Part shown: in pieces, positions 1-64,000 of the stretch | Layout of the letters: every line of letters begins with the position of its first letter | How positions within the stretch are numbered: position 1 is the stretch's first letter | Notes under the pieces: generated by a model | What the model was told of the DNA's origin: nothing | Seen by the model: the letters and a program-made list of their open reading frames with translations, nothing else | Database searches by the model: none | Assembly (NCBI GenBank): GCA_019359045.1 | Contig: JAHHIA010000007.1 | Span: forward strand, 1 to 64,000 | Direction: 5' to 3' | Origin: Scytolyngbya sp. HA4215-MV1 | GTDB lineage: Bacteria > Cyanobacteriota > Cyanobacteriia > Leptolyngbyales > Leptolyngbyaceae | Length of the DNA stretch: 64,000 nt | Position numbers and translations under genes: made by a program

Positions 1-21
1 TGTTCGATGTAGCTTGCTTCC

Positions 22-141
22 CTAAGGGTACTGTCGTCCACAGTCATGGCATTTGAATCGTTGTTTACCGTTGTGGATGCGACCGTTCTTCACCGTTTTG
101 GCGGAGGCACAAAGGGGGCAGGCAGGCGAAGCTTGGGAATC
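22..141 (-). pseudogene. IS1-type InsA zinc-ribbon remnant
   Basis: Reading the minus strand, about 40 codons ending in TAG at 22-24 encode a CPLC pair, a KNGRIHNGKQRFKC stretch and a CHDCGRQ pair. This is the arrangement of the N-terminal zinc ribbon of IS1-family InsA proteins. No start codon and no downstream InsB are visible, and a stop lies soon upstream in frame. I read it as a broken insertion-sequence remnant. Confidence 0.4.
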
Positions 142-156
142 TGCGGGGTGTAGCGG

Positions 157-765
157 CTAACCTGCATTGAATAACTGCTCTGCTGTCATTTCTAAATCGC
201 CCAGAGTAGGGGAGACGATCTCAGTGTTGCCTCTCAGTTGCTGCAACTGATACTCACCATTGATCAGTTCGCAGATTGTGAGTACAGGTTGTTTTGGATT
301 GCCAATGTGTCTAGCCGCTGCCAGTCCCAAGTAATCCAGAATCCAGTATTCTCCCACCCCCATCTCCTCATAGTCGGGTATTTTTCGTTCGTAATCGTCG
401 CGCCAATTTGTACTGGTAACTTCAACAATCAGTTTTGCTGTTTTGCCTGCCGTGATGGTACTTTCTTTCTTCCACCTTGGGTTTTCGTCGATCGTCTCTT
501 CATCCAGAACCGCTACATCGGGTAGAAAGCCACTTTTGGTGCTAGAAGGTTTAATTGAGCAGGTGCGAGGGATGAAGTAGTTCAAATGCTGTCGATCAAT
601 CGCTGCCCAAAACTTACGAGCCAAAAATCCTGCAATTTTTTCATGCGCTCCAGTTGGCTTTACCTCGACAATTACCCCATCAATCAACTCATACAGCTTC
701 CCGTCGTCGGGATACCACTCGATAAACTCTTCAAAATTTAGTGAGTATTCCAGCGCTTGAACCAT
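157..765 (-). CDS. Uma2 family (DUF820) putative endonuclease
   Basis: A 202-residue protein of the Uma2/DUF820 family, restriction-endonuclease-fold proteins that are greatly expanded in cyanobacteria; their substrate is unknown. It shows the family landmarks: an N-terminal F.EW...DGKLYELIDG.. segment, the PDVAVLDE strand near residue 85 (the PD of the PD-(D/E)xK-like core), and AKLIVEVTS near residue 113 followed by K.PDYEEMGVGEYWILD. Length is normal for an intact member. The gene starts 16 nt after the stop of the nucleotidyltransferase gene on the same strand, so the two may be co-transcribed. No active-site loss is apparent. Confidence 0.9.
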   Translation of the reverse strand: MVQALEYSLNFEEFIEWYPDDGKLYELIDGVIVEVKPTGAHEKIAGFLARKFWAAIDRQHLNYFIPRTCSIKPSSTKSGFLPDVAVLDEETIDENPRWKKESTITAGKTAKLIVEVTSTNWRDDYERKIPDYEEMGVGEYWILDYLGLAAARHIGNPKQPVLTICELINGEYQLQQLRGNTEIVSPTLGDLEMTAEQLFNAG

Positions 766-780
766 TGCGATCGCCCTCCC

Positions 781-1638
781 CTAAATTCCAGCTTCTTGAA
801 AAGACTGATTCAAAGCTTCTACGAGTTCTAGACGTGCAGCCCAGTCCACCAGATATCCGTAGTCCAAGTCGTTTCGCTGGAGTTTTAAGACTCCTAAGAT
901 GTCCCGTTTTTGCTTTTGCGAGTCGTTGTTATGGACTTTAGCCCAAAGGAGTTTTTGTAAAATAATGTCTTCTGCTGAGCAAACGTAGATACTACCTTTA
1001 TTTGAAATAGGGATGAGACACCGTCTATTCATCTTGCTGCGACTAAAAGGGTCACTTTTAAGAATGAAAATGTCTGCTTTTTCTATAGTTTCGTTGTCCA
1101 CTATATTGAATGACTTGAACGGGTGAGGAGACCTTACAGCCTCAGAAACGGCACCTTCACTGATATAAAAATCTTCTGCTAAAAAAGCCTGAATCAAATC
1201 AGGTATCTGAATGTCAGAGACTTCGATAACCAGGTCTAAATCTTCGGTATTCCGATTCTCACCCAGCAAAGAACTAGCGACAGAACCACCTACATAGTAG
1301 GGAATACCAATCGGCTTCAGGATGGCAGCAATCTTTCGAGTGAAAGCAATTGGATCTTCAATCACCACTGCCCCCTCAGGATTAATTAACTTGTTCAGCC
1401 ACTCTTCTCCCAATCGTCGTCTCAGGTAGTGTGTTCGTGCAAATTCAGGTGGGTTATTTACTAGTGCAAACTCCCTTGAAGAACGATTTAGCGATATAAA
1501 TCGTTCTACTCGTTTGAGAGGGCTGAGTTTGCGTAAAAGATTGAACTGCAAGACATCAATATCAATGCTTGTGTCTTCTGCTTGTGGCTTGTAGCCAGGT
1601 TTGACGGTGGCAAGGGGAATGGGTGGCACGATAGTCAA
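781..1638 (-). CDS. Nucleotidyltransferase-fold protein (AbiEii-like)
   Basis: A 285-residue protein whose central part has a polymerase-beta/MNT-type nucleotidyltransferase core: GGSVASSLLGENRNTEDLDL near residues 118-137, with GGS and the D.D metal-binding pair intact. The rest resembles AbiEii-like nucleotidyltransferases, some of which act in toxin-antitoxin or phage-abortive systems. The N-terminal 100 residues are basic and unassigned. Translation seems to begin at TTG (1636-1638), which overlaps the TGA of the small upstream ORF (TTGA), so coupling is likely. The upstream genes encode a ribbon-helix-helix protein and a 41-residue peptide. A role as a toxin-like nucleotidyltransferase is an inference from family and context. 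Confidence 0.7.
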   Translation of the reverse strand: MTIVPPIPLATVKPGYKPQAEDTSIDIDVLQFNLLRKLSPLKRVERFISLNRSSREFALVNNPPEFARTHYLRRRLGEEWLNKLINPEGAVVIEDPIAFTRKIAAILKPIGIPYYVGGSVASSLLGENRNTEDLDLVIEVSDIQIPDLIQAFLAEDFYISEGAVSEAVRSPHPFKSFNIVDNETIEKADIFILKSDPFSRSKMNRRCLIPISNKGSIYVCSAEDIILQKLLWAKVHNNDSQKQKRDILGVLKLQRNDLDYGYLVDWAARLELVEALNQSFQEAGI

Positions 1639-1760
1639 ACTCCAGAAGTTGCAAGTATGGAAATAATCCAGTCACCATCCCGAATGCTGACAACTGGGGC
1701 GGGAACTGCGATCGCAGGCAGTGGGCAGAGAAACAGGACTGGTAGCAAGTATTTCAGCAT
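1635..1760 (-). CDS. 41-aa putative secreted peptide (possibly truncated gene)
   Basis: A short ORF encoding 41 residues. It starts with a clear signal-peptide-like segment (MLKYLLPVLFLCPLPAIA) followed by VVSIRDGDW, which resembles the first strand of staphylococcal-nuclease-like domains. The protein stops soon after, so this may be the 5' stub of a lost secreted nuclease rather than a functional peptide. It sits between the RHH gene and the nucleotidyltransferase gene, and its stop overlaps the next start. Confidence 0.4.
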   Translation of the reverse strand: MLKYLLPVLFLCPLPAIAVPAPVVSIRDGDWIISILATSGV

Positions 1761-1772
1761 TTGTGATCGCCC

Positions 1773-1955
1773 TTACTTCTTCTCTTTGAGTTGCTGTTCT
1801 TTGGTGGCTCTTGTATCCTCCCAATCCTCCATCATCCTTTCCGCAAAGTAGGACAACAGAGAGCTGACTGTCCTCCCTTCACGTTCTGCCCTGATCTGAA
1901 GTTTCTCAGCCAAAGCATCTGGGACTGTTGTGAAAAGTTTCTTCGCCACGCTCAT
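1773..1955 (-). CDS. Ribbon-helix-helix (CopG-like) small protein
   Basis: A 60-residue protein with an N-terminal strand (KKLFTTVPDALAEKLQIRAE) followed by two helices (GRTVSSLLSYFAERMMEDW). This is the ribbon-helix-helix fold of CopG/Arc-type DNA binders and antitoxins. The charged C-terminal tail is short. It is the first gene of the minus-strand group that continues with the 41-aa peptide and the nucleotidyltransferase, so it is plausibly the operon's repressor or antitoxin. A gap of 12 nt separates it from the next start. Confidence 0.7.
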   Translation of the reverse strand: MSVAKKLFTTVPDALAEKLQIRAEREGRTVSSLLSYFAERMMEDWEDTRATKEQQLKEKK

Positions 1956-2059
1956 TAAAGATCAATTCCTCTTAAATACTACTCATTCGCAACCATTTAG
2001 AAACAATAGTATCTCAAAGGTTGCTATATAGCTACTATAAAGCTACTATTTAGAGAATC

Positions 2060-2149
2060 GTTACGAAGTCCCTACAACCCGCCTACGAAGTTCGTAGCGA
2101 ACCCCTTATGAAATCAGTACGAAATCCCTACGAAGAGGTATGAACCCCT
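2060..2149. repeat. Degenerate TACGAA/TATGAA direct repeats, operator- or iteron-like
   Basis: The 90 bases before the HTH gene hold repeated words of the form TACGAA(A/G)TCCCTAC and TATGAACCCC, plus one near-palindrome, TACGAAGTTCGTA. Spacing is about 10-30 bp. Such arrays in front of a DNA-binding protein gene are typical of operators or iterons. Which of the two applies cannot be told here. Confidence 0.4.
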
Positions 2150-2728
2150 ATGAACCGACCCCACACGTTACGCAGCATTGCAGATGAAATTGGACGCGAT
2201 AAGCGCACTGTGCAGGCGTGGTATTCAGCAGAAAAGGCAGAGAGAGGTGAATTTGGCGAGTTGATCGACGGCACCCGTCGCTTTAACGATGAAGAGCGCG
2301 AATGGCTGGTCAGTCACTACTGCGAAACTGCAACCAGCAGCAAAACTCTAATCACTCCGGTATCTGTTGAAACTGGCAATCACTCTCTGGTTCTCGCCTC
2401 TCCCCAATTGCCTCAAACCTATAGCCTTGAAAGCTGGCGCCAGTCTGAAGCCATCAGCTTTGAAGCCTCTTTGGCAGTGGCAGAGCATTTCTTGCAAGTT
2501 GCTGACCAAGTTACAAGCGCGATGTAACTTGACATCCAGACTCGTCAGCAGAAATTGCAACAGACCCGGCAAGCCAAAGACAAGATCGCCAGCAAGAAAC
2601 AAAAACTGGAACTTGAAGCGCGGCTTTACCAACTCCAAACTTCGCAACTTGACAGCGCTCAAACCCAAGAAACGCAGGGCTTACAGGCTGCTCTGTCTGC
2701 ATTGCAAAAACTGGGAAAGCCCGAATGA
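2150..2728 (+). pseudogene. HTH protein with coiled-coil tail, interrupted by in-frame TAA
   Basis: The first 125 codons encode a helix-turn-helix-type N-terminus (LRSIADEIGRDKRTVQAWYS) and a central region ending at TAA (2525-2527). Directly after this stop the same frame continues open for 66 more codons to TGA at 2726-2728. That extension encodes a Gln/Lys-rich helical segment (LDIQTRQQKLQQTRQAKDKI...), which reads as a natural coiled-coil continuation. The simplest reading is a CAA-to-TAA nonsense change in a 192-codon gene. The 125-aa product alone could still be made. It overlaps the next small gene by ATGA. The family was not recognised. Confidence 0.55.
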
Positions 2729-2832
2729 TTCTCCTAATCCTCGCCCTGGCGCTCTTTGTCGGGGTGGGGATTTGGGCGATCGCCCTGGCAACAACGAACC
2801 ACTGCTTACCCAACAACACCCAACACCCATGA
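2725..2832 (+). CDS. 35-aa single-pass membrane peptide
   Basis: The ATG overlaps the TGA of the preceding frame (ATGA), and the 35-codon ORF encodes one hydrophobic helix (MILLILALALFVGVGIWAIA) with a short polar tail. Its own TGA overlaps the ATG of the next gene. This tight chain of overlaps is the main evidence that it is real. Function is unknown. Confidence 0.45.
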   Translation: MILLILALALFVGVGIWAIALATTNHCLPNNTQHP

Positions 2833-3059
2833 CCGAGTTATTGAAAACTGCTGGCAAGGGTTCACTGGATGCAGACTGTTGGACGATCGATGAATTCTAC
2901 CAGGCATCTCAGTCGATGGACTTGAACCCCTTGATTGGTCAAATTCTGGCAAAAGGCGCAAAGACAAAAGGCAAAGTCAGCATCATCTCGCAGTTGGACA
3001 CACTCGAAGCCCACGGGCTTAAGGGAACTCGACACGCGATCGACTTGCCCGCGTTCTGA
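2829..3059 (+). CDS. 76-aa hypothetical protein of the HTH unit
   Basis: A small protein beginning MTELLKTAGKGSLDADCWTI, with no recognised family. The start is chosen because its ATG overlaps the stop of the membrane peptide (ATGA). The C-terminal part (ISQLDTLEAHGLKGTRHAID) looks like the end of a small winged-helix or regulatory domain, but this is only an impression. It belongs to the same compact transcription unit as the interrupted HTH gene. Confidence 0.5.
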   Translation: MTELLKTAGKGSLDADCWTIDEFYQASQSMDLNPLIGQILAKGAKTKGKVSIISQLDTLEAHGLKGTRHAIDLPAF

Positions 3060-3085
3060 TTGCGCCAGTTAGGGCAGAAGATGAG

Positions 3086-3487
3086 ATGGGTGAGCCGCAT
3101 CCGACCGGGCAATATTTGGTTACCTTCCCCGGTGAGCCAACTCAAAAGTGGACAGTACCGCAATGGATGCTTTCCGACTTGAATCAGTTTGGTCAACCTG
3201 ACCCGGTTCTGTGGGTGCTGAATCGCATTCCTGAACTTAAATCGGGATATGAACCGCCAAAGACAGCGCAAGCCCATCCAGCACCCACACAACAACAACG
3301 GAATCAACAAGCATTGGTGAGGAATTCGCACTCGATCGCGCAGAGTTGGAACGGCTTTACTCGATCGGGCAAAGTCAGTCTCAATCCGCTTCGACTCCAC
3401 AGCACTGATATCAGCCCTCCATCAGTGGTCAATCAGAGATCGGATCAGTGGTCAATCAGCAAATTATCAGTGGTTATGAAATGGTGA
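3086..3487 (+). pseudogene. Hypothetical protein with probable internal frameshift
   Basis: The reading frame from ATG 3086 encodes 133 residues. The first 55 (GQYLVTFPGEPTQKWTVPQW...) look like a normal protein, but the second half becomes basic and irregular. From about 3251 a different frame on the same strand is open to TGA at about 3400-3402. It gives a Ser/Thr-rich linker followed by a good amphipathic helix (GEEFALDRAELERLYSIGQ). I infer a one-base frameshift near 3250. The open frame also extends upstream to 3023 without an ATG, so the start is uncertain. Family not recognised. Confidence 0.4.
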
Positions 3488-3568
3488 ATTTCTGTAGAAA
3501 ATAGCTAAAATAAAGCCCTATGATCATTGGACTGTGAGCTTCAACATATTCAATCACAAGCAATATTT

Positions 3569-4459
3569 TTAGAGATAATCTCGAATCTCTTTGGGTAATT
3601 TTTGATCATCGCGAGCATATACATTCCCTGGCTTCCACCCTTCAACTGTCTTGATAGCTTCAGCAAAGACACTCAGTTGTTCATCAGCCATTGTATCTAC
3701 AAAGGTATCCACTCTAACTCCCATACGTTTAGCAACAGCTTGGGCATATTTAATCGGGTCATTGTTCCCATCTCCTTTTGGGGCGTATTTGCCCATGGCT
3801 TGGGCGACCGTTATATGTCCATAACCTTGTAAAACCTTGATAATTGCCATGAACCCTGTCATCTCATCGGGAAAAATGGCAAAGTCTCCTACCTTTTGAG
3901 TATGGTACTTCTTCCCAGGATAAGCACCATACGCCTCTCCGCTCCGAATATTGCCTGGATTTCGGGCAACCCAAGAAACCGTTCCGCCTTGACGCACTTC
4001 ATCGTCGTAGATCACATACTTTTTGCCACCGCTAACCTTGACATCACCTGGTACAAAAAAGTTTTCCCTCATGGGGCGCAGGAACATATTGGGGTCAGGT
4101 TCATAGGGATGTTCAATGCTATCAGAATCCATCTGGACACTTGGTGTTACAGAATCAAGCCGACTTATCACATTATTAGCAGTCTGATGTTTTTTCGGTT
4201 CTTCCGGCGAGGGTGATTTGCAAGTGTTCAACTTGGTTTGAATAGCACCCCGCACAGGCGCATGAGAAAACAAGTCCACATGAGAAAAATCAGCAGTAGC
4301 AGCTTTTACGTCCTCTGTGCCAACCTGCTCAGATAGATAGTCACTCCACGGGCGCGTCTGAATCCTGGTTGCTAGGTGAGTTGAAGGCTGATTTTGACCT
4401 TGAAAGTGGGCGTGGGACATTAATTCACCAAATTCGACAGGACAGCATTTTTTAGACAA
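3569..4459 (-). CDS. Putative eCIS-type effector with C-terminal lysozyme-like domain
   Basis: A 296-residue protein. Residues 1-85 resemble the leader found before DUF4157 domains in cargo of extracellular contractile injection systems (eCIS): a polar stretch and then FSHVDLFSHAPVRGAIQTKLN. After a low-complexity linker, residues 150-290 form a domain with ARNPGNIRSG, an FAIFP turn, ITVAQAMGKYAPKGDGNNDP and repeated YAQAVAKRMG helices. This domain resembles small phage muramidase or structural-lysozyme modules. The prediction is a peptidoglycan-active cargo protein. No injection-system structural genes lie in this window, so the partner apparatus is not seen. The domain assignment is by motif recognition only. 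Confidence 0.55.
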   Translation of the reverse strand: MSKKCCPVEFGELMSHAHFQGQNQPSTHLATRIQTRPWSDYLSEQVGTEDVKAATADFSHVDLFSHAPVRGAIQTKLNTCKSPSPEEPKKHQTANNVISRLDSVTPSVQMDSDSIEHPYEPDPNMFLRPMRENFFVPGDVKVSGGKKYVIYDDEVRQGGTVSWVARNPGNIRSGEAYGAYPGKKYHTQKVGDFAIFPDEMTGFMAIIKVLQGYGHITVAQAMGKYAPKGDGNNDPIKYAQAVAKRMGVRVDTFVDTMADEQLSVFAEAIKTVEGWKPGNVYARDDQKLPKEIRDYL

Positions 4460-4520
4460 TCAAGAATTAACTTGATTTTCTACCCCGGGACAGCTTTTGC
4501 CAACTAAAGTTTAAGAACTG

Positions 4521-4556
4521 CAAAAACAAAATCCCCAGCAGTGGGGACGCTGGGGA
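4521..4556 (-). terminator. Rho-independent terminator after the 101-aa gene
   Basis: Arms TCCCCAGC (4532-4539) and GCTGGGGA (4549-4556) form a GC-rich hairpin. On the minus strand it is followed by a T-rich run (TTTTGTTTTTG). It lies 44 nt beyond the stop of the minus-strand gene ending at 4600. Confidence 0.75.
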
Positions 4557-4599
4557 ATGTTGACATGTCGATGAAGGAGAGAGGAGAGCTAGAAGCCGC

Positions 4600-4905
4600 T
4601 CATGCCGCCTGAAGAGACTCAACCAAGGAAACCACTTTAGCTTCATATAAAGCAGAGATCGGTTGAATGAGGGCTTGAACGATTTCATCACTGGAATGCA
4701 ACATGCCGTCCGATCTAACTTGACAAGTGCTGAGCCAGTCCCGATTGTGTTCGAAGAGAGCGTTCATCAACTGCGAGTAACTGATAGAACCTGGATTCGA
4801 GTTTGAGCAAGCCACGCGCAGGTAATAGGAAACTCGTAATTGAAAAGGGACATCGCTCATTTGAAGCTTTTGACGGGCAACTTGTAATTTCTTTGCAGTA
4901 GACAT
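4600..4905 (-). CDS. Conserved-looking 101-aa hypothetical protein
   Basis: A 101-residue mostly helical protein (MSTAKKLQVARQKLQMSDVP...) with no recognised domain. It has a clear start, ends in front of a good terminator and has its own upstream gap, which support it as a real single-gene unit. It contains two cysteines (VACSNSN, STCQVR) and no signal peptide or membrane segment. The location between a putative injected effector and a DUF4278 protein gives no functional hint. Confidence 0.6.
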   Translation of the reverse strand: MSTAKKLQVARQKLQMSDVPFQLRVSYYLRVACSNSNPGSISYSQLMNALFEHNRDWLSTCQVRSDGMLHSSDEIVQALIQPISALYEAKVVSLVESLQAA

Positions 4906-4974
4906 GATGGAACTCCAAAAATAAAGAGGGGAGCAGGCTTAGATGCGGTCAAAGATCAACGATGAAGATTTTAG

Positions 4975-5151
4975 TTACTGATAGCGCCAGTTGATGGCTT
5001 GAGGTTTGCGATAGGCAGCGATCGGCGTAGGGGTTTCGCTGTAGATTTCCCCAGGAGCCTGAAAACGCCAATTCAGAGCTTGGGGTTTGCGGTAGAGGCT
5101 CGGTTCAGCGGGAGTGTAGGGAAGTGTTTGACCGCGATAAATGAGTTGCAT
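4975..5151 (-). CDS. DUF4278 domain micro-protein
   Basis: A 58-codon ORF. It begins MQLIYRGQTLPYTP and contains two copies of the short motif YRKPQA(L/I)NWR(F/Y)Q, one in the middle and one at the very C-terminus. This is the signature of the cyanobacterial DUF4278 family, whose function is unknown. Length and motif order match the family, so I regard the gene as intact. The ATG is preceded by a GGAAAACG stretch that could serve as a weak ribosome site. Confidence 0.8.
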   Translation of the reverse strand: MQLIYRGQTLPYTPAEPSLYRKPQALNWRFQAPGEIYSETPTPIAAYRKPQAINWRYQ

Positions 5152-5621
5152 GACGTTTTCCTTTGGCGTATTAGCTCTGTGGCTTACATAATTAATAATC
5201 CCGTGTTTTCCAATTTGGCGAAGTGATAGGAACCGAGGAACTATGTGAGCTTTGACAGCACGATCGTTGAGCTATGCCAAAGCTCATAGTGATTGAAATA
5301 GGGTCTATCGAAAGACTTAGATCACTGAAAGCAGTCGTCACGCCCTCCCCATTGTTTTACCGCAGCAGCAGTCCTACGAGCCGTGCCGCGCAGGCAACAT
5401 GCCATCAACAAGACGGAGCGCGCTGAGAGACTCCTCCAGGCAGCTTGCCAAGCCCTCATGCGTCTTGTCGCAAATTTTGTGTAAACACAAATAAGCGAGA
5501 GTCTTCAAAAGCACAGCTAGAAAGAAGCTTCAGCAGATTCTCGGAATCCGTTTAGTCCAAATTTAATTCAATAGTCTTGGTATAAAATTTACAAACGCAT
5601 GAGCAGAAGCTTGTTTGAGTG
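5152..5621. other. Intergenic stretch without recognised gene
   Basis: About 470 bases between the DUF4278 gene and the cyAbrB gene. The short ORF at 4999-5226 is a shadow of DUF4278. I see no convincing protein, tRNA or terminator. The AT-rich part near 5490-5600 may hold the end of the cyAbrB transcript. Confidence 0.5.
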
Positions 5622-6086
5622 TTATTTAGCCGTCTGCACCGTTGCAGAGAGCAGCAGAAGCGCTTGGCGACTAATCTGCATCGTGCTGCTATCGCCAGAG
5701 TCCAGCTGCTTGAGCTGAAGATGTTTGCGCCCCAGGACCAACTCAAAGGTATCACCCGACTGGAGCCCCATTTGCTGGGTATACACGGTCCCGATCAACA
5801 ATTGCCCATTCGCTTGCACCGCGATCCGGTAACTCGCACGGCGTCCAGCCCGACTCCCCTCAACCGCTAGTTTATTGAGGGCAATGCCTTCCGCTTCAAT
5901 AAGAGCCTGCATGAACTGCAACAGGTTGACGCGCTCGACACCACCCTTCGTGACCGTGTAATAACCGCAGGCTTTCGCCTTCTGGGATTTGCTCAGAGTC
6001 GCTAACGTCTTTACCTTCTGGAGTAACGCTGCGCCTGTTAAGGGTTCGCTCGCCTTCTGTTCGCCATACCGTTGCTTTACTGCCAA
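5622..6086 (-). CDS. cyAbrB-type transcriptional regulator
   Basis: A 154-residue protein of the cyanobacterial AbrB family: LTGAALLQKVKTLATLSKSQ, then KACGYYTVTKGGVERVNLLQFMQAL, and a C-terminal AbrB-like strand region with QMGLQSGDTFELVLGRKHLQL. cyAbrB proteins are global regulators of nitrogen, carbon and redox genes. The start is odd. The frame begins only with TTG at 6084-6086, while an ATG at 6065-6067 lies one frame off and would give MANRK-ASEPLTG if one A were added near 6055. Either TTG is used or the 5' end carries a one-base deletion. The core is intact. Confidence 0.85.
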   Translation of the reverse strand: MAVKQRYGEQKASEPLTGAALLQKVKTLATLSKSQKAKACGYYTVTKGGVERVNLLQFMQALIEAEGIALNKLAVEGSRAGRRASYRIAVQANGQLLIGTVYTQQMGLQSGDTFELVLGRKHLQLKQLDSGDSSTMQISRQALLLLSATVQTAK

Positions 6087-6601
6087 GAACTTGCTATCTT
6101 GTCATGCTGGATTGTGGATCACCATGATGGACTGAGCGCTGAACGCGATCGCCGGTCAAAGCAGTGCAATTAGTGGTCGCACCACCAGCGGTTTTGCGGG
6201 GTGTACTAGTGGTCTGAACGCGTTTTGGACTAATTTTGATCGAAAGTGGGTAGTACAGAGGCATTTTTACCCGTTTGCAGCGGCTGAAAGCCCCATTCTA
6301 CATGGCACTTCTGCTCCCTTTGCAATGAACCAAGGCGATCGCTCGCTGAACTTTGATTGCTGTACACAACGAGGAGCAAGTCAGTCTCCTTGCCTTTACC
6401 GTAAGATGCTTTGACAAGCTTTGAATGAGGAAATAAAGTTGAGTGAAGCAACTGCTTTGTACTGCATGAGCTATTCCACATGAGTCGATCCCCCGAAGCA
6501 CCGCAACCATCTTATTTTTGGCCGCAAATCCGGATGGATTGAGACGGGTAGGGTAGGAGCTACGCGAAATCAAAGAAGGATTGCGGCGATCTCAAGAATG
6601 A
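6087..6601. other. Intergenic stretch, no supported gene
   Basis: About 500 bases upstream of cyAbrB. The minus-strand ORFs here (6230-6481, 6298-6573) have no recognisable family and an amino-acid composition typical of random frames. The interval probably contains the cyAbrB promoter and degraded sequence before the CHAT remnant. Confidence 0.5.
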
Positions 6602-7010
6602 AATTGCTTCAGACTCACTCCTTGTTTGCATGTACGTCCCCGCGATATTCAACGGGCGTTAGGGGACGAGCCGCCTCACATTGTCCATTTCGCCGGTCGG
6701 GGAGTGAAGTGCAGAGGGACTAATCTTTGAGGACGAGACAGGTATGCCTAAGGTTGTGGATGGGGCGGCGCTGGCAGAGTTATTTGCCCTCTTTGCCAAT
6801 CAGATTCAGTGTGTGGTGCTGAACGGGTGTTACTCGGAGGTGCAGGCCTAGGCGATCGCTCAGCGCATTGAGTACGTGATTGGCATTCGAGACGAGATCA
6901 GCAATGAGGCGCCGCTGGCGTTTGAGATCGGCTTTAATGATGCCCTGGGAGCCGGACGCGATATTGAATTTGCCCACAAGTTGGGGTATGACACCGTTCC
7001 TGGCAATTAA
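6602..7010 (+). pseudogene. Decayed CHAT (caspase-like) protease
   Basis: Translated fragments on the plus strand match the CHAT caspase-like domain: VRPRDIQRAL, PHIVHFAG, then in another frame FEDETGMPKVVDGAALAELF, CVVLNGCYSEVQA and EYVIGIRDEISNEAPLAF. Three lesions are visible. There is a frameshift near 6715-6725, a TAG stop at 6849-6851 inside the domain, and replacement of the catalytic His (HFAGRG instead of HFSGHG). The catalytic Cys (NGCYS) remains. The start and C-terminus are missing. It is a relative of the intact CHAT gene at 14427-15476. Confidence 0.75.
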
Positions 7011-7049
7011 GTACCACATCGCCTGAAACTTTGACTAGGAAGTGATTAC

Positions 7050-7098
7050 AGGCAGTGATGAGGGGTTGAGTTTAACTCAACCCCTCATCACTGCCTGT
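7050..7098. terminator. 49-bp perfect palindrome, probable bidirectional terminator
   Basis: Two 24-base arms (7050-7073 and 7075-7098) are exact reverse complements around a single T at 7074. The element lies between the CHAT remnant and the 3' end of the ABC transporter operon. No long T tract follows on either side. Transcription termination is the likely role, but a small mobile palindrome is possible. Confidence 0.6.
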
Positions 7099-7161
7099 CG
7101 CTTGTCATTTTGAGACTGTTCCTGCGGTCACTGCTCAGACAACTGATCGGGTGTGATGCCG

Positions 7162-8526
7162 TCAGCTTGGCTCCTCGCTGCTCACAGCTGTAACGGATTC
7201 TGGCAGGTAGATTCGATCTTCGCTGGCATCGTATTCAAACAATTCAGCATAGCGTCCCCAGTCTACGGCGGTGGCAAACTGCCGTTCGGCTTCTTCATGG
7301 GGAAAATGTTCATCCAAAAGATCCAGGAAGAAGTCGGCTCGCATCGACCCGTTGCGTTTCTCTCGCAGCGTTTGCACCATACTAACTAGCATCGGCACAT
7401 GCTCTAAGATCTGCTGCCGGAACAAGTCTTTACTGCGCAGAATGGTTGTTGTCGCAAAGTCTCGTCCGCTGGCGGTCAGTTTTATATCGCCCTGGGTGAC
7501 TTCGGCAAAATTCAGCAGGTCAGCCGCCTCCAGCAACGGCAGCAAATCGTCGACGGTTAAGCGCAAGCGATCGGCCACTTGATAGACATCTGCTTCTCCC
7601 TGAGTACTTTCAACAATCAGCTCTAGCAACCCGCTGATGCCCCCCACACGCACATGGGGCAAGTGTTGGGCATAGGGCGAAACGGGAGCCACGGGCGGTG
7701 TTGAAACAGGAAGTTTGGCTGAAACGGCTCCGGTGACTTTTAGTTCTGGATTTGTCATCGCGGTGTAGATGTAATCGACCAATTCTTTGAAGTGAGGGTG
7801 CGCACGATCGTGCGATCGGGGCAGATCAATCACGACTTCACCGCGAATGCGTCCGGGATTCGACCCTAAAATGATGACTCGATCAGCTAGAAAGACCGCT
7901 TCTTCAATGTTGTGGGTGACAATCAAAATGCTTTGAGAGGGAAAGGTGCCCGCATTCCACAAATCGTCAATCTCACCCCGCAGGTTCTCAGCGGTCAGCA
8001 CATCTAAAGCGCTGAAGGGTTCATCCATGAACAACACCTGGGGTTGCAGCACAAAGGCACGGGCAAAGCCGACTCGCTGCTTCATGCCGCCCGATAGTTC
8101 TTTGGGGTAAGCGCTTTCAAAGCCGTCTAACCCCACCAAGTCGATCGCCTTCAGTGCACGTTGTCGCCGTTCCTCTCGATGCACTCCTCGCGCATCCAAT
8201 CCCAGTTCCACGTTCTCCTGCACCGTCAGCCAGGGCAACAGGGCAAAGCTCTGGAACACCATCGCAACGTCATGATTCGCGCCCCGCAGCGGTTTGCCAT
8301 TGCTAAACACCTGACCCTGACTGGGTGGAATTAACCCTGCCATGATTCGGAGGAGGGTACTTTTACCACTGCCACTGCGCCCTAGCAGGGAAACGACTTC
8401 TCCGGATCGCACCGTTAAGCTGACTTCACGCAGCACCAGATGCTCTCCTTTCCCCTCTGGCAGCGGAAAACTCTTAGAGACATGTTGAGCAGCGATTAAG
8501 CTTTCGTTTGCAAGCATTGGTTTCAT
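7162..8526 (-). CDS. NitT/TauT-type ABC transporter ATPase with C-terminal AAA-associated domain
   Basis: A 454-residue protein. Residues 1-260 form an ABC ATPase with Walker A GRSGSGKST, signature LSGGMKQRV, Walker B VLFMDEP and the switch histidine (VTHNIEE). Residues 270-450 form the AAA-associated C-terminal domain that accompanies some nitrate/sulfonate/bicarbonate-type importers. It powers uptake of an unidentified small anion or organic solute at the cytoplasmic membrane. The gene starts 13 nt after the stop of the permease gene, so the two form an operon. No substrate-binding protein gene is next to it, which leaves the substrate open. Confidence 0.9.
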   Translation of the reverse strand: MKPMLANESLIAAQHVSKSFPLPEGKGEHLVLREVSLTVRSGEVVSLLGRSGSGKSTLLRIMAGLIPPSQGQVFSNGKPLRGANHDVAMVFQSFALLPWLTVQENVELGLDARGVHREERRQRALKAIDLVGLDGFESAYPKELSGGMKQRVGFARAFVLQPQVLFMDEPFSALDVLTAENLRGEIDDLWNAGTFPSQSILIVTHNIEEAVFLADRVIILGSNPGRIRGEVVIDLPRSHDRAHPHFKELVDYIYTAMTNPELKVTGAVSAKLPVSTPPVAPVSPYAQHLPHVRVGGISGLLELIVESTQGEADVYQVADRLRLTVDDLLPLLEAADLLNFAEVTQGDIKLTASGRDFATTTILRSKDLFRQQILEHVPMLVSMVQTLREKRNGSMRADFFLDLLDEHFPHEEAERQFATAVDWGRYAELFEYDASEDRIYLPESVTAVSSEEPS

Positions 8527-8539
8527 CTGGCAATCTCCT

Positions 8540-10273
8540 TCACAGATGGTACTTGGTTTCAGCCAGGTGATATAGTTGCCGCCAAAACAGCCGATTCAGT
8601 CCGACCACAAACAGGCTCATCATCGCGATACCCAGAGTAATGCGGGGCCAGTCTCCCACTTCGGTCGCCTGAGCAATGTAAGAACCTAAGCCAGTGGCGG
8701 TGAGGGTGCTCTGTCCCCACGAAACAATTTCTGAGATAATGCTGGCGTTCCATGCGCCTCCACTGGCCGTGATGCCGCCCGTCACCCAGGAGGAGAAAAT
8801 CCCTGGAATAATGAGCTTTTGCCAGCGTTTCCAGCCCTTCAGTCCCACATCCGCTGCCATCTCCCGCAGGTCCGTCGGGATGTTTTGGGCACCCGCGATC
8901 GAGTTAAACAGAATGTACCACTGTGCTCCCAACGCCATCAGCACAATACTGCCCCAATTCAGACTAATGTGGGTCTGGATAAAAAACAGGGTGGCAAACG
9001 GGAAAATAAAGTTGGCTGGAAACGAGGCAAGAAACAGCACAACGGGCTGTAAGAGTCGTGCCAGTTTGGGATTAAAGCCAATCGCGACCCCAACTGGAGT
9101 CCAGATGACGGTTGCAACAATCAACAGCACGGTCACGCGCAGAAACGTCAGCAGTCCCAGTCCAAAGGTTTTCGCGACTTCCGCTAACCCCACCGTCGTC
9201 AAGATGAAGTGCAGCGTCCAGACAGCCAACGCCCCAATGACCAGCAGCAGGAGCAGGGTATAGACGCGATCGTCTTTGGTTTGTCGGCTTGTATCCATCG
9301 TCAGAGTCGATCGCGGTCGGGTCAGCGCTGAAAGAAAGCGATTGGTGGTTTCACTGATGGGAGTTAGCGCGTTTCCCATCAAGCGGGGGATGCGTGCCGC
9401 TTTTAACAGGTCATACACCCACGACTCTGGCGCTTCGGCTGAGGCGCTCTGCTCCATGCGGAACTTATCCGACCAGGCAATCAACGGTCGCCAAAAAAGC
9501 TGATCAACCAGAATGATGACGATGGCAATGGTAAGCGCTGCCCAACCCAACGCAGCAGGCTTTTCAGCAACGATCGCTGCGGCTAGATACGATCCAATGC
9601 CCGGCAAGGTGTATTTCTGGTTCAGCACACTAATCGCTTCACTCGCCGCGACAAAAAACCAGCCGCCACCAAAACTCATCATGGCGTTCCACAACAGCCC
9701 GATTGTGGCAGAAGGCACTTCTAGCTTGGTAAAGCGCTGCCACCCGGAAAGTTGGTAGAGGGTGGCTGCTTCACTCAGTTCATTTGGCACTGTTCGTAAT
9801 GACTGGTAAAACGAAAAGGTCATATTCCAGACCTGACTGGTGAAAATCGCAAAGACCGATGCGGCTTCCAGCCCTAGTAAGCTGCCCGGAAACAGGGCAA
9901 TAAAGCCAGTCACAGTAATCGACAAAAAGCCCAGCACCGGCACCGATTGCAGAATGTCTAACAACGGAATCATGACTCGCGCGGCGCGGCGGCTATGAGC
10001 TGCTATGTAGCCATAGACCAGCGTAAAAACAGTAGAGCAAAACAGGGCGATGAACATGCGCAGCGTTGAGCGCCCGGCGTAATAGGGTAGATGGTGCGGG
10101 TTCAGATCAATGCTCGGCACAATGTCTGGCGGATGGAAACTGATCAGCGTACCTGCTCCAAGACGGGCAACAAGTGCCAGCAAAACCAGGGTGCCCAGAA
10201 TAACCGACACATCGGCTAGACCGAAGGGGAGCCGCCGCAGGGCTTCAGGAGAGGGAAACGTTCGCTTGAGCAT
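8540..10273 (-). CDS. Duplicated-permease component of NitT/TauT-type ABC importer
   Basis: A 577-residue membrane protein containing two binding-protein-dependent transport permease domains in one chain. EAA-loop-like segments are visible in each half: ELSEAATLYQLSGWQRFTK near 180 and DLREMAADVGLKGWKRWQK near 475. Many hydrophobic segments fit about 12 transmembrane helices. This fused architecture is the usual partner of the AAA-associated ATPase encoded just downstream. It would form the whole transmembrane channel by itself. The substrate is unknown because no periplasmic binding protein is encoded nearby. Confidence 0.9.
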   Translation of the reverse strand: MLKRTFPSPEALRRLPFGLADVSVILGTLVLLALVARLGAGTLISFHPPDIVPSIDLNPHHLPYYAGRSTLRMFIALFCSTVFTLVYGYIAAHSRRAARVMIPLLDILQSVPVLGFLSITVTGFIALFPGSLLGLEAASVFAIFTSQVWNMTFSFYQSLRTVPNELSEAATLYQLSGWQRFTKLEVPSATIGLLWNAMMSFGGGWFFVAASEAISVLNQKYTLPGIGSYLAAAIVAEKPAALGWAALTIAIVIILVDQLFWRPLIAWSDKFRMEQSASAEAPESWVYDLLKAARIPRLMGNALTPISETTNRFLSALTRPRSTLTMDTSRQTKDDRVYTLLLLLVIGALAVWTLHFILTTVGLAEVAKTFGLGLLTFLRVTVLLIVATVIWTPVGVAIGFNPKLARLLQPVVLFLASFPANFIFPFATLFFIQTHISLNWGSIVLMALGAQWYILFNSIAGAQNIPTDLREMAADVGLKGWKRWQKLIIPGIFSSWVTGGITASGGAWNASIISEIVSWGQSTLTATGLGSYIAQATEVGDWPRITLGIAMMSLFVVGLNRLFWRQLYHLAETKYHL

Positions 10274-10537
10274 TGAAGTAACGTTAGAGAATTTTCCATG
10301 GCGCTTGTATCACCCATGACGTGGATGACTGACTCTCTGCTTACAATTGCGATCGCAGCCAGTTCCAAGCCACTGATCAAGCGCTGCGCTAGGCGATCTT
10401 TCTGCTCCAATCAGTTTATGAGCGAAAGCCAACCAGGGAGTGTGCCCCGACAACCCTCACACTTACTGCTCGGAAGCCAGAGCACAAATTGCAGTCGAAT
10501 CAGGAGTTCAATAAGTAGTCGATGCTCCTTAGCCTCT

Positions 10538-10846
10538 CTAATCGGCATTTGAGGTATATCCCTGAGCGATCGCGAGCCAGGTTTCTTGTCCAACAATACC
10601 ATCGGGTTGTAAGCCCATGGCTTGCTGGAAGTTGATCACGGCGGCGTTCGTTTCATCTAGAAAGTTGCCTGTTGTGGGTAAGGTGCTGCCATCGGGTAAG
10701 GTGCCGTAGCCTTCAAGAATCAGCAACCGTTGCAAGATTGCAACCGTCAGACTGCCAGACATGGGTTCGGAAAGGGTAAGTACATCATCCGTCAGTGTGG
10801 AAAGGTCATTTTGTTTGGTGGTTGCCGCTTTAGATGCAATGTTCAT
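10538..10846 (-). CDS. Peptidoglycan-binding domain protein
   Basis: A 102-residue protein containing one PG_binding_1-type module: VAILQRLLILEGYG, then TGNFLDETNAAVINFQQAMGLQPDGIVGQETWLAI. There is no signal peptide and no catalytic domain, so it may be a cytoplasmic or injected binding module, or a fragment of a larger hydrolase. AGAGGAAA lies just before the ATG. An IS4-family element has landed about 110 bp upstream and may have displaced the native promoter. Confidence 0.8.
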   Translation of the reverse strand: MNIASKAATTKQNDLSTLTDDVLTLSEPMSGSLTVAILQRLLILEGYGTLPDGSTLPTTGNFLDETNAAVINFQQAMGLQPDGIVGQETWLAIAQGYTSNAD

Positions 10847-10953
10847 GTGTTGTTTCCTCTAGTATTCAATGAACGGTTTGTGGTGGTGGTGATTGCGTTC
10901 GGTTGCATCACCAATTTGAGTTTCGACGTTGCCAATTGATTTGGGGGTGAAGA

Positions 10954-12229
10954 AGGATAACTCAGATCTTGCACCTTTCCCAATAAGCTGGGTCAGGCAA
11001 TGATTTGAGGATAATTTCAAACCCGTGTTGTGCAGCAATCTCTGAACTCATTCGGAGTTGTTTGAGTACTTGAAACCAGATAATTGATGGCAATAAAGTT
11101 TGCAGCGCTAAACGACTGGCGATTTTCCAGTCCAGCACAGGGGGTAGTGACCATTGGTCAATCCAGTGCGCCAATAGATAAGCAATCAGCGACAAAATCA
11201 GCCAGCGGTACACTCCTAACTTGGTGCCTTGACCAAAGCAATGTAAACCAAACTGATGTTTAGCGGTTTTGAAGAAACCCTCAATCGCCCATCGCTTGCT
11301 CCCTAACTGAACGAGATATGCTCCAGAATAAGGATAGGTGGAAGCGACAAATCGCAACTCTCGTTTGCCATCCGCTCGTTTGAGCCAAAACCAGGACACA
11401 GTCAGCGGGGAGTCGATGTCTTTGAGATACACTTGCAGACCCCGCTTGGCATGGCGGTAAAGCTCCTTGAGACAACGCCCATCTTGTAAGGTGCGATTGC
11501 TCCTGAGTCCGACGACAGGTCGCCAAGAGCGACTGCGAACAGCCTTGAGAAACTCGACAGTGCCAAACTCGGTATCAGCTTGCACAATCACGACTCGAGC
11601 GTTGAGCAAAGACTTGGGCACTGTTGCCAACAACTTGCACCCCAACTGGGCAGGATAGGCATTGCCCTTGCCCCGCCAAACCCGAAAGCTCCGAGGCACT
11701 CGCCATTCCCCAACGACCAAGTAGAGGACAACCAGGTGCAGACCCCGTTTGCCGTTCAAAAACCGTATCCAAGGGTCTGGTGCCTGGGGGGCCGAGGTCG
11801 GTGTACTCAAATGCCAAAACTTGCCACTTTTCTCCAAGGTCGTTAGGTCAATCAAAATGCGGATTGGAATTTTGGCATGCGGCAGATGCGTGGCAATCTG
11901 CTGCAAAATCGCTTGACGAGTCGTGCGAATCACACTGAGAGTGGGCCAACGATAGCGGTTGAGAAACCGACTTAACGAACTGGCGGATTTGACGGAGGTA
12001 TGGGCAGGTAAGGCATGACCTTGAGCGTCTAGGAACAACCCCAATAAAGCCTTGAGACTGGCTTTTTGATAGGCACTAGGCATCAAGCAGAGGAGGCTAT
12101 ACACTAGCCCTTGGGCGTGTTGAAGGATGGTTTCCATGACCGTCTTCTGATTTTTTGCTACGCCCTTGCTTTCAGATTTTGGCTCCTTTGGCAACCTCAC
12201 TGAGAATGGTGCAAGATCTCAGCTATCCT
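10954..12229 (-). mobile_element. IS4-family insertion sequence, about 1.28 kb
   Basis: One transposase gene is bounded by imperfect inverted repeats. The left end is AGGATAACTCAGATCTTGCA; the right end, read inward, is AGGATAGCTGAGATCTTGCA. The two ends differ at two of 20 positions. The transposase stop codon lies inside the left repeat. I could not find a convincing target duplication. The element looks complete. Confidence 0.8.
10962..12200 (-). CDS. IS4-family DDE transposase
   Basis: A 412-residue transposase. The DDE residues are visible: IRILIDLTTL (first D, near 143), VVIVQADTEFG (second D, near 215), and the E in KRWAIEGFFKTAKHQFGL (near 318), which also supplies the YREK-like signature of the IS4 family. 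Full length and without interruption, so potentially active. It cuts and re-joins the ends of its own element. It fills nearly the whole element, leaving only the terminal repeats. Confidence 0.9.
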   Translation of the reverse strand: MRLPKEPKSESKGVAKNQKTVMETILQHAQGLVYSLLCLMPSAYQKASLKALLGLFLDAQGHALPAHTSVKSASSLSRFLNRYRWPTLSVIRTTRQAILQQIATHLPHAKIPIRILIDLTTLEKSGKFWHLSTPTSAPQAPDPWIRFLNGKRGLHLVVLYLVVGEWRVPRSFRVWRGKGNAYPAQLGCKLLATVPKSLLNARVVIVQADTEFGTVEFLKAVRSRSWRPVVGLRSNRTLQDGRCLKELYRHAKRGLQVYLKDIDSPLTVSWFWLKRADGKRELRFVASTYPYSGAYLVQLGSKRWAIEGFFKTAKHQFGLHCFGQGTKLGVYRWLILSLIAYLLAHWIDQWSLPPVLDWKIASRLALQTLLPSIIWFQVLKQLRMSSEIAAQHGFEIILKSLPDPAYWERCKI

Positions 12230-12617
12230 ACGTGGTTTAATATTGAATTGTGCTTTTCTACCAATTGGGGACGAGATCGCAGTATCACTGACACCCAGAT
12301 TTAGACAATTGAACCAACCAATGGAATGGGGCAGGGGATTGATTCCTGAGACATAGAAATCAACCCGTTCGTTGGGTTGACAAGATGAAAGCTCAGCAAA
12401 TCAACGGTTTTCGTGTAAAATACTGCATACGGAAATCATTTAATTCAGGGAATTTAAGATTCAGTTTCCGATCCAAACTCATACCGATTCATTTCCTAAG
12501 CATCAGGGGGTGAGAATGGTATAGGTATGTCAGCTTACCCTGTTAAAGCCATTGCTGCGGTTGGGGCTGCTGAGTCAATCACTTGAGCATCGGTTCTCGA
12601 AAAATGAGGATAATGGC
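12230..12617. other. Intergenic stretch upstream of the heme sensor gene
   Basis: About 390 bases with no supported gene. A small hairpin, CAACCC...GGGTTG, lies near 12364-12382. The promoter of the downstream gene must be in the AT-rich part (about 12420-12530), but I cannot point to a clear -35/-10 pair. Confidence 0.45.
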
Positions 12618-13610
12618 ATGCTGCGAAAACTGAAACTCGGAATTAAATTTACTCTGATCCTAAGTTTAGTCTTTATCGGTGGACTGTTGGCGAGTGGCTT
12701 GGTTTTGTCCCATACGGCGCAGCAGCAAGCAGAAAAGGTAGTTGCAGACCAGGCTCAACTCATCATCGAAACCATTAATTCGGTACGTTCCTATACTAGT
12801 AGCCATGTGCAACCCTACTTAGCCCCGCTCCAAAAGTCGCACTCAGAGTTTATTGCCGAGACGGTGCCTGCTTTCTCAGCTCGAATCGTGTTTGAAAATA
12901 TGCGAAAGCGAGGAGACTATGAAGATTTCCTCTATAAAGAAGCAACACTCAACCCTACCAACCTGCACGATAAGGCAGACGAGTTTGAAGAGAAGGTTGT
13001 AAAAAAGTTTCGCCAGAACCCTAATTTAAAGGAGCTTCAGGGCTTTCGCCAGCGGATTAGCGGAGCCAATTTGTTTTATTTGGCTCGTCCGTTGACGGTG
13101 ACCGACAAGAGTTGTTTGGTCTGTCACAGTGTTCCCAGTGCAGCACCCCCCAGCCTAATCAAGACCTATGGGTCTGAGCATGGCTATGGTTGGAAGGTAG
13201 GGGATGTCGTTTCGGCTCAGATGATTTATGTCCCGGTCAACATTGTGATGGCGATTTATAAGAAACAATTACTGTTGGGGCTGGGTATTTTTAGCGGGGT
13301 CTTCGCGTTGATTTTGGTGATACTCAATCGCTTATTGCAACAAACGGTGACCCAACCGATTCGTCCTATGGCGCAGATTGCTCAACAGATTACCCTGAAT
13401 GAACTGACGCCGGAAGAAGCGGAAACAGAAGCCGTGAAACGCTTAGATAAGGTGGCGAAGGGAGCAGATGAGTTGAGTCAATTGGCGCGGGTATTTCAGA
13501 TGATGGTGAGAACCGTCGTTTCTCGCGAACAAGCGCTAACGAACCGCATTGAATCTCTTTCCAATTTGCTGGAGCGATCGAAACGGCTCCGGCAAGGGGA
13601 TCAGGAATAA
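12618..13610 (+). CDS. Membrane sensor with DUF3365 (c-heme) and HAMP domains
   Basis: A 330-residue protein if started at ATG 12618, preceded by GAGGATAA; an upstream ATG (12552) would add 22 residues without improving the signal anchor. A first transmembrane helix (about 10-30) is followed by a periplasmic DUF3365/Tll0287-like domain with a c-type heme motif CLVCH near 167. A second helix (LLLGLGIFSGVFALILVILN) and a HAMP-like region follow. No kinase, cyclase or methyl-accepting output domain is present. It probably senses redox state or a gas ligand and signals through HAMP to a partner encoded elsewhere. Confidence 0.8.
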   Translation: MLRKLKLGIKFTLILSLVFIGGLLASGLVLSHTAQQQAEKVVADQAQLIIETINSVRSYTSSHVQPYLAPLQKSHSEFIAETVPAFSARIVFENMRKRGDYEDFLYKEATLNPTNLHDKADEFEEKVVKKFRQNPNLKELQGFRQRISGANLFYLARPLTVTDKSCLVCHSVPSAAPPSLIKTYGSEHGYGWKVGDVVSAQMIYVPVNIVMAIYKKQLLLGLGIFSGVFALILVILNRLLQQTVTQPIRPMAQIAQQITLNELTPEEAETEAVKRLDKVAKGADELSQLARVFQMMVRTVVSREQALTNRIESLSNLLERSKRLRQGDQE

Positions 13611-13681
13611 GTGCCTGAGTCACTTCATGTTATCTGTCCTAGGCTGGAGATGGAGTGGCACAGGAGAGTGGTTGATACGCC

Positions 13682-14044
13682 CTAACGCCCCAAAACTTCC
13701 ATTCTGACTGAAGAAGTTTCTGTCAAACCGATAGCCTTGGCGGCTCCCATTGAAAGGTCGATCATGATTCCAGGATCACCTAAGCGATCGTTGATGCGGA
13801 CAACCACTGAGTGTCCATTCTTTACATTCGTCACCCGCACTTGAGTACCAAAGGGAAGGGAGTGGTGGGCTGCTGTTAATCCATTGGGATTGAAAACTTC
13901 TCCATTGGCGGTTCGGCTGCCAATAAACCCAGGACCATACCAGGTCGCAAGTCCATGGATTGCTGCTAGCTGGGCTTTGACTCGAATTGGCGCATTGAAG
14001 AGCGCAACCAGCAAGAACAGACTACTCAGACGTGGTTTCCTCAT
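13682..14044 (-). CDS. rlpA: RlpA-like double-psi beta-barrel lipoprotein/secreted protein
   Basis: About 120 residues from MRKPRL (14044), which begins a signal peptide; the ATG 30 bases further upstream would put ten residues before it. The mature part is a single RlpA-type double-psi beta-barrel: GLATWYGPGFIGSRTANGE, then HHSLPFGTQVRVTN and VVRINDRLGDPGIMIDLS. RlpA proteins act at the cell wall, some as septal lytic transglycosylases. The acidic and Asp residues of the fold (NDR, D.S) are present. No SPOR domain. Monocistronic. Confidence 0.85.
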   Translation of the reverse strand: MRKPRLSSLFLLVALFNAPIRVKAQLAAIHGLATWYGPGFIGSRTANGEVFNPNGLTAAHHSLPFGTQVRVTNVKNGHSVVVRINDRLGDPGIMIDLSMGAAKAIGLTETSSVRMEVLGR

Positions 14045-14426
14045 AAAAGACGCGTGATTGAACTGCAAGAACAATTAGCACCCCATCAATCGATTGGAGG
14101 CAACAAAATTCTTGCTCAGTATATTATGTTTACCGAAAGGTTTCCTACAATTCTGGGAGCCCCTAATGGTTATTTCATGTGTTGGCTGCTTGATCGCTTC
14201 CCAACCTGTGTCTTACAGCAATTTTCGGACGAGTAAGCTGCAGTTCGGTAGATGAGTGGATGGGTCTGAATGGGGCTCATGTAAATGAAAATCTCGTTCA
14301 GTCACAAAGATGGCGATCGCTATCCGCAACATTGGGATTACTTTTCAAATAACCACCCACCCAAATCGCACAAATCTCCTAGCGATTGCTGCTGGTTGGC
14401 TGATTGTTCTTTTAAATGACTCTCGT
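14045..14426. other. Intergenic stretch, no supported gene
   Basis: About 380 bases between the rlpA start and the 3' end of the CHAT gene. The plus-strand ORFs at 14054 and 14310 show no family resemblance. I see no clear regulatory element. Confidence 0.45.
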
Positions 14427-15476
14427 TTATGGCAGACCTATCCAGGCTTTTGCCACCAGAGTTGCCACTGTCGTGACAGGGTCTGCCAGGGCGATCACGC
14501 CATCTAATGCCTTCTTCAGGGTTGAGATCGCCTTGTCCACAAGACTGCGATCGGGTTGGGGTTTCTGCAACTCAGCTTCCAGTTTTTGAATTGGAATCGC
14601 TACCATTGCTTTTTCTGTTTCATCAATGGCATTGGTGGTAGCGATCGCCTGCTTCAATTGACTTAATGCACCTAACGCTGCCTGTAAATCAGGATTCGTG
14701 ACGGTTGTCTGAGTACTGGTTTGGTTTAAATTGACATTGCCCTCTGCCTGAATGGTGTTGAAGGGATTGTTACTACCGCTAATCGTGACGTTACCGAAAG
14801 ATTGAGATGGGGCTGGTCGCAACGGTTCTGCGATCGCTGCCGCAGTACTCTCTGGTGGTAACACCTGACCTGCCGTTTGATCCGCAGGTGCATTACTACT
14901 GCGACGCTTTCGGTTTTTCAGCACCGGCGTTGAGTACTCCGAACTACCTTCTAAGGCGATCGCGCTACAGCCAATCCTGTACGCCTCATCGTAGGGACTA
15001 CCTGCACCTAGCGCATCATAAAAGCCTTCCGCAAACTGAACTGCTGACTTGTCCCCGATCGGCTGATTCATGCCAATTACACAATCCACAAACTGGTGAA
15101 TTGCGGTCGCCTGGATCTCTGAATAGCAGGCATTCAGCAAGACACACTCAATCTCCCCTGTCTCAAAGATGCCAAATAGCCCTGCTAATGCTTCTGTGCT
15201 GACGAGTTGCACTTTCCCAGCATCATTTTCCAGTACGAGTCCCTTTTCTCCGGTGCCATGTCCAGAAAAGTGAACAATCTGTGGTCGATGATCCAGCAAT
15301 GCCCGTCGCAAATCCATTGTTCGTGCTGCCAGTTTGGTGATGATTTGAAAGCGATCTCGGTAGCGCGATCGTTGCAACGCCTCCTCAATTCGCCTTACTT
15401 CTGCATCTAAGCCCAATGGATTTGAACCTGTATTGCTTGGATTTGCAGTCAGAATGAGAATTTTGATCATGTTCAT
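14427..15476 (-). CDS. CHAT-domain (caspase-like) protein with effector-linked C-terminus
   Basis: About 349 residues from MNMIKIL (15476); an upstream ATG is possible. Residues 1-190 are a CHAT protease domain with catalytic HFSGHG (near 68) and LLNACYSE (near 113), so it is likely active. Next comes a beta-type motif NVTISGSNNPFN...GNVNLNQT (near 245-270), a helical region and a hydrophobic C-terminus (ALDGVIALADPVTTVATLVA). CHAT proteases in bacteria are activated in conflict systems to cleave partner proteins. The beta motif recurs near the N-terminus of the nSTAND1-WD40 protein at 19015-22161, suggesting the two associate. Confidence 0.8.
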   Translation of the reverse strand: MNMIKILILTANPSNTGSNPLGLDAEVRRIEEALQRSRYRDRFQIITKLAARTMDLRRALLDHRPQIVHFSGHGTGEKGLVLENDAGKVQLVSTEALAGLFGIFETGEIECVLLNACYSEIQATAIHQFVDCVIGMNQPIGDKSAVQFAEGFYDALGAGSPYDEAYRIGCSAIALEGSSEYSTPVLKNRKRRSSNAPADQTAGQVLPPESTAAAIAEPLRPAPSQSFGNVTISGSNNPFNTIQAEGNVNLNQTSTQTTVTNPDLQAALGALSQLKQAIATTNAIDETEKAMVAIPIQKLEAELQKPQPDRSLVDKAISTLKKALDGVIALADPVTTVATLVAKAWIGLP

Positions 15477-15715
15477 AAAGTGCTCACTCTTGGGTTGACT
15501 GAATAGCAGCAGCGCAATGAGAATTATCACTGTCTCAAGAATTGATTGCTACCGCCACGTTAAATTCTTTACATTCGGTTAAATAGCTTTCTCAGAAAAC
15601 CATTAACACAGCAATTTTCATTTGTACAAATTTGGTAAGGACAACCTGTTGCGTAGGTGTGTTAGGCAACGCGTAACGCAGGTTTTTCCGAGGTCTGAAA
15701 TCGCTTTTCTAAAAG

Positions 15716-15748
15716 CATTCCAGAGAATCGCTAAGATTCTCTGGAATG
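15716..15748 (-). terminator. 14-bp stem hairpin terminator
   Basis: Exact arms CATTCCAGAGAATC (15716-15729) and its reverse complement (15735-15748) around a five-base loop, followed on the minus strand by CTTTTAGAAAAG. It lies just after the holin-like gene. A cyanobacterial REP-like palindromic stretch (GTAGGTGTGTTAGG...ACGCGTAACGCA) sits next to it at about 15652-15682. Confidence 0.75.
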
Positions 15749-15763
15749 TCTTGTCGATCGCCA

Positions 15764-16012
15764 TTAAGACTTTTGCTCACCGTTCTTGTCAAAATCCTTG
15801 GATGTCAACCCAAGTGCCGCAAATCCTCCGGTCATCGTGTACTGACACACTTTAACAAGCAGAGTGTCCCGACCAAAGGTATCCGGTGTAAAGACAACAA
15901 AACCGCTGAATGCAAGTACGAGACCGATCGCGGTTGTTTTCCAGTTTTTGACAACTGCACGATGACACGTGGAAGACAATGAACTTTTGTTGGCGTTTGA
16001 TGATGTTTCCAT
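15764..16012 (-). CDS. Small holin-like membrane protein
   Basis: An 82-residue protein started at ATG 16012 because GGAGATC lies upstream; the longer frame to 16075 lacks a ribosome site. It has a hydrophobic segment (TTAIGLVLAFSGFVVF) and a C-terminal part ending in FAALGLTSKDFDKNGE. That pattern is typical of small phage or prophage membrane proteins encoded beside lysins. It lies 104 nt downstream of a GH19-type endolysin gene on the same strand. A holin-like role is inferred from size, topology and neighbour. Confidence 0.65.
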   Translation of the reverse strand: METSSNANKSSLSSTCHRAVVKNWKTTAIGLVLAFSGFVVFTPDTFGRDTLLVKVCQYTMTGGFAALGLTSKDFDKNGEQKS

Positions 16013-16116
16013 CGAGAAAGATCTCCTTAATTTGTCAGTTCTGAAGCAACACTCAAGCCTTTTGGGAATTGCCAAAACTAGATAGTTTAGACAATTTAGA
16101 AAACACTAATAAGGTG

Positions 16117-16716
16117 TTAACTGAGACAATTTTTGAATCGTTGAGCATAATCAGCGATCGTGTCCGCTTTATCCATGCCGTTGATGATTTTTCGAGCATG
16201 TACCCAATCGGTCGTTGTAGCGTTAAAAAAGTCGGCAAGGCTACGTCCAGTGAACAAACCATCGATCATGCCCTTAAACAAGATCTTGACGGACGTGTTT
16301 AGGTCGAGTGCGAGGGAGGGGTTATCATACAACTGATTTCCAATCCCTAGGGCTTGTCCCATCTTTTTGTAGTTGTCAGCAAACGTGAGTTGCACCAGTC
16401 CTCTGCCGAAATAGCTGTTGCCATTAGACTCTGGTGCAGCATAGTTTTCTGCAATGATGCCTCGGTTGTACAAGTCGGTGACTGCCCCAATGGAACCTGC
16501 ATCGGTTTTACAAAAGCCTTCTCGGACGGGTTCAATTAGTTCGCCTGTTTCATGGTAGGCAGTTGCTAAGGCGTAAGCTAACCAACGTAGATCTTGGAGA
16601 GACGCTGTTTCCCAGTAGTTAAGCATGGCGTTGTAGCCATTAACCTGTTTTTGAGTCAGAGTGGGGTGAAATTGCACTCTGTAGTTATCGAAGAATTTCT
16701 TTCTATCAATCGTCAT
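16117..16716 (-). CDS. GH19 chitinase-like endolysin
   Basis: A 199-residue protein of the glycoside hydrolase 19/phage-endolysin type. It shows LAYALATAYHETGELIEPVRE, with the catalytic Glu in HETGE, and SYFGRGLVQLTFADNYKKMG, the GRG.VQLT.NY-like signature. The C-terminal helices (ADYAQRFKNCL) complete the fold. It would cut peptidoglycan or chitin-like glycans. There is no signal peptide, so release would require a holin; a candidate is encoded just downstream. No other phage genes are nearby, so this is either a prophage remnant or a domesticated lysis cassette. Confidence 0.85.
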   Translation of the reverse strand: MTIDRKKFFDNYRVQFHPTLTQKQVNGYNAMLNYWETASLQDLRWLAYALATAYHETGELIEPVREGFCKTDAGSIGAVTDLYNRGIIAENYAAPESNGNSYFGRGLVQLTFADNYKKMGQALGIGNQLYDNPSLALDLNTSVKILFKGMIDGLFTGRSLADFFNATTTDWVHARKIINGMDKADTIADYAQRFKNCLS

Positions 16717-17135
16717 CGCTTGGAACTCCGGTTGAAGACTGCCGTGGAATTGGTTTCCTTTGGCGTTACTTCTCTATCAAAAGCAGTAGCTGCCTGAGTT
16801 CAAACCTGAGAATGCCTGTTTTGTTCTGACTTTTGAATGATGCGTGTGCTGAGTTACGATCGCCCCACTCAATCTAACCATTACACCCATTAGAGGAACG
16901 ATCGCCTTCATCAAGCGATCTCCTCTCCACACTTGCGATCGCCCACCCCTTTAACGATTCGTACCTCCTGCACCTATAATTGGCCTTTTTCTGTCGCAGG
17001 TTATCGAATGGGTGATCGGATCGCACCTGATTTGGGAGGAACCCTCCAATTCTCTAAATCAGGGTAAGCTGGTGTCAGGTCATTGATAGGCTAAGAGCTA
17101 GCGATGAGCTTACGCAGTGGAGGATTGGAGCACGT
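16717..17135. other. Divergent intergenic region
   Basis: About 420 bases between the endolysin gene (minus) and the MNT-HepT module (plus), presumably holding both promoters. The MNT start is preceded by GGAGGATTGGAG. A dyad, GTAAGCT...AGCTTAC (about 17067-17114), lies just upstream of it and could be the module's operator. Confidence 0.45.
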
Positions 17136-17447
17136 ATGCCAGCTATTGACATTCCTCAACAAAAGGTGGCAGATTTGTGCCAACGATGGAAGATTACGGA
17201 GTTTGCGCTGTTTGGTTCGGTATTGCGAGAGGATTTTCACCCAGAGAGTGATATCGATGTATTAGTAACATTTGCTCCTGAAGCTGCTTGGACTCTGTTT
17301 GATCATGTAGAGATGCAAGATGAGCTAGGAGTTTTGTTTGGGCGAAAGGTGGATTTGGTTAGCCGTCGGGGTATTGAGCGCAGTCGAAATGATCGTCGTC
17401 GCCAAGCAATTTTAGAATCTGTCAGACCGTTTTATGTCGCCTCGTGA
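17136..17447 (+). CDS. mntA: MntA-type nucleotidyltransferase antitoxin
   Basis: A 103-residue minimal nucleotidyltransferase with FGSVLREDFHPESDIDVLVT, the GS..R...SD.D core. In MNT-HepT modules this enzyme silences the HEPN toxin by AMP transfer to a tyrosine near its active site. The reading frame overlaps the next gene by 14 nt, and the ribosome site GGAGG is good. The protein is closely similar to the second copy at 32193-32528 (shared segment CQRW.ITEF..FGS). Confidence 0.9.
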   Translation: MPAIDIPQQKVADLCQRWKITEFALFGSVLREDFHPESDIDVLVTFAPEAAWTLFDHVEMQDELGVLFGRKVDLVSRRGIERSRNDRRRQAILESVRPFYVAS

Positions 17448-17763
17448 CCTGGATTATGTTGCTGATATTTTGGCGGCTGCCCGTTTGATTCAAACATTTT
17501 TAGTGGGCAGAGATTGGAGTGGGTTTGAAACCGATTTGATGTGTCAGTCGATTCGGCAATTAGAAATCATTGGAGAGGCAACAAAGCGCCTCTCAGTAGC
17601 CTTTAGAGACCATCATCCTGATCTTCCCTGGCAAAAGATGGCGGGTATGCGAGATATTTTGATTCATGCCTATGATGCGGTGGATTTAGACGAAGTTTGG
17701 AATGCAGCCAATCAATCGATTCCACGATTGATTGAGCAGCTTGAACCGCCAGGTTCACTGTGA
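17434..17763 (+). CDS. hepT: HepT-type HEPN ribonuclease toxin
   Basis: A 109-residue HEPN-domain (DUF86) protein. The RNase motif R-x4-H is intact as RDILIH followed by AY, the usual position of the AMPylated tyrosine. The N-terminal helix (DYVADILAAARLIQTFL) and QSIRQLEIIGEATKRLS are typical. It is predicted to cleave RNA when not restrained by the upstream MntA. The module appears complete. A 21-base tandem-repeat tract starts about 75 bp after its stop. Confidence 0.9.
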   Translation: MSPRDLDYVADILAAARLIQTFLVGRDWSGFETDLMCQSIRQLEIIGEATKRLSVAFRDHHPDLPWQKMAGMRDILIHAYDAVDLDEVWNAANQSIPRLIEQLEPPGSL

Positions 17764-17837
17764 TTCAAGAATTTGATGGGCGATCGTGCTACCCCTCAGC
17801 GATCTCACGCATCAACCAGGAGATTGTCATTCCTACA

Positions 17838-18054
17838 CCCGCGATCGTTCTCGTAGTCGAGGCAGAGCTTACTCCTACTCAAGCTGTCGTTACATTCACA
17901 GAAGCGGTAGTTATGTCTGCACAAGTTGTCGTTCCGTCCAAACAAGCTGTTCTAATTTCCGCGTGGGTTGTCGTTACTTCCGTAGAAGTTGTCGTTAGGA
18001 ATGATGAAGCTGTCGTTATTTCCGCTTCACCGGACGTTACTAACGGTGAAGCGA
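17838..18054 (+). repeat. 21-bp degenerate tandem repeat array (about 10 units)
   Basis: Consecutive 21-base units approximate GAAGCTGTCGTTACTTCCGCA and carry many substitutions. Because 21 is a multiple of three the tract stays open on both strands (a 110-aa plus ORF at 17760-18092 and an 80-aa minus ORF), giving AVV.SAQ-like heptads. I do not call either a gene. A closely related array follows the second MNT-HepT module (32969-33135). Confidence 0.75.
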
Positions 18055-18092
18055 TCGTGGAGTTTATCGACTCAATTGTTATCGATGTCTGA

Positions 18093-18551
18093 GTAAATGC
18101 AAGATCGCTCTTTTTAATCAATGCGATTTCAAGATAATTTATACATTGGTTTTTCCCTCAAATTTTCATGCGCTTGCCTTGGGGCATCTCTCAAAAGAAC
18201 TGCTTACAAACATCTATCATTTTCTACAGAATGATGGATTTTAAATTCCTGTCGCACTATGCTCGATTGGCAAACTCTTACTTATCAACACTGGCTTGCT
18301 CTGGACTGCTAAAGAGGGATAAATCTTAAGTTATCTGTCTCCAAACAGTTCTAACCAATAAAATATAAAAATTATTTGTTTAAAGAACAATTTCAGCCAA
18401 TATTATTTAATAGACTTGTCGAGTAAAACAACAAAAATAAACTAAGATCTCTGCTAAGAGAGCTACAGCATTTTTTGGAAATTGATTAAAATGTCTTCTG
18501 GGCAGGGCTTTCAAAGACCTTTCTTTATATTGCTAGACAACTCTAATTCAT
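18093..18551. other. AT-rich convergent intergenic region
   Basis: About 460 bases between the repeat array and the 3' end of the 138-aa gene. No supported ORF. The base composition is more AT-rich than the flanks. No clear terminator hairpin. Confidence 0.45.
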
Positions 18552-18968
18552 TTAGCAATTACGGAGATATATTTCCCTTAGAAGGCTTGATATTTCTCGC
18601 TTAAGACTAGATAAAACCTCGTCAGAAATTCCAGTTTTCTTAGAAGTAACATCTAACAAATTCACGGAAATTTCTTGGAGGACAGTTCCTATTTTAAGAA
18701 TGTACTCGTAGTAATCTTCATCATACTGCTCACCTTCCTCTTTTAGAAGAAGCCAGTTTAATAATGCATCACTGGAAGCCTCTATCGAATTGTTAAAACG
18801 AGCATCCGCTGATCGATGAAGCTCATTTCCAATTTCTTCACGAACGTTTTCCAGCCTTGGTATAATTTCTTGCAAATTGTGTATATCATCAGCCGCAATT
18901 TGAAGAGCTGACATTAATAATTCAAATTCATTTTTCTTTTTACACTTTTCAGGTCTTTTCGTAGACAT
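18552..18968 (-). CDS. 138-aa helical hypothetical protein, third gene of the nSTAND operon
   Basis: A charged, nearly all-helical protein of 138 residues (FELLMSALQIAADDIHNLQEI..., SSDALLNWLLLKEEGEQYDED...). No family recognised; no signal peptide or membrane helix. It starts 46 nt after the stop of the nSTAND1-WD40 gene on the same strand and lies before an AT-rich intergenic region, so it is probably the last gene of that operon. It could be an accessory or regulatory subunit. Confidence 0.65.
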   Translation of the reverse strand: MSTKRPEKCKKKNEFELLMSALQIAADDIHNLQEIIPRLENVREEIGNELHRSADARFNNSIEASSDALLNWLLLKEEGEQYDEDYYEYILKIGTVLQEISVNLLDVTSKKTGISDEVLSSLKREISSLLREIYLRNC

Positions 18969-19014
18969 AAAACCTCAAAAAATACTGCAGAGTCTACTAT
19001 TGAGAAACAAGATA

Positions 19015-22000
19015 TTAAGACTTAATATTTCCTATATACCTTTTACATATCTTAAATAGATTTCTATGAGATTGTACATCTCTTGTCAAATAGTTCTTTA
19101 GGATTGCACATCCTTCTGTCAGGAGAATATCACTATCCTTAGGATGAGTCAAGATATTTTCTTTATACTGGTTGATTTTCCAGATCCTAATCATGCCACC
19201 TTCCTCGGCAGAGGCCAAAAACATCTCTAAAATAGATCCAGAAATATCATTTGATGGACGTCTAAAAGAAATTCGCGTTACTGCTCCACTATTACCATCT
19301 AGCAACTCCTTAGGCTTTTTTAAAGAAGCTTTGCTTCTGCGCCATTCTTTCAATAGCTCATCTATCTCCCAAATTTTAATATTTGTACTTGACTCAACCG
19401 TAGCTATCAACTTTCCATCCGTACTGAAAGTTACATAATAGAAGCTATGATCTCGATCTACAGCTCTTCCAATCAATTCGCCTTTTGAGTTTCTTAAATA
19501 AATATTGCCATTATCATCACAGGATACAACCATGTCTCCTTGGGGACTAAAGTCTACTGAAAAAGTAGTGCCTAGATGGGATTGGACAATATCTTGAGAT
19601 GTATCAATAAAAGTTGGCTTTGGTACTTTCTCTTTAATATCCCAAAAAGCAATATTAAATTTACGCTCGGTGCCAGTTGTAACTAAAAGTGATTCATTGT
19701 TTGGGCTAAAGGCTATACCTAATACTTGATCTGTGTGTCCTGAGTCCTTGAGGATACGAAAAATCCTTCGAGTCTTTAAATCCCAAATAATAACTCCACG
19801 ATTCAGACCAGAAGCTGCAAGCTTTTGATTGCTTTTGCTAAATCTTACGTCATAGACGTAATCTCCATAGTTAAAACTATGAATTAGGTTTCCTTTTATA
19901 TCCCAAACCTTCACAGTTTTATCAATACTGGCAGATGCAAATAATTGACCATCAGAGCTGAATCTGATTGACCTAATAATATCATTATGCTTTTTGATGG
20001 GAGCGGATACCTTATTCTTCGCTAGATCCCAAATTCTAATACTTCCATCTTCTCCACCTGAAACGATTGTTTTTCCATCTGGGCTAAAACTCAAGCCATA
20101 AGCCCCTCCTGCATGTGCTTGAATTCTATCTCGCTCTTTTACATTTAAAAAAACAGTCTGAATTCTTTGCAAATCAGAAGAATCTTCACGTCCAATTTCT
20201 CTAAGTTCACTCAAAGTCTCTATGCTGGCTTCTAAGGCTTCGAGCTGTTTGTGAACGCTGAGTAATGTTTCAGCTTTTCCGATCAATACTCCTGATATTA
20301 GAGCTTTTTGTTGTGATTCTTGAGCTAATCGTGCCTGAGAAAATAATCCTAATCCAAGCGAGGTTACTGCCAATACCCCTGCGACGATTGCAAATCTTGT
20401 TCGTTGCTGTTCAGATTTCAGCCTCTTCTGCTCCTCTGTCAATGCTTTTTCTGTAGCTTTACGAGTTTCAGATTCCGCGATCACTGCTTCATCGGCTTTT
20501 TGACGAGCTTCTTCTTCTGCGTTTGCCCTTGCTTCTGCTATCTCCCTTAATTTTCGTTCTTGTTCTAGCTTTTCATTGGCTTCGAGATCGTGATTCTCTC
20601 GACTGTATTGTAAATATTCTGTTTCCACCTTAGGTAGTCTAGGCTGATCGCGTTTGATCCATTCCTCAAAAACTGCTAATCGCCCTAGAGATAGTAGATA
20701 GTCTTTTGATTGCTGCTGGTCTTGCCATTCCTGACAATCATTGGTGAGTTGATTACGCAAACGAATCGCTTGACGGTTCTCTTGAATCAGTTGCTTGAGT
20801 AACGGCCATTGAGTCAAGAGTGCTTCGTGGGCAACCTCCACGGCTTTTTCATTGGTTACAATCAACCGCTGCTTGACCAGTTTTCCAACCACCCGATCCA
20901 CCTGTTCCGGGGCGTCAGAGATCGCTCTTAATTGCTCCCAGCCAGCTCTTTTTCGTGTCACTTCCTGATCCTGACCAAGCTGAACCAGTTCCATCATCAA
21001 TTGACGCAACAAAGCTTGCTCTGTGGGAGTGAGTTGACAGTAACTTGCATCCGCATGGCGTGCCAGCGCTCCTTGCACTTCTCCAATCGCTGTATAAGCT
21101 TCATGGGTGAGCTGCTTTCCAGTTCGTCGCTGCCACAGTTCTGTGAGGGCAAATTCTAAAAGTGGTAAATTTCCTGGTTCAGATTCCACATCCTGTAAAA
21201 TCCGTTGCACCAAGCCTGCCTCAAACGTCACTCCTAACTTTGCTGCTGGTTGCTCAATGACCGCTTGCAATTCGTCCCGGTTCATGGCTCCCAGCTTTAT
21301 ATCCCCTGTCTGTAAAATATCAGCGAAAGGACGGTAGGACAGGGCATTGCCCAAAAAATCTGCTCGCATGGTAGCTACCAGCACCAATAGGGGTGGCGTA
21401 GCCTGGACAGCAGAGAGGTTAGCCAGTAAGCAATCCAGAAACTGATTGCGAGTTGAATCTTCCGTGCAAAGGGTGTACAACTCCTCAAACTGATCCGCAA
21501 TCAGTAAGATGCGATGCTGGGGATGGTGTTGCTGAATCTGGGCAACCACATCCTTTAGCGATACTTCCCCATTGCGCAAAAAGTTCGCTAACTTGCGGGC
21601 TTGGGCAATCTGATCCGTGGCATCTTGCTCCGGCTGGTACAGTGGCACCAGTGCCAGGGAAAGTGCATGAAACGGGTCTTCCCCTGGTCGAAAATGGGTA
21701 AATAACCAGTGCCCTGCTCGTTGCAACTCGGGCACCAATCCGGCAAAGACTACCGACGACTTGCCACTGCCCGATGCTCCCAAGACTGGAATAAAAGCAA
21801 GGGTCTGAACGGCTTGCACCAGTTCAGTCACAACGGTTTGTCGCCCAAACTGGACAGCTTGCACCAATTCAGTCACAAACACGTCTCGCCCAAAGAAGAA
21901 CTCCGCATTGTCGGGACCGAAGTGAAATAAGCCGCGATAAGGGCAGGGTAGAGTGTCAGCCTGTGCCGCAGACTCTACCGGGGCAAGACTGGATTCTTCC

Positions 22001-22161
22001 CGGTAGTAGTAATAGTTGTAGATGATGTGACGGGACTGGTCGATCGCCGCATTCCCCGCTGCACTCACCACGGCAACGGGATTCTCATCGCCCGAAACCG
22101 TCACATCTCTGACAGACTGTTGTTGATGTACTGGCAGATTGTCAGAATCTGGCTGATTCAT
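19015..22161 (-). CDS. nSTAND1 NTPase with C-terminal WD40 propeller
   Basis: A 1048-residue protein. In order: an N-terminal beta motif (RDVTVSGDENPV...AAGNAAIDQS, about 18-45), a short YNYYYYRE segment, an nSTAND1-type AAA+ module beginning CPYRGLFHFGPDNAEFFFGR with Walker A GASGSGKSS near 130 and ILLIADQFEELY as Walker B, a coiled coil (520-600), one membrane helix (RFAIVAGVLAVTSLGLGLF) and about seven WD40 repeats to about residue 1010. Such STAND proteins are sensors that oligomerise on ligand binding and trigger an effector. The ATG overlaps the stop of the 73-aa gene. Fifteen residues (..FGRxxxVTELVQAVQ) are tandemly duplicated before Walker A. Confidence 0.88.
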   Translation of the reverse strand: MNQPDSDNLPVHQQQSVRDVTVSGDENPVAVVSAAGNAAIDQSRHIIYNYYYYREESSLAPVESAAQADTLPCPYRGLFHFGPDNAEFFFGRDVFVTELVQAVQFGRQTVVTELVQAVQTLAFIPVLGASGSGKSSVVFAGLVPELQRAGHWLFTHFRPGEDPFHALSLALVPLYQPEQDATDQIAQARKLANFLRNGEVSLKDVVAQIQQHHPQHRILLIADQFEELYTLCTEDSTRNQFLDCLLANLSAVQATPPLLVLVATMRADFLGNALSYRPFADILQTGDIKLGAMNRDELQAVIEQPAAKLGVTFEAGLVQRILQDVESEPGNLPLLEFALTELWQRRTGKQLTHEAYTAIGEVQGALARHADASYCQLTPTEQALLRQLMMELVQLGQDQEVTRKRAGWEQLRAISDAPEQVDRVVGKLVKQRLIVTNEKAVEVAHEALLTQWPLLKQLIQENRQAIRLRNQLTNDCQEWQDQQQSKDYLLSLGRLAVFEEWIKRDQPRLPKVETEYLQYSRENHDLEANEKLEQERKLREIAEARANAEEEARQKADEAVIAESETRKATEKALTEEQKRLKSEQQRTRFAIVAGVLAVTSLGLGLFSQARLAQESQQKALISGVLIGKAETLLSVHKQLEALEASIETLSELREIGREDSSDLQRIQTVFLNVKERDRIQAHAGGAYGLSFSPDGKTIVSGGEDGSIRIWDLAKNKVSAPIKKHNDIIRSIRFSSDGQLFASASIDKTVKVWDIKGNLIHSFNYGDYVYDVRFSKSNQKLAASGLNRGVIIWDLKTRRIFRILKDSGHTDQVLGIAFSPNNESLLVTTGTERKFNIAFWDIKEKVPKPTFIDTSQDIVQSHLGTTFSVDFSPQGDMVVSCDDNGNIYLRNSKGELIGRAVDRDHSFYYVTFSTDGKLIATVESSTNIKIWEIDELLKEWRRSKASLKKPKELLDGNSGAVTRISFRRPSNDISGSILEMFLASAEEGGMIRIWKINQYKENILTHPKDSDILLTEGCAILKNYLTRDVQSHRNLFKICKRYIGNIKS

Positions 22162-22379
22162 GGGTCAGTTGGGGCATCTATGACAATGGGTTTTCTGATG
22201 GCTGGCTGGCTGATGGCTTCAGATTCATCCACCTTCTCCACCAAATTGATCACACCCGGATCTCGGTCATTTCGAGGAGAGCGAGGTCCATCTGCGGTTT
22301 CTGTTTCAACCTCCGGAACAATGGGCTGACGAATCACTTCAGGCTCTTTTGCATCGGGCACTTTCGGCTCTTCACTCAT
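22158..22379 (-). CDS. 73-aa acidic/proline-rich protein, first gene of the nSTAND operon
   Basis: The start at ATG 22379 is chosen because GGAGA lies upstream and because earlier codons add an unrelated 12 residues. The product is a disordered, charged peptide (MSEEPKVPDAKEPEVIRQPI, ... RDPGVINLVEKVDESEA...) with no domain. Its TGA overlaps the ATG of the nSTAND1 gene (ATGA), which implies translational coupling. It may be an interaction tail or a dissociable inhibitor of the STAND protein. Confidence 0.65.
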   Translation of the reverse strand: MSEEPKVPDAKEPEVIRQPIVPEVETETADGPRSPRNDRDPGVINLVEKVDESEAISQPAIRKPIVIDAPTDP

Positions 22380-22641
22380 GGTATGTCTCCCTGCAATTGC
22401 AATTATTTTAGTCATTCAGTGAGCGACTGACAAAACATTGAACATTCTGACGCGCGCTCCTATCCTAGTGCATGTGCCAGCCTATTCAATCCTCATCTCC
22501 CGACCCCTACTCCTAAACCTATCCATTACACAAGCGTCAGTGAAACCTTTGTCTGGCTTGGCTTGCCCTCATCCCCCAGCCCTTTCTCCCAGAAAGTGAG
22601 AAGGGGAGCCTGAAATCCTCAGGGGAGAGGGCGATTTTACA

Positions 22642-25600
22642 CTAAACATTGATCGCCCCCAGGGCAGTTAACGTCGATCTCTGGGCGGGGGTTAACCCGA
22701 TCGCCCCGGTAATAGTCATCCCTTCGTAAGGACGATCGACGCTCAAGATTTTCAGGCAGGCTCCAGTCTTACTATCCCAGATCCGGATGCTTCCATCTTC
22801 ACTACAACTGGTAATTATTCCTCCTTTGTGATTAAACGTAACCATCCATACAATCTGTTGGTGTCCGGTCAACGTTTGCAAACAGGCTCCGGTCAACCCA
22901 TCCCACAACTTCACCTGGCAATCCTCACTGCCACTAGCTAACGTGGCTCCATCCGGACTAAACGCGATCGATCTCACTCGATGGGTATGTGCCTGCCAAG
23001 TACGGACACATGCTCCGGTTTGCAGATTCCAGAGTTTGATGGTGCGATCGCCACTGCCACTTGCCAACCACTTGCCATCGGGACTGTAGGCGACCGACAG
23101 CACCCAATCTGTATGCCCTTGCAAAGTTTGTAAACAGTCGCCCGTGTTCACATCCCAAATTTTCACACTGTGGTCATCACTACCACTGGCAATTGTCCTG
23201 CCCTGTGGACTCATCGCCACAGACTTAACCCGCTGACGATGTCCGACTAAGGTTTTCAAACATTCGCCTGAACGCACATCCCATAGTTTGATCGTTTTAT
23301 CACCACTACCACTGGCTAATAGGTGACCCATGCCCGATGGCAGACTCAGGTCAATGGGACTAAACGCGATCGTCTGTACCCAATCCCTGTGACCCCAAAA
23401 TGTTTTCAACCACTCAGATGTATGAGCATTCCATAACTGAATCGTGTGGTCATCACTGCCACTGGCGAACCACTTGCCGTCCGGACTAAACGCCACCGAT
23501 GTCACCACATCACTGTGACCTGCTTGAATTTTGATACACTGACCTGTTTCGATATCCCACAGTCGAATGCGTTGATCTTTACTGCCACTGGCTAATCTGC
23601 GATCGTCGGGACTAAAGGCAATGGAAGTGATCCAGTTACTATACGATTCAATCGTGGTTAAACATTGACTCGATTGAATCTCCCAAATCCTGACTGTCTG
23701 GTCGTCGCCACTGCTGACGAGTGTTCTCCCATCGGGGCTAAAGTTCACTAACCAAACTCGATAAGTATGCCCCTGAAAGATTTTGAGACATTGGCGAGTT
23801 GTGACATCCCAGACTCTGATCGTTTTATCTTCACTGCCTGTTGCCAGAAATTGACCATCGGCGCTAAATGCAACTGCCCAAATTTTAGTCTTCTCATCCA
23901 GGAGTGTGCCCACGCATTCCCCCGTCTGCACATTCCAAAATTTCACCCTTTGCTCATCACTCCCGGTGACCAACGTGGTGCCATCTGGACTTAACGCCGT
24001 AGACAGCATCCAGTTAACGTGGGTGGTAATAGTTTGCGTACACTCGCCGGATGGAAGCTGCCAGAATCGAATGGTTTGATCATCGCTCGTGCTAATTAAG
24101 GTCTGCTGATCGGGACAAAAGATCACGGTTAGTATGCGATCGCGATGTCCCTGCAACGTCTGAATGCACTGCCAGGTTGACAGATCCCACAACCGAATCA
24201 CAGGATCATTGCTGCCGCTGGCTAACTGTTGACCATTCGGGCTAAAAGCGATCGTTTGGATGCTACTCGTATGTCCCTGCAAGGTTTTGAGACATTGCCC
24301 ACTTTGCCCATCCCAGAGTCGAATGGTTTGATCTATACTGCCACTCGCCAAAATTTTCCCATCGGGACTAAACGCCACACATCTTACCCAGGCAGAATGC
24401 CCTTCCAAAATTGCTATCTGCCGCTGATCGGCAATGTGCCACAGCAAAAGATTACGGTCAATCCCGATCGCCAAGAGGGTGCCATCAGGGCTAAAAGCAA
24501 CCGCCAAAATATCTCCCAGGGTTTGTGTAAAAACTGATTTCGTCAAATCTGCATGGGCAAAATTCACCCCATGCAAGTTCACACCCTGTAAGTAAACCTG
24601 CCATACGGTCAAATGGGAGAAATCATACCCACTCAAGTTCACATCGAGTTGACTGAACAAATTTAATAAGTTTCCGGCTGCATAGCCGGGAAGTTGGGAA
24701 GGTCGAGCTTTGAGAATAGACAACGTCTGATCAAGTTGCTGTTTTACCGCTACCTGGTTGCCTAAATGCATCTGCAATTGCGCCAAAACTGGCTTTAGAA
24801 TCAATCGAGCTTGAGTATTGCGCAAATAGTCTTTGGTTTGTGCCTTGCTGAGGGCGTGGCTGTCGAATAATGCAAAGTTTCCTTGCATCAATTCACGACT
24901 AATGTGTTCGATCAAGCGTTCTGTGACATATTCCATCACCACAGGTTGCTGGGTAAACATCGCGATTTTGCCGGTCAGGGGAGAGATCATCTTTTCGATC
25001 AAAGATCGCTGTTGCAAGGATTCCAATGATTCCAGTAGTGCTCGTGGCGCAGCAGGCGACACCAGATCTTCGCGCAACGTTGACAGGGATGCCCATTCCC
25101 GTTCGATCGCCAACCAGTACATCATCTGCTGCTCAAGAACTGTCAGCCGATTGAACTGCTGCTCCAGTAAATCCGAAATATCCCCAAAAACAACGCTGCC
25201 CTGTTCTAAAAACTGAGCGACATCCCCATCAAATAATTCTTGAATTGTGGTTGAGGCAATTTTCAGTGCCAGTGGATTGCCAGAATAATAATCAATTAAG
25301 GTGCGAGTGTGGGTTTCTAACGATGAAAAGCCTTTCTCTTTTAGAATTGCCTGGGCGTTTTCTGGGTCTAAGCCTGCCAATCGCAGCGATCGAATCGGTA
25401 AGGTTTTACCCTCTTTCGCATTCAGACCGCCCGGTTTTTCTCGGCTTGTCAGTACCAAGCAACTCTGATGTCGGCTTTCGCCCACACTTTGAAAAAACTG
25501 GGCATAGTCTTCATAGCCTTCTCGATAGGAGCCGGCTCGGTCTCCGGTACACAAAATCGATTCCACATTGTCTAACACCAGCAAACAACGGGAATGCTGC

Positions 25601-26748
25601 AAATGTTCAACTAAGCGCGTCATTCGGCGACCGATCGCCTCAGGGAGTTCACCCTCGCCTTGAGAGGAAAGGACACCTAACCAATCTGCCAACAACTCTG
25701 GCAGGGGAGGCGCATTTCGGAGCGATCGCCAGATCACAAACGCAAACGCAGCCTTAACCCGTTCTGCCAGCTTGATAGATAAGGCTGTTTTACCGATCCC
25801 ACCCATACCAATCAAAGTGATTAGACGGCAACGATCGTCCCCAATCCAGCGTTCCAGGATTTCCAGTTCCTTCGAGCGTCCGTAGAACACAGAAACATCC
25901 ATCGCTTCGCCCCAATCTTGCTTACCGTTGTTTGATGAAAGCGTTGGCGTGTCTGGCTGTGGATTCAGGGGAAGAACAGGCGCGGATTGGGGGGAAGCCG
26001 GGGGAGCGATATGATAAAGCGGCAGGGGGTCTTGCAGTCCCTTGAGTTGCCGCTCACCGAGGTAGTCGGCTGACACTGGAAGATGAGCTTTGACCACATC
26101 GTATACAGACTGAGACAAGCAAATGCCACCGGGGGAAGCCTGGGTCTGTAAGCGAGCAGCCAGATTAACACGGCTGCCCATCACGTCATTATCGTTGTAC
26201 ACCACATCCCCCAGGTCGATGCCAATGCGATGCTGCAAAATCTCTGTAGCAGGCAGAGCTGCAGCGGTTTCTGCTAGAGTCTGTTGGATTGAGATCGCAC
26301 AAAGTACTGCTTGCTCGGCACTATTGAAATAGAGCAGCAAGCCATCCCCCAGACTTTTTAGCACGCGTCCGGCGAACTGCTGGCAAAGGGTTTGCATCTG
26401 TTGCAAGTCTCGCTGCACTAGTGTCAGAGTATGATGCTCATTCGCTGCCATTTGCGGGGTGAATGAGACGACATCCGTAAAAACGATCGCTGCCAGGGTA
26501 CGTTGACTTAGGGGATCGTTGAGTTCTGCATTGAGGTCTGCGATCGCGTCACAGTCTAACGACAGCTTTTCGCACAGTTCCAGGAAGGTGGCGCGATCGA
26601 CGGGTTTGCCCGTCAGGAAGTTGCTGATGGTTGCCAGGGACAGCCCACTCTCTTCCGCTAGGGCGCGCTGGCTAGAAAAGCCACTGCGACGGACTGCAAG
26701 TTTGACGGTATTGATGCACGCCGGACGCACCCTGAGTGACCTGGACAT
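22642..26748 (-). CDS. HTH - adenylate cyclase - NB-ARC - WD40 fusion protein
   Basis: A 1368-residue protein from ATG 26748, which has GAGG six bases upstream; ATGs at 26772 and 26790 are alternatives. Order: XRE-like HTH (about 10-70, QRALAEESGLSLATISNFLTG); class III nucleotide cyclase (about 85-250) with FTDVVSFT, LKSLGDGLLLYF and DVMGSRVNLAARL, i.e. both metal Asp, the ATP-selecting Lys/Asp pair and the transition-state Asn/Arg; NB-ARC STAND module with GMGGIGKT near 314 and LLVLDNVE; a pentapeptide-like stretch; and 14 WD40 repeats (about 748-1340). Predicted: ligand sensing by WD40, NTP-driven oligomerisation, cAMP synthesis. Single-gene unit. Confidence 0.88.
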   Translation of the reverse strand: MSRSLRVRPACINTVKLAVRRSGFSSQRALAEESGLSLATISNFLTGKPVDRATFLELCEKLSLDCDAIADLNAELNDPLSQRTLAAIVFTDVVSFTPQMAANEHHTLTLVQRDLQQMQTLCQQFAGRVLKSLGDGLLLYFNSAEQAVLCAISIQQTLAETAAALPATEILQHRIGIDLGDVVYNDNDVMGSRVNLAARLQTQASPGGICLSQSVYDVVKAHLPVSADYLGERQLKGLQDPLPLYHIAPPASPQSAPVLPLNPQPDTPTLSSNNGKQDWGEAMDVSVFYGRSKELEILERWIGDDRCRLITLIGMGGIGKTALSIKLAERVKAAFAFVIWRSLRNAPPLPELLADWLGVLSSQGEGELPEAIGRRMTRLVEHLQHSRCLLVLDNVESILCTGDRAGSYREGYEDYAQFFQSVGESRHQSCLVLTSREKPGGLNAKEGKTLPIRSLRLAGLDPENAQAILKEKGFSSLETHTRTLIDYYSGNPLALKIASTTIQELFDGDVAQFLEQGSVVFGDISDLLEQQFNRLTVLEQQMMYWLAIEREWASLSTLREDLVSPAAPRALLESLESLQQRSLIEKMISPLTGKIAMFTQQPVVMEYVTERLIEHISRELMQGNFALFDSHALSKAQTKDYLRNTQARLILKPVLAQLQMHLGNQVAVKQQLDQTLSILKARPSQLPGYAAGNLLNLFSQLDVNLSGYDFSHLTVWQVYLQGVNLHGVNFAHADLTKSVFTQTLGDILAVAFSPDGTLLAIGIDRNLLLWHIADQRQIAILEGHSAWVRCVAFSPDGKILASGSIDQTIRLWDGQSGQCLKTLQGHTSSIQTIAFSPNGQQLASGSNDPVIRLWDLSTWQCIQTLQGHRDRILTVIFCPDQQTLISTSDDQTIRFWQLPSGECTQTITTHVNWMLSTALSPDGTTLVTGSDEQRVKFWNVQTGECVGTLLDEKTKIWAVAFSADGQFLATGSEDKTIRVWDVTTRQCLKIFQGHTYRVWLVNFSPDGRTLVSSGDDQTVRIWEIQSSQCLTTIESYSNWITSIAFSPDDRRLASGSKDQRIRLWDIETGQCIKIQAGHSDVVTSVAFSPDGKWFASGSDDHTIQLWNAHTSEWLKTFWGHRDWVQTIAFSPIDLSLPSGMGHLLASGSGDKTIKLWDVRSGECLKTLVGHRQRVKSVAMSPQGRTIASGSDDHSVKIWDVNTGDCLQTLQGHTDWVLSVAYSPDGKWLASGSGDRTIKLWNLQTGACVRTWQAHTHRVRSIAFSPDGATLASGSEDCQVKLWDGLTGACLQTLTGHQQIVWMVTFNHKGGIITSCSEDGSIRIWDSKTGACLKILSVDRPYEGMTITGAIGLTPAQRSTLTALGAINV

Positions 26749-26933
26749 GGTTGACCTCAAAGCTGCTTTCATCCTATACGTACCTGTCAAATAAAAAATG
26801 AGTCCAAGCCATGATTCTTGGTTTCAAGGATCAAAGCAATTAGGGCTCCTGGCTGATTCCAGTCAGATCACGTAGGTAGTGAAAGGGATCTCTGACTGCA
26901 AAATGAGTGAATGCTTGGGGGATAGTCCATCCC

Positions 26934-27140
26934 TCAAACCGTGATACGGTTGAACACGCACAGGACTTTATCGGGACAACTGGGCACCGGGATGGGTTTG
27001 CTCCAGGCACCCGCTTCAGTTACGCCCAGGGTGTGTTGGCGTAAGATGTACGCTTTGACATTGTCCTCGGTGCCAATGACGAGAAGGGTGAGGATACGCG
27101 GATCGGGGTTGATTTGGATGGGGGAAGAAAGGTCAGTCAT
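26934..27140 (-). CDS. 68-aa hypothetical protein
   Basis: Start at ATG 27140 (MTDLSSPIQINPDPRILTLL), with GGAG 12 bases upstream. The longer frame to 27197 begins with an unlikely N-terminus. It contains VIGTEDNVKAYILRQHTLGV and CPDKVLCVFNRITV and looks like a small soluble domain. I do not recognise the family. It lies downstream of the 21-bp repeat tract and upstream of nothing obvious on its strand. Confidence 0.5.
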   Translation of the reverse strand: MTDLSSPIQINPDPRILTLLVIGTEDNVKAYILRQHTLGVTEAGAWSKPIPVPSCPDKVLCVFNRITV

Positions 27141-27467
27141 TTTTGTGGTTTCACTCCATTGGGGTAAACCAAAGCCACCCTGCTGCTTTCTTGCCATGGC
27201 AAAGTCAGGGTGGCTAGTGGAGTGTTAAACTGCCCTCTAGCCCTCCGAACTGGTCACGCAGTTTTGAGGGTCAGTCGCCTGTTGCTGTTGGTAGCAGCGG
27301 CAGGTGACGCTTTGGTTGCGGATATTGTTGGTAATGAGAAACAACCGTACTGGAGAACGAGACTTTTTGCAAGTGTTTTTTGACACAGATTTACACGGTG
27401 GAGTGTAAATCTGCAACGGGTTGCATCGCCAAGTCGAAGGTTCCGATTCCAGGCTCGGCTGTTCGAG

Positions 27468-27677
27468 TTCTGAGGTCAAAGTTTCAAGCTCTGAGGTCAA
27501 AGTTTCGAGTTCCGAGGTCGAAGTTTCAAGCTCTGAGGTCAAAGTTTCGAGTTCTGAGGTCGAAATTCCAGGCTTTGCAGGCGAAGTTTCAGGTTCTGAA
27601 GTCGGAATTCCAGGCTTTGAGGTCGAAGTTTCAGGTTCTGAGGTTGGAATTCTGGGTTCTGAGGTTGAAAAATCAGG
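27468..27677. repeat. 21-bp tandem repeat array (10 units)
   Basis: Ten 21-base units close to TTCTGAGGTCGAAGTTTCAAG (with CTCTGAGGTCAAAGTTTCGAG variants). All frames stay open because of the period, producing ORFs such as SSEVKV(S) heptads on plus (27421-27696) and SELETLT heptads on minus (27237-27761). I cannot show that either is translated. Periods match the two arrays behind the MNT-HepT modules, but the unit sequence is different. Confidence 0.75.
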
Positions 27678-27715
27678 AGTAGAGGACGATCTCTGATTGT
27701 TCTTTTGCGATCGTC

Positions 27716-28479
27716 TCACCACTTTGATGGCACATCTGGATGCAATTGGTCTTCCTGCCACGACAGAGGGTTATTTTGGATATATTGCCGTAGACGGTGT
27801 AGAGATTCCTCATTGCGAATCATGTGTTCGTAATAATTGCGCTGCCACATGATGATTCCTGACGATCGCTGGATGCGATTCCTGGCTCGACTGGTCACCG
27901 ATTTAAAATTCAAAACGATCGCCCCCACCGACCCCGCAACTAACCGTGGCTGTAGGGGCGTGGCATTCGGCAAATGATTTTTGGTTTTGTCCACCATTCC
28001 CCGCCCGAATGCCACGCCCGGTTCGGATGGTTCGCCATCAGGCACCCCCATCACCAAATGTGCCCGTAGGGGCGCGGCATTCGGCAAATAATTTTTGGTT
28101 TTGTCCACCATTCCCCGCCCGAATGCCACGCCCGGTTCGGATGGGTTGGGATTGGGCGTGGCATTGGAATCACCGTTAAATCCTCATCCAATGCCGCGCC
28201 CCTACCGGGATTGGTCAAAACCAAAATGCCGTGGATGTGGTTGGGCATGACCACAAAGGCATCGAGGGTGAGATGAGGGAAATGGGACGGCAGGCGTTGC
28301 CAATAGGCGTTGACCATTTGCCCCAAGGCATTCAATTGCATTTCACCGTTGACGATGGCACCGAAGAGGCATTGTCGTTGACGGGTGCAGAGGGTGATGA
28401 AATAGGCACCGGGAGCGGTGTAATTGTATTCCTGCAACCGAATTGAACGTCTGTGATGTTTGTCTGGGTCGTATTTCAC
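27716..28479 (-). pseudogene. REP-associated tyrosine transposase (RAYT), frameshifted
   Basis: The N-terminal half (28479 down to about 28150) encodes a Y1/IS200-type HUH transposase: GAYFITLCTRQRQCLFG and VVMPNHIHGILVL with the H-x-H metal site. The C-terminal half, including the catalytic tyrosine region (GIIMWQRNYYEHMIRNEESL) and HRLRQYIQNNP, lies in a different frame (27716 to about 28129). Between the halves are three REP palindromes and a 114-bp in-frame direct repeat. The shift occurs inside this repeat zone, so the enzyme is probably inactive as written. RAYTs are thought to mobilise REP hairpins, which here lie inside the gene. Confidence 0.8.
27952..28205. repeat. Three REP palindromes inside the RAYT gene
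   Basis: Palindrome 1 has arms GGGCGTGGCATTCGG (27956-27970) and its exact complement (28005-28019). Palindrome 2 repeats it with one change (about 28070-28133). Palindrome 3 uses GGGCGTGGCATTGGA (28154-28168) and TCCAATGCCGCGCCC (28187-28201). Units 1 and 2 are spaced exactly 114 bp (38 codons) and share about 85 nearly identical bases. GTAGGGGCG outer flanks are typical of cyanobacterial REPs. Confidence 0.85.
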
Positions 28480-28811
28480 GAGATTCTACCAATGCACCTG
28501 ATTGATAGAATTCCCGTTTATGGGATGGAGATATGAGAACTTCGGGCAGGGGAGATCGCTGGCTGGGATTTCTGCTGTGAAGCGGTATGCTGCGGGCTGG
28601 AGAACGTACAGCTAGTATTCGGAGGTTGAAGGGTGAGAGTTGAAGGACGATCGCTTCTAAGACAAAGCATCTGCTCCAAAGCAGCATTGCCGAGTTTTGG
28701 GGTTTAATGGGAAGAGTAAGCTAGATATGTTTGAACCTAAGTACTTTTACCCAGCACCTAGAAGGCAATCGCCCCTATATCATTTTTTCTTAAAAGAGGT
28801 ATTTCTAGTTT
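28480..28811. other. Intergenic region before the DUF262 operon
   Basis: About 330 bases, divergent between the RAYT gene and the DUF262 gene. AGAGGT before the DUF262 ATG serves as ribosome site. I see no clear operator or supported ORF. Confidence 0.45.
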
Positions 28812-30062
28812 ATGGATGTCAATCAGCAGCAAGCGGAAAATCTTGATGAAACCTCTTTAGGCGATCTGAGCCAAAACAAAAATTTTGAGGACAATGATAC
28901 AGGTATTGAAATCGAAGAGGAAGAAATTGTAGAACCCTTCGATCCCACTAAAATTAAGATTGACGCTAGACAAATAACTATTGATTTAGTTCTTAACAGG
29001 ATTAGATTTGGCGAAATCGAGCTTTCACCTGATTTTCAACGTGAATCTAATATTTGGAATGATACAGCTAAAAGTAGATTGATTGAGTCTATGCTCATTC
29101 GTATACCACTGCCAGCATTTTACATTGATGCAACTGATGAAGATAAGTGGGTGGTAATTGATGGGCAGCAACGCTTAACAACTGTTAAGCAGTTTGTGAT
29201 TGGTGGCCTTAATGGTGAAAAAGATCAAGTTAATGAAGATAAAGAAAAATTTAGACTGTCCAAATTAGAGTTCTTAACTCAGTTTAATGGTAAAAGCTAT
29301 GACGAGCTTCCTAGAAACTATCAGCGACGAATAAATGAGACTCAAATAACAATTTATTTAATTGAAAAGGGCACTCCAGAGGAGCTAAAGTTTAATATTT
29401 TTAGACGCATTAATACTGGTGGCTTACCTTTATCATCTCAGGAAATTCGTCATGCTCTTAATCAGGGGAAAGTAACTAAATTCTTGGAAAAACTGGCTGT
29501 GTCGAAAGAATTTAAGAAGGCAACTGCAAATGGCGTTCCAGATAAACGTATGGCAGCCCGTGAAGTTGTTTTACGTTTCCTGGCATTTAAGATTACTCCT
29601 TTTCCTCAATACAATGCTACAGAGCTTGACACATTCTTAAACGGTGCAATGAAAACGATGAATTACATGTCTGATGAAGATCTTGAAAGACTTGAGAGAG
29701 ATTTTTTAAGGACAATGTTGATCGCGGCAGACATATTTGGTAATGATGCTTTTCGCAAACGTTTTGATAGGAAGGCTACAAGATCGCAGGTTAATAAAGC
29801 TCTTTTTGAATCCTGGTCAGTGAATTTAAGCTCACTTAATGACCGCCGAGTTCAAAAGCTAAAGTCTAGAAAAAACCTTCTTCTGAATGAATTTATTAAG
29901 CTAATGAATGAGGATCTTTACTTCGTTAATTCTATTTCGCAGGGAACAGGAGATATTAGAAAAGTTAAATACCGATTTAGTAAAATTCAAGAATTAATTA
30001 GCGAAGTCTTAGAGGCTGAAATAGAAGTGGCAATGAGTTTGTTTGATGTCAAGTATGATTAA
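28812..30062 (+). CDS. DUF262 (GmrSD/ParB-like) domain protein
   Basis: A 416-residue protein with an acidic N-terminal tail followed by the DUF262 core. Visible motifs are ITIDLVLNRIRFGEIELSPDFQRE, IRIPLPAFYIDA and WVVIDGQQRLTTVKQFV, the last being the DGQQR signature of the ParB/GmrS-like nucleotidase fold. NIFRRINTGGLPLSSQEIRH follows. DUF262 domains act in GmrSD-type restriction of modified DNA, but the DUF1524 HNH partner domain is absent here. Instead the gene overlaps an AAA ATPase gene by a few bases, and a third gene follows, defining an operon of putative defence function. Confidence 0.85.
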   Translation: MDVNQQQAENLDETSLGDLSQNKNFEDNDTGIEIEEEEIVEPFDPTKIKIDARQITIDLVLNRIRFGEIELSPDFQRESNIWNDTAKSRLIESMLIRIPLPAFYIDATDEDKWVVIDGQQRLTTVKQFVIGGLNGEKDQVNEDKEKFRLSKLEFLTQFNGKSYDELPRNYQRRINETQITIYLIEKGTPEELKFNIFRRINTGGLPLSSQEIRHALNQGKVTKFLEKLAVSKEFKKATANGVPDKRMAAREVVLRFLAFKITPFPQYNATELDTFLNGAMKTMNYMSDEDLERLERDFLRTMLIAADIFGNDAFRKRFDRKATRSQVNKALFESWSVNLSSLNDRRVQKLKSRKNLLLNEFIKLMNEDLYFVNSISQGTGDIRKVKYRFSKIQELISEVLEAEIEVAMSLFDVKYD

Positions 30063-31182
30063 TTCGGTGGAATTGTTAAACTTTAAATGTTTTGAAAACC
30101 AGAGCTTTGAACTTAGAAAAATCACTCTACTGACAGGACTTAATAGCTCTGGGAAATCATCTTTCATTCAATCATTACTGTTACTGCGGCAATCATATTA
30201 CCAGGACCTATTGCCAGATGTAGGTTTAGCATTGAATGGCGATCTTATTACGATTGGTACAGCCCAAGATGCACTATTTGAAGGCGCAGCGCTGCTTGAG
30301 GATGCAGTGGAAGATCAAATTGGCTTTAGAATTACTTGGCAAGATGGGCAAAGAGGGGAATGGTTATTTAACTATGACCGAGTAGCTGATGTACTGAGTT
30401 TAGCCTCACAACCTACCACATCTGAAATTTACAACACTAGCCTTTTTAGTAACACTTTTCACTATCTCACAGCTGAGCGTATTGGACCTCGCCCGTTTTT
30501 TGAAACATCTGAATTTCAAGTGCGTCAACGTAAGCAAATCGGTACTAGAGGCGAGTATGCCGCTCATTTTTTGTCGGTTTACAGAGATGAACATATTCCG
30601 AATTCTATCTTGAGTCATCCGAAAGCCGAATCTTCTAGTTTGATTGAGCAAGTAAGAGCTTGGATGGGAGAGGTAAGTCCGGGTACAAAGATCGAAAGAA
30701 AACTTAGTCCAGATATGGGTTTAGTGAGTTTGCAGTTTTCTTACGGACTTAGTAACCCTTACCGAGCAACTAACGTTGGATTTGGTATTACTTACACGCT
30801 CCCAATCCTCTTAGCAATTCTCGCCTCTCCTCCCGGTACGCTTATCTTGCTTGAAAACCCCGAAGCTCATCTTCATCCTAAAGGACAGTCAATGATGGGA
30901 CATTTGCTAGCACTTGCAGCAAGTTGTGGTGTTCAGGTTGTTGTAGAAACACATAGCGATCATGTTCTAAATGGCATTCGCCTTGCTGTTCACGGAGGCA
31001 AAATTAACCCAGAGGATGTCTGCTTACACTTTTTCCGGCGCATTGAAGAGAATGATCAGGCTCTTACCCAGGTTGTCACGCCTCAAATTGATCGAAATGG
31101 TCGGATCAACCAGTGGCCCGATGGATTCTTTGATGAATGGGATAAAAGCCTAGATGCCTTACTAGAACCAGCACAGGAGTAA
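30055..31182 (+). CDS. AAA (DUF3696/OLD-like) ATPase of the DUF262 operon
   Basis: About 375 residues from ATG 30055 (MINSVELLNFKCFENQ), which overlaps the DUF262 stop; ATG 30046 or TTG 30043 are alternatives. Walker A is GLNSSGKSS near 25. A large insert follows, then the ABC-type ending LILLENPEAHLHPKGQSMM (Walker B with acidic residue) and VVVETHSDHVLNGIRLA (switch His). This is the SMC-like ATPase core of AAA_15/DUF3696 proteins, which in several defence systems pairs with a nuclease or effector. No TOPRIM nuclease domain is fused, so the effector must be one of the flanking proteins. Confidence 0.85.
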   Translation: MINSVELLNFKCFENQSFELRKITLLTGLNSSGKSSFIQSLLLLRQSYYQDLLPDVGLALNGDLITIGTAQDALFEGAALLEDAVEDQIGFRITWQDGQRGEWLFNYDRVADVLSLASQPTTSEIYNTSLFSNTFHYLTAERIGPRPFFETSEFQVRQRKQIGTRGEYAAHFLSVYRDEHIPNSILSHPKAESSSLIEQVRAWMGEVSPGTKIERKLSPDMGLVSLQFSYGLSNPYRATNVGFGITYTLPILLAILASPPGTLILLENPEAHLHPKGQSMMGHLLALAASCGVQVVVETHSDHVLNGIRLAVHGGKINPEDVCLHFFRRIEENDQALTQVVTPQIDRNGRINQWPDGFFDEWDKSLDALLEPAQE

Positions 31183-31185
31183 AGC

Positions 31186-32139
31186 ATGGCTCTAGACATT
31201 GTTTTAAATGAATTGTCTTTGCAATCTCCTGCTTCTGACACCTTAACTGCTCGAATGTGGTTGTCTGATTTTATTCAAACCATAAGAGCTATAAAAGCTC
31301 AAGCTGGTAGGCAAGCAATTCTCCGAACGCAATATGATTTTCACAACATCTTACTGGCACCTGATTATCCTTTACGACGTTGGTTGAACGATAGCGAAGT
31401 CGATCGTGAAGAACAGAGATTCATCAGAACCCTCGCAACAAAAGCTCCTTTCTCCCAAGATGTTCTAGATGCTGAAGTTCAAGCAATTGAAGGTAATATT
31501 GGCTCTTGTGAGTTTCGCTATCAAGGGCAGCAAGCGATCGGTTTGGGTGTCGCTTGCATACTCGACATAATTCCAGTGAGCTTAACTTCAAAACCTTGCT
31601 GGGATTGTAGCTATTTAGATTTAGATGTAATACGTATTGATGGAGACGATGAAAAAATAACAACCGTCCATGCAAGCCGTAAAGAACATTTGCAGGATCA
31701 CATTGAGTGGATCAAGTCTCGACTGCTTAGAGGAATTCACGATGGTTTAACACTTTGGAACAATAGAAATGAGCTGTTTCCCAATTTACAGTTTTGTGAT
31801 TCTGTTGGTGAGCAGCTAAAGGCTCTTCGTGTTGGGAATGTAATGTTAAATCCTATTGAAAAGAGATTGTTTGATTTGCAAGAGTACGCTGTATCCTGGG
31901 TAACAGGTGCTTTTGATTCAGACAACATTGCTTGTAAAGCTACTCTTGAAAGTGAAGCAACATTGAACCAATACTCACAGGAGCGAACTTTTGCCTGTCC
32001 CGATGGTCAAGACCGTGTTTTTAGCTGGCACGTTCGACTTACACCTTTGGCTTGGCGAATCCATTTTTATCCAAGTCAATCAGGAAAAATAATTATTGGA
32101 TACATTGGTCATCATTTACGTACAGCTAGATTCAAATAA
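31186..32139 (+). CDS. 317-aa protein of unknown family, third gene of the DUF262 operon
   Basis: Starts 3 nt after the ATPase stop. The N-terminal half is alpha/beta with no recognised motif. A pair of cysteines occurs in KPCWDCSYLDLDVI near 140. The C-terminal 70 residues (FSWHVRLTPLAWRIHFYPSQ, GKIIIGYIGHHL) have the spacing of a small beta-sheet with arginines and a final GHHL, reminiscent of RelE-type RNase toxins; this is a weak impression only. Tight coupling implies it acts with the DUF262 and ATPase proteins, possibly as effector or target recogniser. Confidence 0.7.
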   Translation: MALDIVLNELSLQSPASDTLTARMWLSDFIQTIRAIKAQAGRQAILRTQYDFHNILLAPDYPLRRWLNDSEVDREEQRFIRTLATKAPFSQDVLDAEVQAIEGNIGSCEFRYQGQQAIGLGVACILDIIPVSLTSKPCWDCSYLDLDVIRIDGDDEKITTVHASRKEHLQDHIEWIKSRLLRGIHDGLTLWNNRNELFPNLQFCDSVGEQLKALRVGNVMLNPIEKRLFDLQEYAVSWVTGAFDSDNIACKATLESEATLNQYSQERTFACPDGQDRVFSWHVRLTPLAWRIHFYPSQSGKIIIGYIGHHLRTARFK

Positions 32140-32192
32140 TGTAATCATTTTTGTCTTAAGTAAGGGAAATATGACCTGGCGTGGAGGAGGTG

Positions 32193-32528
32193 ATGACTAC
32201 TCAAATGCAAACGATGCTTACCGATCGCTGCCACATCACACAATTGCAAATCATCGACTTCTGTCAACGATGGCATATCACCGAATTTACCGTGTTTGGC
32301 TCCATCCTGCGAGATGACTTTCGCGATGACAGCGACATCGATGTTTTAGTCACCCTGACTCCCAATCATGGCTTAAATCTCTTTGATTGGATCGATATGC
32401 AGCAAGAGCTGGAGACGCTCTTCAACCGTCGGGTTGATTTAGTAGACAAACGCGGACTAAAAAATCCCTACCGCCGCGCAGAAATTATGAACACTTGTCA
32501 AATCGTCTATGCAAGCCAACAACCGTGA
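32193..32528 (+). CDS. mntA: MntA-type nucleotidyltransferase antitoxin, second copy
   Basis: Start at ATG 32193, directly after a strong GGAGGAGGTG ribosome site; the frame opens at GTG 32181. The 111-residue protein has FGSILRDDFRDDSDIDVLVT, the GS..R...SD.D nucleotidyltransferase core. It is paralogous to 17136-17447 with the same CQRW.ITEF lead. It overlaps the downstream HepT-type gene by 20 nt. Since that toxin gene is frameshifted, this antitoxin may now lack its partner. Confidence 0.88.
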   Translation: MTTQMQTMLTDRCHITQLQIIDFCQRWHITEFTVFGSILRDDFRDDSDIDVLVTLTPNHGLNLFDWIDMQQELETLFNRRVDLVDKRGLKNPYRRAEIMNTCQIVYASQQP

Positions 32529-32870
32529 TGCTGCCTCTGCCTGGGACATGCTGCAAGCCATTTGTCACATTCAAGAATTTACCGCTGGTTTGCCCTTTGA
32601 TGGCTACCAGGCAAGCCTCCTGGTTCAAAGTGCAGTAGAAAGACAACTCGAAATCCTTGGAGAAACTGCCAGTCGAGTTTCTGATGGATTGCGACAAAGC
32701 CATCCCCAGATATTGATTGGCATAGAACTGTTGGCTTGCGGAACATCATCATTCATCGCTACGACGAAATCCAGCAAGACATTATCTGGAATATTATCAC
32801 AACAGAACTGGCAGCCCTTCTGATTCAGCTAGAACCCCTCCTACCACCTTTACCAGACGAGCCAGCATAG
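32509..32870 (+). pseudogene. hepT: HepT-type HEPN toxin with one-base frameshift
   Basis: The first 64 codons (AWDMLQAICHIQEFTAGLPF..., VERQLEILGETASRVSDGLR) encode a normal HEPN N-terminus up to SHP at about 32706. The RNase motif (VGLRNIIIHRYDEIQQD, an intact R-x4-H plus Tyr) and the C-terminus ending in TAG 32868-32870 lie one frame away. A single missing C in the CCCC run at 32704-32707 explains it. As written, a 104-aa truncated product without the active site would be made. It could be a sequencing error, an inactivating mutation or a phase-variable tract. Confidence 0.8.
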
Positions 32871-32968
32871 AGAGAGCGACAGAAAAAGCAATTTAAGTCT
32901 TGGCATGGACTCTGATAGCTGAGCGATCGCCCCTTAACCCTCACCGTTCAACTTCCGAGTTGGATCAG

Positions 32969-33135
32969 AACTGGTATCGTTACTTTGTACAAGCGATCGC
33001 CACTTCCATTGCAGCAGTCTTTACTCTTGCACAAGCTGTCCTTACTTCCGTTGAAACGGTCGTTACTTCCGCACAAGCTGTCCTTACTTCTGCACAAGCT
33101 GTCCTTACTTCCGCTTCAATTTTCGTTACAAACAA
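32969..33135 (+). repeat. 21-bp tandem repeat array (8 units) after the second MNT-HepT module
   Basis: Eight units approximate CAAGCTGTCCTTACTTCCGCA, the same consensus as the array behind the first module. Position relative to the toxin stop is also comparable (about 100 bp). The open frames (32900-33205 plus, 32980-33171 minus) follow from the period and are not called as genes. Confidence 0.75.
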
Positions 33136-33314
33136 GCTATTTTTTGTAGAACCTGCGATCGCTCCACTCATCCAGCTTGTGGGAGCGATCGCACCATTTC
33201 TTTAACCGCAATCACACACTCTGGAAACACCAGTGGCGAGATCGTCAACCCCTCGGACAAACCAGGGAGCGATCGATCGCCAGCTTATCTGTCCCATCAG
33301 TGTCAAACAGTCAT

Positions 33315-33666
33315 CTAAAACTGATCCGATTCATCCTTCAGCATCTGTTCAATTAATGGTTTGGGTATCTTTAAATCTTGCTGAACTGTATCCCATAAGA
33401 CTTCAAGATTCACTCCAAAATAGGAATGAATCAGCTTATCCCGCATTCCTGCAATGCTTTTCTAGGGAATAGTAGAATGTTGATCGCGCAATGGCTGAGG
33501 AATATATTTGCGGCTTCTCCAATGATCTCGATCGCCTGTATAACTCAAAGATCGTCTTCTGGTCATTCTGAAACTCAGTAAATGCCATCCCTGCAGCAAA
33601 TTGTTCTGCGATCGCAATTGTGTTCAAGATGTCCTGGAGATAGTCTTGAACATTACGCTGAGTCAA
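33315..33666 (-). pseudogene. Decayed DUF86 (HepT-like) HEPN toxin
   Basis: Fragments in three frames on the minus strand restore a DUF86 protein: MTQRNVQDYLQDILNTIAIA, then VIQAIEIIGEAA, then YIPQPLRDQHSTIP-stop-KSIAGMRDKLIHSYFGVN, with an intact R-x4-H (RDKLIH) and a C-terminus ending at 33315. There are two frameshifts, and a TAG sits where the family usually has Trp (IPW). It overlaps the preceding MNT remnant by ATGA, as in intact modules. It belongs to a different HepT subfamily from the other two modules. Confidence 0.75.
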
Positions 33667-33860
33667 AGGTAAATAACCTCTTTCAAAATCCGTTCACCAA
33701 TGCGAGGTTTTAGCCCATCTTTCATCACCAAATCTACTTTCAGCTCTAAAACCTCACTCAAATAATTTTCCAGTTCACAAAACGTCAGTAAACCAAATCG
33801 AAACCCGGATGAATTCATAAAATAAACTTCTATACTAAAGGTCTCCGAAAGTACTGTCGA
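33663..33860 (-). pseudogene. MNT-type nucleotidyltransferase, 3' fragment
   Basis: The last 50 residues (FGLLTFCELENYLSEVLELK, VDLVMKDGLKPRIGERILKE) match the C-terminal half of MNT-type antitoxins that pair with DUF86 toxins. The GS..R/SD.D catalytic half is missing or degraded (SIEVYF in place of the D.D strand). It overlaps the HEPN remnant by 4 nt. The IS630 copy inserted 70 bp upstream may be linked to its decay. Confidence 0.6.
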
Positions 33861-33930
33861 AAGGTTAGCTTTCTCATGTGACAAGAAATTAAAGTTCTAT
33901 ACTGAAAGACGAACGATAAAATCTGAAATA

Positions 33931-35022
33931 TAGCAATCCCAAGTCAGTTGTGAGAATCTAGAGAGGATTCAAATACGGTTGCGAACGGTTCTATGTTAGA
34001 AGACTTGACTGATTTCATTGACTCCAACCCCGATGCACGTGAACTCAAACGAGCAGTAGCTGTCCAAATGTTTCTCAAAGGGTATAAGCATCGAGAGATT
34101 GGGGAGAGTATCGGTGTGAGTTCAGGCTTCATTAGCAAATGGACGGGAGTCTACGAACAGTTGGGGGTATCTGGGTTGAAACTGGGATATCCCGGATCTG
34201 TCGGATACCTAGAACCGGAACAGCGGCAAGCAGTGATCGCTTGGTTGAAGCGCAAGAATTACTGGAATCTGGCGGAACTGCAAGCCTATATTGAAGCGGA
34301 GTATGAGGTGGTGTTTGACTCCAAGCAAAGTTACTACACTTTGTTTGAGCAAGCTGGCATTCGCTGGAAGAAGACTCAGAAGCGTAATCCTAAAGCTGAC
34401 CCCGAATTGGTAGAGAAAAAAACAGGAAATTATGTCGTGGTTGGACAGGCATCGGCAGGAAATTGTGACCAGAGGTCTTCTTTGAGGACGAATGCCACCT
34501 GCTCTGGGGTGATCTGTGCGGCTATGTGTGGGGCAAAACTAGCGAACGCATTGAACTGCCCATCACCAACGAACGTCTCAAGCAAACCTATTATGGAGCC
34601 GTTGATTTTTACACCCAACGCTGCCTGATTCAACCGACTGAGAAGGGCAATTCCGAGGGTACGATTGCTTTTCTCAAGTACTTGCTGGCTCAATGTCCCA
34701 ACTCTCGCATTGCCCTGATTTGGGATGGGGCCACCTACCATCGCTCTCAAGCCGTCAAAGACTACTTAGAATCGGTCAATCAGGGACTTGATGAGTCCAA
34801 TTGGAAAATCACCTGCATTCGCTTTGCTCCCAAGGACCCAAAGCAGAATCCGATTGAAGATATTTGGTTGCAGGCAAAGCGATTTATTCGAGAGTACTAC
34901 CATTTGTGCCAATCGTTTAATGCTGTTAAATTCCTCTTTGAGTTTGTGACTCACCGTCAAGTCTTTAACTTTGCAAAGCTTTTTACCTACGGTTGCTTCT
35001 CACAACTCATTTAGGATTGCTA
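33931..35022 (+). mobile_element. IS630-family insertion sequence
   Basis: Inverted ends TATAGCAATCC(C/T)AA...AGTTGTGAGAA occur at 33931 and, in reverse, up to 35022, with TA at both edges as expected for IS630 target duplication. Between them is one transposase gene in three frames. It has inserted into the 5' part of a short plus-strand ORF whose remainder ends in attC site A. Confidence 0.85.
33993..35014 (+). pseudogene. IS630 transposase, split over three frames
   Basis: Frame 1 (33993 to about 34420) encodes the HTH region (FLKGYKHREIGESIGVSSGF, FISKWTGVYEQLG). Frame 2 (about 34423-34475) gives QEIMSWLDRHRQEIVTRG. Frame 3 (about 34475-35014) gives VFFEDECHLLWGD, IALIWDGATYHRS and DPKQNPIEDIWLQAK, i.e. 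all three DDE residues. The first shift lies in an A7 run (34416-34422), where slippage is plausible. The second, at AGAGG (34471-34475), has no slippery context. The enzyme is therefore probably inactive. Confidence 0.8.
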
Positions 35023-35035
35023 TAGTTCAATATAG

Positions 35036-35215
35036 AAAATAATAGATGAATTAAATTCATTGTCTGATAAGCAACTGAATAACATTGACTCACTTATAGA
35101 CCTGCTCAACAAATCCCATAGAAGAAATATTGCTTTTTTGCATTCGATAGACAGTTATGAAGAGTTAACAAAAATGAATTTAATACGCGAAATCAGAGAT
35201 AAAAACCACGCATAA
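35036..35215 (+). pseudogene. 3' remnant of an integron-cassette ORF
   Basis: A frame open for about 58 codons (IIDELNSLSDKQLNNIDSLI...LIREIRDKNHA) ends at TAA 35213-35215, which lies inside the left core box GCATAAC of attC site A. Stop codons overlapping this box are common in integron cassettes. There is no start codon; the IS630 insertion ends 14 bp upstream, so the 5' part has been lost or displaced. The helical sequence recalls small antitoxins but is not assignable. Confidence 0.5.
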
Positions 35216-35296
35216 CAATCCGGTTGGAGCGGACTGAGAAGGGCAATGGGTGTTGCAGCAAAGGTTACTGGCAGCCGCTCAACCGGAACGTTATCT
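35210..35296 (+). other. attC-like recombination site A
   Basis: Left core GCATAAC (35210-35216) and right core GTTATCT (35290-35296). Inner boxes CCGGTTGGAGCGG and CCGCTCAACCGG pair perfectly except for one unpaired G in the left box, the extrahelical base diagnostic of attC sites. About 50 bases form the variable central part. Length is 87 bp. Confidence 0.85.
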
Positions 35297-35466
35297 GGCT
35301 CCGCACAAACCCCTTGCACTTGTAGATAGACTCCTCTACAAGTATCCAGGATCTTCCGCAAGTAGTTCGATTACCTCAGTCAAGTGTTGATATTTATCAA
35401 ATTCTTTTGAACGACAGCTGAGTGTCAGGCAAAGTTGGTATTGATTGACGCAGAGGAAATTTTTCC

Positions 35467-35961
35467 ATGGCAAATAATCTGAATGGTGTGCAGCGTCATC
35501 CATTTAGGGCAGCGGATCACAGACAAGGACCCCAGTCAGGGGATGCCATGCTCGCTTCTGGTGGTTCATTGCCATTTCTGATGGGCGTGACTATTCCAGG
35601 TGGACAGGAACTGGTGTTGCTGAGTGGGCACACGCCTCCTGTCATCGACCACACGGCTCCGCTCGACAGCATCCAAGCGTTTGGGGATACTTACAAGCAA
35701 ACCATTGGTGTCTTGCAGGAATTGCAACAATCGCTGGCTCAACTCGGACTGGCGATGAGCGATCTGGTCAAACTCCAGGTGTTTCTGGTTGGCGACCCTG
35801 CTCTCGGTGGGCGTATGGATAGCGAAGGTTTCTCACGGGCATATGCCAAATTTTTCGGGACCCTAGAGCAACCCCATCTGGTCGCCAGAACCAGGGTACA
35901 GGTCGTAGGCTTGGTCAATCCTGGATGGTTGGTTGAAATCGAGGCGATCGCTGTGCGCTAA
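35467..35961 (+). CDS. RidA/YjgF-family protein
   Basis: A 164-residue protein of the RidA (YjgF/YER057c/UK114) superfamily, with LLSGHTPPVIDHT, TYKQTIGVLQELQQSLAQLGLAMSDLVKLQVFLV and the C-terminal TRVQVVGLVNPGWLVEIEAIA. The conserved arginine (ARTRVQV) of the enamine/imine deaminase pocket is present. The N-terminus is about 35 residues longer than classical RidA. Enzymes of this type hydrolyse reactive enamine intermediates. AGAGGA lies before the ATG. It is the first gene after attC site A, with no attC directly behind it. Confidence 0.85.
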   Translation: MANNLNGVQRHPFRAADHRQGPQSGDAMLASGGSLPFLMGVTIPGGQELVLLSGHTPPVIDHTAPLDSIQAFGDTYKQTIGVLQELQQSLAQLGLAMSDLVKLQVFLVGDPALGGRMDSEGFSRAYAKFFGTLEQPHLVARTRVQVVGLVNPGWLVEIEAIAVR

Positions 35962-35988
35962 CCCCTCCAGATGAAATAACACCCACGT

Positions 35989-36921
35989 TTAGTGAATCTG
36001 ACTAGCAATGGCAAGCCATTCCCGCGATCGCGGTTGAAATCCTAATTCTCGTTTGGCTTTGGCATTCGATGCTCCTCGTAATTGAGTTGCATAGTAAACC
36101 AGGTCTGCTCCTTGCACTTGTAGAGTATTTTCTACGGAAACGTGCAGTGGTGGTTTTGCACCTAACCATTGAGCATAGGCAGGCAACCAGACCTGCTGTT
36201 GGAGCGGAGTATCATCCACAATATTGAAAGCACCAGGAGTACCTTTTTCAACTGCTGCGACGGTTGCGGCTGCGGCATCTTCAACATGCACCCATGACCA
36301 TATTCCCTGACCATTCCCTACAAGCGGAAACTGCTGTTGTCGCACTTGGCTGGCTATGGCTCCATCAGGGGCGTACCAGGTTCCTGCTCCATAGAGAAAG
36401 CCATAGCGCAACGCAATTCCTTCTAAGTCATGGGCAGAAAAAACACGCTGTTCCAGATCAGCATACATTTTTATGCTGTCTGAGATCGCCGATGGAACCT
36501 CAGAAGCAAAAGGGGTACTCTCATCGGCTAAACCAACCCCTGGTGCATACCAGAAGGCGCTGGATTGCAAGATGTAGCGACGAACGCCAACCTTCTGGGC
36601 GGCACTTTGCAGATTACTGCCTCCAATTCGGCGAGTACGCTCGTCCAGAGCGGCAGCGGCGGCAATCGATTCCGGTGTAAGTTGTTTGGGCAGCGCTGTC
36701 AGTAGATCGATCACCACATCCGGTTGAATGCGTTGTAAGGCAGACTGGACGGCATCCGCATCAAAAATATCGAGCAGTTCTGCGATCGCGCCCTGTTGAG
36801 TTAAGAGATGGGCTCTATAGACCGAGCGAGTCATGCCAAAGGCATCATAGCCAGCATCCAGCAATTGACAAATAAGCGGACGACCGATCGCACCCGTTGC
36901 TCCAGCAATAAAAACTTTCAT
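35989..36921 (-). CDS. NAD(P)-dependent epimerase/dehydratase (SDR, extended type)
   Basis: A 310-residue Rossmann-fold protein with the nucleotide motif VFIAGATGAIGRPLICQLL at the N-terminus and YILQSSAFWYAPG further on. The usual YxxxK is not obvious, as in atypical SDRs of the NmrA/epimerase type. RYGFLYGAGTWYA and WVHVEDAAAATVAAVE are typical extended-SDR features. It starts 5 nt after the DoxX gene stop, so it is the third gene of an azoreductase-DoxX-SDR operon concerned with redox or xenobiotic metabolism. Confidence 0.85.
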   Translation of the reverse strand: MKVFIAGATGAIGRPLICQLLDAGYDAFGMTRSVYRAHLLTQQGAIAELLDIFDADAVQSALQRIQPDVVIDLLTALPKQLTPESIAAAAALDERTRRIGGSNLQSAAQKVGVRRYILQSSAFWYAPGVGLADESTPFASEVPSAISDSIKMYADLEQRVFSAHDLEGIALRYGFLYGAGTWYAPDGAIASQVRQQQFPLVGNGQGIWSWVHVEDAAAATVAAVEKGTPGAFNIVDDTPLQQQVWLPAYAQWLGAKPPLHVSVENTLQVQGADLVYYATQLRGASNAKAKRELGFQPRSREWLAIASQIH

Positions 36922-36926
36922 CCTGA

Positions 36927-37385
36927 TTACCGTCCTCGTGAACGCCAGACTATATTCCCAACACCAGATTGCACAACCAGCAACAGCCCACCTATCATCG
37001 CCAAATTTTTCATGAACATAATCTGTTCTGTTGGGTCACTAAAGTTGCTGTGGAAGATCAACCCCGCAATGAAGGTAAAGAATGCCAATGCAGAGGCTCC
37101 TAAGCGAGGATAAATTCCCAAAAGTACAGACAAGCTACCAAGCAATTCTAAAGCGATGGCAGCAGGTAAAAAGAACCAGGTGAGGGGCATTCCGAACGCT
37201 GCCATATACGTTTGAGTTTCTGCTGGATGAAGGATCTTGTTGACTCCAGACCACAAAAAGATGGCAACCAGAAGAATCCGGGCAATTAAAGGCAAGATGT
37301 TCCGAGTTGCATAAAGTCCAGTCGTGGAAACTCGTTGCTCAGTGTGTGCGTCAAAGGACGATGGACGAACAGAATGTTTGGTCAT
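36927..37385 (-). CDS. DoxX family membrane protein
   Basis: Start at ATG 37385 (MTKHSVRPSS), which has CGGAG eight bases upstream. About 152 residues, with four hydrophobic helices of the DoxX/SURF4-like type: IARILLVAIFLWSGVNKILH, FFLPAAIALELLGSLSVLLG, ASALAFFTFIAGLIFHSNF and MKNLAMIGGLLLVVQSGVG. DoxX-type proteins interact with quinone or thiol redox enzymes. It is located between azoreductase and SDR genes in a likely operon. Confidence 0.85.
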   Translation of the reverse strand: MTKHSVRPSSFDAHTEQRVSTTGLYATRNILPLIARILLVAIFLWSGVNKILHPAETQTYMAAFGMPLTWFFLPAAIALELLGSLSVLLGIYPRLGASALAFFTFIAGLIFHSNFSDPTEQIMFMKNLAMIGGLLLVVQSGVGNIVWRSRGR

Positions 37386-37452
37386 GATAAAAACTCCGAT
37401 TGGATAATGTAAACAGCTTGTGAGCAGCATCTGGCTGAGATGATTCAACTTA

Positions 37453-38073
37453 TCAGGTCTTGGCTAATTCCATTAAACGGGCGATCGCAGTCTCAGTAGC
37501 TTGTTGCTGCATCTCGCCCCCCATACCTTGATAGGGAACTTCAACATACTCCACATCCTGAATCCCCAGAAAGTTCAAAATAAACTGGAGATAAGGCACA
37601 CAAAAATCCATTGCACCGGCGGTTGTTCCGGGAGCATAGCTGCCAGCACGAGAACTGATAATTAAAGCTTTCTTTTCGGTGAGCAAGCCGCTAAAGCTTG
37701 CGGTATCACGGTTGTAGTCTACGGTACGACCCACGCGAATCACGTTGTCAAAGTAGGCTTTGAGATGGGCAGGAATTCCAAAGTTATACATGGGAACCCC
37801 CAGCACAATCCGATCTGCCTCCAACAGTTCAGCAATCAACATCTCCGATTCCGCCAGAATTGCCTTCTGATCATCTGTCTTTTGTTCATCGGGGGTAACA
37901 TTTGCAGCCACCCAGTCAGCCGTGATCAGTGTAGGAACATTCTGCCCAACATCTCGCAAATGATAGTGAGTCTCAGGATGATGGGATTGCCAGTGATAAA
38001 TGAACTTAGATGCAAGGGTGCGAGAAACAGACCCCTCTTGACGGACACTGGATTGAATTTCTAAGAGATTCAT
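37453..38073 (-). CDS. azoR: FMN-dependent NADH:quinone/azo reductase
   Basis: About 206 residues from ATG 38073 (MNLLEIQSSVRQEGSVSRTL), preceded by TTGGAGG. The flavodoxin-like fold of AzoR is clear: the phosphate-binding S.R..S.S start, VLGVPMYNFGIPAHLKAYFDNVIRVGRTV, and SRAGSY...FLGIQDVEYV. The enzyme reduces quinones and azo compounds with NADH. First gene of the operon with DoxX and SDR. Divergent from nothing; a YdcZ-like gene lies upstream on the same strand. Confidence 0.9.
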   Translation of the reverse strand: MNLLEIQSSVRQEGSVSRTLASKFIYHWQSHHPETHYHLRDVGQNVPTLITADWVAANVTPDEQKTDDQKAILAESEMLIAELLEADRIVLGVPMYNFGIPAHLKAYFDNVIRVGRTVDYNRDTASFSGLLTEKKALIISSRAGSYAPGTTAGAMDFCVPYLQFILNFLGIQDVEYVEVPYQGMGGEMQQQATETAIARLMELAKT

Positions 38074-38114
38074 GGTTACCTCCAATTAATTGATTTACAG
38101 AAAATAGAACAGGT

Positions 38115-38579
38115 TTACTTGGCATGTTGACGATCTAATTGAGTCAGCGCGATCGCGGCAATCAATAAAGCGATCGCAAACACTCTAGAGGCATTGAGCG
38201 GATGCAAAGGCACTCCAAACCAGCCCCATTGGTCAATCACCAACGACATGATCATCTGACTACAAACCACTGCCAACGTTGTTGTTGTTAGACCCAGCTT
38301 CGGCACGATCAATGTATTGAGGCTGACAAAAATTGCCCCTAACAATCCACCTGAAAATGCCCACCAGGGAACATCCCTAACCTTCTCGGCTAAATCGGGC
38401 GTTTTGAAAATGCCCAACCCAATCAGCAGGGCTAAAACACTAAACCCAACCAAAAAATTCATGGTGGCTGCCGCAATGGGAGAGTGAAGTGTTTGCTTTA
38501 ACCGGGCATTGGCAGCGGCTCCGATCGCCAAAAAACTGCCTGCTAACCCTGCTCCAACGATTGCTAATACAATATCCAT
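38115..38579 (-). CDS. YdcZ/DUF606-type DMT transporter, copy 1
   Basis: A 154-residue membrane protein with about five helices and the DUF606 features ANARLKQTLHSPIAAATMNFLVG and WWAFSGGLLGAIFVSLNT, ending in LNASRVFAIALLIAAIALTQ. DUF606/YdcZ proteins are half-size members of the drug/metabolite transporter superfamily and often occur in pairs. A second copy lies at 39348-39836, with a DUF2808 gene in between. The two may form a heterodimeric exporter. Confidence 0.85.
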   Translation of the reverse strand: MDIVLAIVGAGLAGSFLAIGAAANARLKQTLHSPIAAATMNFLVGFSVLALLIGLGIFKTPDLAEKVRDVPWWAFSGGLLGAIFVSLNTLIVPKLGLTTTTLAVVCSQMIMSLVIDQWGWFGVPLHPLNASRVFAIALLIAAIALTQLDRQHAK

Positions 38580-38720
38580 AGCATCTGATGACTCCTGAGA
38601 TTAGCGATAGAGAAAATGTTTGTCCTAACCGGCGTTGGTCAATGACGGGATGAACTAGCCGATGGAATAAGTTTCTGAGGCTAAATTCATCCCTAAACCT
38701 GTCAACGCCCTCTAACCTGC

Positions 38721-39266
38721 TTACCGTCCGCTGGGAGCATGAAAGGTCAGACGGCCGTAACCTAAAAACAAACCAGGACTGTTTTCTCCACTGGGGTAAG
38801 CCGTAATCCCCAATAGGTAAGCTCCATCCTGAGAGGGATTCTGTTGTGGTTTCAGGTAAAATGTCACGGTTTGCCCTGGCTGAACAGGATGATGCAGGAC
38901 AATGAGCAAGTCATTGGTATTTTCAGTTCCGCCTACACTCACCTGGGGAATCTCAGTTGCCGGATTATTTGCAAAAATGCGAGTTTGATTCGGTTTAAAC
39001 ACAATTGCTTCTTGATTGTTTGGTTGTGAGATCCGAATGGCTTGTAAGGGTGCTCCTGCATTTTCAGGAACGGTAATGACTAATCGATAAGTGTCTCCAG
39101 GTTGATTAGTTTGAATGATATTGGAGGTCAGGCGGACGACACGAGGCGCACGATCAAAGGCGTATTGCCCATTTCCAATTGGTGTTGCAATTGCAGGAAC
39201 AGCAAGCAAGAAAAGTGAACCTGAAACGAAAGTATTAAGTAGACGTGAGAATGTATGGCGAATCAT
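38721..39266 (-). CDS. DUF2808 exported protein
   Basis: About 181 residues from ATG 39266 with AAGGAGAA upstream. It begins with a signal peptide (LLNTFVSGSLFLLAVPAIA-TP). The mature domain (RVVRLTSNIIQTNQPGDTYRL, VTVPENAGAPLQAIRISQ-type strand, GQTVTFYLKPQQNPSQDGAY, FLGYGRLTFH) is the cyanobacterial DUF2808 fold, predicted periplasmic and of unknown function. It lies between two YdcZ-type transporter genes on the same strand. Confidence 0.85.
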   Translation of the reverse strand: MIRHTFSRLLNTFVSGSLFLLAVPAIATPIGNGQYAFDRAPRVVRLTSNIIQTNQPGDTYRLVITVPENAGAPLQAIRISQPNNQEAIVFKPNQTRIFANNPATEIPQVSVGGTENTNDLLIVLHHPVQPGQTVTFYLKPQQNPSQDGAYLLGITAYPSGENSPGLFLGYGRLTFHAPSGR

Positions 39267-39347
39267 TGTCAATTCTCCTTGAAATAGGGTTGTAGATGTT
39301 TGTAAGGATGCTTCCCAGCTCCGACAACCAATTGCAGATTTGTCGAA

Positions 39348-39836
39348 CTACTGGACGAGAAAGAAGATCGCGACCATTAACAGACCGATCGCAATGCGGC
39401 GATAACGGGTTAGCCGATTTTGAGGCAGTCCTAGCCAACCACAATGATCGGAAATCATGCCTGCGATCGCTTGTCCAAACACGACTAACCCCAGTGTTAG
39501 GGTCGCTCCCAAAATCGAAATGAAGTAAGCACTGGACGCAACATACCAGGCTCCAAAGAGTCCTCCGCTCAAACTCCAACGGGGTGCTTTGGGTAATGCA
39601 AACCAGGCAGGCGGGTCGAAGTGCTGACTCAGCAACAACGCCACTAATACGAGAAACCCAATGAAGTAAGAAACATTGGCTGCCAGCAATGCTGAGGTCA
39701 GGGAACGTGCCAATTGAGCATTGATGCTGGCTTGAATGGGTAGCAATGCTCCACACAAGAGTGATAGCAGCAGATAGAAACAAGTTTGACAGCCATGCAG
39801 GAGGCTCCGCGACCGCCATAGGGATGCTAATGACAT
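39348..39836 (-). CDS. YdcZ/DUF606-type DMT transporter, copy 2
   Basis: A 162-residue membrane protein with the same fold as 38115-38579: CGALLPIQASINAQLARSLTSALLAANVSYFIGF, WSLSGGLFGAWYVASSAYF, LVVFGQAIAGMISDHCGW. It reads away from the marR gene, and two dyads of the TATCTTGA..TCAAGATA type lie in the 150-bp gap, so MarR control is likely. Together with copy 1 it probably forms the transporter of this cluster. Confidence 0.85.
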   Translation of the reverse strand: MSLASLWRSRSLLHGCQTCFYLLLSLLCGALLPIQASINAQLARSLTSALLAANVSYFIGFLVLVALLLSQHFDPPAWFALPKAPRWSLSGGLFGAWYVASSAYFISILGATLTLGLVVFGQAIAGMISDHCGWLGLPQNRLTRYRRIAIGLLMVAIFFLVQ

Positions 39837-39921
39837 AGTTTTCCTGGCGAGGTGAATGAATTGAAGTAACGGAAATCTGGTTGCCGAGCGTTGAATCGAC
39901 GAAAGCTGGAAGCAATCAATT

Positions 39922-39939
39922 TATCTTGATGTCAAGATA
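39922..39939. promoter_or_regulatory. MarR-type operator 1
   Basis: An 18-bp perfect dyad, TATCTTGATGTCAAGATA apart from the two central bases, in the gap between the divergent YdcZ-type and marR genes. A second related dyad lies at 39965-39980. Confidence 0.65.
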
Positions 39940-39964
39940 CTTAAGATAAAGGTAAATGTCAAGA

Positions 39965-39985
39965 ATCTCGATATCAAGATATAAT
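39965..39985 (+). promoter_or_regulatory. MarR-type operator 2 overlapping a TATAAT box
   Basis: ATCTCGATATCAAGAT (39965-39980), a dyad with one mismatch pair, runs directly into TATAAT (39980-39985). The marR ATG follows at 39992, so a transcript from this box would be essentially leaderless. Binding here would repress marR. Confidence 0.55.
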
Positions 39986-39991
39986 GACCCC

Positions 39992-40495
39992 ATGACACAC
40001 GATCGCATCGACAAAATCTTGCAGCAGTGGGAGGAGGAGTCCCCCCATCTGGATGTTTCGGCGTTAGCCGTAACGGGGCGAATTCTACGGATTGCCCGTC
40101 TACTAGAAAAGCATCGTGAAACCGTGTTGGCGGAGTACGGGCTAAATGTTTGGTCGTTTGATATGTTGGCGACCCTGAGACGGCAGGGACCACCCTATCA
40201 ACTCAAACCGACCGATCTCTATGAACTGTTAATGCTCTCATCAGGGGCAATGACTAACCGCATCGATCGCCTAGAGCAGGAAGGAATTGTGGTTCGGGTT
40301 CGTGATCCGGACGATCGACGCAGTGTGAGTGTGCAGTTAACTCCGAAGGGAATCGAGTTGACGAATACCGTTATGCCGATCCTGTTTGAGCGAGAACAGC
40401 AATTCCTGCAGCAATTTACCAAAGCTGAGACCCAGACCTTGATTAAATTACTCCGTCGATTTCTATTGATCTTTGAAGAGCGTGACGTGAAGTGA
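39992..40495 (+). CDS. MarR-family transcriptional regulator
   Basis: About 167 residues from ATG 39992 (MTHDRIDKILQQWEEESPHL). A winged-helix MarR fold is clear: VWSFDMLATLRRQGPPYQLK, LYELLMLSSGAMTNRIDRLEQEGIVVR and the wing DPDDRRSVSVQLTPKG. Such regulators respond to phenolic or oxidant ligands. Two dyads upstream suggest autoregulation and control of the divergent transporter gene. The final 33 bases overlap, antisense, the 3' end of the glutaredoxin-MauE gene. The longer frame from 39956 runs through the operator and is rejected. Confidence 0.88.
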   Translation: MTHDRIDKILQQWEEESPHLDVSALAVTGRILRIARLLEKHRETVLAEYGLNVWSFDMLATLRRQGPPYQLKPTDLYELLMLSSGAMTNRIDRLEQEGIVVRVRDPDDRRSVSVQLTPKGIELTNTVMPILFEREQQFLQQFTKAETQTLIKLLRRFLLIFEERDVK

Positions 40496-41314
40496 CTTGT
40501 GTAAATGAGCCGGTTCTGATTGGGCGATCGCTGGCATAAAACTAGCGCTGCTTTTTTGAGACTTGAGATCTTGGGGATTAACGAAGGAGAAAATCAGGCT
40601 TGCCCCCATGAGAACCATCATGGCGTTTTCAGCAAAGCTCACAATCCCTAGAGGGGCTTTAGAATTGCCCCCGACACAGGCGCAATTTAAAGCCAATTTG
40701 TCCACATAGACCGCTTTGAAGACCGATGTAGCTCCCCCTAGCCCAACGAGCAGAGAACCAACCCCCGTCGCTAAAGGAGCCAGCCCAGACAGAAAGCCCA
40801 ATCCAATGAGCAATTCGAGAAAAGGGTAGGTTTTCCCATAGGGCTTGAAGCGTTTTGTCAGCAGGTCATACTTTGCAAAGCTGGTGGCAAAGGCATTCAG
40901 ATCCATTAACTTGAGCGAGGCTAGCATCGATAGGGAAATCCCCATGAATCCTGTCATGCCTAATGAGGTAGCAAGCGTCACTAATCCAGCCGTGGAAAAC
41001 AAAGCAATCACAGGTGTGTACGAGTAATCAGCTTTTTCTGGGGAGACTTGCAACCGTTCAGCCAGGTCAGAATATCCGCCAATTCGCTTTGTGCCAAAGA
41101 AGATTTGGGGAGTCGTCGCCACCCCGTACTGGGCTTTGAAGGCGTCAACTTCTGCCCGCGATCGCAGGGGAATGTCCTCAAACTCAATCCCTTTTTCAGT
41201 CAATAGATTGATTGCTCTCAGACCCCAGGGGCACTCGTGTTCGGGCATCGACATGCGGTAAACACGGACTGCTTCTGTTTCTGTAATGGTCAGTTGAGTC
41301 ATGAAAGTGGTCAT
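40463..41314 (-). CDS. Glutaredoxin - MauE/DoxX-like membrane fusion protein
   Basis: A 283-residue protein with GAGGAG before its ATG. Residues 15-90 form a glutaredoxin with CPWG as a monothiol active site (ECPWGLRAINLL), GVATTPQIFFGTKRIGGYSDL and no second active Cys. Residues 100-250 form a MauE/DoxX-type four-helix membrane domain (YGKTYPFLELLIGLGFLSGL), with NCACVGG near 220. The fusion suggests thiol-redox reactions at the membrane, perhaps coupled to metal detoxification. The promoter has MerR-type architecture (41359-41390), so it is probably controlled by the adjacent MerR regulator. Confidence 0.85.
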   Translation of the reverse strand: MTTFMTQLTITETEAVRVYRMSMPEHECPWGLRAINLLTEKGIEFEDIPLRSRAEVDAFKAQYGVATTPQIFFGTKRIGGYSDLAERLQVSPEKADYSYTPVIALFSTAGLVTLATSLGMTGFMGISLSMLASLKLMDLNAFATSFAKYDLLTKRFKPYGKTYPFLELLIGLGFLSGLAPLATGVGSLLVGLGGATSVFKAVYVDKLALNCACVGGNSKAPLGIVSFAENAMMVLMGASLIFSFVNPQDLKSQKSSASFMPAIAQSEPAHLHKSLHVTLFKDQ

Positions 41315-41358
41315 TGTTTTGCTCCTCGAAATTCATCGGCTTTAAGCTGAACAATCTC

Positions 41359-41390
41359 ACGCTAGAGCCTGGAGTCGGCTATAGAGTCAA
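41359..41390 (-). promoter_or_regulatory. MerR-type promoter of the glutaredoxin-MauE gene
   Basis: On the minus strand, TTGACT (41385-41390) and TAGCGT (41359-41364) are separated by 20 bp containing an imperfect dyad (ACTCTATAG ... CTCCAGG). The over-long spacer is the hallmark of promoters that MerR-family activators remodel. Confidence 0.65.
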
Positions 41391-41436
41391 GGGGGCAGTG
41401 GACTCAATTTTTCAACCCTTTTTTTGAGCAAAAGAC

Positions 41437-41468
41437 TTGACCCTCTAGCCAACTAGAGGGTTTAAGGT
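41437..41468 (+). promoter_or_regulatory. MerR-type promoter/operator of the merR gene
   Basis: TTGACC (41437-41442) and TAAGGT (41463-41468) are separated by 20 bp. The spacer contains the perfect dyad ACCCTCTAG-CCAA-CTAGAGGGT (41440-41461). This is classic MerR operator geometry, here for autoregulation. Confidence 0.8.
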
Positions 41469-41496
41469 AGAGCTAGAAATCATCTGAGGGTGATGT

Positions 41497-41958
41497 ATGA
41501 CAACAACCGCACGTTTAAAAATCGGTGATGTTGCCCAACAAACTGGTGTTTCCGTGGGCACATTGCGCTATTACGAAACCTTGAAGCTGCTATATCCTAT
41601 CGAGCGCGGGGATAATGGCTATCGCTACTACAGCATGGAGACGGTGCAGCAAGTGCAATTTATCAAGAAAGCACAATCCCTGGGGTTTTCTTTAGATGAG
41701 ATTCGGCAGATCCTCGATGTGCGCGATCGTGGCGGTACACCCTGTGACCTCGTGCAAGATTTGCTGGTGAGCAAGATCGAGCAATTAAACTCACAAATTT
41801 TTCAAATGACCATGTTTAGAGCTGAACTCAAACAGTATCGCGATCGCTGGGCGGGAATTCCTGCCTCCCAACAGAATGATTCTGCCATTTGTCCCTTGAT
41901 TGCTACTGTCTCTGCAAAAACTAACTCGAATCCCAAAAAACTGCGATCATCCTCCTGA
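41497..41958 (+). CDS. MerR-family metal-type regulator
   Basis: A 153-residue protein: KIGDVAQQTGVSVGTLRYYE (MerR winged helix), NGYRYYSMETVQQVQFIKKA and a dimerisation helix. Cysteines in GGTPCDLVQDLL and SAICPLI occupy the positions used for metal binding in ZntR/CadR-like members, so a thiophilic or Zn-type metal ligand is plausible. GAGGGTG precedes the ATG. It probably activates itself and the divergent glutaredoxin-MauE gene through two promoters of identical spacing. The stop lies 84 bp before attC site B. Confidence 0.9.
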   Translation: MTTTARLKIGDVAQQTGVSVGTLRYYETLKLLYPIERGDNGYRYYSMETVQQVQFIKKAQSLGFSLDEIRQILDVRDRGGTPCDLVQDLLVSKIEQLNSQIFQMTMFRAELKQYRDRWAGIPASQQNDSAICPLIATVSAKTNSNPKKLRSSS

Positions 41959-42042
41959 TTCATAACTTAAAAATGATGTTAGTAGAGGGTAACGGCAGGT
42001 AATTGGCAATGACGTAGTTCCGGGCGATGAATAGGGATAGCC

Positions 42043-42127
42043 AGATAACAAGTCGTTGCAGCGGCAGATTGGAGGGCATTGCGAGGAGTTACAAATTATC
42101 TACCGCCGCTGAACTTTGTCGTTATGC
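42043..42127 (+). other. attC-like recombination site B
   Basis: Left core AGATAAC (42043-42049), right core GTTATGC (42121-42127). Inner boxes GTTGCAGCGG and CCGCTGAAC pair fully once the extra G after GTT is left out, the typical extrahelical base. Length is 85 bp. Confidence 0.85.
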
Positions 42128-42403
42128 CGCTTAGCCCTTGGTGGGGGCGCAGTCGAAAGCTTATCTGCCAATATTCAAAATTAGGTGGGAAGTGCTTTCC
42201 AAGTTGGTAGAAACAGCAGCAATCTAGAATAGATAAAACAGAGCTGCTGAGAAAAGACTGATGACCTTACAAGACTACAAAATCGGGCATTGCAGTTACC
42301 TACTGGCGATCGCTGGCCATTGGTACAGGTTCTTGCGAGTTTTGATTGATACCAATATTGTTGCATGATCGTATATTGAAGAAGTTGAGATGCTTAAAAT
42401 CCC

Positions 42404-42919
42404 ATGGTTAAAGTAAAGTTAAAGTTTTCAAAGTTTCTAGCATTGTTGCTAGTCCTCTGCTTTACCTTCTTCACAGTACAGGTAGCGAGTTCTCAACAAC
42501 TCCCTTTACATAAAAACCAATTCAAAACATCTGCCCCAGAGACCGCCAAGTATAAATTAGCAAGCGATCTGCTGCCAGAGATCGGAATTGCAGCAAGATA
42601 CGATATGCATTTCGACCACTTGATGGGTATGTTAGTCGGTAATGGTGACGATTTTCAGCTTTATGCAAGGTTTAGGAAGATGTTTGTTCGAGAAATTGGG
42701 TGGAAACACTTCAAAGATGCCTATGCAGCAAGACTAGAAGTCGATTTTTCGGAAGATGAATTAAAGGAACTGTTAAATTTATCAAAGCGACCTGTGATGA
42801 AAAAGTTGTTGCAGTCTGAATTTAAGGCGTATAGCGATACATCTAAACAACGCTTCAAAATGGGATTTGACTTGTGGGAAAAATATCAGGAGGGAAAAAT
42901 AGATTTGCCTTCAGACTAG
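42404..42919 (+). CDS. DUF2059-like exported helical protein
   Basis: A 171-residue protein with a signal peptide (FLALLLVLCFTFFTVQVASS) and a helical mature part (MHFDHLMGMLVGNGDDFQLY..., SEDELKELLNLSKRPVMKKLLQSEFKAYSD) that resembles DUF2059-type secreted proteins of unknown function. It is the only gene between attC sites B and C, and its stop is 22 bp before site C, so it is a textbook single-gene cassette. No good ribosome site is visible close to the ATG. Confidence 0.75.
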   Translation: MVKVKLKFSKFLALLLVLCFTFFTVQVASSQQLPLHKNQFKTSAPETAKYKLASDLLPEIGIAARYDMHFDHLMGMLVGNGDDFQLYARFRKMFVREIGWKHFKDAYAARLEVDFSEDELKELLNLSKRPVMKKLLQSEFKAYSDTSKQRFKMGFDLWEKYQEGKIDLPSD

Positions 42920-42941
42920 ACTTCCAGGCACTTCAGAAAGG

Positions 42942-43031
42942 GTGTAACACATCATTGGAGCGCGGACAATATTGAGCTATTTTTGGATTGATTTGGAAGC
43001 GATCTATTGCCGCTCAATTCAGCCGTTATAC
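42942..43031 (+). other. attC-like recombination site C
   Basis: Left core GTGTAAC (42942-42948), right core GTTATAC (43025-43031). Inner boxes ATTGGAGCG and CGCTCAAT pair with one extra G in the left box; a further unpaired C follows. Length is 90 bp. Confidence 0.78.
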
Positions 43032-43074
43032 GGTTTGTATGAAACTCATGGTTAGCGAAATTTCCCGAATGTTG

Positions 43075-44103
43075 TTAATGCTGACTATCGAGTTCATGCT
43101 GATTTGAATAGAAGGATACCTGAGCGGTATCAAAGCATCCAGATGCGAGTGTAATCGCTACATCATGAACGGCGGTTGAGATCTGTTCAGAGATCGCTTC
43201 ATCCCATACTGCACGAGCTAGTGTCAGACCTCCAACAAGCACCGATAGGATCACCCAAGCTGTGCTTTGCTTTTCTACCGCCGTTCCAGGGATTAATCCA
43301 GATGCGATCGCGTTATTGAGCTTAAGCAACCCAGTTTGATAAGCAGAGCGGACTCGACGATCGGCGCGAATGACTTCCGGTGAAAGTGTGGGCAAGGCAC
43401 ACCCACAAGCCAAATCGAGTCGATGCTTGCGACCCATATAGTAGTCTGCTAAAGCTACTACCCAATCCGCCCCATAATCCGCTTGGAATGCTTTGATATT
43501 TGCCCGGTATTCTGCAAGTCCATCTACAACTGTTGCTAGGAAAGCATCTTCCTTAGAACGAAAGTAACCGTAGAAGGCTCCTGAAGTTACCCCAGCATCT
43601 TTAGCTAAGGTATTCACCCCAATACCATTGTAGCCGAGTGATCGAAAGCCTCGACTTGCCGCTTGGAGAATCCGGTCTTTGGTATCTTCCTTCTCTAGCG
43701 CCGAATTTGTGTCGCCGTTCGATTCTGCGAGATCGTTTGTCTCCTCAACACTGTCATTAGCTATATTGTACTGCTCTAAGAACTGATGAAGCTGTTGGGC
43801 AACGGCATCCCGGACGCGATCGATAAGCCGATTCTCCATATCTGCAAGTTCCACCTTCAATGGTTGATTTTGAAGAGAACTGACACTATCAGATAGCTTT
43901 CCTGCATTAGAATCTGACTGCTCCAAAGCCTGTTTTAATAAATCGGATACTGCTGCACTCAAGTTGGGCTGTCCACGTTTATCCAACCGTCCCGACTGAT
44001 TGATCAAACCTTGGGATTCTGCATAGTCCGCAACCGCATCCAGCAATTCATTTGGAATTCTGATACTGATGGCAGTGGTCAGCGAAGAGGTGGGCTTACC
44101 CAT
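43075..44103 (-). CDS. RHH - coiled coil - TetR fusion regulator
   Basis: A 342-residue protein with an unusual order. The N-terminal 60 residues look like a ribbon-helix-helix DNA-binding domain (TTAISIRIPNELLDAVADYA, NLSAAVSDLLKQALEQ). A coiled-coil linker follows (about 80-140), then a complete TetR regulator (KDRILQAASRGFRSLGYNGI, DAGVTSGAFYGYFRSKEDAF) with a TetR_C-type ligand domain. Three 10-bp direct repeats lie just upstream of its start, fitting RHH binding. It is minus-strand and divergent from a tautomerase/monooxygenase group that it probably represses. Confidence 0.85.
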   Translation of the reverse strand: MGKPTSSLTTAISIRIPNELLDAVADYAESQGLINQSGRLDKRGQPNLSAAVSDLLKQALEQSDSNAGKLSDSVSSLQNQPLKVELADMENRLIDRVRDAVAQQLHQFLEQYNIANDSVEETNDLAESNGDTNSALEKEDTKDRILQAASRGFRSLGYNGIGVNTLAKDAGVTSGAFYGYFRSKEDAFLATVVDGLAEYRANIKAFQADYGADWVVALADYYMGRKHRLDLACGCALPTLSPEVIRADRRVRSAYQTGLLKLNNAIASGLIPGTAVEKQSTAWVILSVLVGGLTLARAVWDEAISEQISTAVHDVAITLASGCFDTAQVSFYSNQHELDSQH

Positions 44104-44105
44104 GG

Positions 44106-44135
44106 CTATAAGACACTATAAGATCTATGAGACAA
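44106..44135. promoter_or_regulatory. 10-bp direct repeats, likely operator of the RHH-TetR gene
   Basis: CTATAAGACA, CTATAAGATC and TATGAGACAA follow each other directly, two bases upstream of the start codon's 5' side. One-turn direct repeats are typical operators for ribbon-helix-helix proteins. Confidence 0.55.
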
Positions 44136-44331
44136 GTGTAGCATGACTATACGATAGCGCCATCTTGTTTTTTTCGAGTGTTTAGATTGATCTTATTTGC
44201 CTATAAAGTTCATAATTGGCTGTAGATCCCAGACTGCAAGTGTTTTGCAGGAAATCCTAGAAAGAGCTTGACAACATTTTAACCGCAATATTATACTTAA
44301 TATATTACGATCAATATGAGATGGATGTGAT

Positions 44332-44356
44332 AAGTCTGAGAGCGACTCTCAGACTT
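44332..44356. promoter_or_regulatory. 11-bp-arm dyad before the tautomerase gene
   Basis: AAGTCTGAGAG-CGA-CTCTCAGACTT is a perfect dyad 44 bp upstream of the tautomerase ATG. It may be the TetR-side operator or an attenuator hairpin in the leader. Confidence 0.55.
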
Positions 44357-44399
44357 GATCTGGCACAAATCTGTTAACTAGACTAGAGAGGAAACACTC

Positions 44400-44942
44400 A
44401 TGCCTTTGCTTCGAGTTACTCACCAAACGGATGCCTTTACCGAAACTCAAAAAGCGCAACTTGCTGAAGAATTCACCCATGCCATTTTGGTGGCTGAAAT
44501 TGGCAATGACAATCCGACAGCGCGATCGCTAGCTCACGTCATCTTTCAAGAAATCGATCTAAAGACTTCCTGGTTTGTCGGAGGCAAGTTGCAGGAAACA
44601 GCACCGCAAGGCGGCTATTTCATTTTCGATGTCGTTTATCCCTTTGGTGCGGCTGATCAAGCAGCAAAAACCCAGTTGCATCAAGACATCAATGACATCG
44701 TTGCTCGGGTTCTGAATGTCGATGGCACTTTCCCAAATCGGGCTGGAGATTGGGTATTGATTCACGAAATCACCGAGGGAAATTGGGGTGTGAGCGGTCA
44801 AACCATGCGCATTAAGGACATTCACGCTGCAACTAAGGGTTCTCCTGAGCGGATGGATTACTTTATGCCGCTACTGGCTGCTCAACAGCGGATGCAAGAA
44901 GCTCACGGTTATCCTGTGGGTGCCCCTGGATCGAGCAAATAA
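44400..44942 (+). CDS. Tautomerase-family protein
   Basis: A 180-residue protein starting MPLLRVTHQT, so that after removal of Met the N-terminal Pro, catalytic base of the 4-oxalocrotonate tautomerase family, is exposed. TETQKAQLAEEFTHAI and HVIFQEIDLKTSWFVGGK resemble the beta-alpha-beta unit; the chain is roughly double the size of a minimal 4-OT, implying a second repeat or extension. GAGAGGAAACA is the ribosome site. Upstream of a monooxygenase and an aldo-keto reductase gene on the same strand. Confidence 0.8.
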   Translation: MPLLRVTHQTDAFTETQKAQLAEEFTHAILVAEIGNDNPTARSLAHVIFQEIDLKTSWFVGGKLQETAPQGGYFIFDVVYPFGAADQAAKTQLHQDINDIVARVLNVDGTFPNRAGDWVLIHEITEGNWGVSGQTMRIKDIHAATKGSPERMDYFMPLLAAQQRMQEAHGYPVGAPGSSK

Positions 44943-45011
44943 TGGTTCTTGTGAACTGGGCGAGTGAGGAACTCGCCCCACGACTCACTCAATTTGCAAC
45001 AAGGAGCGATT

Positions 45012-45365
45012 ATGACTCACGTTCATTGGATGGTTGAGCTTGAAATCAAGCCAGGACAAGAGAAAGCCTTAAAGACACTAGTGGCGGAAATGGTCAAAGA
45101 TGTGCAGACGAACGAAAGTGGTGCACTCGACTATGAATACCACATCAGTCAAGAGGGTAAGTGCCATTTGTTTGAACGATATGTAGATGGAGCAGCAGCG
45201 ATTGCTCACCTCAATACCTTTCAGCGAGTTTTCGCAGCGCAGTTTGTCGAAGTTTTTCAGCCGCTCCGCTTTGTGGTCTATGGCTCACCGGGCGCAGAAG
45301 TTAGGGAAGCCCTAGCTGGGTTTAATCCAATCTATCTGCAAACAGTCGGCGGTTTTCGACGATAG
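45012..45365 (+). CDS. Antibiotic-biosynthesis monooxygenase (ABM) domain protein
   Basis: About 117 residues from ATG 45012 (MTHVHWMVELEIKPGQEKAL), with AAGGAG upstream; the frame from 44964 lacks a ribosome site. The ABM ferredoxin-like fold is evident from TLVAEMVKDVQTNESGALDYEYH, KCHLFERYVDGAAAIAHLNT and FRVFAAQFVEVFQP-type helix. Members are quinol or small aromatic monooxygenases. Lies between the tautomerase and the broken aldo-keto reductase gene in one transcription unit. Confidence 0.85.
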   Translation: MTHVHWMVELEIKPGQEKALKTLVAEMVKDVQTNESGALDYEYHISQEGKCHLFERYVDGAAAIAHLNTFQRVFAAQFVEVFQPLRFVVYGSPGAEVREALAGFNPIYLQTVGGFRR

Positions 45366-45444
45366 ACAGTACGATCATGAGCAAGTGGTTTGATGTCGCA
45401 CGCGAACCACTTGTCAGTGAGCTTGAATTTTAGAGAGGATAAAT

Positions 45445-45975
45445 ATGAAATATCGACGGCTTGGGTGTTCCGGATTGCACGTAAGCGAATTGTCCCTGGG
45501 TTCTTAGGTGACTTACGGCAATCAGATCGATGAAAGTGCTGCAAAAGAAACCATGTCTGCTGCCAGAGATGCTGGCGTGAACTTTTTTGACAATGCTGAA
45601 GTGTATGCGAACGGAAAGTCTGAAATCCTGATGGGAAATGCTCTCAAGCAATTGGGTTGGGAACGGGAATCCTACATTATTTCTACCAAGTTCTACTGGG
45701 GAATTGCCGACGGGATCAACCGCAAGAACACGCTCAATCGTAAGTATCTACACCATGCGATCGACGGTTCATTGAAACGATTACAACTGGATTATATCGA
45801 TCTAGTATTTTGCCATCGTCCCGATCCTCATACGCCGATCGAAGAAACCGTTTGGGCAATGCACGACATGATTCAGCAAGGCAAAGCTCTGTATTGGGGC
45901 ACCTCAGAATGGTCAGCAGCCGAGATTGTCAGTGCTTGGCAGATTGCTGATCGCCAAAGTAACGCATTGGAGTAG
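45445..45975 (+). pseudogene. Aldo/keto reductase with premature stop and missing C-terminus
   Basis: Translation from ATG 45445 (GAGAGGATAAAT upstream) gives MKYRRLGCSGLHVSELSLGS and then TAG at about 45505-45507, where relatives of the potassium-channel beta-subunit-like AKR group have Trp. The frame continues [12 protein letters not shown]..., [14 protein letters not shown] (catalytic Asp and Tyr), STKFYWG (Lys), [10 protein letters not shown] (His). It ends at 45975 after about 177 codons instead of about 310-330, so the NADPH-binding end is absent. attC site D begins 30 bp later, which suggests truncation at a cassette boundary. Confidence 0.85.
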
Positions 45976-46005
45976 TTTATTGGCTTCGGTTTGAGGGCGA
46001 TCGCC

Positions 46006-46094
46006 GTATAACAATCTGCTTGCACGCCGACCGTATCAAGATGGTTGGTTGAGTCCGAAAAATCACTAGCGGCAGGTGAAGCGGAACATTGTAC
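46006..46094 (+). other. attC-like recombination site D (degenerate)
   Basis: Left core GTATAAC (46006-46012). The right core is ATTGTAC (46088-46094), so the GTT of the consensus is altered. Inner boxes GCTTGCACGCC and GGCAGGTGAAGC pair imperfectly with an extra G in the left box. Right-side recombination may be impaired. Confidence 0.6.
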
Positions 46095-46219
46095 AGCTTC
46101 GTTTCTGGTTTGGGGTGGTAGTTTGAATCGTATCTGTTTTGCCAAAAGTTAAGTTGTTTCAAGATTGTTGACAAGACGATTTATCATCGGGTGGGAAACC
46201 AAATTCCTTCAAAGTCGGT

Positions 46220-46795
46220 ATGACAATCACAACTGTCTTGGCATACATTTTGATTACTTGCTACTTTGTGGTGGAGCGATCGCTGAGAAAAAGCAAGCAA
46301 GCACTCAACCTTAAACCAGGGGTGGCTGATGCTGGTAGTTCTCAAGTATTGTGGGCCAGTGGCGTGATTAGTATCCTGCTTATCATTGCTGCTCCGATCT
46401 TAAATGTCTACGGGGTTGGGTATTGGAGCTACGGCAATGTTGGCTGGTTGGGATTGATATTGATGATTGGTGGATTAGCCATGCGATATTGGGCGGCTAA
46501 AACACTGGGTGAGTTCTATACAAGGACATTACAGATTATTGAAGGGCAGAGGGTTGTAAATCAAGCTCCGTACAACGTTATTCGCCATCCTGGATACCTT
46601 GGAACATTATTAATGGAGATAGGTGCAGGATTAGCTGTTACGAATTGGGTCGTGTTGTTAGTTGCTGTAGTTATCGGCATTACATCACGAACTTATCGAA
46701 TTGGTGTAGAAGAGCAAATGCTGGAAGCAAGTTTTGGAGAAGAATACAAGATGTATGCAGACAATACTTGGAAGTTGGTTCCGTTTCTGTATTAA
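46220..46795 (+). CDS. Isoprenylcysteine carboxyl methyltransferase (ICMT) family membrane protein
   Basis: A 191-residue membrane protein of the ICMT/PEMT-like family. Several hydrophobic helices precede the conserved SAM-binding region NVIRHPGYLGTLLMEIGAGL and the C-terminal YRIGVEEQMLEASFGEEYKMY with RxxxEE. It methylates an unidentified substrate at the membrane. It is the only gene between attC sites D and E and stops 14 bp before site E, again a single-gene cassette arrangement. No strong ribosome site precedes the ATG. Confidence 0.85.
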   Translation: MTITTVLAYILITCYFVVERSLRKSKQALNLKPGVADAGSSQVLWASGVISILLIIAAPILNVYGVGYWSYGNVGWLGLILMIGGLAMRYWAAKTLGEFYTRTLQIIEGQRVVNQAPYNVIRHPGYLGTLLMEIGAGLAVTNWVVLLVAVVIGITSRTYRIGVEEQMLEASFGEEYKMYADNTWKLVPFLY

Positions 46796-46809
46796 AGCCG
46801 TAACCAGCG

Positions 46810-46892
46810 GTACAACAACGCTGTTGCAGCGGATTAATAGGGTTAGTCGTGGAAACGAAGGTATTGGCAGCCTCCGAACAGCAACGTTATGC
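46810..46892 (+). other. attC-like recombination site E
   Basis: Left core GTACAAC (46810-46816), right core GTTATGC (46886-46892). Inner boxes CTGTTGCAGCGG and CCTCCGAACAG pair with two mismatches and one extra G in the left box. Length is 83 bp. Confidence 0.75.
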
Positions 46893-46940
46893 CGCTTCGT
46901 TTAGTCGGTGGGGTGCAATTGACGAGTTATTTGCGAGCGA

Positions 46941-48077
46941 CTAAGCTCGGTAAGCATGAAGAGATTTAAAGCTGCTGCTAATTGCTGAACCCATTACTTT
47001 CATAAAGGTGTTGCGGAGTCCAACCGCGAAGGGATTGCTCAATTTGCCCATCTTGCTAGACTGCAAGGATTGTTCAACGATCGACTTTGTTCGAGGAAAT
47101 CGTAGCGATTCATATTGTTGAAACGCGGCAATCGGATCGGCTTGTTCTTTCAGGCATTTCGCAACCACATACGCATCTTCTAGAGCAGTACAGGCTCCTT
47201 GTCCCATTGTGGGTAACATTGGATGAGCAGCATCGCCCAACAGCGTAATATTCTGCTGGCTCCAAGATTGGGTTGGAGGGCGATCGTAGAGATCCATCGT
47301 CAAAATATTGGCTTCATCCGTTGCCGTAATCAATTCAGGAATCGATAGAAACCAGTCTTTATACATCATCTCAAGCTCCTTTTTACGTCCTATTGCGGCA
47401 TCAGGTTGGGCTTCGATCGCGGTTGCTGCGGCATACCAATACATTTTCCCTTCACCCAGCATCATGAAGCCGAAACCTTTGCCACCACCTAAAAATTCTT
47501 GAATGTAGCCAGGACGATACCCACTCGGAATATAATCTGTCAAACCTCTCCAAGTCTTGAAATTGCGATAAGTCGGTGATTCATCGCCTAAAATTGCGGC
47601 TCGTACCCGCGATCGCAATCCATCAGCACCAATCAATGCCTTCCCCTCTACGCCTAGACCTGAAGCAAAATAGGCATGAACCTGATTATTTTTGTGCTCA
47701 AATCGCTCAAAGGTTTCTCCCAAAATAAATCTTTCACTCGGAACATTACGCCACAATAGCTGATGTAACTCAGCCCGATGAATTCCGATAACAGGCAACT
47801 CAAATTCATTGATCGCCACGTTCACTAACTCTTTGCCGCGTTGAGAATTGAATTGATAATTGGTCGTGAGATAGCCAACCTGCTTCGCTGCTTTCAATAA
47901 ACCTAACTGGTTCAGGATGTGGGTTGCGTTTGCCCAAAGTGCAATCCCTGCGCCAACTTCTCGCAATTCTTTAGTTCGCTCATAAACAACAGGCTCAAAA
48001 CTAGCACGACTCAAAGCCAATGCAGTCGCAGCACCGCCAATTCCACCACCGATGATAATTATTCTGTTCATGGCCAT
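46941..48077 (-). CDS. FAD-dependent monooxygenase
   Basis: A 378-residue group A flavoprotein monooxygenase. It has an N-terminal GxGxxG (IIIIGGGIGGAATALALSRA), LIGADGLRSRVRAAILGD (the DG motif for NADPH and FAD) and LLGDAAHPMLPTMGQGACTALEDA (the GD motif). Relatives hydroxylate aromatic or lactam compounds such as salicylate, 6-hydroxynicotinate and antibiotics. ATG 48077 and ATG 48071 are both possible starts. It is divergent from a TetR gene, with an operator-like dyad between, which fits substrate-inducible control. Confidence 0.9.
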   Translation of the reverse strand: MAMNRIIIIGGGIGGAATALALSRASFEPVVYERTKELREVGAGIALWANATHILNQLGLLKAAKQVGYLTTNYQFNSQRGKELVNVAINEFELPVIGIHRAELHQLLWRNVPSERFILGETFERFEHKNNQVHAYFASGLGVEGKALIGADGLRSRVRAAILGDESPTYRNFKTWRGLTDYIPSGYRPGYIQEFLGGGKGFGFMMLGEGKMYWYAAATAIEAQPDAAIGRKKELEMMYKDWFLSIPELITATDEANILTMDLYDRPPTQSWSQQNITLLGDAAHPMLPTMGQGACTALEDAYVVAKCLKEQADPIAAFQQYESLRFPRTKSIVEQSLQSSKMGKLSNPFAVGLRNTFMKVMGSAISSSFKSLHAYRA

Positions 48078-48138
48078 ACTTTATCGACAGACTTGTCAGT
48101 TGATTAATGTCGATCAAACAAGATTTTTCCTGCTTTGT

Positions 48139-48156
48139 CAACTGACTGTTCAGTTG
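48139..48156. promoter_or_regulatory. TetR-type operator
   Basis: A perfect dyad CAACTGA-CTGT-TCAGTTG in the gap between the divergent monooxygenase and tetR genes; the TGACTGTTCA core is common among TetR-family operators. A TATACT box at 48165-48170 lies just downstream toward tetR. Confidence 0.7.
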
Positions 48157-48204
48157 GTAAGGAGTATACTGACCTATAGATTCTCTAGGCCCTCAAGCAC
48201 TGTG

Positions 48205-48846
48205 ATGCGCCCAAGAAGCAAAAAAGCAGAGAATATTAAGCCAGTTCGAGATGCTGAAGCAACTCAAGCTGTTATTCTGACAGCAGCAGAGGAAGAGTTC
48301 GCCCAGCACGGCTTTACGGCGGCGAGAACAGAAGCGATCGCCGCGAAAACAGGGGTGGCGAAGTCGATGATTTACTACTACTTCAAAGATAAGGAAGGCT
48401 TGTATCGAGCAGTTTTGCAGCGATCTCATGCTGATCTTGTCCAAACGCTTCAGAAGTTAGAGTTAGAACATTTGGCTCCTGATATCGCGTTGGAAAATTT
48501 TTTGAGGGCATTACTTGACTGTGTATCTCGTAATCCGAAACTTCCAACCATTATGTTCCACGAAGCTGTGCAAAATCAGGGCAAATACTACAAACACAGC
48601 GACTCGGTCAGCATTGATGCTACGTTGGTCGCTCTGCTCGAAAAAGGTGTGAATTCAGGGGTGTTTCGTCAACTCGATCCGTTTCAGTCTGCAATTAATA
48701 TCATGGGAGCTTGCCTGTTCTATTTCGTTGGTGCGGGCAATATTCAACAGTTTCCGCAAGGCAAGAGACTTTTGAGCAAAGCCATGTTAGAACAGCACAC
48801 CCAGGAAGCGATTGCGCTGATTTTAGCAGGCGTGCAACAATCCTGA
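48205..48846 (+). CDS. TetR-family transcriptional regulator
   Basis: About 213 residues from ATG 48205 (MRPRSKKAEN); the frame from 48052 would run through the divergent operator and is rejected. The TetR helix-turn-helix is clear (VILTAAEEEFAQHGFTAART, IAAKTGVAKSMIYYYFKDKEGLY). The C-terminal domain (TIMFHEAVQNQGKYYK...) is of the TetR_C type with an unknown ligand. It presumably represses itself and the divergent FAD monooxygenase. The stop is 5 bp before attC site F, so the gene pair occupies one cassette-sized interval. Confidence 0.88.
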   Translation: MRPRSKKAENIKPVRDAEATQAVILTAAEEEFAQHGFTAARTEAIAAKTGVAKSMIYYYFKDKEGLYRAVLQRSHADLVQTLQKLELEHLAPDIALENFLRALLDCVSRNPKLPTIMFHEAVQNQGKYYKHSDSVSIDATLVALLEKGVNSGVFRQLDPFQSAINIMGACLFYFVGAGNIQQFPQGKRLLSKAMLEQHTQEAIALILAGVQQS

Positions 48847-48851
48847 CAGCG

Positions 48852-48937
48852 GCAGAACAACCCCATTGCAGCAGACGAGCAGAGTCTTTGTGCTTCGTTT
48901 GGGGCATATCTGTCACCGCTGAATGGGAACGTTATGC
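48852..48937 (+). other. attC-like recombination site F
   Basis: Left core GCAGAAC (48852-48858), right core GTTATGC (48931-48937). Inner boxes CCCATTGCAGC and GCTGAATGGG are exact complements except for the one extra G in the left box. Length is 86 bp. Confidence 0.82.
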
Positions 48938-48947
48938 CGCTTGAGTA

Positions 48948-49080
48948 CGATCGCCAATCTTGTAGAGTGCGTTCCATAGTGCAACACTTGCGACTCCACT
49001 GATAAATTTTGGGGAACGCACCGTTCTCATGTTTGAAGCAAGCGATTACAGTCTAGCAACGCCCATACAGGCCGATCGCC
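48948..49080 (+). repeat. Direct repeat left of the TIR-WD40 gene
   Basis: Roughly 133 bases that recur at 53819-53954 in the same orientation with about 85% identity by eye. Shared words include GCAACACTTGCGACT, CCACTGATAAATT, GAAGCAAGCGA and TACAGTCTAGCAA. Each copy carries an internal dyad (here GTGCGTTCC...GGAACGCAC). Confidence 0.8.
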
Positions 49081-49266
49081 GAGAGGCTATCTATTGGGAT
49101 CAAGAGGAAAAGCGTTAGACCAGGCGTTGGTTTTGTGAGAAGCGATCACCCTCATGCATTGCAGGATAAGAAGTTAACAACTGAGTGAAGAAAAACTGCA
49201 ATTTCCGCTTTTGCTTTGAATAAAAATAGTACTGTACTGGCAGAGTACTTTTTTTAGGCTGGGGCA

Positions 49267-52200
49267 ATGCAAGCGTTTCAAGACATTTTCATTTCCTATG
49301 GTCGTAGGGATAGTTTAGAGTTTGCATCTCGGCTCAATCGTCGTTTGGTCGATCGCGGCTTTACCGTTTGGTTTGACTACGACGACATTCCTCTGGGGGT
49401 AGATTATCAAAAACAGATTGATGACGGGATTGAACGGGCAGATAACGTGCTGTTCATCATCTCACCCCATTCCATCAACTCTCCTTACTGTGGTTTAGAG
49501 CTTGAGCTAGCGCTCAAACACCAAAAGCGCATCATTCCCCTGCTTCATGTTGAGAGAATTAGCTACGAAACCTGGCAGCAGCGCAACCCCAATGGCACGG
49601 CAGAAGAATGGGCAGATTATCAGAGCAAGGGATTGCATGACCACTTTCAAAATATGCATCCTATTCTGCGAAAGATTAATTGGATCTATGCGCGAGAAGG
49701 ACAAGATGATTTTGAAGCTGCTTTTGATGGATTACTCAATCTTTTCGATCGTCATCATGAGTATGTTCACCAGCACACCCTTCTGCTCGGAAAAGCTCTG
49801 GAATGGGAACGCAACCAAAAGCGATCGCCTTACCTCTTGATTGGCGAAGAACGGCTCCAGGCAGAAGATTGGCTCAAAGTACGCTTCAAGGATTCACAAC
49901 CCCCCTGCCTCCCCACTGATTTGCATTGCGAATTTATTACCGAGAGTCGTAAGAATGCTGATAATTTGTTGACCGATGTGTTTCTCGCCTATGCGGAAGA
50001 GGAGCGAACCGTTGCAGAGCAGATTCGCAATAGTTTGCGGCGAGAAGGCTTTACTGTCTGGACCAATACCACTGACATTCAAGTGGGGGCAGACTTTCAA
50101 CAGGTAATCAACCGGGGCATTGAGGAAGCCGACAATGTGGTGTATTTGCTCTCAAGCGCAGCGGTGAATTCGCCCTGGTGTCAACATGAACTGGACTATG
50201 CTCTGTCGTTGCACAAGCGCATTATTCCGGTGCGAGTTGAGGCAATGGCACCCGACGAGATACCCGCTCAGGTGAGAGAGTTGCAATACATCGACCTGAC
50301 CGACAATGTGCAAGAGATTGACTACCAGCAGGATGAAAGTCAGCTTTTGCGGATTTTGCGGCAGGATGCAGCCTATCACGAAACCTACAAGTTGTTGTTG
50401 ACCAAGGCCTTGAAGTGGGAACGCCAACAACAGAACCCCACTCTGTTGCTCAGAGGCTATAACCTGCGGCAAGCCGAGGTGTGGCTCAAGGTGGCAAATC
50501 AGAACCCAATCTATCCGCCGCTGCCGTTGCAGGAAACCTTCATTACCGAGAGTTTACGTCAACCCCCCGGGCTCTCGCTGGATGTCTTCATTTCTTACTC
50601 TCGGGCTGACTCTGGCTTTGCCCGCAAGCTCAACGATGCGTTGCAAGTGCATGGCAAGCGCACCTGGTTTGACCAGGAGAGCATTGCCTCCGGAACCGAC
50701 TTTCAACAAGAGATATACAGAGGCATTGAGAGTGCTGACACGTTTGTGTTTATCTTGTCGCCTCGTTCCGTGACCTCGCCCTATTGTGCGGATGAGGTGG
50801 AGTACGCTGCCAGCCTCAACAAACGCTTCGTCACCCTGCTGCATCAGTCTATTGACCCCTCCACCCTGCATCCTGAATTGGCGAAGGTGCAATGGCTCGA
50901 CTTTAACCAGCGTGAAGGCGATTTCTCCGCCAACCTTACCGAACTGCTGCGCCTCCTAGATACCGATGCGGAACATCTTCATGCTCATACGCGGTTACTG
51001 ATGAGGGCGATCGAGTGGGATAGCAAGGGACGCAAGGAAAGCTTGCTGTTGCGGGGGGATGACCTGGAGCAGGCGGAACAATGGTTAGGGCAGAGTGTGG
51101 GCAAGGAACCGCAACCAACGGAACTCCAATCCGCCTATGTGAGTAATAGCCGCTCTATTGAAGAGGCCAATCAACAGGCAAACCAAATTCTGCAAGCAGC
51201 GGCAGCCAAGGGCAACCGACTGGTGCGCGTGGGGGTCATTGTGGGGGTCATTGGTCTGCTGGTTGCTGGAGGGGCAGGCGTGGCAGCCTATCGATATCAG
51301 GCAGAAGCCAAACAAGAAGCAACACAAGCCAAACAAGAGGCAGCCAATGCTACAGCCCAGGCAACCGAGGCTGAACAAAAGGCAGCCGCTGCCAGACAAG
51401 CCCAGGAGATCGCCAAACGTGCGCTAGAAGCTGCTCAAGCACAACGGCGGGCTGCCCAGCAACGGCTTAATTTAGCGAATGCCCAGGTCAAGGTAGCAAC
51501 TCAAAGCCTCCAGCAGGCGAATCGGAGTAGAGCCGACGCATTAGCACAGGCGATCGCAGCCCAGGATCAGAAACGGCAAGCTGAAAGTGCTGCAACGCAA
51601 GCGGAGATTGCCAAGCGGCAAGCCGATCTCCAAGTTCGGGCGGCAGGAGTGGGACTAGGAGTAGCAACTGCCAAGGAACGCTTACTATTGGGGCGACCCT
51701 TTCAGGCGTTACTGGCGGCTCTGGAGACAGGAAAGGCACTCCGCACGCAGTTTCAGGAGAATAGTTCGGAGTGGCAAGCCTTGCAGCCACGTGTTATCGC
51801 AGTGGTACAGCAGGCAATCAATGAGACTTATGAGAAAAATACCCTGAAAGGGCATCAAGCTGAGATTAGTAGCATCAGTTTCAGCCCTGATGGCAAGACT
51901 CTGGCATCTGGGAGTTATGACAACAGTATCAAGCTCTGGAGTGTGGAAACCGGTAAGGTACTTCGTACGCTCCAAACGAATCAAGCTGGGTTTAATAGCA
52001 TTAGTTTTAGCCCAGATGGCCAGACTCTTGCCTCTGTAAGTTATGACAGGAATTTTCGCAACACCATCAAGCTCTGGAGTGTGAAAACCGGTAAGGAAAT
52101 TCGCACGCTTCAAACGAATCAAGTTGGGAGTAGGAGCCTCATCAGTTTCAGCCCCGATGGCAAGACCCTTGCCTCTGGGAGTTATACCGAAACCATCAAG

Positions 52201-53703
52201 CTCTGGAGTGTGGAAACCGGTAAAGAAATTCGCACGCTTCAAACGAATCAAGCTGGAGTTAATAGCATCAGTTTCAGCCCCAATGGCAAGACCCTTGCCT
52301 CTGGGAATGATGACAAAACCATCAAGCTCTGGAGTGTGGAAACCGGCAAGGAAATTCGCAAGCTCCAGGGGCATCAAGATAGTGTTAATAGCATCAGTTT
52401 CAGCCCCAATGGCAAGACCCTTGCCTCTGGGAGTTATGACAAAACCATCAAGCTCTGGAGTATGGAAACCGGTAAGGAAATTCGCACCCTGAACGGACAT
52501 CAATCTTGGGTTATCAGCGTCAGTTTCAGCCCCGATGGCAAGACTCTTGCCTCTGGGAGTAATGACGACACCATCAGGCTTTGGAGCATGGAAACCGGTA
52601 AGGAAATTCGTACGCTTCAAACGAATCAAGATGGGTTTAGGAGCATCAGTTTCAGCCCCGATGGCAAGACCCTTGCTTCTGGGAGTGATGACCAAACCAT
52701 CAAGCTCTGGAGTGTAGAAAACGGTGAGGAAATTCGCAAGCTCCAGGGGCATCAAGCTGTGGTTAGGAGCTTTAGTTTCAGCCCCAATGGCAAGACCCTT
52801 GCCTCTGGGAGTGATGACAAAACCATCAAGCTCTGGAGTATGGAAACCGATAAAGAAATTCGCACGCTCCAGGGCCATCAAGATGGGGTTAATAGCATCA
52901 GTTTCAGCCCCGATGGCAAGACTCTTGCCTCTGGAAGTGATGACAAAACCATCAAGCTCTGGCGTGTGGAAACCGGTAAGGAAATTCGCACGCTCCAAGG
53001 GCATCAAGATAGGGTTAGGAGCATCAGTTTCAGCCCCGATGGCAAGACCCTTGCCTCTGGGGGTGGGAGCACAATCAAGCTCTGGAGTGTGGAAACCGGT
53101 AAGGAAATTCACACGCTCCAAACGAATCAAATTGGGGTTACTAGCATCAGTTTCAGCCCCGATGGCAAGACCTTTGCCTCTGGGAGTGATGACCGAACCA
53201 TCAAGCTCTGGAGTGTAGAAACCGGTAAGGAAATTCATACGCTCCAGGGGCATCAATTTGGGGTTAGTAGCATCAGTTTCAGCCCCGATGGCAAGACCCT
53301 TGCTTCTGGGAGTGATGACCAAACCATCAAGCTCTGGAGTGTGGAAATCGGTAAGGAAATTCGCACGCTCCAGGGGCATCAATTTGGAGTTACTAGCATC
53401 AGTTTTAGCCCCGATGGCAAGACGATCGCCTCCGGGAGTGGTGACAGCACCATCATGCTCTGGAGTGTGGAAACTGGTGAAGCAATTCGCACGCTCCAAA
53501 GGCATCAAGCTGGGGTTACTAGCATCAGTTTCAGCCCCGATGGCAAGACGATCGCCTCTGGGAGTGATGACGGTATCATCAAACTCTGGGTCTGGGACTT
53601 CGATCGCCTCATGGCTACAGGCTGTGATTGGATCAAGGGGTATTTAGTTACCCATCCAAACGATCGCCCCCTCTGCGAAGGCTATTTGCCTCAATCCAAG
53701 TAA
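49267..53703 (+). CDS. Triple-TIR, membrane-anchored WD40 protein
   Basis: A 1478-residue protein. Three TIR domains (about 5-140, 235-370, 437-560) begin DIFISYGRRDS, DVFLAYAEEER and DVFISYSRADS. Each keeps the catalytic-type Glu after the (W/Y)C motif (SPYCGLELE, SPWCQHELD, SPYCADEVE), so NAD-cleaving activity is plausible. Spacer segments (ALEWERNQK...L..GE.L..AE.WL) repeat after each TIR. One membrane helix (about 652-675) is followed by a long Ala/Gln/Lys coiled coil (680-800) and 14 WD40 repeats (860-1440), i.e. two seven-blade propellers. There is no STAND ATPase. Likely a sensor-effector of an immune or death pathway. Confidence 0.92.
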   Translation: MQAFQDIFISYGRRDSLEFASRLNRRLVDRGFTVWFDYDDIPLGVDYQKQIDDGIERADNVLFIISPHSINSPYCGLELELALKHQKRIIPLLHVERISYETWQQRNPNGTAEEWADYQSKGLHDHFQNMHPILRKINWIYAREGQDDFEAAFDGLLNLFDRHHEYVHQHTLLLGKALEWERNQKRSPYLLIGEERLQAEDWLKVRFKDSQPPCLPTDLHCEFITESRKNADNLLTDVFLAYAEEERTVAEQIRNSLRREGFTVWTNTTDIQVGADFQQVINRGIEEADNVVYLLSSAAVNSPWCQHELDYALSLHKRIIPVRVEAMAPDEIPAQVRELQYIDLTDNVQEIDYQQDESQLLRILRQDAAYHETYKLLLTKALKWERQQQNPTLLLRGYNLRQAEVWLKVANQNPIYPPLPLQETFITESLRQPPGLSLDVFISYSRADSGFARKLNDALQVHGKRTWFDQESIASGTDFQQEIYRGIESADTFVFILSPRSVTSPYCADEVEYAASLNKRFVTLLHQSIDPSTLHPELAKVQWLDFNQREGDFSANLTELLRLLDTDAEHLHAHTRLLMRAIEWDSKGRKESLLLRGDDLEQAEQWLGQSVGKEPQPTELQSAYVSNSRSIEEANQQANQILQAAAAKGNRLVRVGVIVGVIGLLVAGGAGVAAYRYQAEAKQEATQAKQEAANATAQATEAEQKAAAARQAQEIAKRALEAAQAQRRAAQQRLNLANAQVKVATQSLQQANRSRADALAQAIAAQDQKRQAESAATQAEIAKRQADLQVRAAGVGLGVATAKERLLLGRPFQALLAALETGKALRTQFQENSSEWQALQPRVIAVVQQAINETYEKNTLKGHQAEISSISFSPDGKTLASGSYDNSIKLWSVETGKVLRTLQTNQAGFNSISFSPDGQTLASVSYDRNFRNTIKLWSVKTGKEIRTLQTNQVGSRSLISFSPDGKTLASGSYTETIKLWSVETGKEIRTLQTNQAGVNSISFSPNGKTLASGNDDKTIKLWSVETGKEIRKLQGHQDSVNSISFSPNGKTLASGSYDKTIKLWSMETGKEIRTLNGHQSWVISVSFSPDGKTLASGSNDDTIRLWSMETGKEIRTLQTNQDGFRSISFSPDGKTLASGSDDQTIKLWSVENGEEIRKLQGHQAVVRSFSFSPNGKTLASGSDDKTIKLWSMETDKEIRTLQGHQDGVNSISFSPDGKTLASGSDDKTIKLWRVETGKEIRTLQGHQDRVRSISFSPDGKTLASGGGSTIKLWSVETGKEIHTLQTNQIGVTSISFSPDGKTFASGSDDRTIKLWSVETGKEIHTLQGHQFGVSSISFSPDGKTLASGSDDQTIKLWSVEIGKEIRTLQGHQFGVTSISFSPDGKTIASGSGDSTIMLWSVETGEAIRTLQRHQAGVTSISFSPDGKTIASGSDDGIIKLWVWDFDRLMATGCDWIKGYLVTHPNDRPLCEGYLPQSK
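51844..53590 (+). repeat. WD40-coding tandem repeat, 14 units of about 126 bp
   Basis: DNA-level repeats around AGCATCAGTTTCAGCCCCGA-type words are nearly identical between units, especially units 3-13. This points to recent internal amplification or gene conversion. The periodicity keeps frame open on the opposite strand for almost 600 codons, which is an artefact. Confidence 0.85.
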
Positions 53704-53818
53704 TGGGTAGAGCGGTCTTGTGCAAAAGCTCTCTCACCTGGTGCGGCGATCGTCTACCTTACGCATTGGCGTGAAGATAGCCCAAAGCGTAATTTTTTAA
53801 CATGTCCCGATATCCGTG

Positions 53819-53954
53819 CGATCGCCGATCTTGTAGGGTGCCTGCCTTAATGCAACACTTGCGACTCCTCCACTGATAAATTGGGGGGAACGCGCCGTGC
53901 TTATGCTTGAAGCAAGCGACTACAGTCTAGCAATGCCCATACCTGCCGATCGCC
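53819..53954 (+). repeat. Direct repeat right of the TIR-WD40 gene
   Basis: Second copy of the roughly 135-base repeat found at 48948-49080, same orientation. It lies about 115 bp after the TIR-WD40 stop and 240 bp before folC, marking the right border of the accessory region. The rest of the 53704-54190 gap shows no gene. Confidence 0.8.
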
Positions 53955-54190
53955 AAGAAGTGATCTGTATAAAATTCAAAGATTAAATGTGGCGAAGTTC
54001 TATTTGAAGCACGCGAAGTTGATTGGATTTAGGAAACGTTAGTTGGTTTAGATCGAGAGACTGCAACGTTCGTGGGTTAGTTATCGCAGTAGATGGACGT
54101 CGATCGAAGTTGAGTCACTTCCACCCCCTCAATCTGACCAAAGAATGTGCTAGGGTGCAGAATCGTCACCTAATATTTCTGTAGAACATT

Positions 54191-55486
54191 TTGACGATCG
54201 ACTCCCTGCTTCAACCCTTTGAGCACTTTGGCGTTTGCCTGGGCTTGGACAATATCCGGCGACTGCTCTCCCATCTAGGTAACCCCCAAGAGCAAGTCCC
54301 GATCGTCCATGTGGCAGGCAGCAATGGCAAAGGTTCAGTCTGTGCCTACCTGTCGTCGGTGCTGACCCAGGCAGGCTATCGCGTGGGGCGCTACACCTCC
54401 CCCCATCTGGTGAATTGGAACGAACGCATTTGCCTGAATGACCATCCCATTTCTACCCTCGACCTGGAACAAACCCTCCAGCAGGTGATTGCCGCCATTC
54501 GCGCCGATGAACCCTCCCCCACGCAGTTTGAAGTGATTACAGCGGCAGCATGGCTCTACTTTGCCCAACAAAAAGTAGACATTGCCGTGATTGAAGTAGG
54601 GCTGGGGGGACGATTGGATGCCACGAATGTCTGCGATCGTCCCCTGGTTAGCATCATCACCTCCCTCAGTCGAGAACACTGGCAACGCCTGGGACCCACG
54701 CTGGCAGACATCGCCGGCGAAAAAGCGGGAATTCTGAAACCCCAGTGTCCCGCTGTGGTAGGACCGCTTCCCCCAGATGCCGCGATCGTGGTGAAAAATC
54801 GCATCGCAGAGTTGCAGTGTCCCATCGTTTGGGCAGAGCCTGCCAAATGGGTCGATCCGCCCGCTTCGCCCCTTACGCCTGATTCCCTGCCCTGGGCAGA
54901 ATTTCGCGGCGTACGCTATCCGTTGGCGCTGCAAGGCGAGATTCAACTCACCAATTCAGCTATGGCGATCGCTGCTCTGCAAATCTTGCAACAACAGGGT
55001 TGGCAGATACCTTACGACGCGATCGTGCAGGGTATGGCAAAGACTCGCTGGCAGGGGCGACTGCAATGGATCACCTGGCAAGGGCACAAGCTGTTGATTG
55101 ATGGCGCTCACAATCCTGCTAGTGCAGAGGTTTTGCGTCAATTTGTCGATCGTCAAATAGAACCCCTCAGCCAAAAGCCAAAATCCATCCACTGGATCAT
55201 GGGGATGCTTTCCACCAAAGACCATGCCGATGTATTTAAAGCACTGCTGCGATCAGGCGATTCCCTTTCCCTTGTCCCTGTCCCCGACCATAGTTCTGCC
55301 GATCCGATCGCCCTAGCCAAGCTTGCCAGGGAACTCTGTCCCGGACTAATTCAATGTCAGACTTACCCAGCGTTATTGCCTGCATTAGATACGGCAATTG
55401 TCAAACAGACGTCTGATTCATCTTTCCTAGTGCTCTGCGGCTCTCTTTACCTGCTCGGACATTTCTTCAGAACAGCAGCGGTCTGA
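54191..55486 (+). CDS. folC: Bifunctional folylpolyglutamate synthase/dihydrofolate synthase
   Basis: A 431-residue Mur-ligase-fold enzyme that adds glutamate to dihydropteroate and folates. Motifs: VHVAGSNGKGSVCAYLSSVL (P-loop), GYRVGRYTSPHLVNWNERIC (omega loop region), VIEVGLGGRLDATN (metal binding) and LLIDGAHNPASAEVLRQF (C-terminal domain). Length and order match the family. No ATG is available; translation appears to start at TTG 54191 (MTIDSLLQPFEHFGV), which fits family N-termini. First core gene after the accessory island. Confidence 0.93.
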   Translation: MTIDSLLQPFEHFGVCLGLDNIRRLLSHLGNPQEQVPIVHVAGSNGKGSVCAYLSSVLTQAGYRVGRYTSPHLVNWNERICLNDHPISTLDLEQTLQQVIAAIRADEPSPTQFEVITAAAWLYFAQQKVDIAVIEVGLGGRLDATNVCDRPLVSIITSLSREHWQRLGPTLADIAGEKAGILKPQCPAVVGPLPPDAAIVVKNRIAELQCPIVWAEPAKWVDPPASPLTPDSLPWAEFRGVRYPLALQGEIQLTNSAMAIAALQILQQQGWQIPYDAIVQGMAKTRWQGRLQWITWQGHKLLIDGAHNPASAEVLRQFVDRQIEPLSQKPKSIHWIMGMLSTKDHADVFKALLRSGDSLSLVPVPDHSSADPIALAKLARELCPGLIQCQTYPALLPALDTAIVKQTSDSSFLVLCGSLYLLGHFFRTAAV

Positions 55487-55590
55487 CCGAGGCACTTGTT
55501 CCCAGCATTTGAAGAGAGTCCCTATTACACAGAGAAAAGGCTTTTTCAGAGGCTTTTGAAACTTTTTCCAGCTTTTCTGGATGTCTCGAT

Positions 55591-56793
55591 ATGATTGCTT
55601 CTCCCCGCTTTGCCTACATTTCTTTTGATACGGTGCCCATGCCCAAAGGGGCTGCCGTGCACATTGAGGCATTTGCCCGATCACTGGCAGCGGGACTGGG
55701 TCCAGTGCATCTGGTGACGGTGTCGCCCACTGCCGAAGTGCGATCGGGATGGCTGGCACCAGGGGTGATGCAAACCGAGTTGCCAGCGTTGGGAGATACG
55801 TTGCTGAATCGGGTGCTTTATTTTCGGCAACAGTTAGGGCAATGGTTTCAGGGGCAACGGTTTGAAGGGGTGCAATTTCGTTCGATCTACGAAGGCTTTC
55901 CGATCGCCCAGCAAAAGTCTATCTTGTGCGATCGTCTGATCTTTGAAGTGAATGGGATGCCCTCGATCGAACTGAAATATCGCTATCCAGCGGTGGCAGA
56001 CGATCGCGAACTGTTGCACAAGCTGACGAGGCAAGAACAGATTTGCCTAGAGGCAGCCGATCGGGTGATTACGCCCAGTCCCGTGACGGGCACCTATCTG
56101 CAATCCCGTGGAGTACCTGTTCACAAGTTGCGTTTGATTCCCAATGGCGTGGATCTAACGGTGTTTTCTTACCAAGCACCCCGAATGGCACCCGAATTTT
56201 CTCCCTTACGCTTGCTCTACTTTGGTACGCTAGCTGGTTGGCAAGGGGTAGGGTTGGCGGTGGAAGCGCTGGGGTTGTATTGTCGCGATTTTGAGGCAAC
56301 TTTGACGGTGATCGCACCGGGTCGTCCGGCACAGGTGGCAAGTTTGCAAAAGCAGGCAGCACGGTTGGGGGTGAGCGATCGCCTGACGTTGTTGCCCCCG
56401 CTGAGCCAGGCGACACTGGTCGAGCAAATGCATCAGGCAGACGCGATCGTGGCTCCGTTGACCGCAAACGATCGCAATTTGGTACAGGGCTGTTGTCCAC
56501 TCAAGGTGCTGGAGGGCATGGCTTCAGGGACTCCGGTGATTGCCAGCGATTTGCCAGTGGTGCAGGCATTGGCGACGAATGGGGAGCACGCATTGCTGGT
56601 AGCTCCCGGCTCGGCGAAGGCAATGAAGGATGCGATGTTGCAGTTGCGGACAGATTCGAAGCTGAGGTTTGCCTTGTCGGGGGCAGCGCGGCAGCGGGTA
56701 GAGGAAGAGTATACCTGGGAGCGGGCGGGGCGATCGTTGGTGCAGGTGTATGAGGAGTTGGGATGGGGGGAGGCTAGAGGGGGATTGGTCTAG
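55591..56793 (+). CDS. Family 4 glycosyltransferase
   Basis: A 400-residue GT-B glycosyltransferase: N-terminal PMPKGAAVHIEAFARSLAAG, ADRVITPSPVTGTYLQSRGV and the GT4 signature region with NGVDLTVF, LRLLYFGTLAGWQGVGLAVE, CCPLKVLEGMASGTPVIASD (E.x7.E-type) in the C-terminal domain. It transfers a sugar from a nucleotide donor to an unknown acceptor, probably in cell-surface polysaccharide or glycolipid synthesis. Lies 105 bp after folC. Start ATG 55591 has no strong ribosome site. Confidence 0.9.
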   Translation: MIASPRFAYISFDTVPMPKGAAVHIEAFARSLAAGLGPVHLVTVSPTAEVRSGWLAPGVMQTELPALGDTLLNRVLYFRQQLGQWFQGQRFEGVQFRSIYEGFPIAQQKSILCDRLIFEVNGMPSIELKYRYPAVADDRELLHKLTRQEQICLEAADRVITPSPVTGTYLQSRGVPVHKLRLIPNGVDLTVFSYQAPRMAPEFSPLRLLYFGTLAGWQGVGLAVEALGLYCRDFEATLTVIAPGRPAQVASLQKQAARLGVSDRLTLLPPLSQATLVEQMHQADAIVAPLTANDRNLVQGCCPLKVLEGMASGTPVIASDLPVVQALATNGEHALLVAPGSAKAMKDAMLQLRTDSKLRFALSGAARQRVEEEYTWERAGRSLVQVYEELGWGEARGGLV

Positions 56794-56795
56794 GA

Positions 56796-56996
56796 TTAAC
56801 CATGCCCTCGAACTCTGCAGTGACCCACTTTCAGGAAAAATTGCAGCAGTAGAAGCGTGGCAGTCTCAACATTCAAACCAGATTCGGGCGGCACCTCAAT
56901 CAGCTCTCCATTGAACAACTCATACAAATGCTCTGTGCCATCGTCGTAGGACAGATACTCCTCAAAGCTTTGAAATCGTGGTTCGAGTTGAATCAT
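56796..56996 (-). pseudogene. Truncated Uma2-family gene, 5' fragment
   Basis: From MIQLEPRFQS (56996) the frame gives FEEYLSYDDGTEHLYELFNGELIEVPPES, the N-terminal signature of Uma2 proteins. It ends after about 66 residues, before the PD-(D/E)xK region. The sequence beyond belongs to the convergent glycosyltransferase gene end. Upstream codons to 57125 show no family match. A remnant of a once complete Uma2 gene. Confidence 0.7.
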
Positions 56997-57163
56997 TGGT
57001 GTGACGAATGAAGAATCATTCGCTAGAAGCAGGGGAGGATCCAGTTTAGGACAGGTGGACAAGTCCCTGATCGTCGCTTGCCCACTGGCATTGCCCCAAA
57101 ATACTCTCTCGAAAGAAGTGACCAAACCTTAGAATAAAGGACGTTCTCACTTGCCACCGTTCT

Positions 57164-58111
57164 ATGAGCAACCTGACTAAACCAGCTTGGGCTGGGGAGA
57201 ATCTCCTTTCCCAATTCGTCAACTTACTGATTCATACGCCTCCCATCTATGCGGTCATGAAGCATCAGGCAAGGCAAGTACTCATCAAAACGGCTGAGAA
57301 AAACGGCGTTCCCTGGCGTCAACGCTCTGAAGATTTGGCAAATTCTGGGATTCAATCGCACTTATCCCAAATCACCAACCCCACCGTCACCTACCCCGAC
57401 TATTATCAGGTTCCCTTCCATGCCTACAGTCAGGGGAACCTCTGTTGGCAAGCCGCTTTTGAAGCAGAATCCGCCACTTACTCTATGGGCTTGCGAGTTT
57501 GGCCCCAAGAACATTTGACTTGGCAAGAAGCACAAGCCCGATTGCGAGGAAGTTTCCATCAGGTTTTGGCAAATCACCTGACCCAACCCATCCGAGATAT
57601 TTTAGACATCGGTTGCTCCGTTGGTATTTCTACACTGACCCTGCATCAGTATTACCAGCAAACGCAAGGCACATCAATTCGCACAGTCGGTCTGGATTTA
57701 TCGCCCTATATGCTGACGATCGCCCAGTTGCGCGACACACATCGCGAAATTGAATGGCTCCATGCTCAGGCAGAGGCAACCGGATTACCCGATCGCTCCT
57801 TTGACCTGGTGACGCTCCAATTCGTGACGCACGAACTTCCCCGAACCGCCACCCAAGCCATTTTTCAAGAAGCTTGGCGGTTGTTGCGTACAGGAGGTGT
57901 TCTGGCGATCGTAGACAACAATCCTAAATCTCCGGTGATCCAAAATTTGCCCCCTGTGTTGTTTACCCTCATGAAGAGCACCGAACCCTGGTCAGACGAC
58001 TACTACACCTTTGATCTGGAAGCTGCAATGGAAACGATCGGGTTTGAACAGGTCACAACCCTTGCTAGCGATCCTCGCCATCGCACCATTCTCGGTCACA
58101 AACTACAATAG
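57164..58111 (+). CDS. Class I SAM-dependent methyltransferase
   Basis: A 315-residue protein. An N-terminal region of 130 residues without known motif (FHAYSQGNLCWQAAFEAES) is followed by a class I methyltransferase core: ILDIGCSVGISTLTLHQY (motif I), TVGLDLSPYMLTIAQ (motif II), LHAQAEATGLPDRSFDLVTL (motif III) and EAWRLLRTGGVLAIVDNN. It resembles UbiE/MenG-like enzymes acting on small molecules, quinones or lipids; the substrate is unknown. Single-gene unit, with the start at ATG 57164. Confidence 0.88.
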   Translation: MSNLTKPAWAGENLLSQFVNLLIHTPPIYAVMKHQARQVLIKTAEKNGVPWRQRSEDLANSGIQSHLSQITNPTVTYPDYYQVPFHAYSQGNLCWQAAFEAESATYSMGLRVWPQEHLTWQEAQARLRGSFHQVLANHLTQPIRDILDIGCSVGISTLTLHQYYQQTQGTSIRTVGLDLSPYMLTIAQLRDTHREIEWLHAQAEATGLPDRSFDLVTLQFVTHELPRTATQAIFQEAWRLLRTGGVLAIVDNNPKSPVIQNLPPVLFTLMKSTEPWSDDYYTFDLEAAMETIGFEQVTTLASDPRHRTILGHKLQ

Positions 58112-58227
58112 CCAACAAGGCGTTGCTGATTCTAGGTATGAATTTGGAGTTATCTGAATTGAAACTTCGTTCCAATTCAGACGGCTATTCAGCACCACCA
58201 CCAACAAAAAATAATAAGGTCGTCCAA

Positions 58228-58776
58228 TCAATCCAAAAAACAATCGGCTGCCTTGAACGCCTGCCCCGCCTGATCTTTAGCAGAAAGAATCGGAGCCTCT
58301 GAAAAGCCCCAATCGATCGCGAGATCGGCATCATTCCAGAGAATACAGCGTTCATGTTGGGGGGCATAATAATCCGTTGCCTTATACAACACCTCAGCAG
58401 TTTCTGAAAGCACCAGAAACCCATGGGCAAAACCCGGCGGTATCCACAACTGCAACTGATTTTCTGCACTCAGAACTTGCTTGACCGATTGACCAAAAGA
58501 GGGGGAATTTCGCCGTAAATCAACTGCGACATCCAGAATGCTACCCACCACAGCGCGCACTAATTTTCCTTGAGGCTGCTGAATTTGGTAGTGCAGTCCT
58601 CTCAAAATATTGTATTTGGAGCAAGAGTGGTTATCTTGGACAAATTGGGCTGTAATCCCAGTCTCCTTCATGAAGGTTTTCTGGTTATAGCTCTCATAAA
58701 AAAATCCTCGCGCATCCTGAAAAATTTTGGGTTTCAGCAATAGCACATCAGTAATCTCTGTTGGCTCAATATCCAT
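58228..58776 (-). CDS. rfbC: dTDP-4-dehydrorhamnose 3,5-epimerase
   Basis: A 182-residue cupin of the RmlC/RfbC family, the third step of dTDP-L-rhamnose synthesis. Signature segments: VLLLKPKIFQDARGFFYESY, FVQDNHSCSKYNILRGLHYQ (catalytic His in GLHYQ), GSILDVAVDLRRNSPSFGQ and LWIPPGFAHGFLVLSETAEV with LYKATDYYAP. Catalytic residues and length are normal. It lies among glycosyltransferase and methyltransferase genes but apart from other rfb genes. Confidence 0.95.
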   Translation of the reverse strand: MDIEPTEITDVLLLKPKIFQDARGFFYESYNQKTFMKETGITAQFVQDNHSCSKYNILRGLHYQIQQPQGKLVRAVVGSILDVAVDLRRNSPSFGQSVKQVLSAENQLQLWIPPGFAHGFLVLSETAEVLYKATDYYAPQHERCILWNDADLAIDWGFSEAPILSAKDQAGQAFKAADCFLD

Positions 58777-58899
58777 TGCTCACGTTGTTACGAAGTAGTA
58801 GACTGTTAAAGGTATTTAGCATCTTTCCAAGGATTCGCGAATTTTCTTCAGTCAGTAGTTTCCAAGACGCACTCGATTCTAGGTAATCATCATCAAAGC

Positions 58900-59631
58900 A
58901 TGAGCATTTTACCTGTAAAGTTCAATTTCTGGCAAAGACATCCAATGAACACCCAAGCGAAAGTGACCATTGATCTTGATTTCTTACAAAAAACTGCCAG
59001 AAAACTTGCTGAGCATTGTGGACATGACGAATATCATCAACTTCAATTAACTTGGACTGAAGATGTTTGGAAAATTGCTGCCAAATACCTGCCTGAGCAA
59101 ATCGATCGCTGTATGGATTTAGGGGCTTTTACAGGCATTAATTCGATCGCACTGTCTACTTTCTCTAAAGAAGTGATTGCAGTGGATCACCAATCTTATT
59201 TGCCAGACTGGATACCGCCCAATGTGCATTTCTGTGAGGCAAATGTTGACTCAGCTGAATGGGAAAAGCAACTGATTCCCGGTCCCTATCAGGTTTGCTT
59301 CATGATTGAGATTTTGGAACATTTGAGATGGTCTCCCATTCCTTTACTGAAGTGGTTGAATAAACATGTTCATCTTCTGGTGATCACCACACCCGACGAT
59401 GAAGAATGGCCTGCTTTAGAAGTGCACCCCTGGTCCCAATATACACACTATCGTTATCTGCCCACTGCCTTTCCAGGTTGCGTGGGCAACCCCAACCCCA
59501 TGTTTCATGTCAAGCAATATAAGCAACATGAATTTGTAGAATTGCTCTCGGAATGTAATTTTCGCGTTTTAGAACTCAACCGAGTTGGCAATGGGCGGCA
59601 TCAGTTGCTCGCAGTTTGTGTGCCCCGATAG
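58900..59631 (+). CDS. Class I SAM-dependent methyltransferase (small)
   Basis: A 243-residue protein (or 228 from ATG 58945). CMDLGAFTGINSIALSTFSK is motif I, IAVDHQSYLPDWI motif II, and VCFMIEILEHLRWSPIPLLK the acidic region before the helix of motif IV; VHLLVITTPDDEEWPALEVH follows. It has the layout of glycan- or lipid-modifying methyltransferases often found in surface polysaccharide clusters. Located between rfbC and a hydrolase gene. The substrate cannot be inferred. Confidence 0.8.
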   Translation: MSILPVKFNFWQRHPMNTQAKVTIDLDFLQKTARKLAEHCGHDEYHQLQLTWTEDVWKIAAKYLPEQIDRCMDLGAFTGINSIALSTFSKEVIAVDHQSYLPDWIPPNVHFCEANVDSAEWEKQLIPGPYQVCFMIEILEHLRWSPIPLLKWLNKHVHLLVITTPDDEEWPALEVHPWSQYTHYRYLPTAFPGCVGNPNPMFHVKQYKQHEFVELLSECNFRVLELNRVGNGRHQLLAVCVPR

Positions 59632-59661
59632 ATTTATGAGATTTCACTAAACTGTACCTTC

Positions 59662-60522
59662 ATGTCCGTGGTTCAGAAAAATTCTCTCCGCTTTTTACCC
59701 CCCCATCAGCGCCAACCTGAATTGCCGCTATTTGTCTTTCTACCAGGCATGGATGGAACGGGGGAATTGTTAAGAACTCAAATTGCGCGCTTAGAAACCG
59801 CGTTTGATGTCCGCTGTCTGCATATTCCAACCGATAATTTAACGGGTTGGGCTGAGTTGTCAGAAAATGTGATCGCCTTGGTGCAGGCTGAAGTGGGAGG
59901 TCAGGTTCACCGATCGATTTATCTGTGTGGGGAATCCTTCGGAGGCTGTCTGGCAATTCAGGTTGCCTTGCGAGATCCTCAGCTTTTTCATCGAATTGTT
60001 TTGATTAATCCGGCGTCCTCATTTTCTCGCCGTCCCTGGATGGGTTGGGGTCCTCAGCTAACCCGCTGGTTGCCAGAACCCACTTATCAACTGTCTTCTG
60101 TTCTGCTACTGCCTTTATTGGCGTCTTTTCGGCGGATGAAGCAGGACGATCGCCAGTTTTTTCTGAAAACGGTCAGTGCAGTACCTCAAATCACTTCGCT
60201 CTGGCGTATTTCTTTATTGAGCCAGTTTAATGTGACGGATACCGAACTGCGTCGGCTGACCCAACCCGTGCTGATTCTGGCCAGTCTGGCAGATTTGTTG
60301 TTGCCCTCGCTAGCAGAAGCTCGGCGCTTAGAAACCCTCTTGCCCGATGCCAGCGTGACCATATTGCCCGAAAGTGGACATGTTTGTTTGCTAGAGGCTG
60401 AGATTAATCTTTATGAGATTTTGCGGAACGCAGATTTCCTAGAGATGCCGAGCATCCCCCCAAAAAAAAGCATCCCAATGGGATGCCGAAGTGTAGACCA
60501 GGAGATCAAACTCTATTCATGA
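59662..60522 (+). CDS. Alpha/beta hydrolase
   Basis: A 286-residue alpha/beta-hydrolase: LFVFLPGMDGTGELLRTQIA (oxyanion loop), IYLCGESFGGCLAIQVALRD (nucleophile Ser in GESFGG), VLILASLADLLLPSLAEA (Asp) and VTILPESGHVCLLEAEINLY (His). The PGMDGTG and GESFGG pairing resembles phytyl-ester-synthase-type acyltransferases/hydrolases of plastids and cyanobacteria, but that is a resemblance only. Its last codons contain a terminator serving the converging phycobilisome gene. Confidence 0.85.
   Translation: MSVVQKNSLRFLPPHQRQPELPLFVFLPGMDGTGELLRTQIARLETAFDVRCLHIPTDNLTGWAELSENVIALVQAEVGGQVHRSIYLCGESFGGCLAIQVALRDPQLFHRIVLINPASSFSRRPWMGWGPQLTRWLPEPTYQLSSVLLLPLLASFRRMKQDDRQFFLKTVSAVPQITSLWRISLLSQFNVTDTELRRLTQPVLILASLADLLLPSLAEARRLETLLPDASVTILPESGHVCLLEAEINLYEILRNADFLEMPSIPPKKSIPMGCRSVDQEIKLYS
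60462..60486 (-). terminator. Terminator of the phycobilisome gene, embedded in the hydrolase 3' end
   Basis: GCATCCC (60470-60476) and GGGATGC (60480-60486) with an AAT loop; on the minus strand it is followed by eight T (60469-60462). It lies about 80 bp past the stop at 60568 and inside the convergent hydrolase CDS. Confidence 0.8.
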
Positions 60523-60567
60523 TGTTTCGCCACAGGGTTGCAATCGGTCAATCATCACTTCATCTGA

Positions 60568-61041
60568 TTAGGCATGAGATTGCAACGTATTCGTAATCAG
60601 ATCGATGTAAGGACGGATCAAATTACTGCATGCCCCAGGGAGTGTCTTATTAATCGCGTCTTGCAAAAAGCGATAAGCACTCACGCATTGAGACGTGCGA
60701 TGATATGCCAGCAGAATAGTATCTAGCCAAGCCATCATCTGTTCTTTGAAAAAGGTTTCGTCATCTCGCAGGATGGAAAGTGCTGCATAACGCAACACTT
60801 CGGTCATGTCATATTTGCAGCGTGCACCATGCTTTTGGAACAAATCTGGATAAGCCTGTGCCAGTTCACGCAGGGCTAGCAGGATCAACTTATCGTTGTG
60901 TTCGCTAATTTGTCGATAGGTTTCTACGCGAGTCGCATAACTTTGTACGTACTGCTCTAGTGGGTAAAGCTCCTGGAATGTGAGGTAACGACCGTCAGCC
61001 TGAAGAAAATTTTGCTCCAGGGTGTGATTAAAAGTGTGCAT
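60568..61041 (-). CDS. Phycobilisome-type globin protein (allophycocyanin-like paralogue)
   Basis: About 157 residues from ATG 61041 (MHTFNHTLEQNFLQADGRYL); the frame to 61230 is unlikely coding. The phycobilisome globin fold is recognisable from LEQYVQSYATRVETYRQISE, FQKHGARCKYDMTEVLRYAA (the Cys usually binding the bilin, followed by the typical D...LRY), LDTILLAYHRTSQCVSAYRF and the C-terminal helices. It is more divergent than ApcA/CpcA subunits and lies alone, so it is probably a core-associated or stress-related paralogue with a possible bilin. Ends in the terminator at 60462-60486. Confidence 0.85.
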   Translation of the reverse strand: MHTFNHTLEQNFLQADGRYLTFQELYPLEQYVQSYATRVETYRQISEHNDKLILLALRELAQAYPDLFQKHGARCKYDMTEVLRYAALSILRDDETFFKEQMMAWLDTILLAYHRTSQCVSAYRFLQDAINKTLPGACSNLIRPYIDLITNTLQSHA

Positions 61042-61305
61042 AGTATCGTCAGTCAAGTGGATGAAGTAAGCGAGTCGTTGGAATATGATTTGCTGGTAGC
61101 AGCATCTAGCTTCTAGTTTTCCGCATTGATGCCGGAATCCAACTGATGAAGAGTACCCTATCATGTCCAGACTGCCCGAGGAGAATGCTGAAAACAACAT
61201 CCTGAAGCAATTTGCAATAGTCCAAAACAATTCTTAATATAAACTTATTTTGGGATACCCCTGATCCGCTCCAGATTGTATCGCTATCTTTCGTCTGAAA
61301 CCTTC

Positions 61306-62352
61306 ATGTTGCAAGCAAATCATCGGGTCGCAATTTTACTACACGAAGGAATTCGAGGCACCCAGGGCAAAACCGGGCTGGCACTTTTACGTTATAGCGA
61401 GGCGCCGATCGTAGCAGTGGTCGATCGCGACTGTGCAGGCGCCTCGCTGAGCGAACTCACAGGGATACCCTGTACTGTCCCGATCGTCGCTTCGGTTGCC
61501 GAAACGTTGCCCTATCAGCCAGATGTACTGGCGATCGGGATTGCGCCCTCGGGTGGCATCTTGCCCGACGCCTGGAAACAAGAGATTCAACAAGCCGTGG
61601 CTGCTGGCATGTCGATCGCCAATGGGCTACATACGCCTCTCGCGCATGACCCCGATTTGCGCCCCTTGCTGCACCCCCACCAGTGGATCTGGGATGTGCG
61701 ACAGGAACCCAGTGGACTGACCGTAGGCAGTGGGGCAGCGCGTCTGCTTCCATGTCGGCGAGTTCTGGCGGTTGGCACCGACATGGGAGTGGGCAAAATG
61801 GCAACCAGCCTGGAACTCCACCGGGCTTCACGCCAGCAAGGGTTGCATACTAAATTTTTGGGTACAGGACAAGCAGGATTAATGATTGCTGGGGACGGCA
61901 TTCCCCTGGATGCCATTCGGGTGGATTTTGCTGCCGGAGCGGTCGAACAAATGGTGCTGCGTTTTGGGCAAGACTATGACATCCTGTACATTGAGGGACA
62001 GGGATCGCTGTTCAACCCTGCGTCCACTGCGACTTTACCCTTGATGCGAGGCAGCCAACCCACCCATCTGGTGTTGGTACATCGGGCAGGGCAAACCCAC
62101 ATTCGCACCTTCTCCCATGTCAAAATCCCCCCTTTGCCAGATGTGATTCAGGTGTATGAAGCCATTGCTACCGCAGGTGGGGCTTTTGCTCCTGCTAAAG
62201 TAGTGGCGATCGCACTCAACACCGCCCATCTCGACCCCGACAAGGCACAGCAGGCGATCGCGCAAACCCAACTGGAAACTGGGCTGCCCTGTACCGATCC
62301 GGTTCGATCCGGAGTAGCGCCAATCCTAGCTCAGATTTTAGCTAAAACCTGA
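61306..62352 (+). CDS. DUF1611 (DgcN-like) family protein
   Basis: About 348 residues from ATG 61306 (MLQANHRVAILLHEGIRGTQ); the frame from TTG 61276 is less likely. DUF1611 features: GKTGLALLRYSEAPIVAVVD, an N-terminal Rossmann-like part with VLAIGIAPSGGILPDAW, and a P-loop-like VLAVGTDMGVGKMATSLEL in the C-terminal domain with FLGTGQAGLMIAGDGIPLDA. Family members include D-glutamate N-acetyltransferase (DgcN); the cyanobacterial role is not established. Confidence 0.85.
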   Translation: MLQANHRVAILLHEGIRGTQGKTGLALLRYSEAPIVAVVDRDCAGASLSELTGIPCTVPIVASVAETLPYQPDVLAIGIAPSGGILPDAWKQEIQQAVAAGMSIANGLHTPLAHDPDLRPLLHPHQWIWDVRQEPSGLTVGSGAARLLPCRRVLAVGTDMGVGKMATSLELHRASRQQGLHTKFLGTGQAGLMIAGDGIPLDAIRVDFAAGAVEQMVLRFGQDYDILYIEGQGSLFNPASTATLPLMRGSQPTHLVLVHRAGQTHIRTFSHVKIPPLPDVIQVYEAIATAGGAFAPAKVVAIALNTAHLDPDKAQQAIAQTQLETGLPCTDPVRSGVAPILAQILAKT

Positions 62353-62523
62353 CCGCTGCTGCTTAACGCCTGATGCCAAAAAAACTGGGCAGAATTGTAG
62401 CCTACCAGTATGCTAGGCAAAGAATGACGGGGAAAAGTTCAGGCGTGATTGACATCGTCTTCTACAAATCGATCGGTCATTTAGTACTCCCTCGACCTGA
62501 GCCAAGTTTTACAGGATGGGGCT

Positions 62524-64000
62524 ATGAATGATGCAGACACGCACCGCCCAATTCACGATCGTCCCCTCAACCTCGTGTTGGTTGAGGATGATCCAATCTT
62601 TCGCACGGGGTTACGGACATGCTTGCAAAACTTTGCTGATTTGCAAATCATTGCCGAAGTGGAAACTCCAGAGGCTTTGCTAGATCTGTTGAAGTTGGCA
62701 AGTTCTCAACTAGAAGGGGCGATCGATCTGGTAGTGTTGGATTTGGACTTGGGGCGTGCTGCCTTTGGGAGATCTGTCGGGTTGTCACTCTGCCAACAAT
62801 TAAAAGCACAATATCGGCAGATGCCTGTGCTTCTATTGAGCACAACACCCGATCCCCCACTACTAGTCGCGGCTTGGCAAACCGAGGCAGAGGGATATTG
62901 CACCAAAGGGGGGGGAATTACCAAACTAGTTGAAGCGATGCGCCAGGTTGCCAGCGGGCAACGTTATTGGGATCAGGAAATGCCGTTGATTGCCCGATCT
63001 CTCACTTCACCCCGGTTCGGGCGGGAGATTGCCTCTGGGCCTCAAGGGGAACTGTCAGATTGGCGCGGACGATTACGGTCGTCAGGAATTCAACAAATTG
63101 AGACAGCCCTGGTAGAAGTGACAACACAACTGAGTCGTCCGGGGTTGTCCTTGCTCGATCGTGCCGTATTAGCAGGACGGCGGCGAGAATTGCGAACAGC
63201 TCGCTGGTTGGTCAATCGTTTACTTACACCAACTTCAAGTCTGCCCCCCCTGAGCCAATCCACTTCCACTCCTATGCCCCCTATTGCTGAGTCCTTCAGC
63301 CAAAGCGCTGTCCCTGAGCACATACTCGCAACTCGTTCAGCACCTTCCAATCTAGCCCCTGCTGCCGCTCCTGAAGCTGACCGCTTGATCCGATCGGTTC
63401 TCTTCGATCTCACATTCGAGAAACTGCAATCTGGCTTGCAAAATTTGACTGATACCCCCCTGGAAATTGATATTTTGCGAGAAAACAAAAAACGAGAATT
63501 GCTGTCTGTGATTTTGCGTCAGGTAGAAAATGTGCTGGAAGAGTTACGTTTTTCGCAGGTGCACCCTGAACAATTAGCGGAAAAACGAGCGCGTATTTTG
63601 CGCGATCTCTGGCGGATGGCAATCACAGAGTTTTTGGGCAAATACTACACCTTGCAAGTGGGGCAAAATGAGATCGCAGTGGTCAGCGTCTTAGAGCAAG
63701 ATGAGGCGATCGTGCAGACAGCCATCTTGGACAAAATTCCTCAACTCTCTCAGTTGTTTGCCAGTTTGTTATTTCAAGCGCCCTTGGTCATTGATAATGT
63801 GACTTACCCGATCGGGACGACAGAAGCCTTAAACCGTGCCGAAGACCTATTACAACACCTGATCATTCAAGTGGCAAATGCAGTCATGCAACCGTTGCTC
63901 AATCACTTTGCGGATGTGGAAGCTGTGAAACAGGGATTTTACGATCGGCGGTTATTGTCTACACGAGACATTGAGCGGTTTCGCAATAACCTTTCCTGGA
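62524..64000 (+). CDS. Ycf55/DUF3685 protein with response-regulator-like N-terminus (partial)
   Basis: An open frame from ATG 62524 to the window edge (492 codons, incomplete). Residues 15-140 resemble a response-regulator receiver: LNLVLVEDDPIFRTGLRTCL (acidic pair), DLVVLDLDLGR (phospho-acceptor Asp) and MPVLLLSTTPDPPLL. After a Pro/Ser linker (about 240-285) comes the DUF3685/Ycf55 region (VLFDLTFEKLQSGLQNLTDT, FLGKYYTLQVGQNEIAVVSV, NHFADVEAVKQGFYDRRLLS). Ycf55 is a plastid- and cyanobacteria-conserved protein of unknown function. Confidence 0.85.
   Translation, partial: MNDADTHRPIHDRPLNLVLVEDDPIFRTGLRTCLQNFADLQIIAEVETPEALLDLLKLASSQLEGAIDLVVLDLDLGRAAFGRSVGLSLCQQLKAQYRQMPVLLLSTTPDPPLLVAAWQTEAEGYCTKGGGITKLVEAMRQVASGQRYWDQEMPLIARSLTSPRFGREIASGPQGELSDWRGRLRSSGIQQIETALVEVTTQLSRPGLSLLDRAVLAGRRRELRTARWLVNRLLTPTSSLPPLSQSTSTPMPPIAESFSQSAVPEHILATRSAPSNLAPAAAPEADRLIRSVLFDLTFEKLQSGLQNLTDTPLEIDILRENKKRELLSVILRQVENVLEELRFSQVHPEQLAEKRARILRDLWRMAITEFLGKYYTLQVGQNEIAVVSVLEQDEAIVQTAILDKIPQLSQLFASLLFQAPLVIDNVTYPIGTTEALNRAEDLLQHLIIQVANAVMQPLLNHFADVEAVKQGFYDRRLLSTRDIERFRNNLSW

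What the first reader, a model, noticed from the sequence alone, without database searches (positions are those of the whole stretch)
22642..26748. Single chain with HTH, adenylate cyclase, NB-ARC and 14 WD40 repeats
The cyclase keeps all catalytic and ATP-selective residues I can identify and is fused to a DNA-binding-like domain and to a STAND sensor. This predicts ligand-triggered, oligomerisation-dependent cAMP production, an unusual output for a NB-ARC/WD40 protein.
Basis: partly seen in the sequence, partly recalled or inferred. Interest (0 to 1): 0.62.

Follow-up and report, generated by a model that had tools for sequence, protein, structure and literature searches.

The report
Apaf-1-like receptor carrying a cyclase
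A cyanobacterium encodes an immune-receptor-like protein, built like the human cell-death sensor Apaf-1, in which a seemingly intact cAMP-making enzyme sits at the effector end, and it belongs to a small conserved gene cluster that may act as an alarm system.

Summary
ORF 22642..26748 (-), 1368 aa, reads HTH, class III cyclase, NB-ARC, 14 WD40 blades. All six catalytic and ATP-selecting residues are present (D92, K131, D135, D188, N195, R199), and the P-loop is GMGGIGKT. Models match solved adenylyl cyclases (Z 25), Apaf-1 and STAND/NLR NTPases.

(1) The gene heads a three-gene unit: a 73-aa ORF (22158..22379) overlaps by ATGA an nSTAND1-WD40 gene (19015..22161). The same unit, with the same overlap, occurs in two genomes of another family. 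(2) The nearest NB-ARC-WD40 relatives have the same HTH (one also a similar small downstream ORF) but no cyclase. NB-ARC and cyclase trees both reject one origin, so the cyclase probably entered the HTH/NB-ARC seam at least twice. (3) The cyclase is the most constrained domain, and a candidate defence operon (NsnABC) starts 2 kb upstream.

Best reading: a STAND receptor whose assembly pairs cyclase domains and makes cAMP, probably in conflict or cell-fate signalling. Catalysis, trigger and downstream effector are untested. Cyclase-NB-ARC-HTH fusions are known in mycobacteria and cyclase effectors in bacterial conflict systems: a new variant of a known kind.

The parts
22642..26748 (-). gene 1: HTH - class III cyclase - NB-ARC - 14 WD40 blades, 1368 aa
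   Evidence: full-length orthologues in L104 and L105 (68% identity)
26518..26727 (-). N-terminal HTH-like domain (residues 8-77)
   Evidence: HTH_3/HTH_31 just below cut-off; HipB-like by sequence at E 0.012; modelled confidently as helices; 61-77% identical in relatives with and without a cyclase
26005..26502 (-). class III nucleotide cyclase domain (residues 83-248)
   Evidence: PF00211 E 7e-13; model pLDDT 87.5, best solved match 3mr7 Z 25.1, Ma1120 Z 24.6, Rv1900c Z 23.1
26152..26475 (-). span of the six catalytic codons: D92, K131, D135, D188, N195, R199
   Evidence: alignment of 62 related cyclase domains, the window and two solved references
24679..25920 (-). NB-ARC / STAND NTPase module (about residues 277-690), P-loop at 25786-25809
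   Evidence: PF00931 over cut-off; P-loop and Walker-B-like motifs; Foldseek to ADP-bound Apaf-1 1z6t E 3e-11; VIA-align to STAND 6mfv Z 22.8 and NRC1 NB-ARC 8bv0 Z 21.1
24544..24651 (-). short pentapeptide-repeat-like connector between NB-ARC and propellers
   Evidence: sequence GYDFSHLTVWQVYLQGVNLHGVNFAHADL, also present in the paralogues; reading as a pentapeptide repeat is by eye
22699..24543 (-). 14 WD40 blades, spacing suits two 7-bladed propellers
   Evidence: the split into two propellers is inferred
22158..22379 (-). gene 2: 73-aa ORF with a VIRxPIV...RSPxNDRxPG...IRKPIVI motif pattern; its stop overlaps the start of gene 3 (ATGA)
   Evidence: homologues at the same place in L104, L105 and after the cyclase-less gene in L150; dN/dS about 0.2; no Pfam family
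19015..22161 (-). gene 3: nSTAND1 - WD40 protein, 1048 aa
   Evidence: PF20703 E 5e-116; its first 554 aa are 55-56% identical to gene 3 of L104/L105 against 33-43% for the other nSTAND1 proteins of the first 11 genomes searched; closer solitary relatives (55-61%) exist elsewhere
22003..22119 (-). N-terminal beta-prone segment of gene 3 (residues 15-53)
   Evidence: aligned; relatives in L147-L149 share the core of this segment with the end of the small ORF upstream
28812..32139 (+). context, not part of the unit: NsnA/NsnB/NsnC candidate defence operon
   Evidence: PADLOC E 1e-144, 1e-124, 2e-101

Best explanation
Gene 1 is a STAND/NLR-type receptor in which a class III adenylyl cyclase domain serves as the effector. 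Shown by sequence: domain order, intact cyclase and NTPase motifs, a conserved three-gene unit, and strong constraint on the cyclase. Inferred: the WD40 propellers hold the protein off until they bind a ligand; the NB-ARC then exchanges nucleotide and assembles protomers; assembly brings cyclase domains together in pairs, because class III cyclases form their active site at a dimer interface; and cAMP is made as an alarm. Genes 2 and 3 are partners expressed with it; gene 3 is probably a second STAND sensor or relay. The most likely setting is biological conflict (phage) or cell-fate signalling. The cyclase is a module that was plugged into an existing HTH-NB-ARC-WD40 receptor, and probably more than once.
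For: Complete catalytic set and fold match to active adenylyl cyclases solved with ATP analogues. NB-ARC with P-loop and Apaf-1/STAND fold. Cyclase dN/dS 0.059 between two congeneric orthologues, against 0.23 HTH, 0.15 NB-ARC and 0.14 WD40. Three-gene unit with ATGA overlap in three genomes of two families. Nearest NB-ARC relatives share the HTH but lack the cyclase, and one has a gene 2-like ORF. One origin of cyclase-bearing proteins is rejected on the NB-ARC tree (p-AU 1e-7) and on the cyclase tree (p-AU 0.014). Cyclase relatives head nSTAND1-WD40 and TIR-AAA_35 proteins, as an exchangeable effector would. Neighbouring NsnABC operon and CHAT gene and, in L104, a caspase-like nSTAND1-WD40 gene next door. 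cNMP cyclases are described as effectors in conflict systems (eLife 52696).
Against: No activity, ligand or oligomer has been measured. No cNMP-binding effector lies in the window and CRP-like boxes are below chance, so the receiver of the cAMP is unknown. The genome has 23 cyclase-domain matches, so a dedicated pathway is not needed. The HTH is below Pfam cut-off. The defence setting rests on neighbourhood and analogy. The unit is rare: three genomes among roughly 390 of the class.
Confidence: 0.55

Rival explanations
1. It is mainly a transcription regulator of the AfsR/MalT style. The HTH is the output, the NB-ARC-WD40 part switches it, and the cyclase is an auxiliary domain that links target-gene control to ATP or cAMP level; the role is nutritional or developmental, not defence.
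For: An HTH-like domain heads this receptor and the cyclase-less relatives that share it. Mycobacterial cyclase-NB-ARC-LuxR proteins have been read this way (PMC4452763). AfsR is one of two PDB sequence matches to the NB-ARC part (E 0.002).
Against: The HTH is weakly conserved as a DNA-binding family (below cut-off) and is replaced by other helical types in paralogues. No shared palindrome lies upstream of gene 1 in the three orthologous loci. The cyclase, not the HTH, is the most constrained domain.
Confidence: 0.25
2. The cyclase makes another product (cGMP, or pyrimidine cNMPs as in Pycsar) or is inactive and only binds nucleotide.
For: PADLOC PycC models match weakly (E 2.6e-5 and worse), and the L106 homologue better (E 3e-12). 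Inactive versions occur in vWA-linked conflict proteins. Rv0386 has a 20% guanylyl side activity (PMC4452763).
Against: The adenine-selecting K131 and D188 pair, both metal aspartates and the N/R pair are all kept, and the domain is the most constrained part of the protein.
Confidence: 0.13
3. Gene 1 is one of many redundant STAND-WD40 genes under weak selection, and the fusion is an accident of domain shuffling without a dedicated function.
For: The genome holds about ten related NB-ARC-WD40 genes, some broken, and 23 cyclase-domain matches.
Against: The whole architecture, with gene 2 and gene 3, persists at 68% identity across families, with dN/dS far below one in every domain.
Confidence: 0.07

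Closest known systems
Apaf-1 (and CED-4, plant NLRs)
   Same: NB-ARC core with matching fold (1z6t E 3e-11; NRC1 NB-ARC Z 21.1); N-terminal signalling part, C-terminal double WD40 propeller as in Apaf-1
   Different: HTH plus cyclase in place of CARD; enzymatic output; no caspase partner gene next to it in the window (one lies nearby in L104)
Mycobacterial Mclx proteins (Rv0386, Rv1358, Rv2488c)
   Same: class III cyclase, AAA/NB-ARC and HTH in one chain (PMC4452763)
   Different: their HTH is a C-terminal LuxR domain and the cyclase is N-terminal; no WD40; described as nearly exclusive to mycobacteria
cNMP-cyclase effectors of vWA-MoxR-VMAP and related conflict systems (Kaur et al. 2020, eLife 52696)
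   Same: cyclase as exchangeable effector coupled to an NTPase-controlled system in multicellular prokaryotes, cyanobacteria included
   Different: there the cyclase is fused to VMAP or vWA components, with MoxR; here it is within a self-contained NB-ARC-WD40 chain
Cyclase-nSTAND1-WD40 proteins of the same order (L046-L049)
   Same: related cyclase (56-60% identity) at the N-terminus of a STAND-WD40 chain of equal length
   Different: different NTPase family (nSTAND1, not NB-ARC), no HTH
HTH-NB-ARC-WD40 proteins without cyclase (L150, L151, L163)
   Same: HTH 64-70%, NB-ARC 60-64% and, for L150 and L151, WD40 67-69% identical; L150 also has the small downstream ORF
   Different: about 40 residues of linker where the cyclase stands
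Pycsar
   Same: class III cyclase proposed to answer infection; weak PycC profile match
   Different: ATP-type selectivity residues, STAND fusion, no cNMP-binding effector gene nearby

Membership tests
Class III nucleotide cyclase | catalytic fold and PF00211 match over cut-off | tested here: met
   49 bits against 21.9; fold Z 25 to 3mr7
Class III nucleotide cyclase | two metal Asp, Lys/Asp for adenine, Asn/Arg for the transition state | tested here: met
   D92, D135, K131, D188, N195, R199
Class III nucleotide cyclase | cAMP synthesis, dimer-dependent | not testable with these tools
   needs an enzyme assay
STAND / NB-ARC (AP-ATPase) receptor | NB-ARC domain over cut-off with P-loop | tested here: met
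   35 bits against 23.5; GMGGIGKT at 314
STAND / NB-ARC (AP-ATPase) receptor | NTPase, helical and winged-helix fold as in Apaf-1 | tested here: met
   1z6t E 3e-11 over 489 columns; 6mfv Z 22.8, 320 residues aligned
STAND / NB-ARC (AP-ATPase) receptor | ligand-triggered, nucleotide-dependent assembly | not testable with these tools
   needs purified protein
Mycobacterial Mclx (cyclase-NB-ARC-LuxR) | N-terminal cyclase followed by AAA/NB-ARC | tested here: met
   cyclase 83-248, NB-ARC from 277, though an HTH precedes
Mycobacterial Mclx (cyclase-NB-ARC-LuxR) | C-terminal LuxR HTH | tested here: not met
   the C-terminus is WD40; the HTH is N-terminal and HipB/XRE-like
Pycsar | cyclase of the PycC group | tested here: inconclusive
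   best PycC profile E 2.6e-5
Pycsar | adjacent effector with a cyclic-nucleotide-binding domain | tested here: not met
   no PF00027 match in the window; genes 2 and 3 have none in Pfam
vWA-MoxR-VMAP ternary conflict system | VMAP, vWA and MoxR components around the cyclase | tested here: not met
   gene 1 and gene 3 carry NB-ARC and nSTAND1 instead; no such match among the proteins scanned around it. Not every ORF of the window was scanned
BASS-type amyloid NLR signalling pair | shared motif at the NLR N-terminus and the effector C-terminus | tested here: inconclusive
   by eye, the nSTAND1 relatives in L147-L149 share such a segment with the ORF upstream; in the window gene 2 and gene 3 do not visibly share it

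The most novel reading that the evidence does not exclude
A bacterial counterpart of the apoptosome whose wheel makes cAMP. An Apaf-1-like NB-ARC-WD40 receptor has an effector slot between HTH and NB-ARC into which the same cyclase family was inserted independently at least twice, and it works with a dedicated small protein and a second STAND sensor in an infection alarm that uses cAMP, otherwise a housekeeping second messenger, as its signal.
Probability: 0.3. Interest if true: 0.68.

Novelty: new variant of a known kind. Interest (0 to 1): 0.52.

Why it matters
If true, it ties cAMP to NLR-type innate sensing in bacteria, in a protein with the layout of Apaf-1, and gives a simple test of how STAND assembly drives an enzyme that needs pairing. 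The repeated entry of one cyclase family at the same seam would show that NB-ARC receptors have a defined effector slot, and gene 2 would be a new, so far unnamed partner to follow.

Tried and rejected
The single genome-contig scan gave two partial relatives only: a cyclase-TIR-AAA protein and an HTH start at a contig end. The viral contig scan found none. The plasmid search gave only cyclases at under 42% identity in the rows shown, mostly rhizobial. CRP-like boxes: 22 found, 34 expected by chance, so no sign of local cAMP-CRP control. No shared inverted repeat upstream of gene 1 among the three loci, so no autoregulatory operator was found. Rfam and tRNA scans of the window were empty. Chance or frameshift artefact was rejected because two full-length orthologues exist. 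A single origin of the cyclase fusion was rejected by two AU tests; the cyclase test has long branches and is the weaker one. The idea that gene 2 carries the amyloid-type motif of gene 3 was considered and not supported in the window. Alignment A2 put the HTH of cyclase-less proteins opposite the cyclase, so it was not used for modelling; A6 was used instead. Paper searches for cyclase with NB-ARC or NACHT and WD40 in cyanobacteria found nothing; most subscription journals are not held, so absence there proves little. Searches failed on input errors.
Full report
Observation. The frame 22642..26748 (-) is open from an ATG that is kept in both orthologues, and encodes 1368 aa. Pfam gives a cyclase (86-242) and an NB-ARC (304-498) above their cut-offs, HTH families just below theirs, and WD40 repeats to the end. 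WD-type motifs mark 14 blades. The six class III catalytic positions are all canonical, and all match the solved cyclase 3mr7. The P-loop is GMGGIGKT at 314.

Structure. A model of the cyclase domain (pLDDT 87.5) aligns best to solved bacterial cyclases: 3mr7 Z 25.1, Ma1120 Z 24.6, Rv1900c Z 23.1. A model of residues 1-740 (pLDDT 88.1, pTM 0.64) shows separate, confident HTH, cyclase and NB-ARC parts joined by poorly modelled linkers at 75-81 and 255-275. Its NB-ARC part matches ADP-bound Apaf-1 (1z6t, E 3e-11), an archaeal-type STAND protein (6mfv, Z 22.8) and a plant NLR NB-ARC (8bv0, Z 21.1). With the two likely propellers the chain has the layout of Apaf-1, with HTH plus cyclase in place of CARD.

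A three-gene unit. Downstream on the same strand lie a 73-aa ORF (22158..22379) and an nSTAND1-WD40 gene (19015..22161), joined by an ATGA overlap. Searching 388 genomes of the class with the first 340 residues gave two further genes matching over the whole query, in genomes G281 and G201 of another family, at 72 and 71% identity; the full proteins are 68% identical to gene 1. Both carry the same small ORF, with the same ATGA overlap, and the same nSTAND1-WD40 gene in the same order. The first 554 residues of gene 3 are 55-56% identical to these two, against 33-43% for the other nSTAND1 proteins of the 11 genomes first searched. Some solitary gene 3 relatives in other genomes reach 55-61%, so gene 3 also exists outside this unit. 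Deeper searches of the two orders concerned found no more members; one search scored only five candidates a genome, so a missed member is possible.

Origin of the fusion. The nearest NB-ARC relatives of the window gene in its own family (L150, L151, L163) have the same HTH, NB-ARC and WD40 but only a linker where the cyclase stands; L150 also has a gene 2-like ORF 135 bases downstream (E 3e-5). Two further proteins (L106, L107) carry a related cyclase between a different HTH type and an NB-ARC. On the NB-ARC tree the cyclase-bearing rows need three changes, and holding them as one clade is rejected (p-AU 1.2e-7). On the cyclase tree they are not one clade either (p-AU 0.014), although long branches weaken that test. 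Gain and loss cannot be told apart by the counts alone, but the two trees together favour separate insertions at the same seam. Other members of the cyclase family head nSTAND1-WD40 proteins and TIR-AAA_35 proteins, one of the latter in the same genome. The cyclase behaves as an exchangeable module.

Selection. Between the two congeneric orthologues the cyclase has dN/dS 0.059, against 0.23 for the HTH, 0.15 for NB-ARC and 0.14 for WD40. Window against G281 gives 0.06 for the cyclase with a high dS, so only the congeneric pair should be leaned on. This argues for a working enzyme. Gene 2 and gene 3 are under purifying selection too, about 0.2 each.

Setting. About 2 kb upstream, on the other strand, lie genes that PADLOC names NsnA, NsnB and NsnC, with very strong matches; from memory these belong to a published anti-phage system, Menshen, which I could not confirm in the held papers. 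A CHAT-domain gene lies at 14427..15530. In G281 a caspase-like nSTAND1-WD40 gene flanks the unit. Such neighbours fit a conflict role but do not prove it. The genome holds 23 cyclase-domain matches and 14 cNMP-binding proteins, none of the latter in the window, so the signal, if cAMP, would probably be read elsewhere in the cell.

Mechanism. Shown: anatomy, motif integrity, conservation of the unit, constraint. Inferred from established knowledge of the families: class III cyclases need two domains facing each other, with metal aspartates from one and the adenine and transition-state residues from the other; STAND NTPases assemble on ligand binding. A receptor that keeps its cyclase apart when idle and pairs it on assembly is therefore the simplest reading. 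Whether a ring of odd or even number serves a pairing enzyme is open. The HTH may bind DNA, help assembly, or be a remnant.

Relation to known kinds. It is a class III cyclase and a STAND NB-ARC protein by tested features. It is not a mycobacterial Mclx protein, since the C-terminal LuxR domain is absent and WD40 present, although it may work like one (PMC4452763). It is not shown to be Pycsar: no effector with a cyclic-nucleotide-binding domain is next to it. Cyclases as effectors in NTPase-controlled conflict systems are already proposed (eLife 52696). I therefore place it as a new variant of a known kind. The repeated insertion at one seam and the small conserved partner are the parts I found no description of.

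Noticed in passing
window 28812..32139 (+): Three genes matching PADLOC NsnA, NsnB, NsnC (E 1e-144, 1e-124, 2e-101), apparently a complete candidate anti-phage operon next to the unit.
   Followed up: partly
window 49267..53703 (+): 1478-aa protein with three TIR_2 stretches followed by about 14 WD40 repeats; a triple-TIR WD40 protein.
   Followed up: no
L050 1164..3422 (+), own genome contig C13, and L073 172..2328 (+): The same cyclase family fused to a TIR domain and AAA_35: a chain with two different nucleotide-signal domains.
   Followed up: no
L147, L148, L149: Relatives of gene 3 follow a small ORF (HetE-N-like in L147, E 2e-4) whose C-terminus repeats the nSTAND1 N-terminal segment (FQGEVKGAQVG; YAATSGxGNA), like the BASS amyloid signalling pairs described for bacterial NLRs.
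   Followed up: partly
window gene 3, about 21820..21900 (-): A tandem duplication of VTELVQAVQ just before the nSTAND1 P-loop, absent from all seven aligned relatives.
   Followed up: no
window 14427..15530 (-): CHAT-domain protein, possible caspase-like protease.
   Followed up: no
window 18552..18968 (-): 138-aa ORF directly downstream of gene 3 with a weak protoglobin match (E 0.001, below cut-off), in a low-GC stretch (35% over 18001-20000).
   Followed up: no
window 10962..12200 (-) and 33993..34628 (+): IS701-like transposase and an IS630-like transposase, signs of a mobile neighbourhood. In L105 an integrase-like ORF and an XRE-type HTH ORF lie upstream of gene 1 (judged by eye).
   Followed up: no
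L150 17034..17477 (+): After the cyclase-less gene 1 and its gene 2-like ORF, a short ORF starting MGQLTPIALEDGTTIYIEATDD is followed by a response-regulator start at the contig end, where gene 3 stands in the window.
   Followed up: no

Follow-up and report, generated by a model that had tools for sequence, protein, structure and literature searches.

Integron gene cassettes commonly consist of a single promoterless open reading frame (ORF), a trait described as typical but not strictly defining (PMC3856429). The median length of their coding sequences has been given as 575 bp in mobile and 362 bp in sedentary integrons, and IntegronFinder by default clusters attC sites that are less than 4 kb apart (both PMC5371416); the same cut-off is stated in PMC9668308. 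In class 1 integrons, fused cassettes (e.g., blaGES-1/aacA4) place two or more genes ahead of a single functional attC, and are described as arising by partial or total loss of attC sites and as being excised as one unit (PMC4670013). In the 64-kb stretch of DNA analysed here (the window), two attC sites, A and B, enclose a much longer segment:

35208 to 35298, plus strand: attC site A, which closes the preceding cassette (itself interrupted by an IS) at the 3' end; cleaved after G35290; 85.4 bits with covariance model R1, 86.5 bits with R2
35290 to 35300, plus strand: cut point with the first bases of the proposed A-B cassette, GTTATCTGGCT; exact complement of 42039-42049 (R'' of attC B)
42041 to 42129, plus strand: attC site B, which closes the proposed ten-gene cassette at the 3' end; cleaved after G42121; 79.6 bits with R1, 74.6 bits with R2

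By its cut points the A-B segment extends from 35291 to 42121 (6,831 bp), and the two attC sites are 6.7 kb apart, beyond the 4-kb IntegronFinder criterion. Its 3' attC, the orientation that attC B shares with the neighbouring attC sites, and a start that is cognate to R'' are features of cassettes in sedentary chromosomal integrons or attC clusters lacking an integrase. In contrast to a typical cassette, it measures 6.8 kb, has its ten genes distributed over both strands, and includes two regulators, each with an operator region of its own, and the conserved operator-promoter regions further set it apart from a single promoterless ORF. The directly adjoining segment, B-C, is a single-gene cassette of 904 bp.

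Since Rfam yielded no matches in the 64-kb window at the gathering threshold, attC was modelled from the window's own sites. R1 was built from these five sites, so the scores of A and B are high by construction; it then matches attC sites elsewhere in the same genome. Site B has the R''/L''-L'/R' pairing, and across 30 attC sites of the genome the base pairing covaries (score 0.419 versus 0.143 when shuffled, 0/500; the alignment was fitted to the structure). Folding of the bottom strand as DNA gave a z of -4.4 for attC A; attC B was indistinguishable from shuffled sequences (z -0.76). A search by expected sequence did not find where the cassette preceding A starts; an IS is present there. Farther along the array, the C-D gap (43026-46886) is divided by a decayed attC at 46004-46096 (28.5 bits with R1; 36.7 bits with R2, E 8e-8), which lies outside both training sets. 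The genome contains 39 attC-model hits, and those at E ≤ 0.01 are spread over 14 contigs. A full-length integron integrase is present on contig C25 (2345-3286; NCBIfam TIGR02249, 488.4 bits versus a cut-off of 265), aligning over residues 13-324 with Vibrio cholerae IntI4 (2a3v); the window's own contig has no integrase matches.

The ten genes between A and B, named from RidA to MerR in a preliminary description, are all present and match the Pfam families given below, with the putative operators listed in place:

35467 to 35961, plus strand: RidA-like protein (Ribonuc_L-PSP; PF01042, 6.9e-13)
35989 to 36921, minus strand: SDR/NAD-dependent epimerase-like protein (PF01370, Epimerase, 2e-25); homologues up to 62%
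36927 to 37448, minus strand: DoxX membrane protein (PF07681, 6e-18); 86% in L050/L183
37453 to 38085, minus strand: AzoR-like flavodoxin-fold quinone/azo reductase (PF02525, Flavodoxin_2, 9e-43); 72-83% in relatives
38115 to 38579, minus strand: YdcZ-type exporter 1 (DMT_YdcZ; PF04657, 1.5e-39)
38721 to 39272, minus strand: DUF2808 protein, between both ydcZ genes (PF10989, 4.8e-35)
39348 to 39836, minus strand: YdcZ-type exporter 2 (DMT_YdcZ; PF04657, 3.4e-36)
39922 to 39985, no strand assigned: probable MarR operator/promoter region; palindrome TATCTTGATGTCAAGATA at 39922-39939, second palindrome at 39965-39980, TATAAT at 39980-39985
39956 to 40495, plus strand: MarR regulator (PF01047, 2.4e-13); 86% in L050; true start probably the ATG at 39992
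40463 to 41314, minus strand: glutaredoxin-MauE fusion (PF07291, PF00462); homologues 66-78%
41440 to 41461, no strand assigned: palindrome ACCCTCTAGCCAACTAGAGGGT, probable MerR operator; the surrounding TTGAC..CTCTAG..GGTTTA motif is common to L192
41497 to 41958, plus strand: MerR regulator (PF09278, PF13411); 63% in L192

The marR and grx-mauE frames converge, their 3' ends overlapping by 33 bp. A Pfam search found no transposase families among the ten genes. Across the order set's 41 other genomes, RidA has a single match at E ≤ 1e-30, 49% identical. GC3 of the ten genes (0.35-0.55) reveals no clear boundary, and HIP1 density (1.48 per kb in the block) was dropped as a non-discriminating marker of origin, several other cassettes being about as rich.

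Part of this content is shared with a cyanobacterial operon in which marR is divergent from ydcZ2-ydcZ1 (and azoR-doxX). L050 and L183, apparently one place, have the order DoxX-AzoR-YdcZ1-YdcZ2 divergent from MarR at 75-86% identity and without attC. The order of five genes in L050 is that of the window with an extra gene between doxX and azoR, and its ydcZ1-ydcZ2 gap, where DUF2808 sits in the window, is only 20 bp. The operator region is also shared: it is recognisable in 8/8 aligned sequences (the window and seven chosen loci) and has promoter-like matches on both strands. In L181 and L182, SDR-like fragments are located no more than 1 kb from azoR, and the SDR is probably part of this MarR-linked operon. 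Among the loci read, the operon has no directly flanking attC, whereas here DUF2808 is added and the operon lies inside a cassette. For its attC linkage elsewhere, 51 loci (870 kb) were searched with R2. Eight matches in six loci were recovered at E ≤ 0.1, where about five are expected (estimated from the 39 hits found in 6.6 Mb), and none of the eight has an exact end partner of at least 8 nt downstream within its locus.

The divergent Grx-MauE/MerR pair is present in L192 without attC, at 68% nucleotide identity over 40587-41714; in the window it is additionally tail to tail with marR. Both proteins reach at least 50% in 10/190 loci outside the own genome, L192 included. The two modules occur together in none of these 190 (many with only 1.5-kb flanks), and a whole-block DNA search of 58 genomes recovered, other than in the own genome, nothing beyond individual genes or portions of one module. 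The block without attC flanks was thus found in other cyanobacteria as two separate modules and not as a whole. Judged by sequence, the segment's contents are chromosomal-type modules, each retaining its operator-promoter region.

The MarR-type quinone sensors YodB, QsrR, and MhqR of Firmicutes adjoin azoreductase and DoxX-like genes, and the YodB/QsrR-type thiol switch uses a redox-active cysteine. The MarR described here resembles these sensors in its azoreductase and DoxX-like neighbours; its translation contains no cysteine, which excludes a thiol switch of this type. A literature search on MarR together with quinone, azoreductase, and DoxX found no paper.

In a true cassette, the bases right after the upstream cut and the R'' of the cassette's own attC are expected to be complementary. 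GTTATCTGGCT after A and AGCCAGATAAC opening B form an exact 11-bp inverted match located exactly at both cut points. This match is unique within the window, and the start after A and the R'' of B are reciprocal best matches among the 28 attC sites of the genome. The end type, GTTATCTGGC, is absent from 154 starts and 154 R'' ends from three relatives. Within this genome the test is valid, with a mean of 8.14/11 in 21 consecutive pairs versus 5.88 in 763 non-consecutive pairs (0/20,000 permutations). The match is not universal, as B-C scores 7/11, and an exact downstream partner of at least 8 nt exists for just two of the five starts in the window, those after A and C. Gaps of at least 4 kb in the three relatives gave start-specific values of p ≤ 0.05 in 1/22 and p ≤ 0.058 in 5/22; large cassettes being general is a suggestion rather than an established result.

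Because the end match of A-B is unique and reciprocally best, the segment is most likely one cassette rather than a row of cassettes with lost attC sites. We give a probability of roughly 60% to the reading that 35291-42121 is a single integron cassette whose ends arose through recombination by an integron integrase. Weighing against it are the shuffle-like fold of attC B's bottom strand, the end match not being universal, the few long gaps in relatives with low p values, the lack of loci with both modules, and the location of the integrase on another contig. The preliminary description had left a choice between a very large multi-gene cassette with internal promoters and a separate insertion into the array. 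Insertion between cassettes is disfavoured, since the segment starts at A's cut with the sequence expected from B's R''. The large cassette gains support from the cognate ends, leaving growth inside a smaller cassette as its main competitor.

In such growth, a small cassette (ridA or ridA-merR plus attC B) would have true cassette ends, and homologous or illegitimate recombination would have added its load afterwards, in the form of the MarR operon, the Grx-MauE/MerR module, or both. To the end test, this and one-step capture look alike. The canonical orientation of ridA, first on the plus strand, and merR, last on the plus strand, is consistent with this scenario, as is the separation of the modules in all 190 loci, many of them short. 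The 33-bp overlap of marR and grx-mauE resembles an illegitimate junction, and since DUF2808 lies between ydcZ genes that are 20 bp apart in L050, the block did gain DNA. In relative G013, some long gaps hold recurring pairs of 176- and 208-aa ORFs that are IS-like by appearance. However, the ten genes include no transposase family, and 35901-36050 and 41901-42060 have no exact 8-14 nt repeat in common. We consider growth from inside unlikely, although it is the best placed of the alternatives.

A row of single- or few-gene cassettes fused by loss of internal attC sites is improbable. Fusion is known from class 1 integrons, and the array itself contains the decayed attC at 46004-46096, but no attC-like site was detected between A and B by R1 or R2 with filters off. 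The best internal scores, 10.5 bits (R1) and 12.7 bits (R2), both belong to one minus-strand stretch inside ydcZ1. These searches uphold the initial claim that two attC sites flank ten genes with none between, and the check proposed with it, for decayed attC sites after each gene, found none with either model. Unlike the class 1 fusions, A-B combines cognate ends and genes on both strands with the lack of any remnant. In a fused row the first start would match the last R'' only by chance; 13/763 non-consecutive pairs score at least 10/11, and 11/763 have an 11-nt run (common end types). The five genes in L050 order, despite the extra gene there, also argue against fusion. Least credible of all is that the segment was never a cassette but chromosomal DNA caught between two scattered insertions that carry attC. 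The attC-model hits on 14 contigs could speak for this, but it would leave arbitrary bases after A's cut where 11 nt match B's R''.

Under the single-cassette reading, the segment start and the R'' arm of site B would be cognate halves of one attC, as in an excised circle. The DNA would have entered as one circle and may still be excisable. It would carry two self-contained regulator-operon modules plus ridA, and with genes on both strands the cassette should not depend on an array promoter. The paired palindromes overlapping promoters suggest that MarR represses itself and the divergent ydcZ2-DUF2808-ydcZ1-azoR-doxX-SDR operon, and MerR may regulate its own gene together with that of Grx-MauE. 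The cassette would probably serve in detoxification of quinone-like or electrophilic compounds together with thiol-redox repair.

We regard A-B as an extreme variant of the integron cassette, longer than the usual finder's 4-kb default clustering distance. A literature search, covering titles and abstract beginnings among the matches listed with most subscription journals outside its range, found no cassette of such size. Within its limits, the end-match test is a cheap way to distinguish genuine large cassettes from fused ones and from interrupted arrays. A ten-gene cassette with ends that pass this recombination test and with parts traceable to chromosomal relatives offers a concrete case for the question of cassette origin. 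With genes on both strands, such a cassette would not derive from one mRNA copy, an exclusion that, if true, would bear on that open question. Judging from this locus, large cassettes may be missed when attC sites are clustered with a 4-kb threshold. More tentatively, single cassettes might move whole stress regulons, regulators and operators included, that were captured from chromosomal DNA in double-stranded form, and such cassettes of 4-8 kb may be common in this cyanobacterial family, split by default finder settings.

The ten genes between attC sites A and B (ridA, SDR, doxX, azoR, ydcZ1, DUF2808, ydcZ2, marR, grx-mauE and merR) and both flanking sites are present as placed by the preliminary description. 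A covariance model (R1) was made from the window's five clear attC sites, whose own R1 scores are high by construction:

35208-35298, + strand, attC A (R1 training site)
42041-42129, + strand, attC B (R1 training site)
42940-43033, + strand, attC C (R1 training site)
46808-46894, + strand, attC D (R1 training site)
48850-48939, + strand, attC E (R1 training site)

On the 6.6-Mb genome, R1 gave at least 41 matches at E<=10, with scores computed for 150 of the 617 candidates, and these matches included sites beyond the window. A second model (R2), from 30 of the genome's R1-found attC sites, gave 39 matches in the same genome at E<=1e-4, and all 40 family genomes searched had one or more. Covariation of the modelled stem pairs is seen across the 30 sites, in an alignment itself fitted to structure; when folded as DNA, the bottom strand of attC B is not unusually stable. 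The earlier claim that no attC lies between A and B held: with filters off, the segment's best scores were 10.5 bits (R1) and 12.7 bits (R2), and no decayed attC, the mark of ordinary single-gene cassettes, scored above these values. As a yardstick for decay, the attC at 46004-46096, in neither training set, has lost the GTT of its R' yet is still scored by both models (R1 28.5 bits, R2 36.7 bits).

In the cassette circle the attC is complete, and its R'' arm pairs with the bases that will open the cassette once it is integrated, just past the cut in the attC before it. In an array, the variable R' bases are thus part of the cassette that follows and do not have to pair with their own site's R'', the latter point also made in a published account (PMC5371416). 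From the A cut onward the sequence is GTTATCTGGCT (35290-35300), and the R'' end of B, AGCCAGATAAC (42039-42049), is its exact complement over 11 nt. Within the 64-kb window this 11-mer is found a single time, at the A cut, and so is its complement, at the B R''. A's start and B are reciprocal best partners among the 28 array sites of the genome. End matches, scored out of 11, average 8.14 in 21 consecutive pairs versus 5.88 in 763 non-consecutive pairs (0/20,000 permutations reach the observed sum), and the A-B end type is found in 0/154 starts and 0/154 R'' ends of three relatives. The D-E ends match at 9/11. The test is not universal, since B-C match at only 7/11 and no exact downstream partner of at least 8 nt was found for the starts that follow B, D or E. 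The A-B match shows that these are the ends of one cassette.

A counterpart of the block without attC sites in other cyanobacteria, raised in the preliminary description, was found for each half separately but not for both together. A marR gene and two ydcZ genes at >=50% identity, without other block genes, occur at 34 of 190 non-own loci, several of which are overlapping fetches of one place, some not cyanobacterial and many with only 1.5-kb flanks; by these matches, the trio is widespread in cyanobacteria. Locus L050, apparently the same place as L183, has the order DoxX-(histidine-kinase-like)-AzoR-YdcZ1-YdcZ2<>MarR at 75-86% protein identity, the second gene being histidine-kinase-like by our reading. 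L182 and L181 carry 69-bp and 86-bp stretches resembling both ends of the SDR gene, <1 kb from AzoR. This gene order and these fragments, which would place SDR, suggest that SDR-DoxX-AzoR-YdcZ1-YdcZ2<>MarR is probably an older chromosomal operon. In this block a DUF2808 gene has been added between the two ydcZ genes; a DUF2808 of 36% identity lies beside AzoR-DoxX in L184. For the divergent MerR and Grx-MauE pair, L192 matches 40587-41714, promoter region included. In the 17 loci L181-L197, R1 found no attC, and R2 gave weak hits in L181 (25.6 bits; closest gene of the block 6.3 kb away) and L185 (22.4 bits; 2.6 kb away). The MarR-linked operon and the MerR pair share a locus in 0 of the 190 (many with 1.5-kb flanks only), so to date this cassette is the only place where the composite has been seen.

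The end test is silent on whether the circle, when it formed, already contained all ten genes, leaving room for a smaller cassette that grew from inside. Such growth would fit the position of ridA first and merR last, both in attC orientation, the 33-bp overlap of the marR and grx-mauE 3' ends, and the failure to find the composite elsewhere. Capture in one step, or movement as a block, is considered more likely, since no transposase family was detected among the ten genes, nor any direct repeat flanking the block. If the segment were instead several cassettes whose attC sites were lost, so good a match between the first start and the last R'' would be a coincidence (among 763 non-consecutive pairs, 13 score >=10 and 11 have an 11-nt run). 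Chromosomal DNA trapped between two insertions would have an arbitrary start after A's cut.

Within the C-D gap, the start after C matches the decayed attC at 46004 in a 9-nt run (8/11; runs >=9 occur in 22/763 non-consecutive pairs), and the piece after that site matches D at 9/11; the gap is thus probably two cassettes. The one closed by 46004-46096 would hold four genes (TetR, tautomerase, ABM and an aldo-keto reductase truncated to 155 aa). The start of the cassette ending in attC A was looked for and not found; an HTH_33/DDE_3-type insertion sequence with two overlapping frames (33993-35014) adjoins that cassette's end. Direct repeats of ~150 bp, 86-87% identical (48945-49092 and 53816-53966), lie on both sides of a 1,478-aa gene just past attC E.

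On contig C27 of the same genome (L037), another multi-gene interval between attC sites (7898-12023; end match only 7/11) contains a 56% paralogue of the block's SDR and, by our reading, Crp-like, HD-domain-like and second SDR genes. At 13284-15077, a putative reverse transcriptase gene lies after an attC in which CGTGTGCGA takes the place of R', an arrangement resembling a group II intron insertion at the attC. Three attC-like sites on two contigs (L044 1948, L044 3771, L045 5456) precede near-identical bases, GTTAC(C/G)CCCCATTCAAAC, and ATGCTGGGCGTACA is common to the 5' ends of L047 and two sites in genome G005; a repeated element may have inserted at attC.

Genome-wide, one match exceeded the integron-integrase cut-off (contig C25, 488 bits), and none lay on the window's contig. 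The C25 match aligns over residues 13-324 with V. cholerae IntI4, and an attC lies 1 kb away; the short array that accompanies this full-length integrase (L026, 1-3289) apparently runs off the contig end. Close to the C10 array there is a partial integrase match that contains a stop.

The MarR, azoreductase and DoxX genes suggest detoxification of quinones or other electrophiles as the putative function. Two palindromes of the TATCTTGATATCAAGATA type lie in the marR-ydcZ2 intergenic region. One of them overlaps a TATAAT box (39980-39992 region) that ends 6 nt upstream of the likely marR start codon, so the marR transcript may be leaderless. Such palindromes are recognisable in 8/8 aligned sequences (the window and seven loci of our choosing, ranging from Planktothrix and Anabaena as far as Pseudanabaena, whose palindrome is a variant). 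A 22-bp palindrome lies in the merR region, within a motif common to L192. With palindromes and promoter-like regions in both halves, the cassette appears to supply its own promoters and regulators, and an array promoter should be unnecessary. This MarR translation has no cysteine, suggesting that it should respond to ligand binding instead of oxidation. Intra-array promoters are known in Vibrio (PMC2945992).

Of the 144 consecutive gaps in three relatives, 22 measure >=4 kb, and 10 of these 22 have an end match >=9/11, versus 8.8% of non-consecutive pairs. Against a start-specific null, which takes account of common end types, 1/22 reaches p<=0.05 and 5/22 <=0.058. The best long gap (7.1 kb, genome G013, rare end type GTTATCTTGC) holds a recurring 176+208 aa ORF pair, as do two more long gaps examined in that genome; these pairs look like insertion sequences. 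Given the weak p values and such pairs, large cassettes in this family are possible, not established. G013 also has runs of equal-scoring attC at ~308-bp spacing in both orientations (L201, L202, L203); gaps <1 kb, the class holding these runs, have an end match of 6.92/11, near the null of 6.2. Tentatively, with a little over one chance in three, whole stress regulons with their regulators and operators, drawn from double-stranded chromosomal DNA, would move as single cassettes, and those of 4-8 kb may be common in this family.
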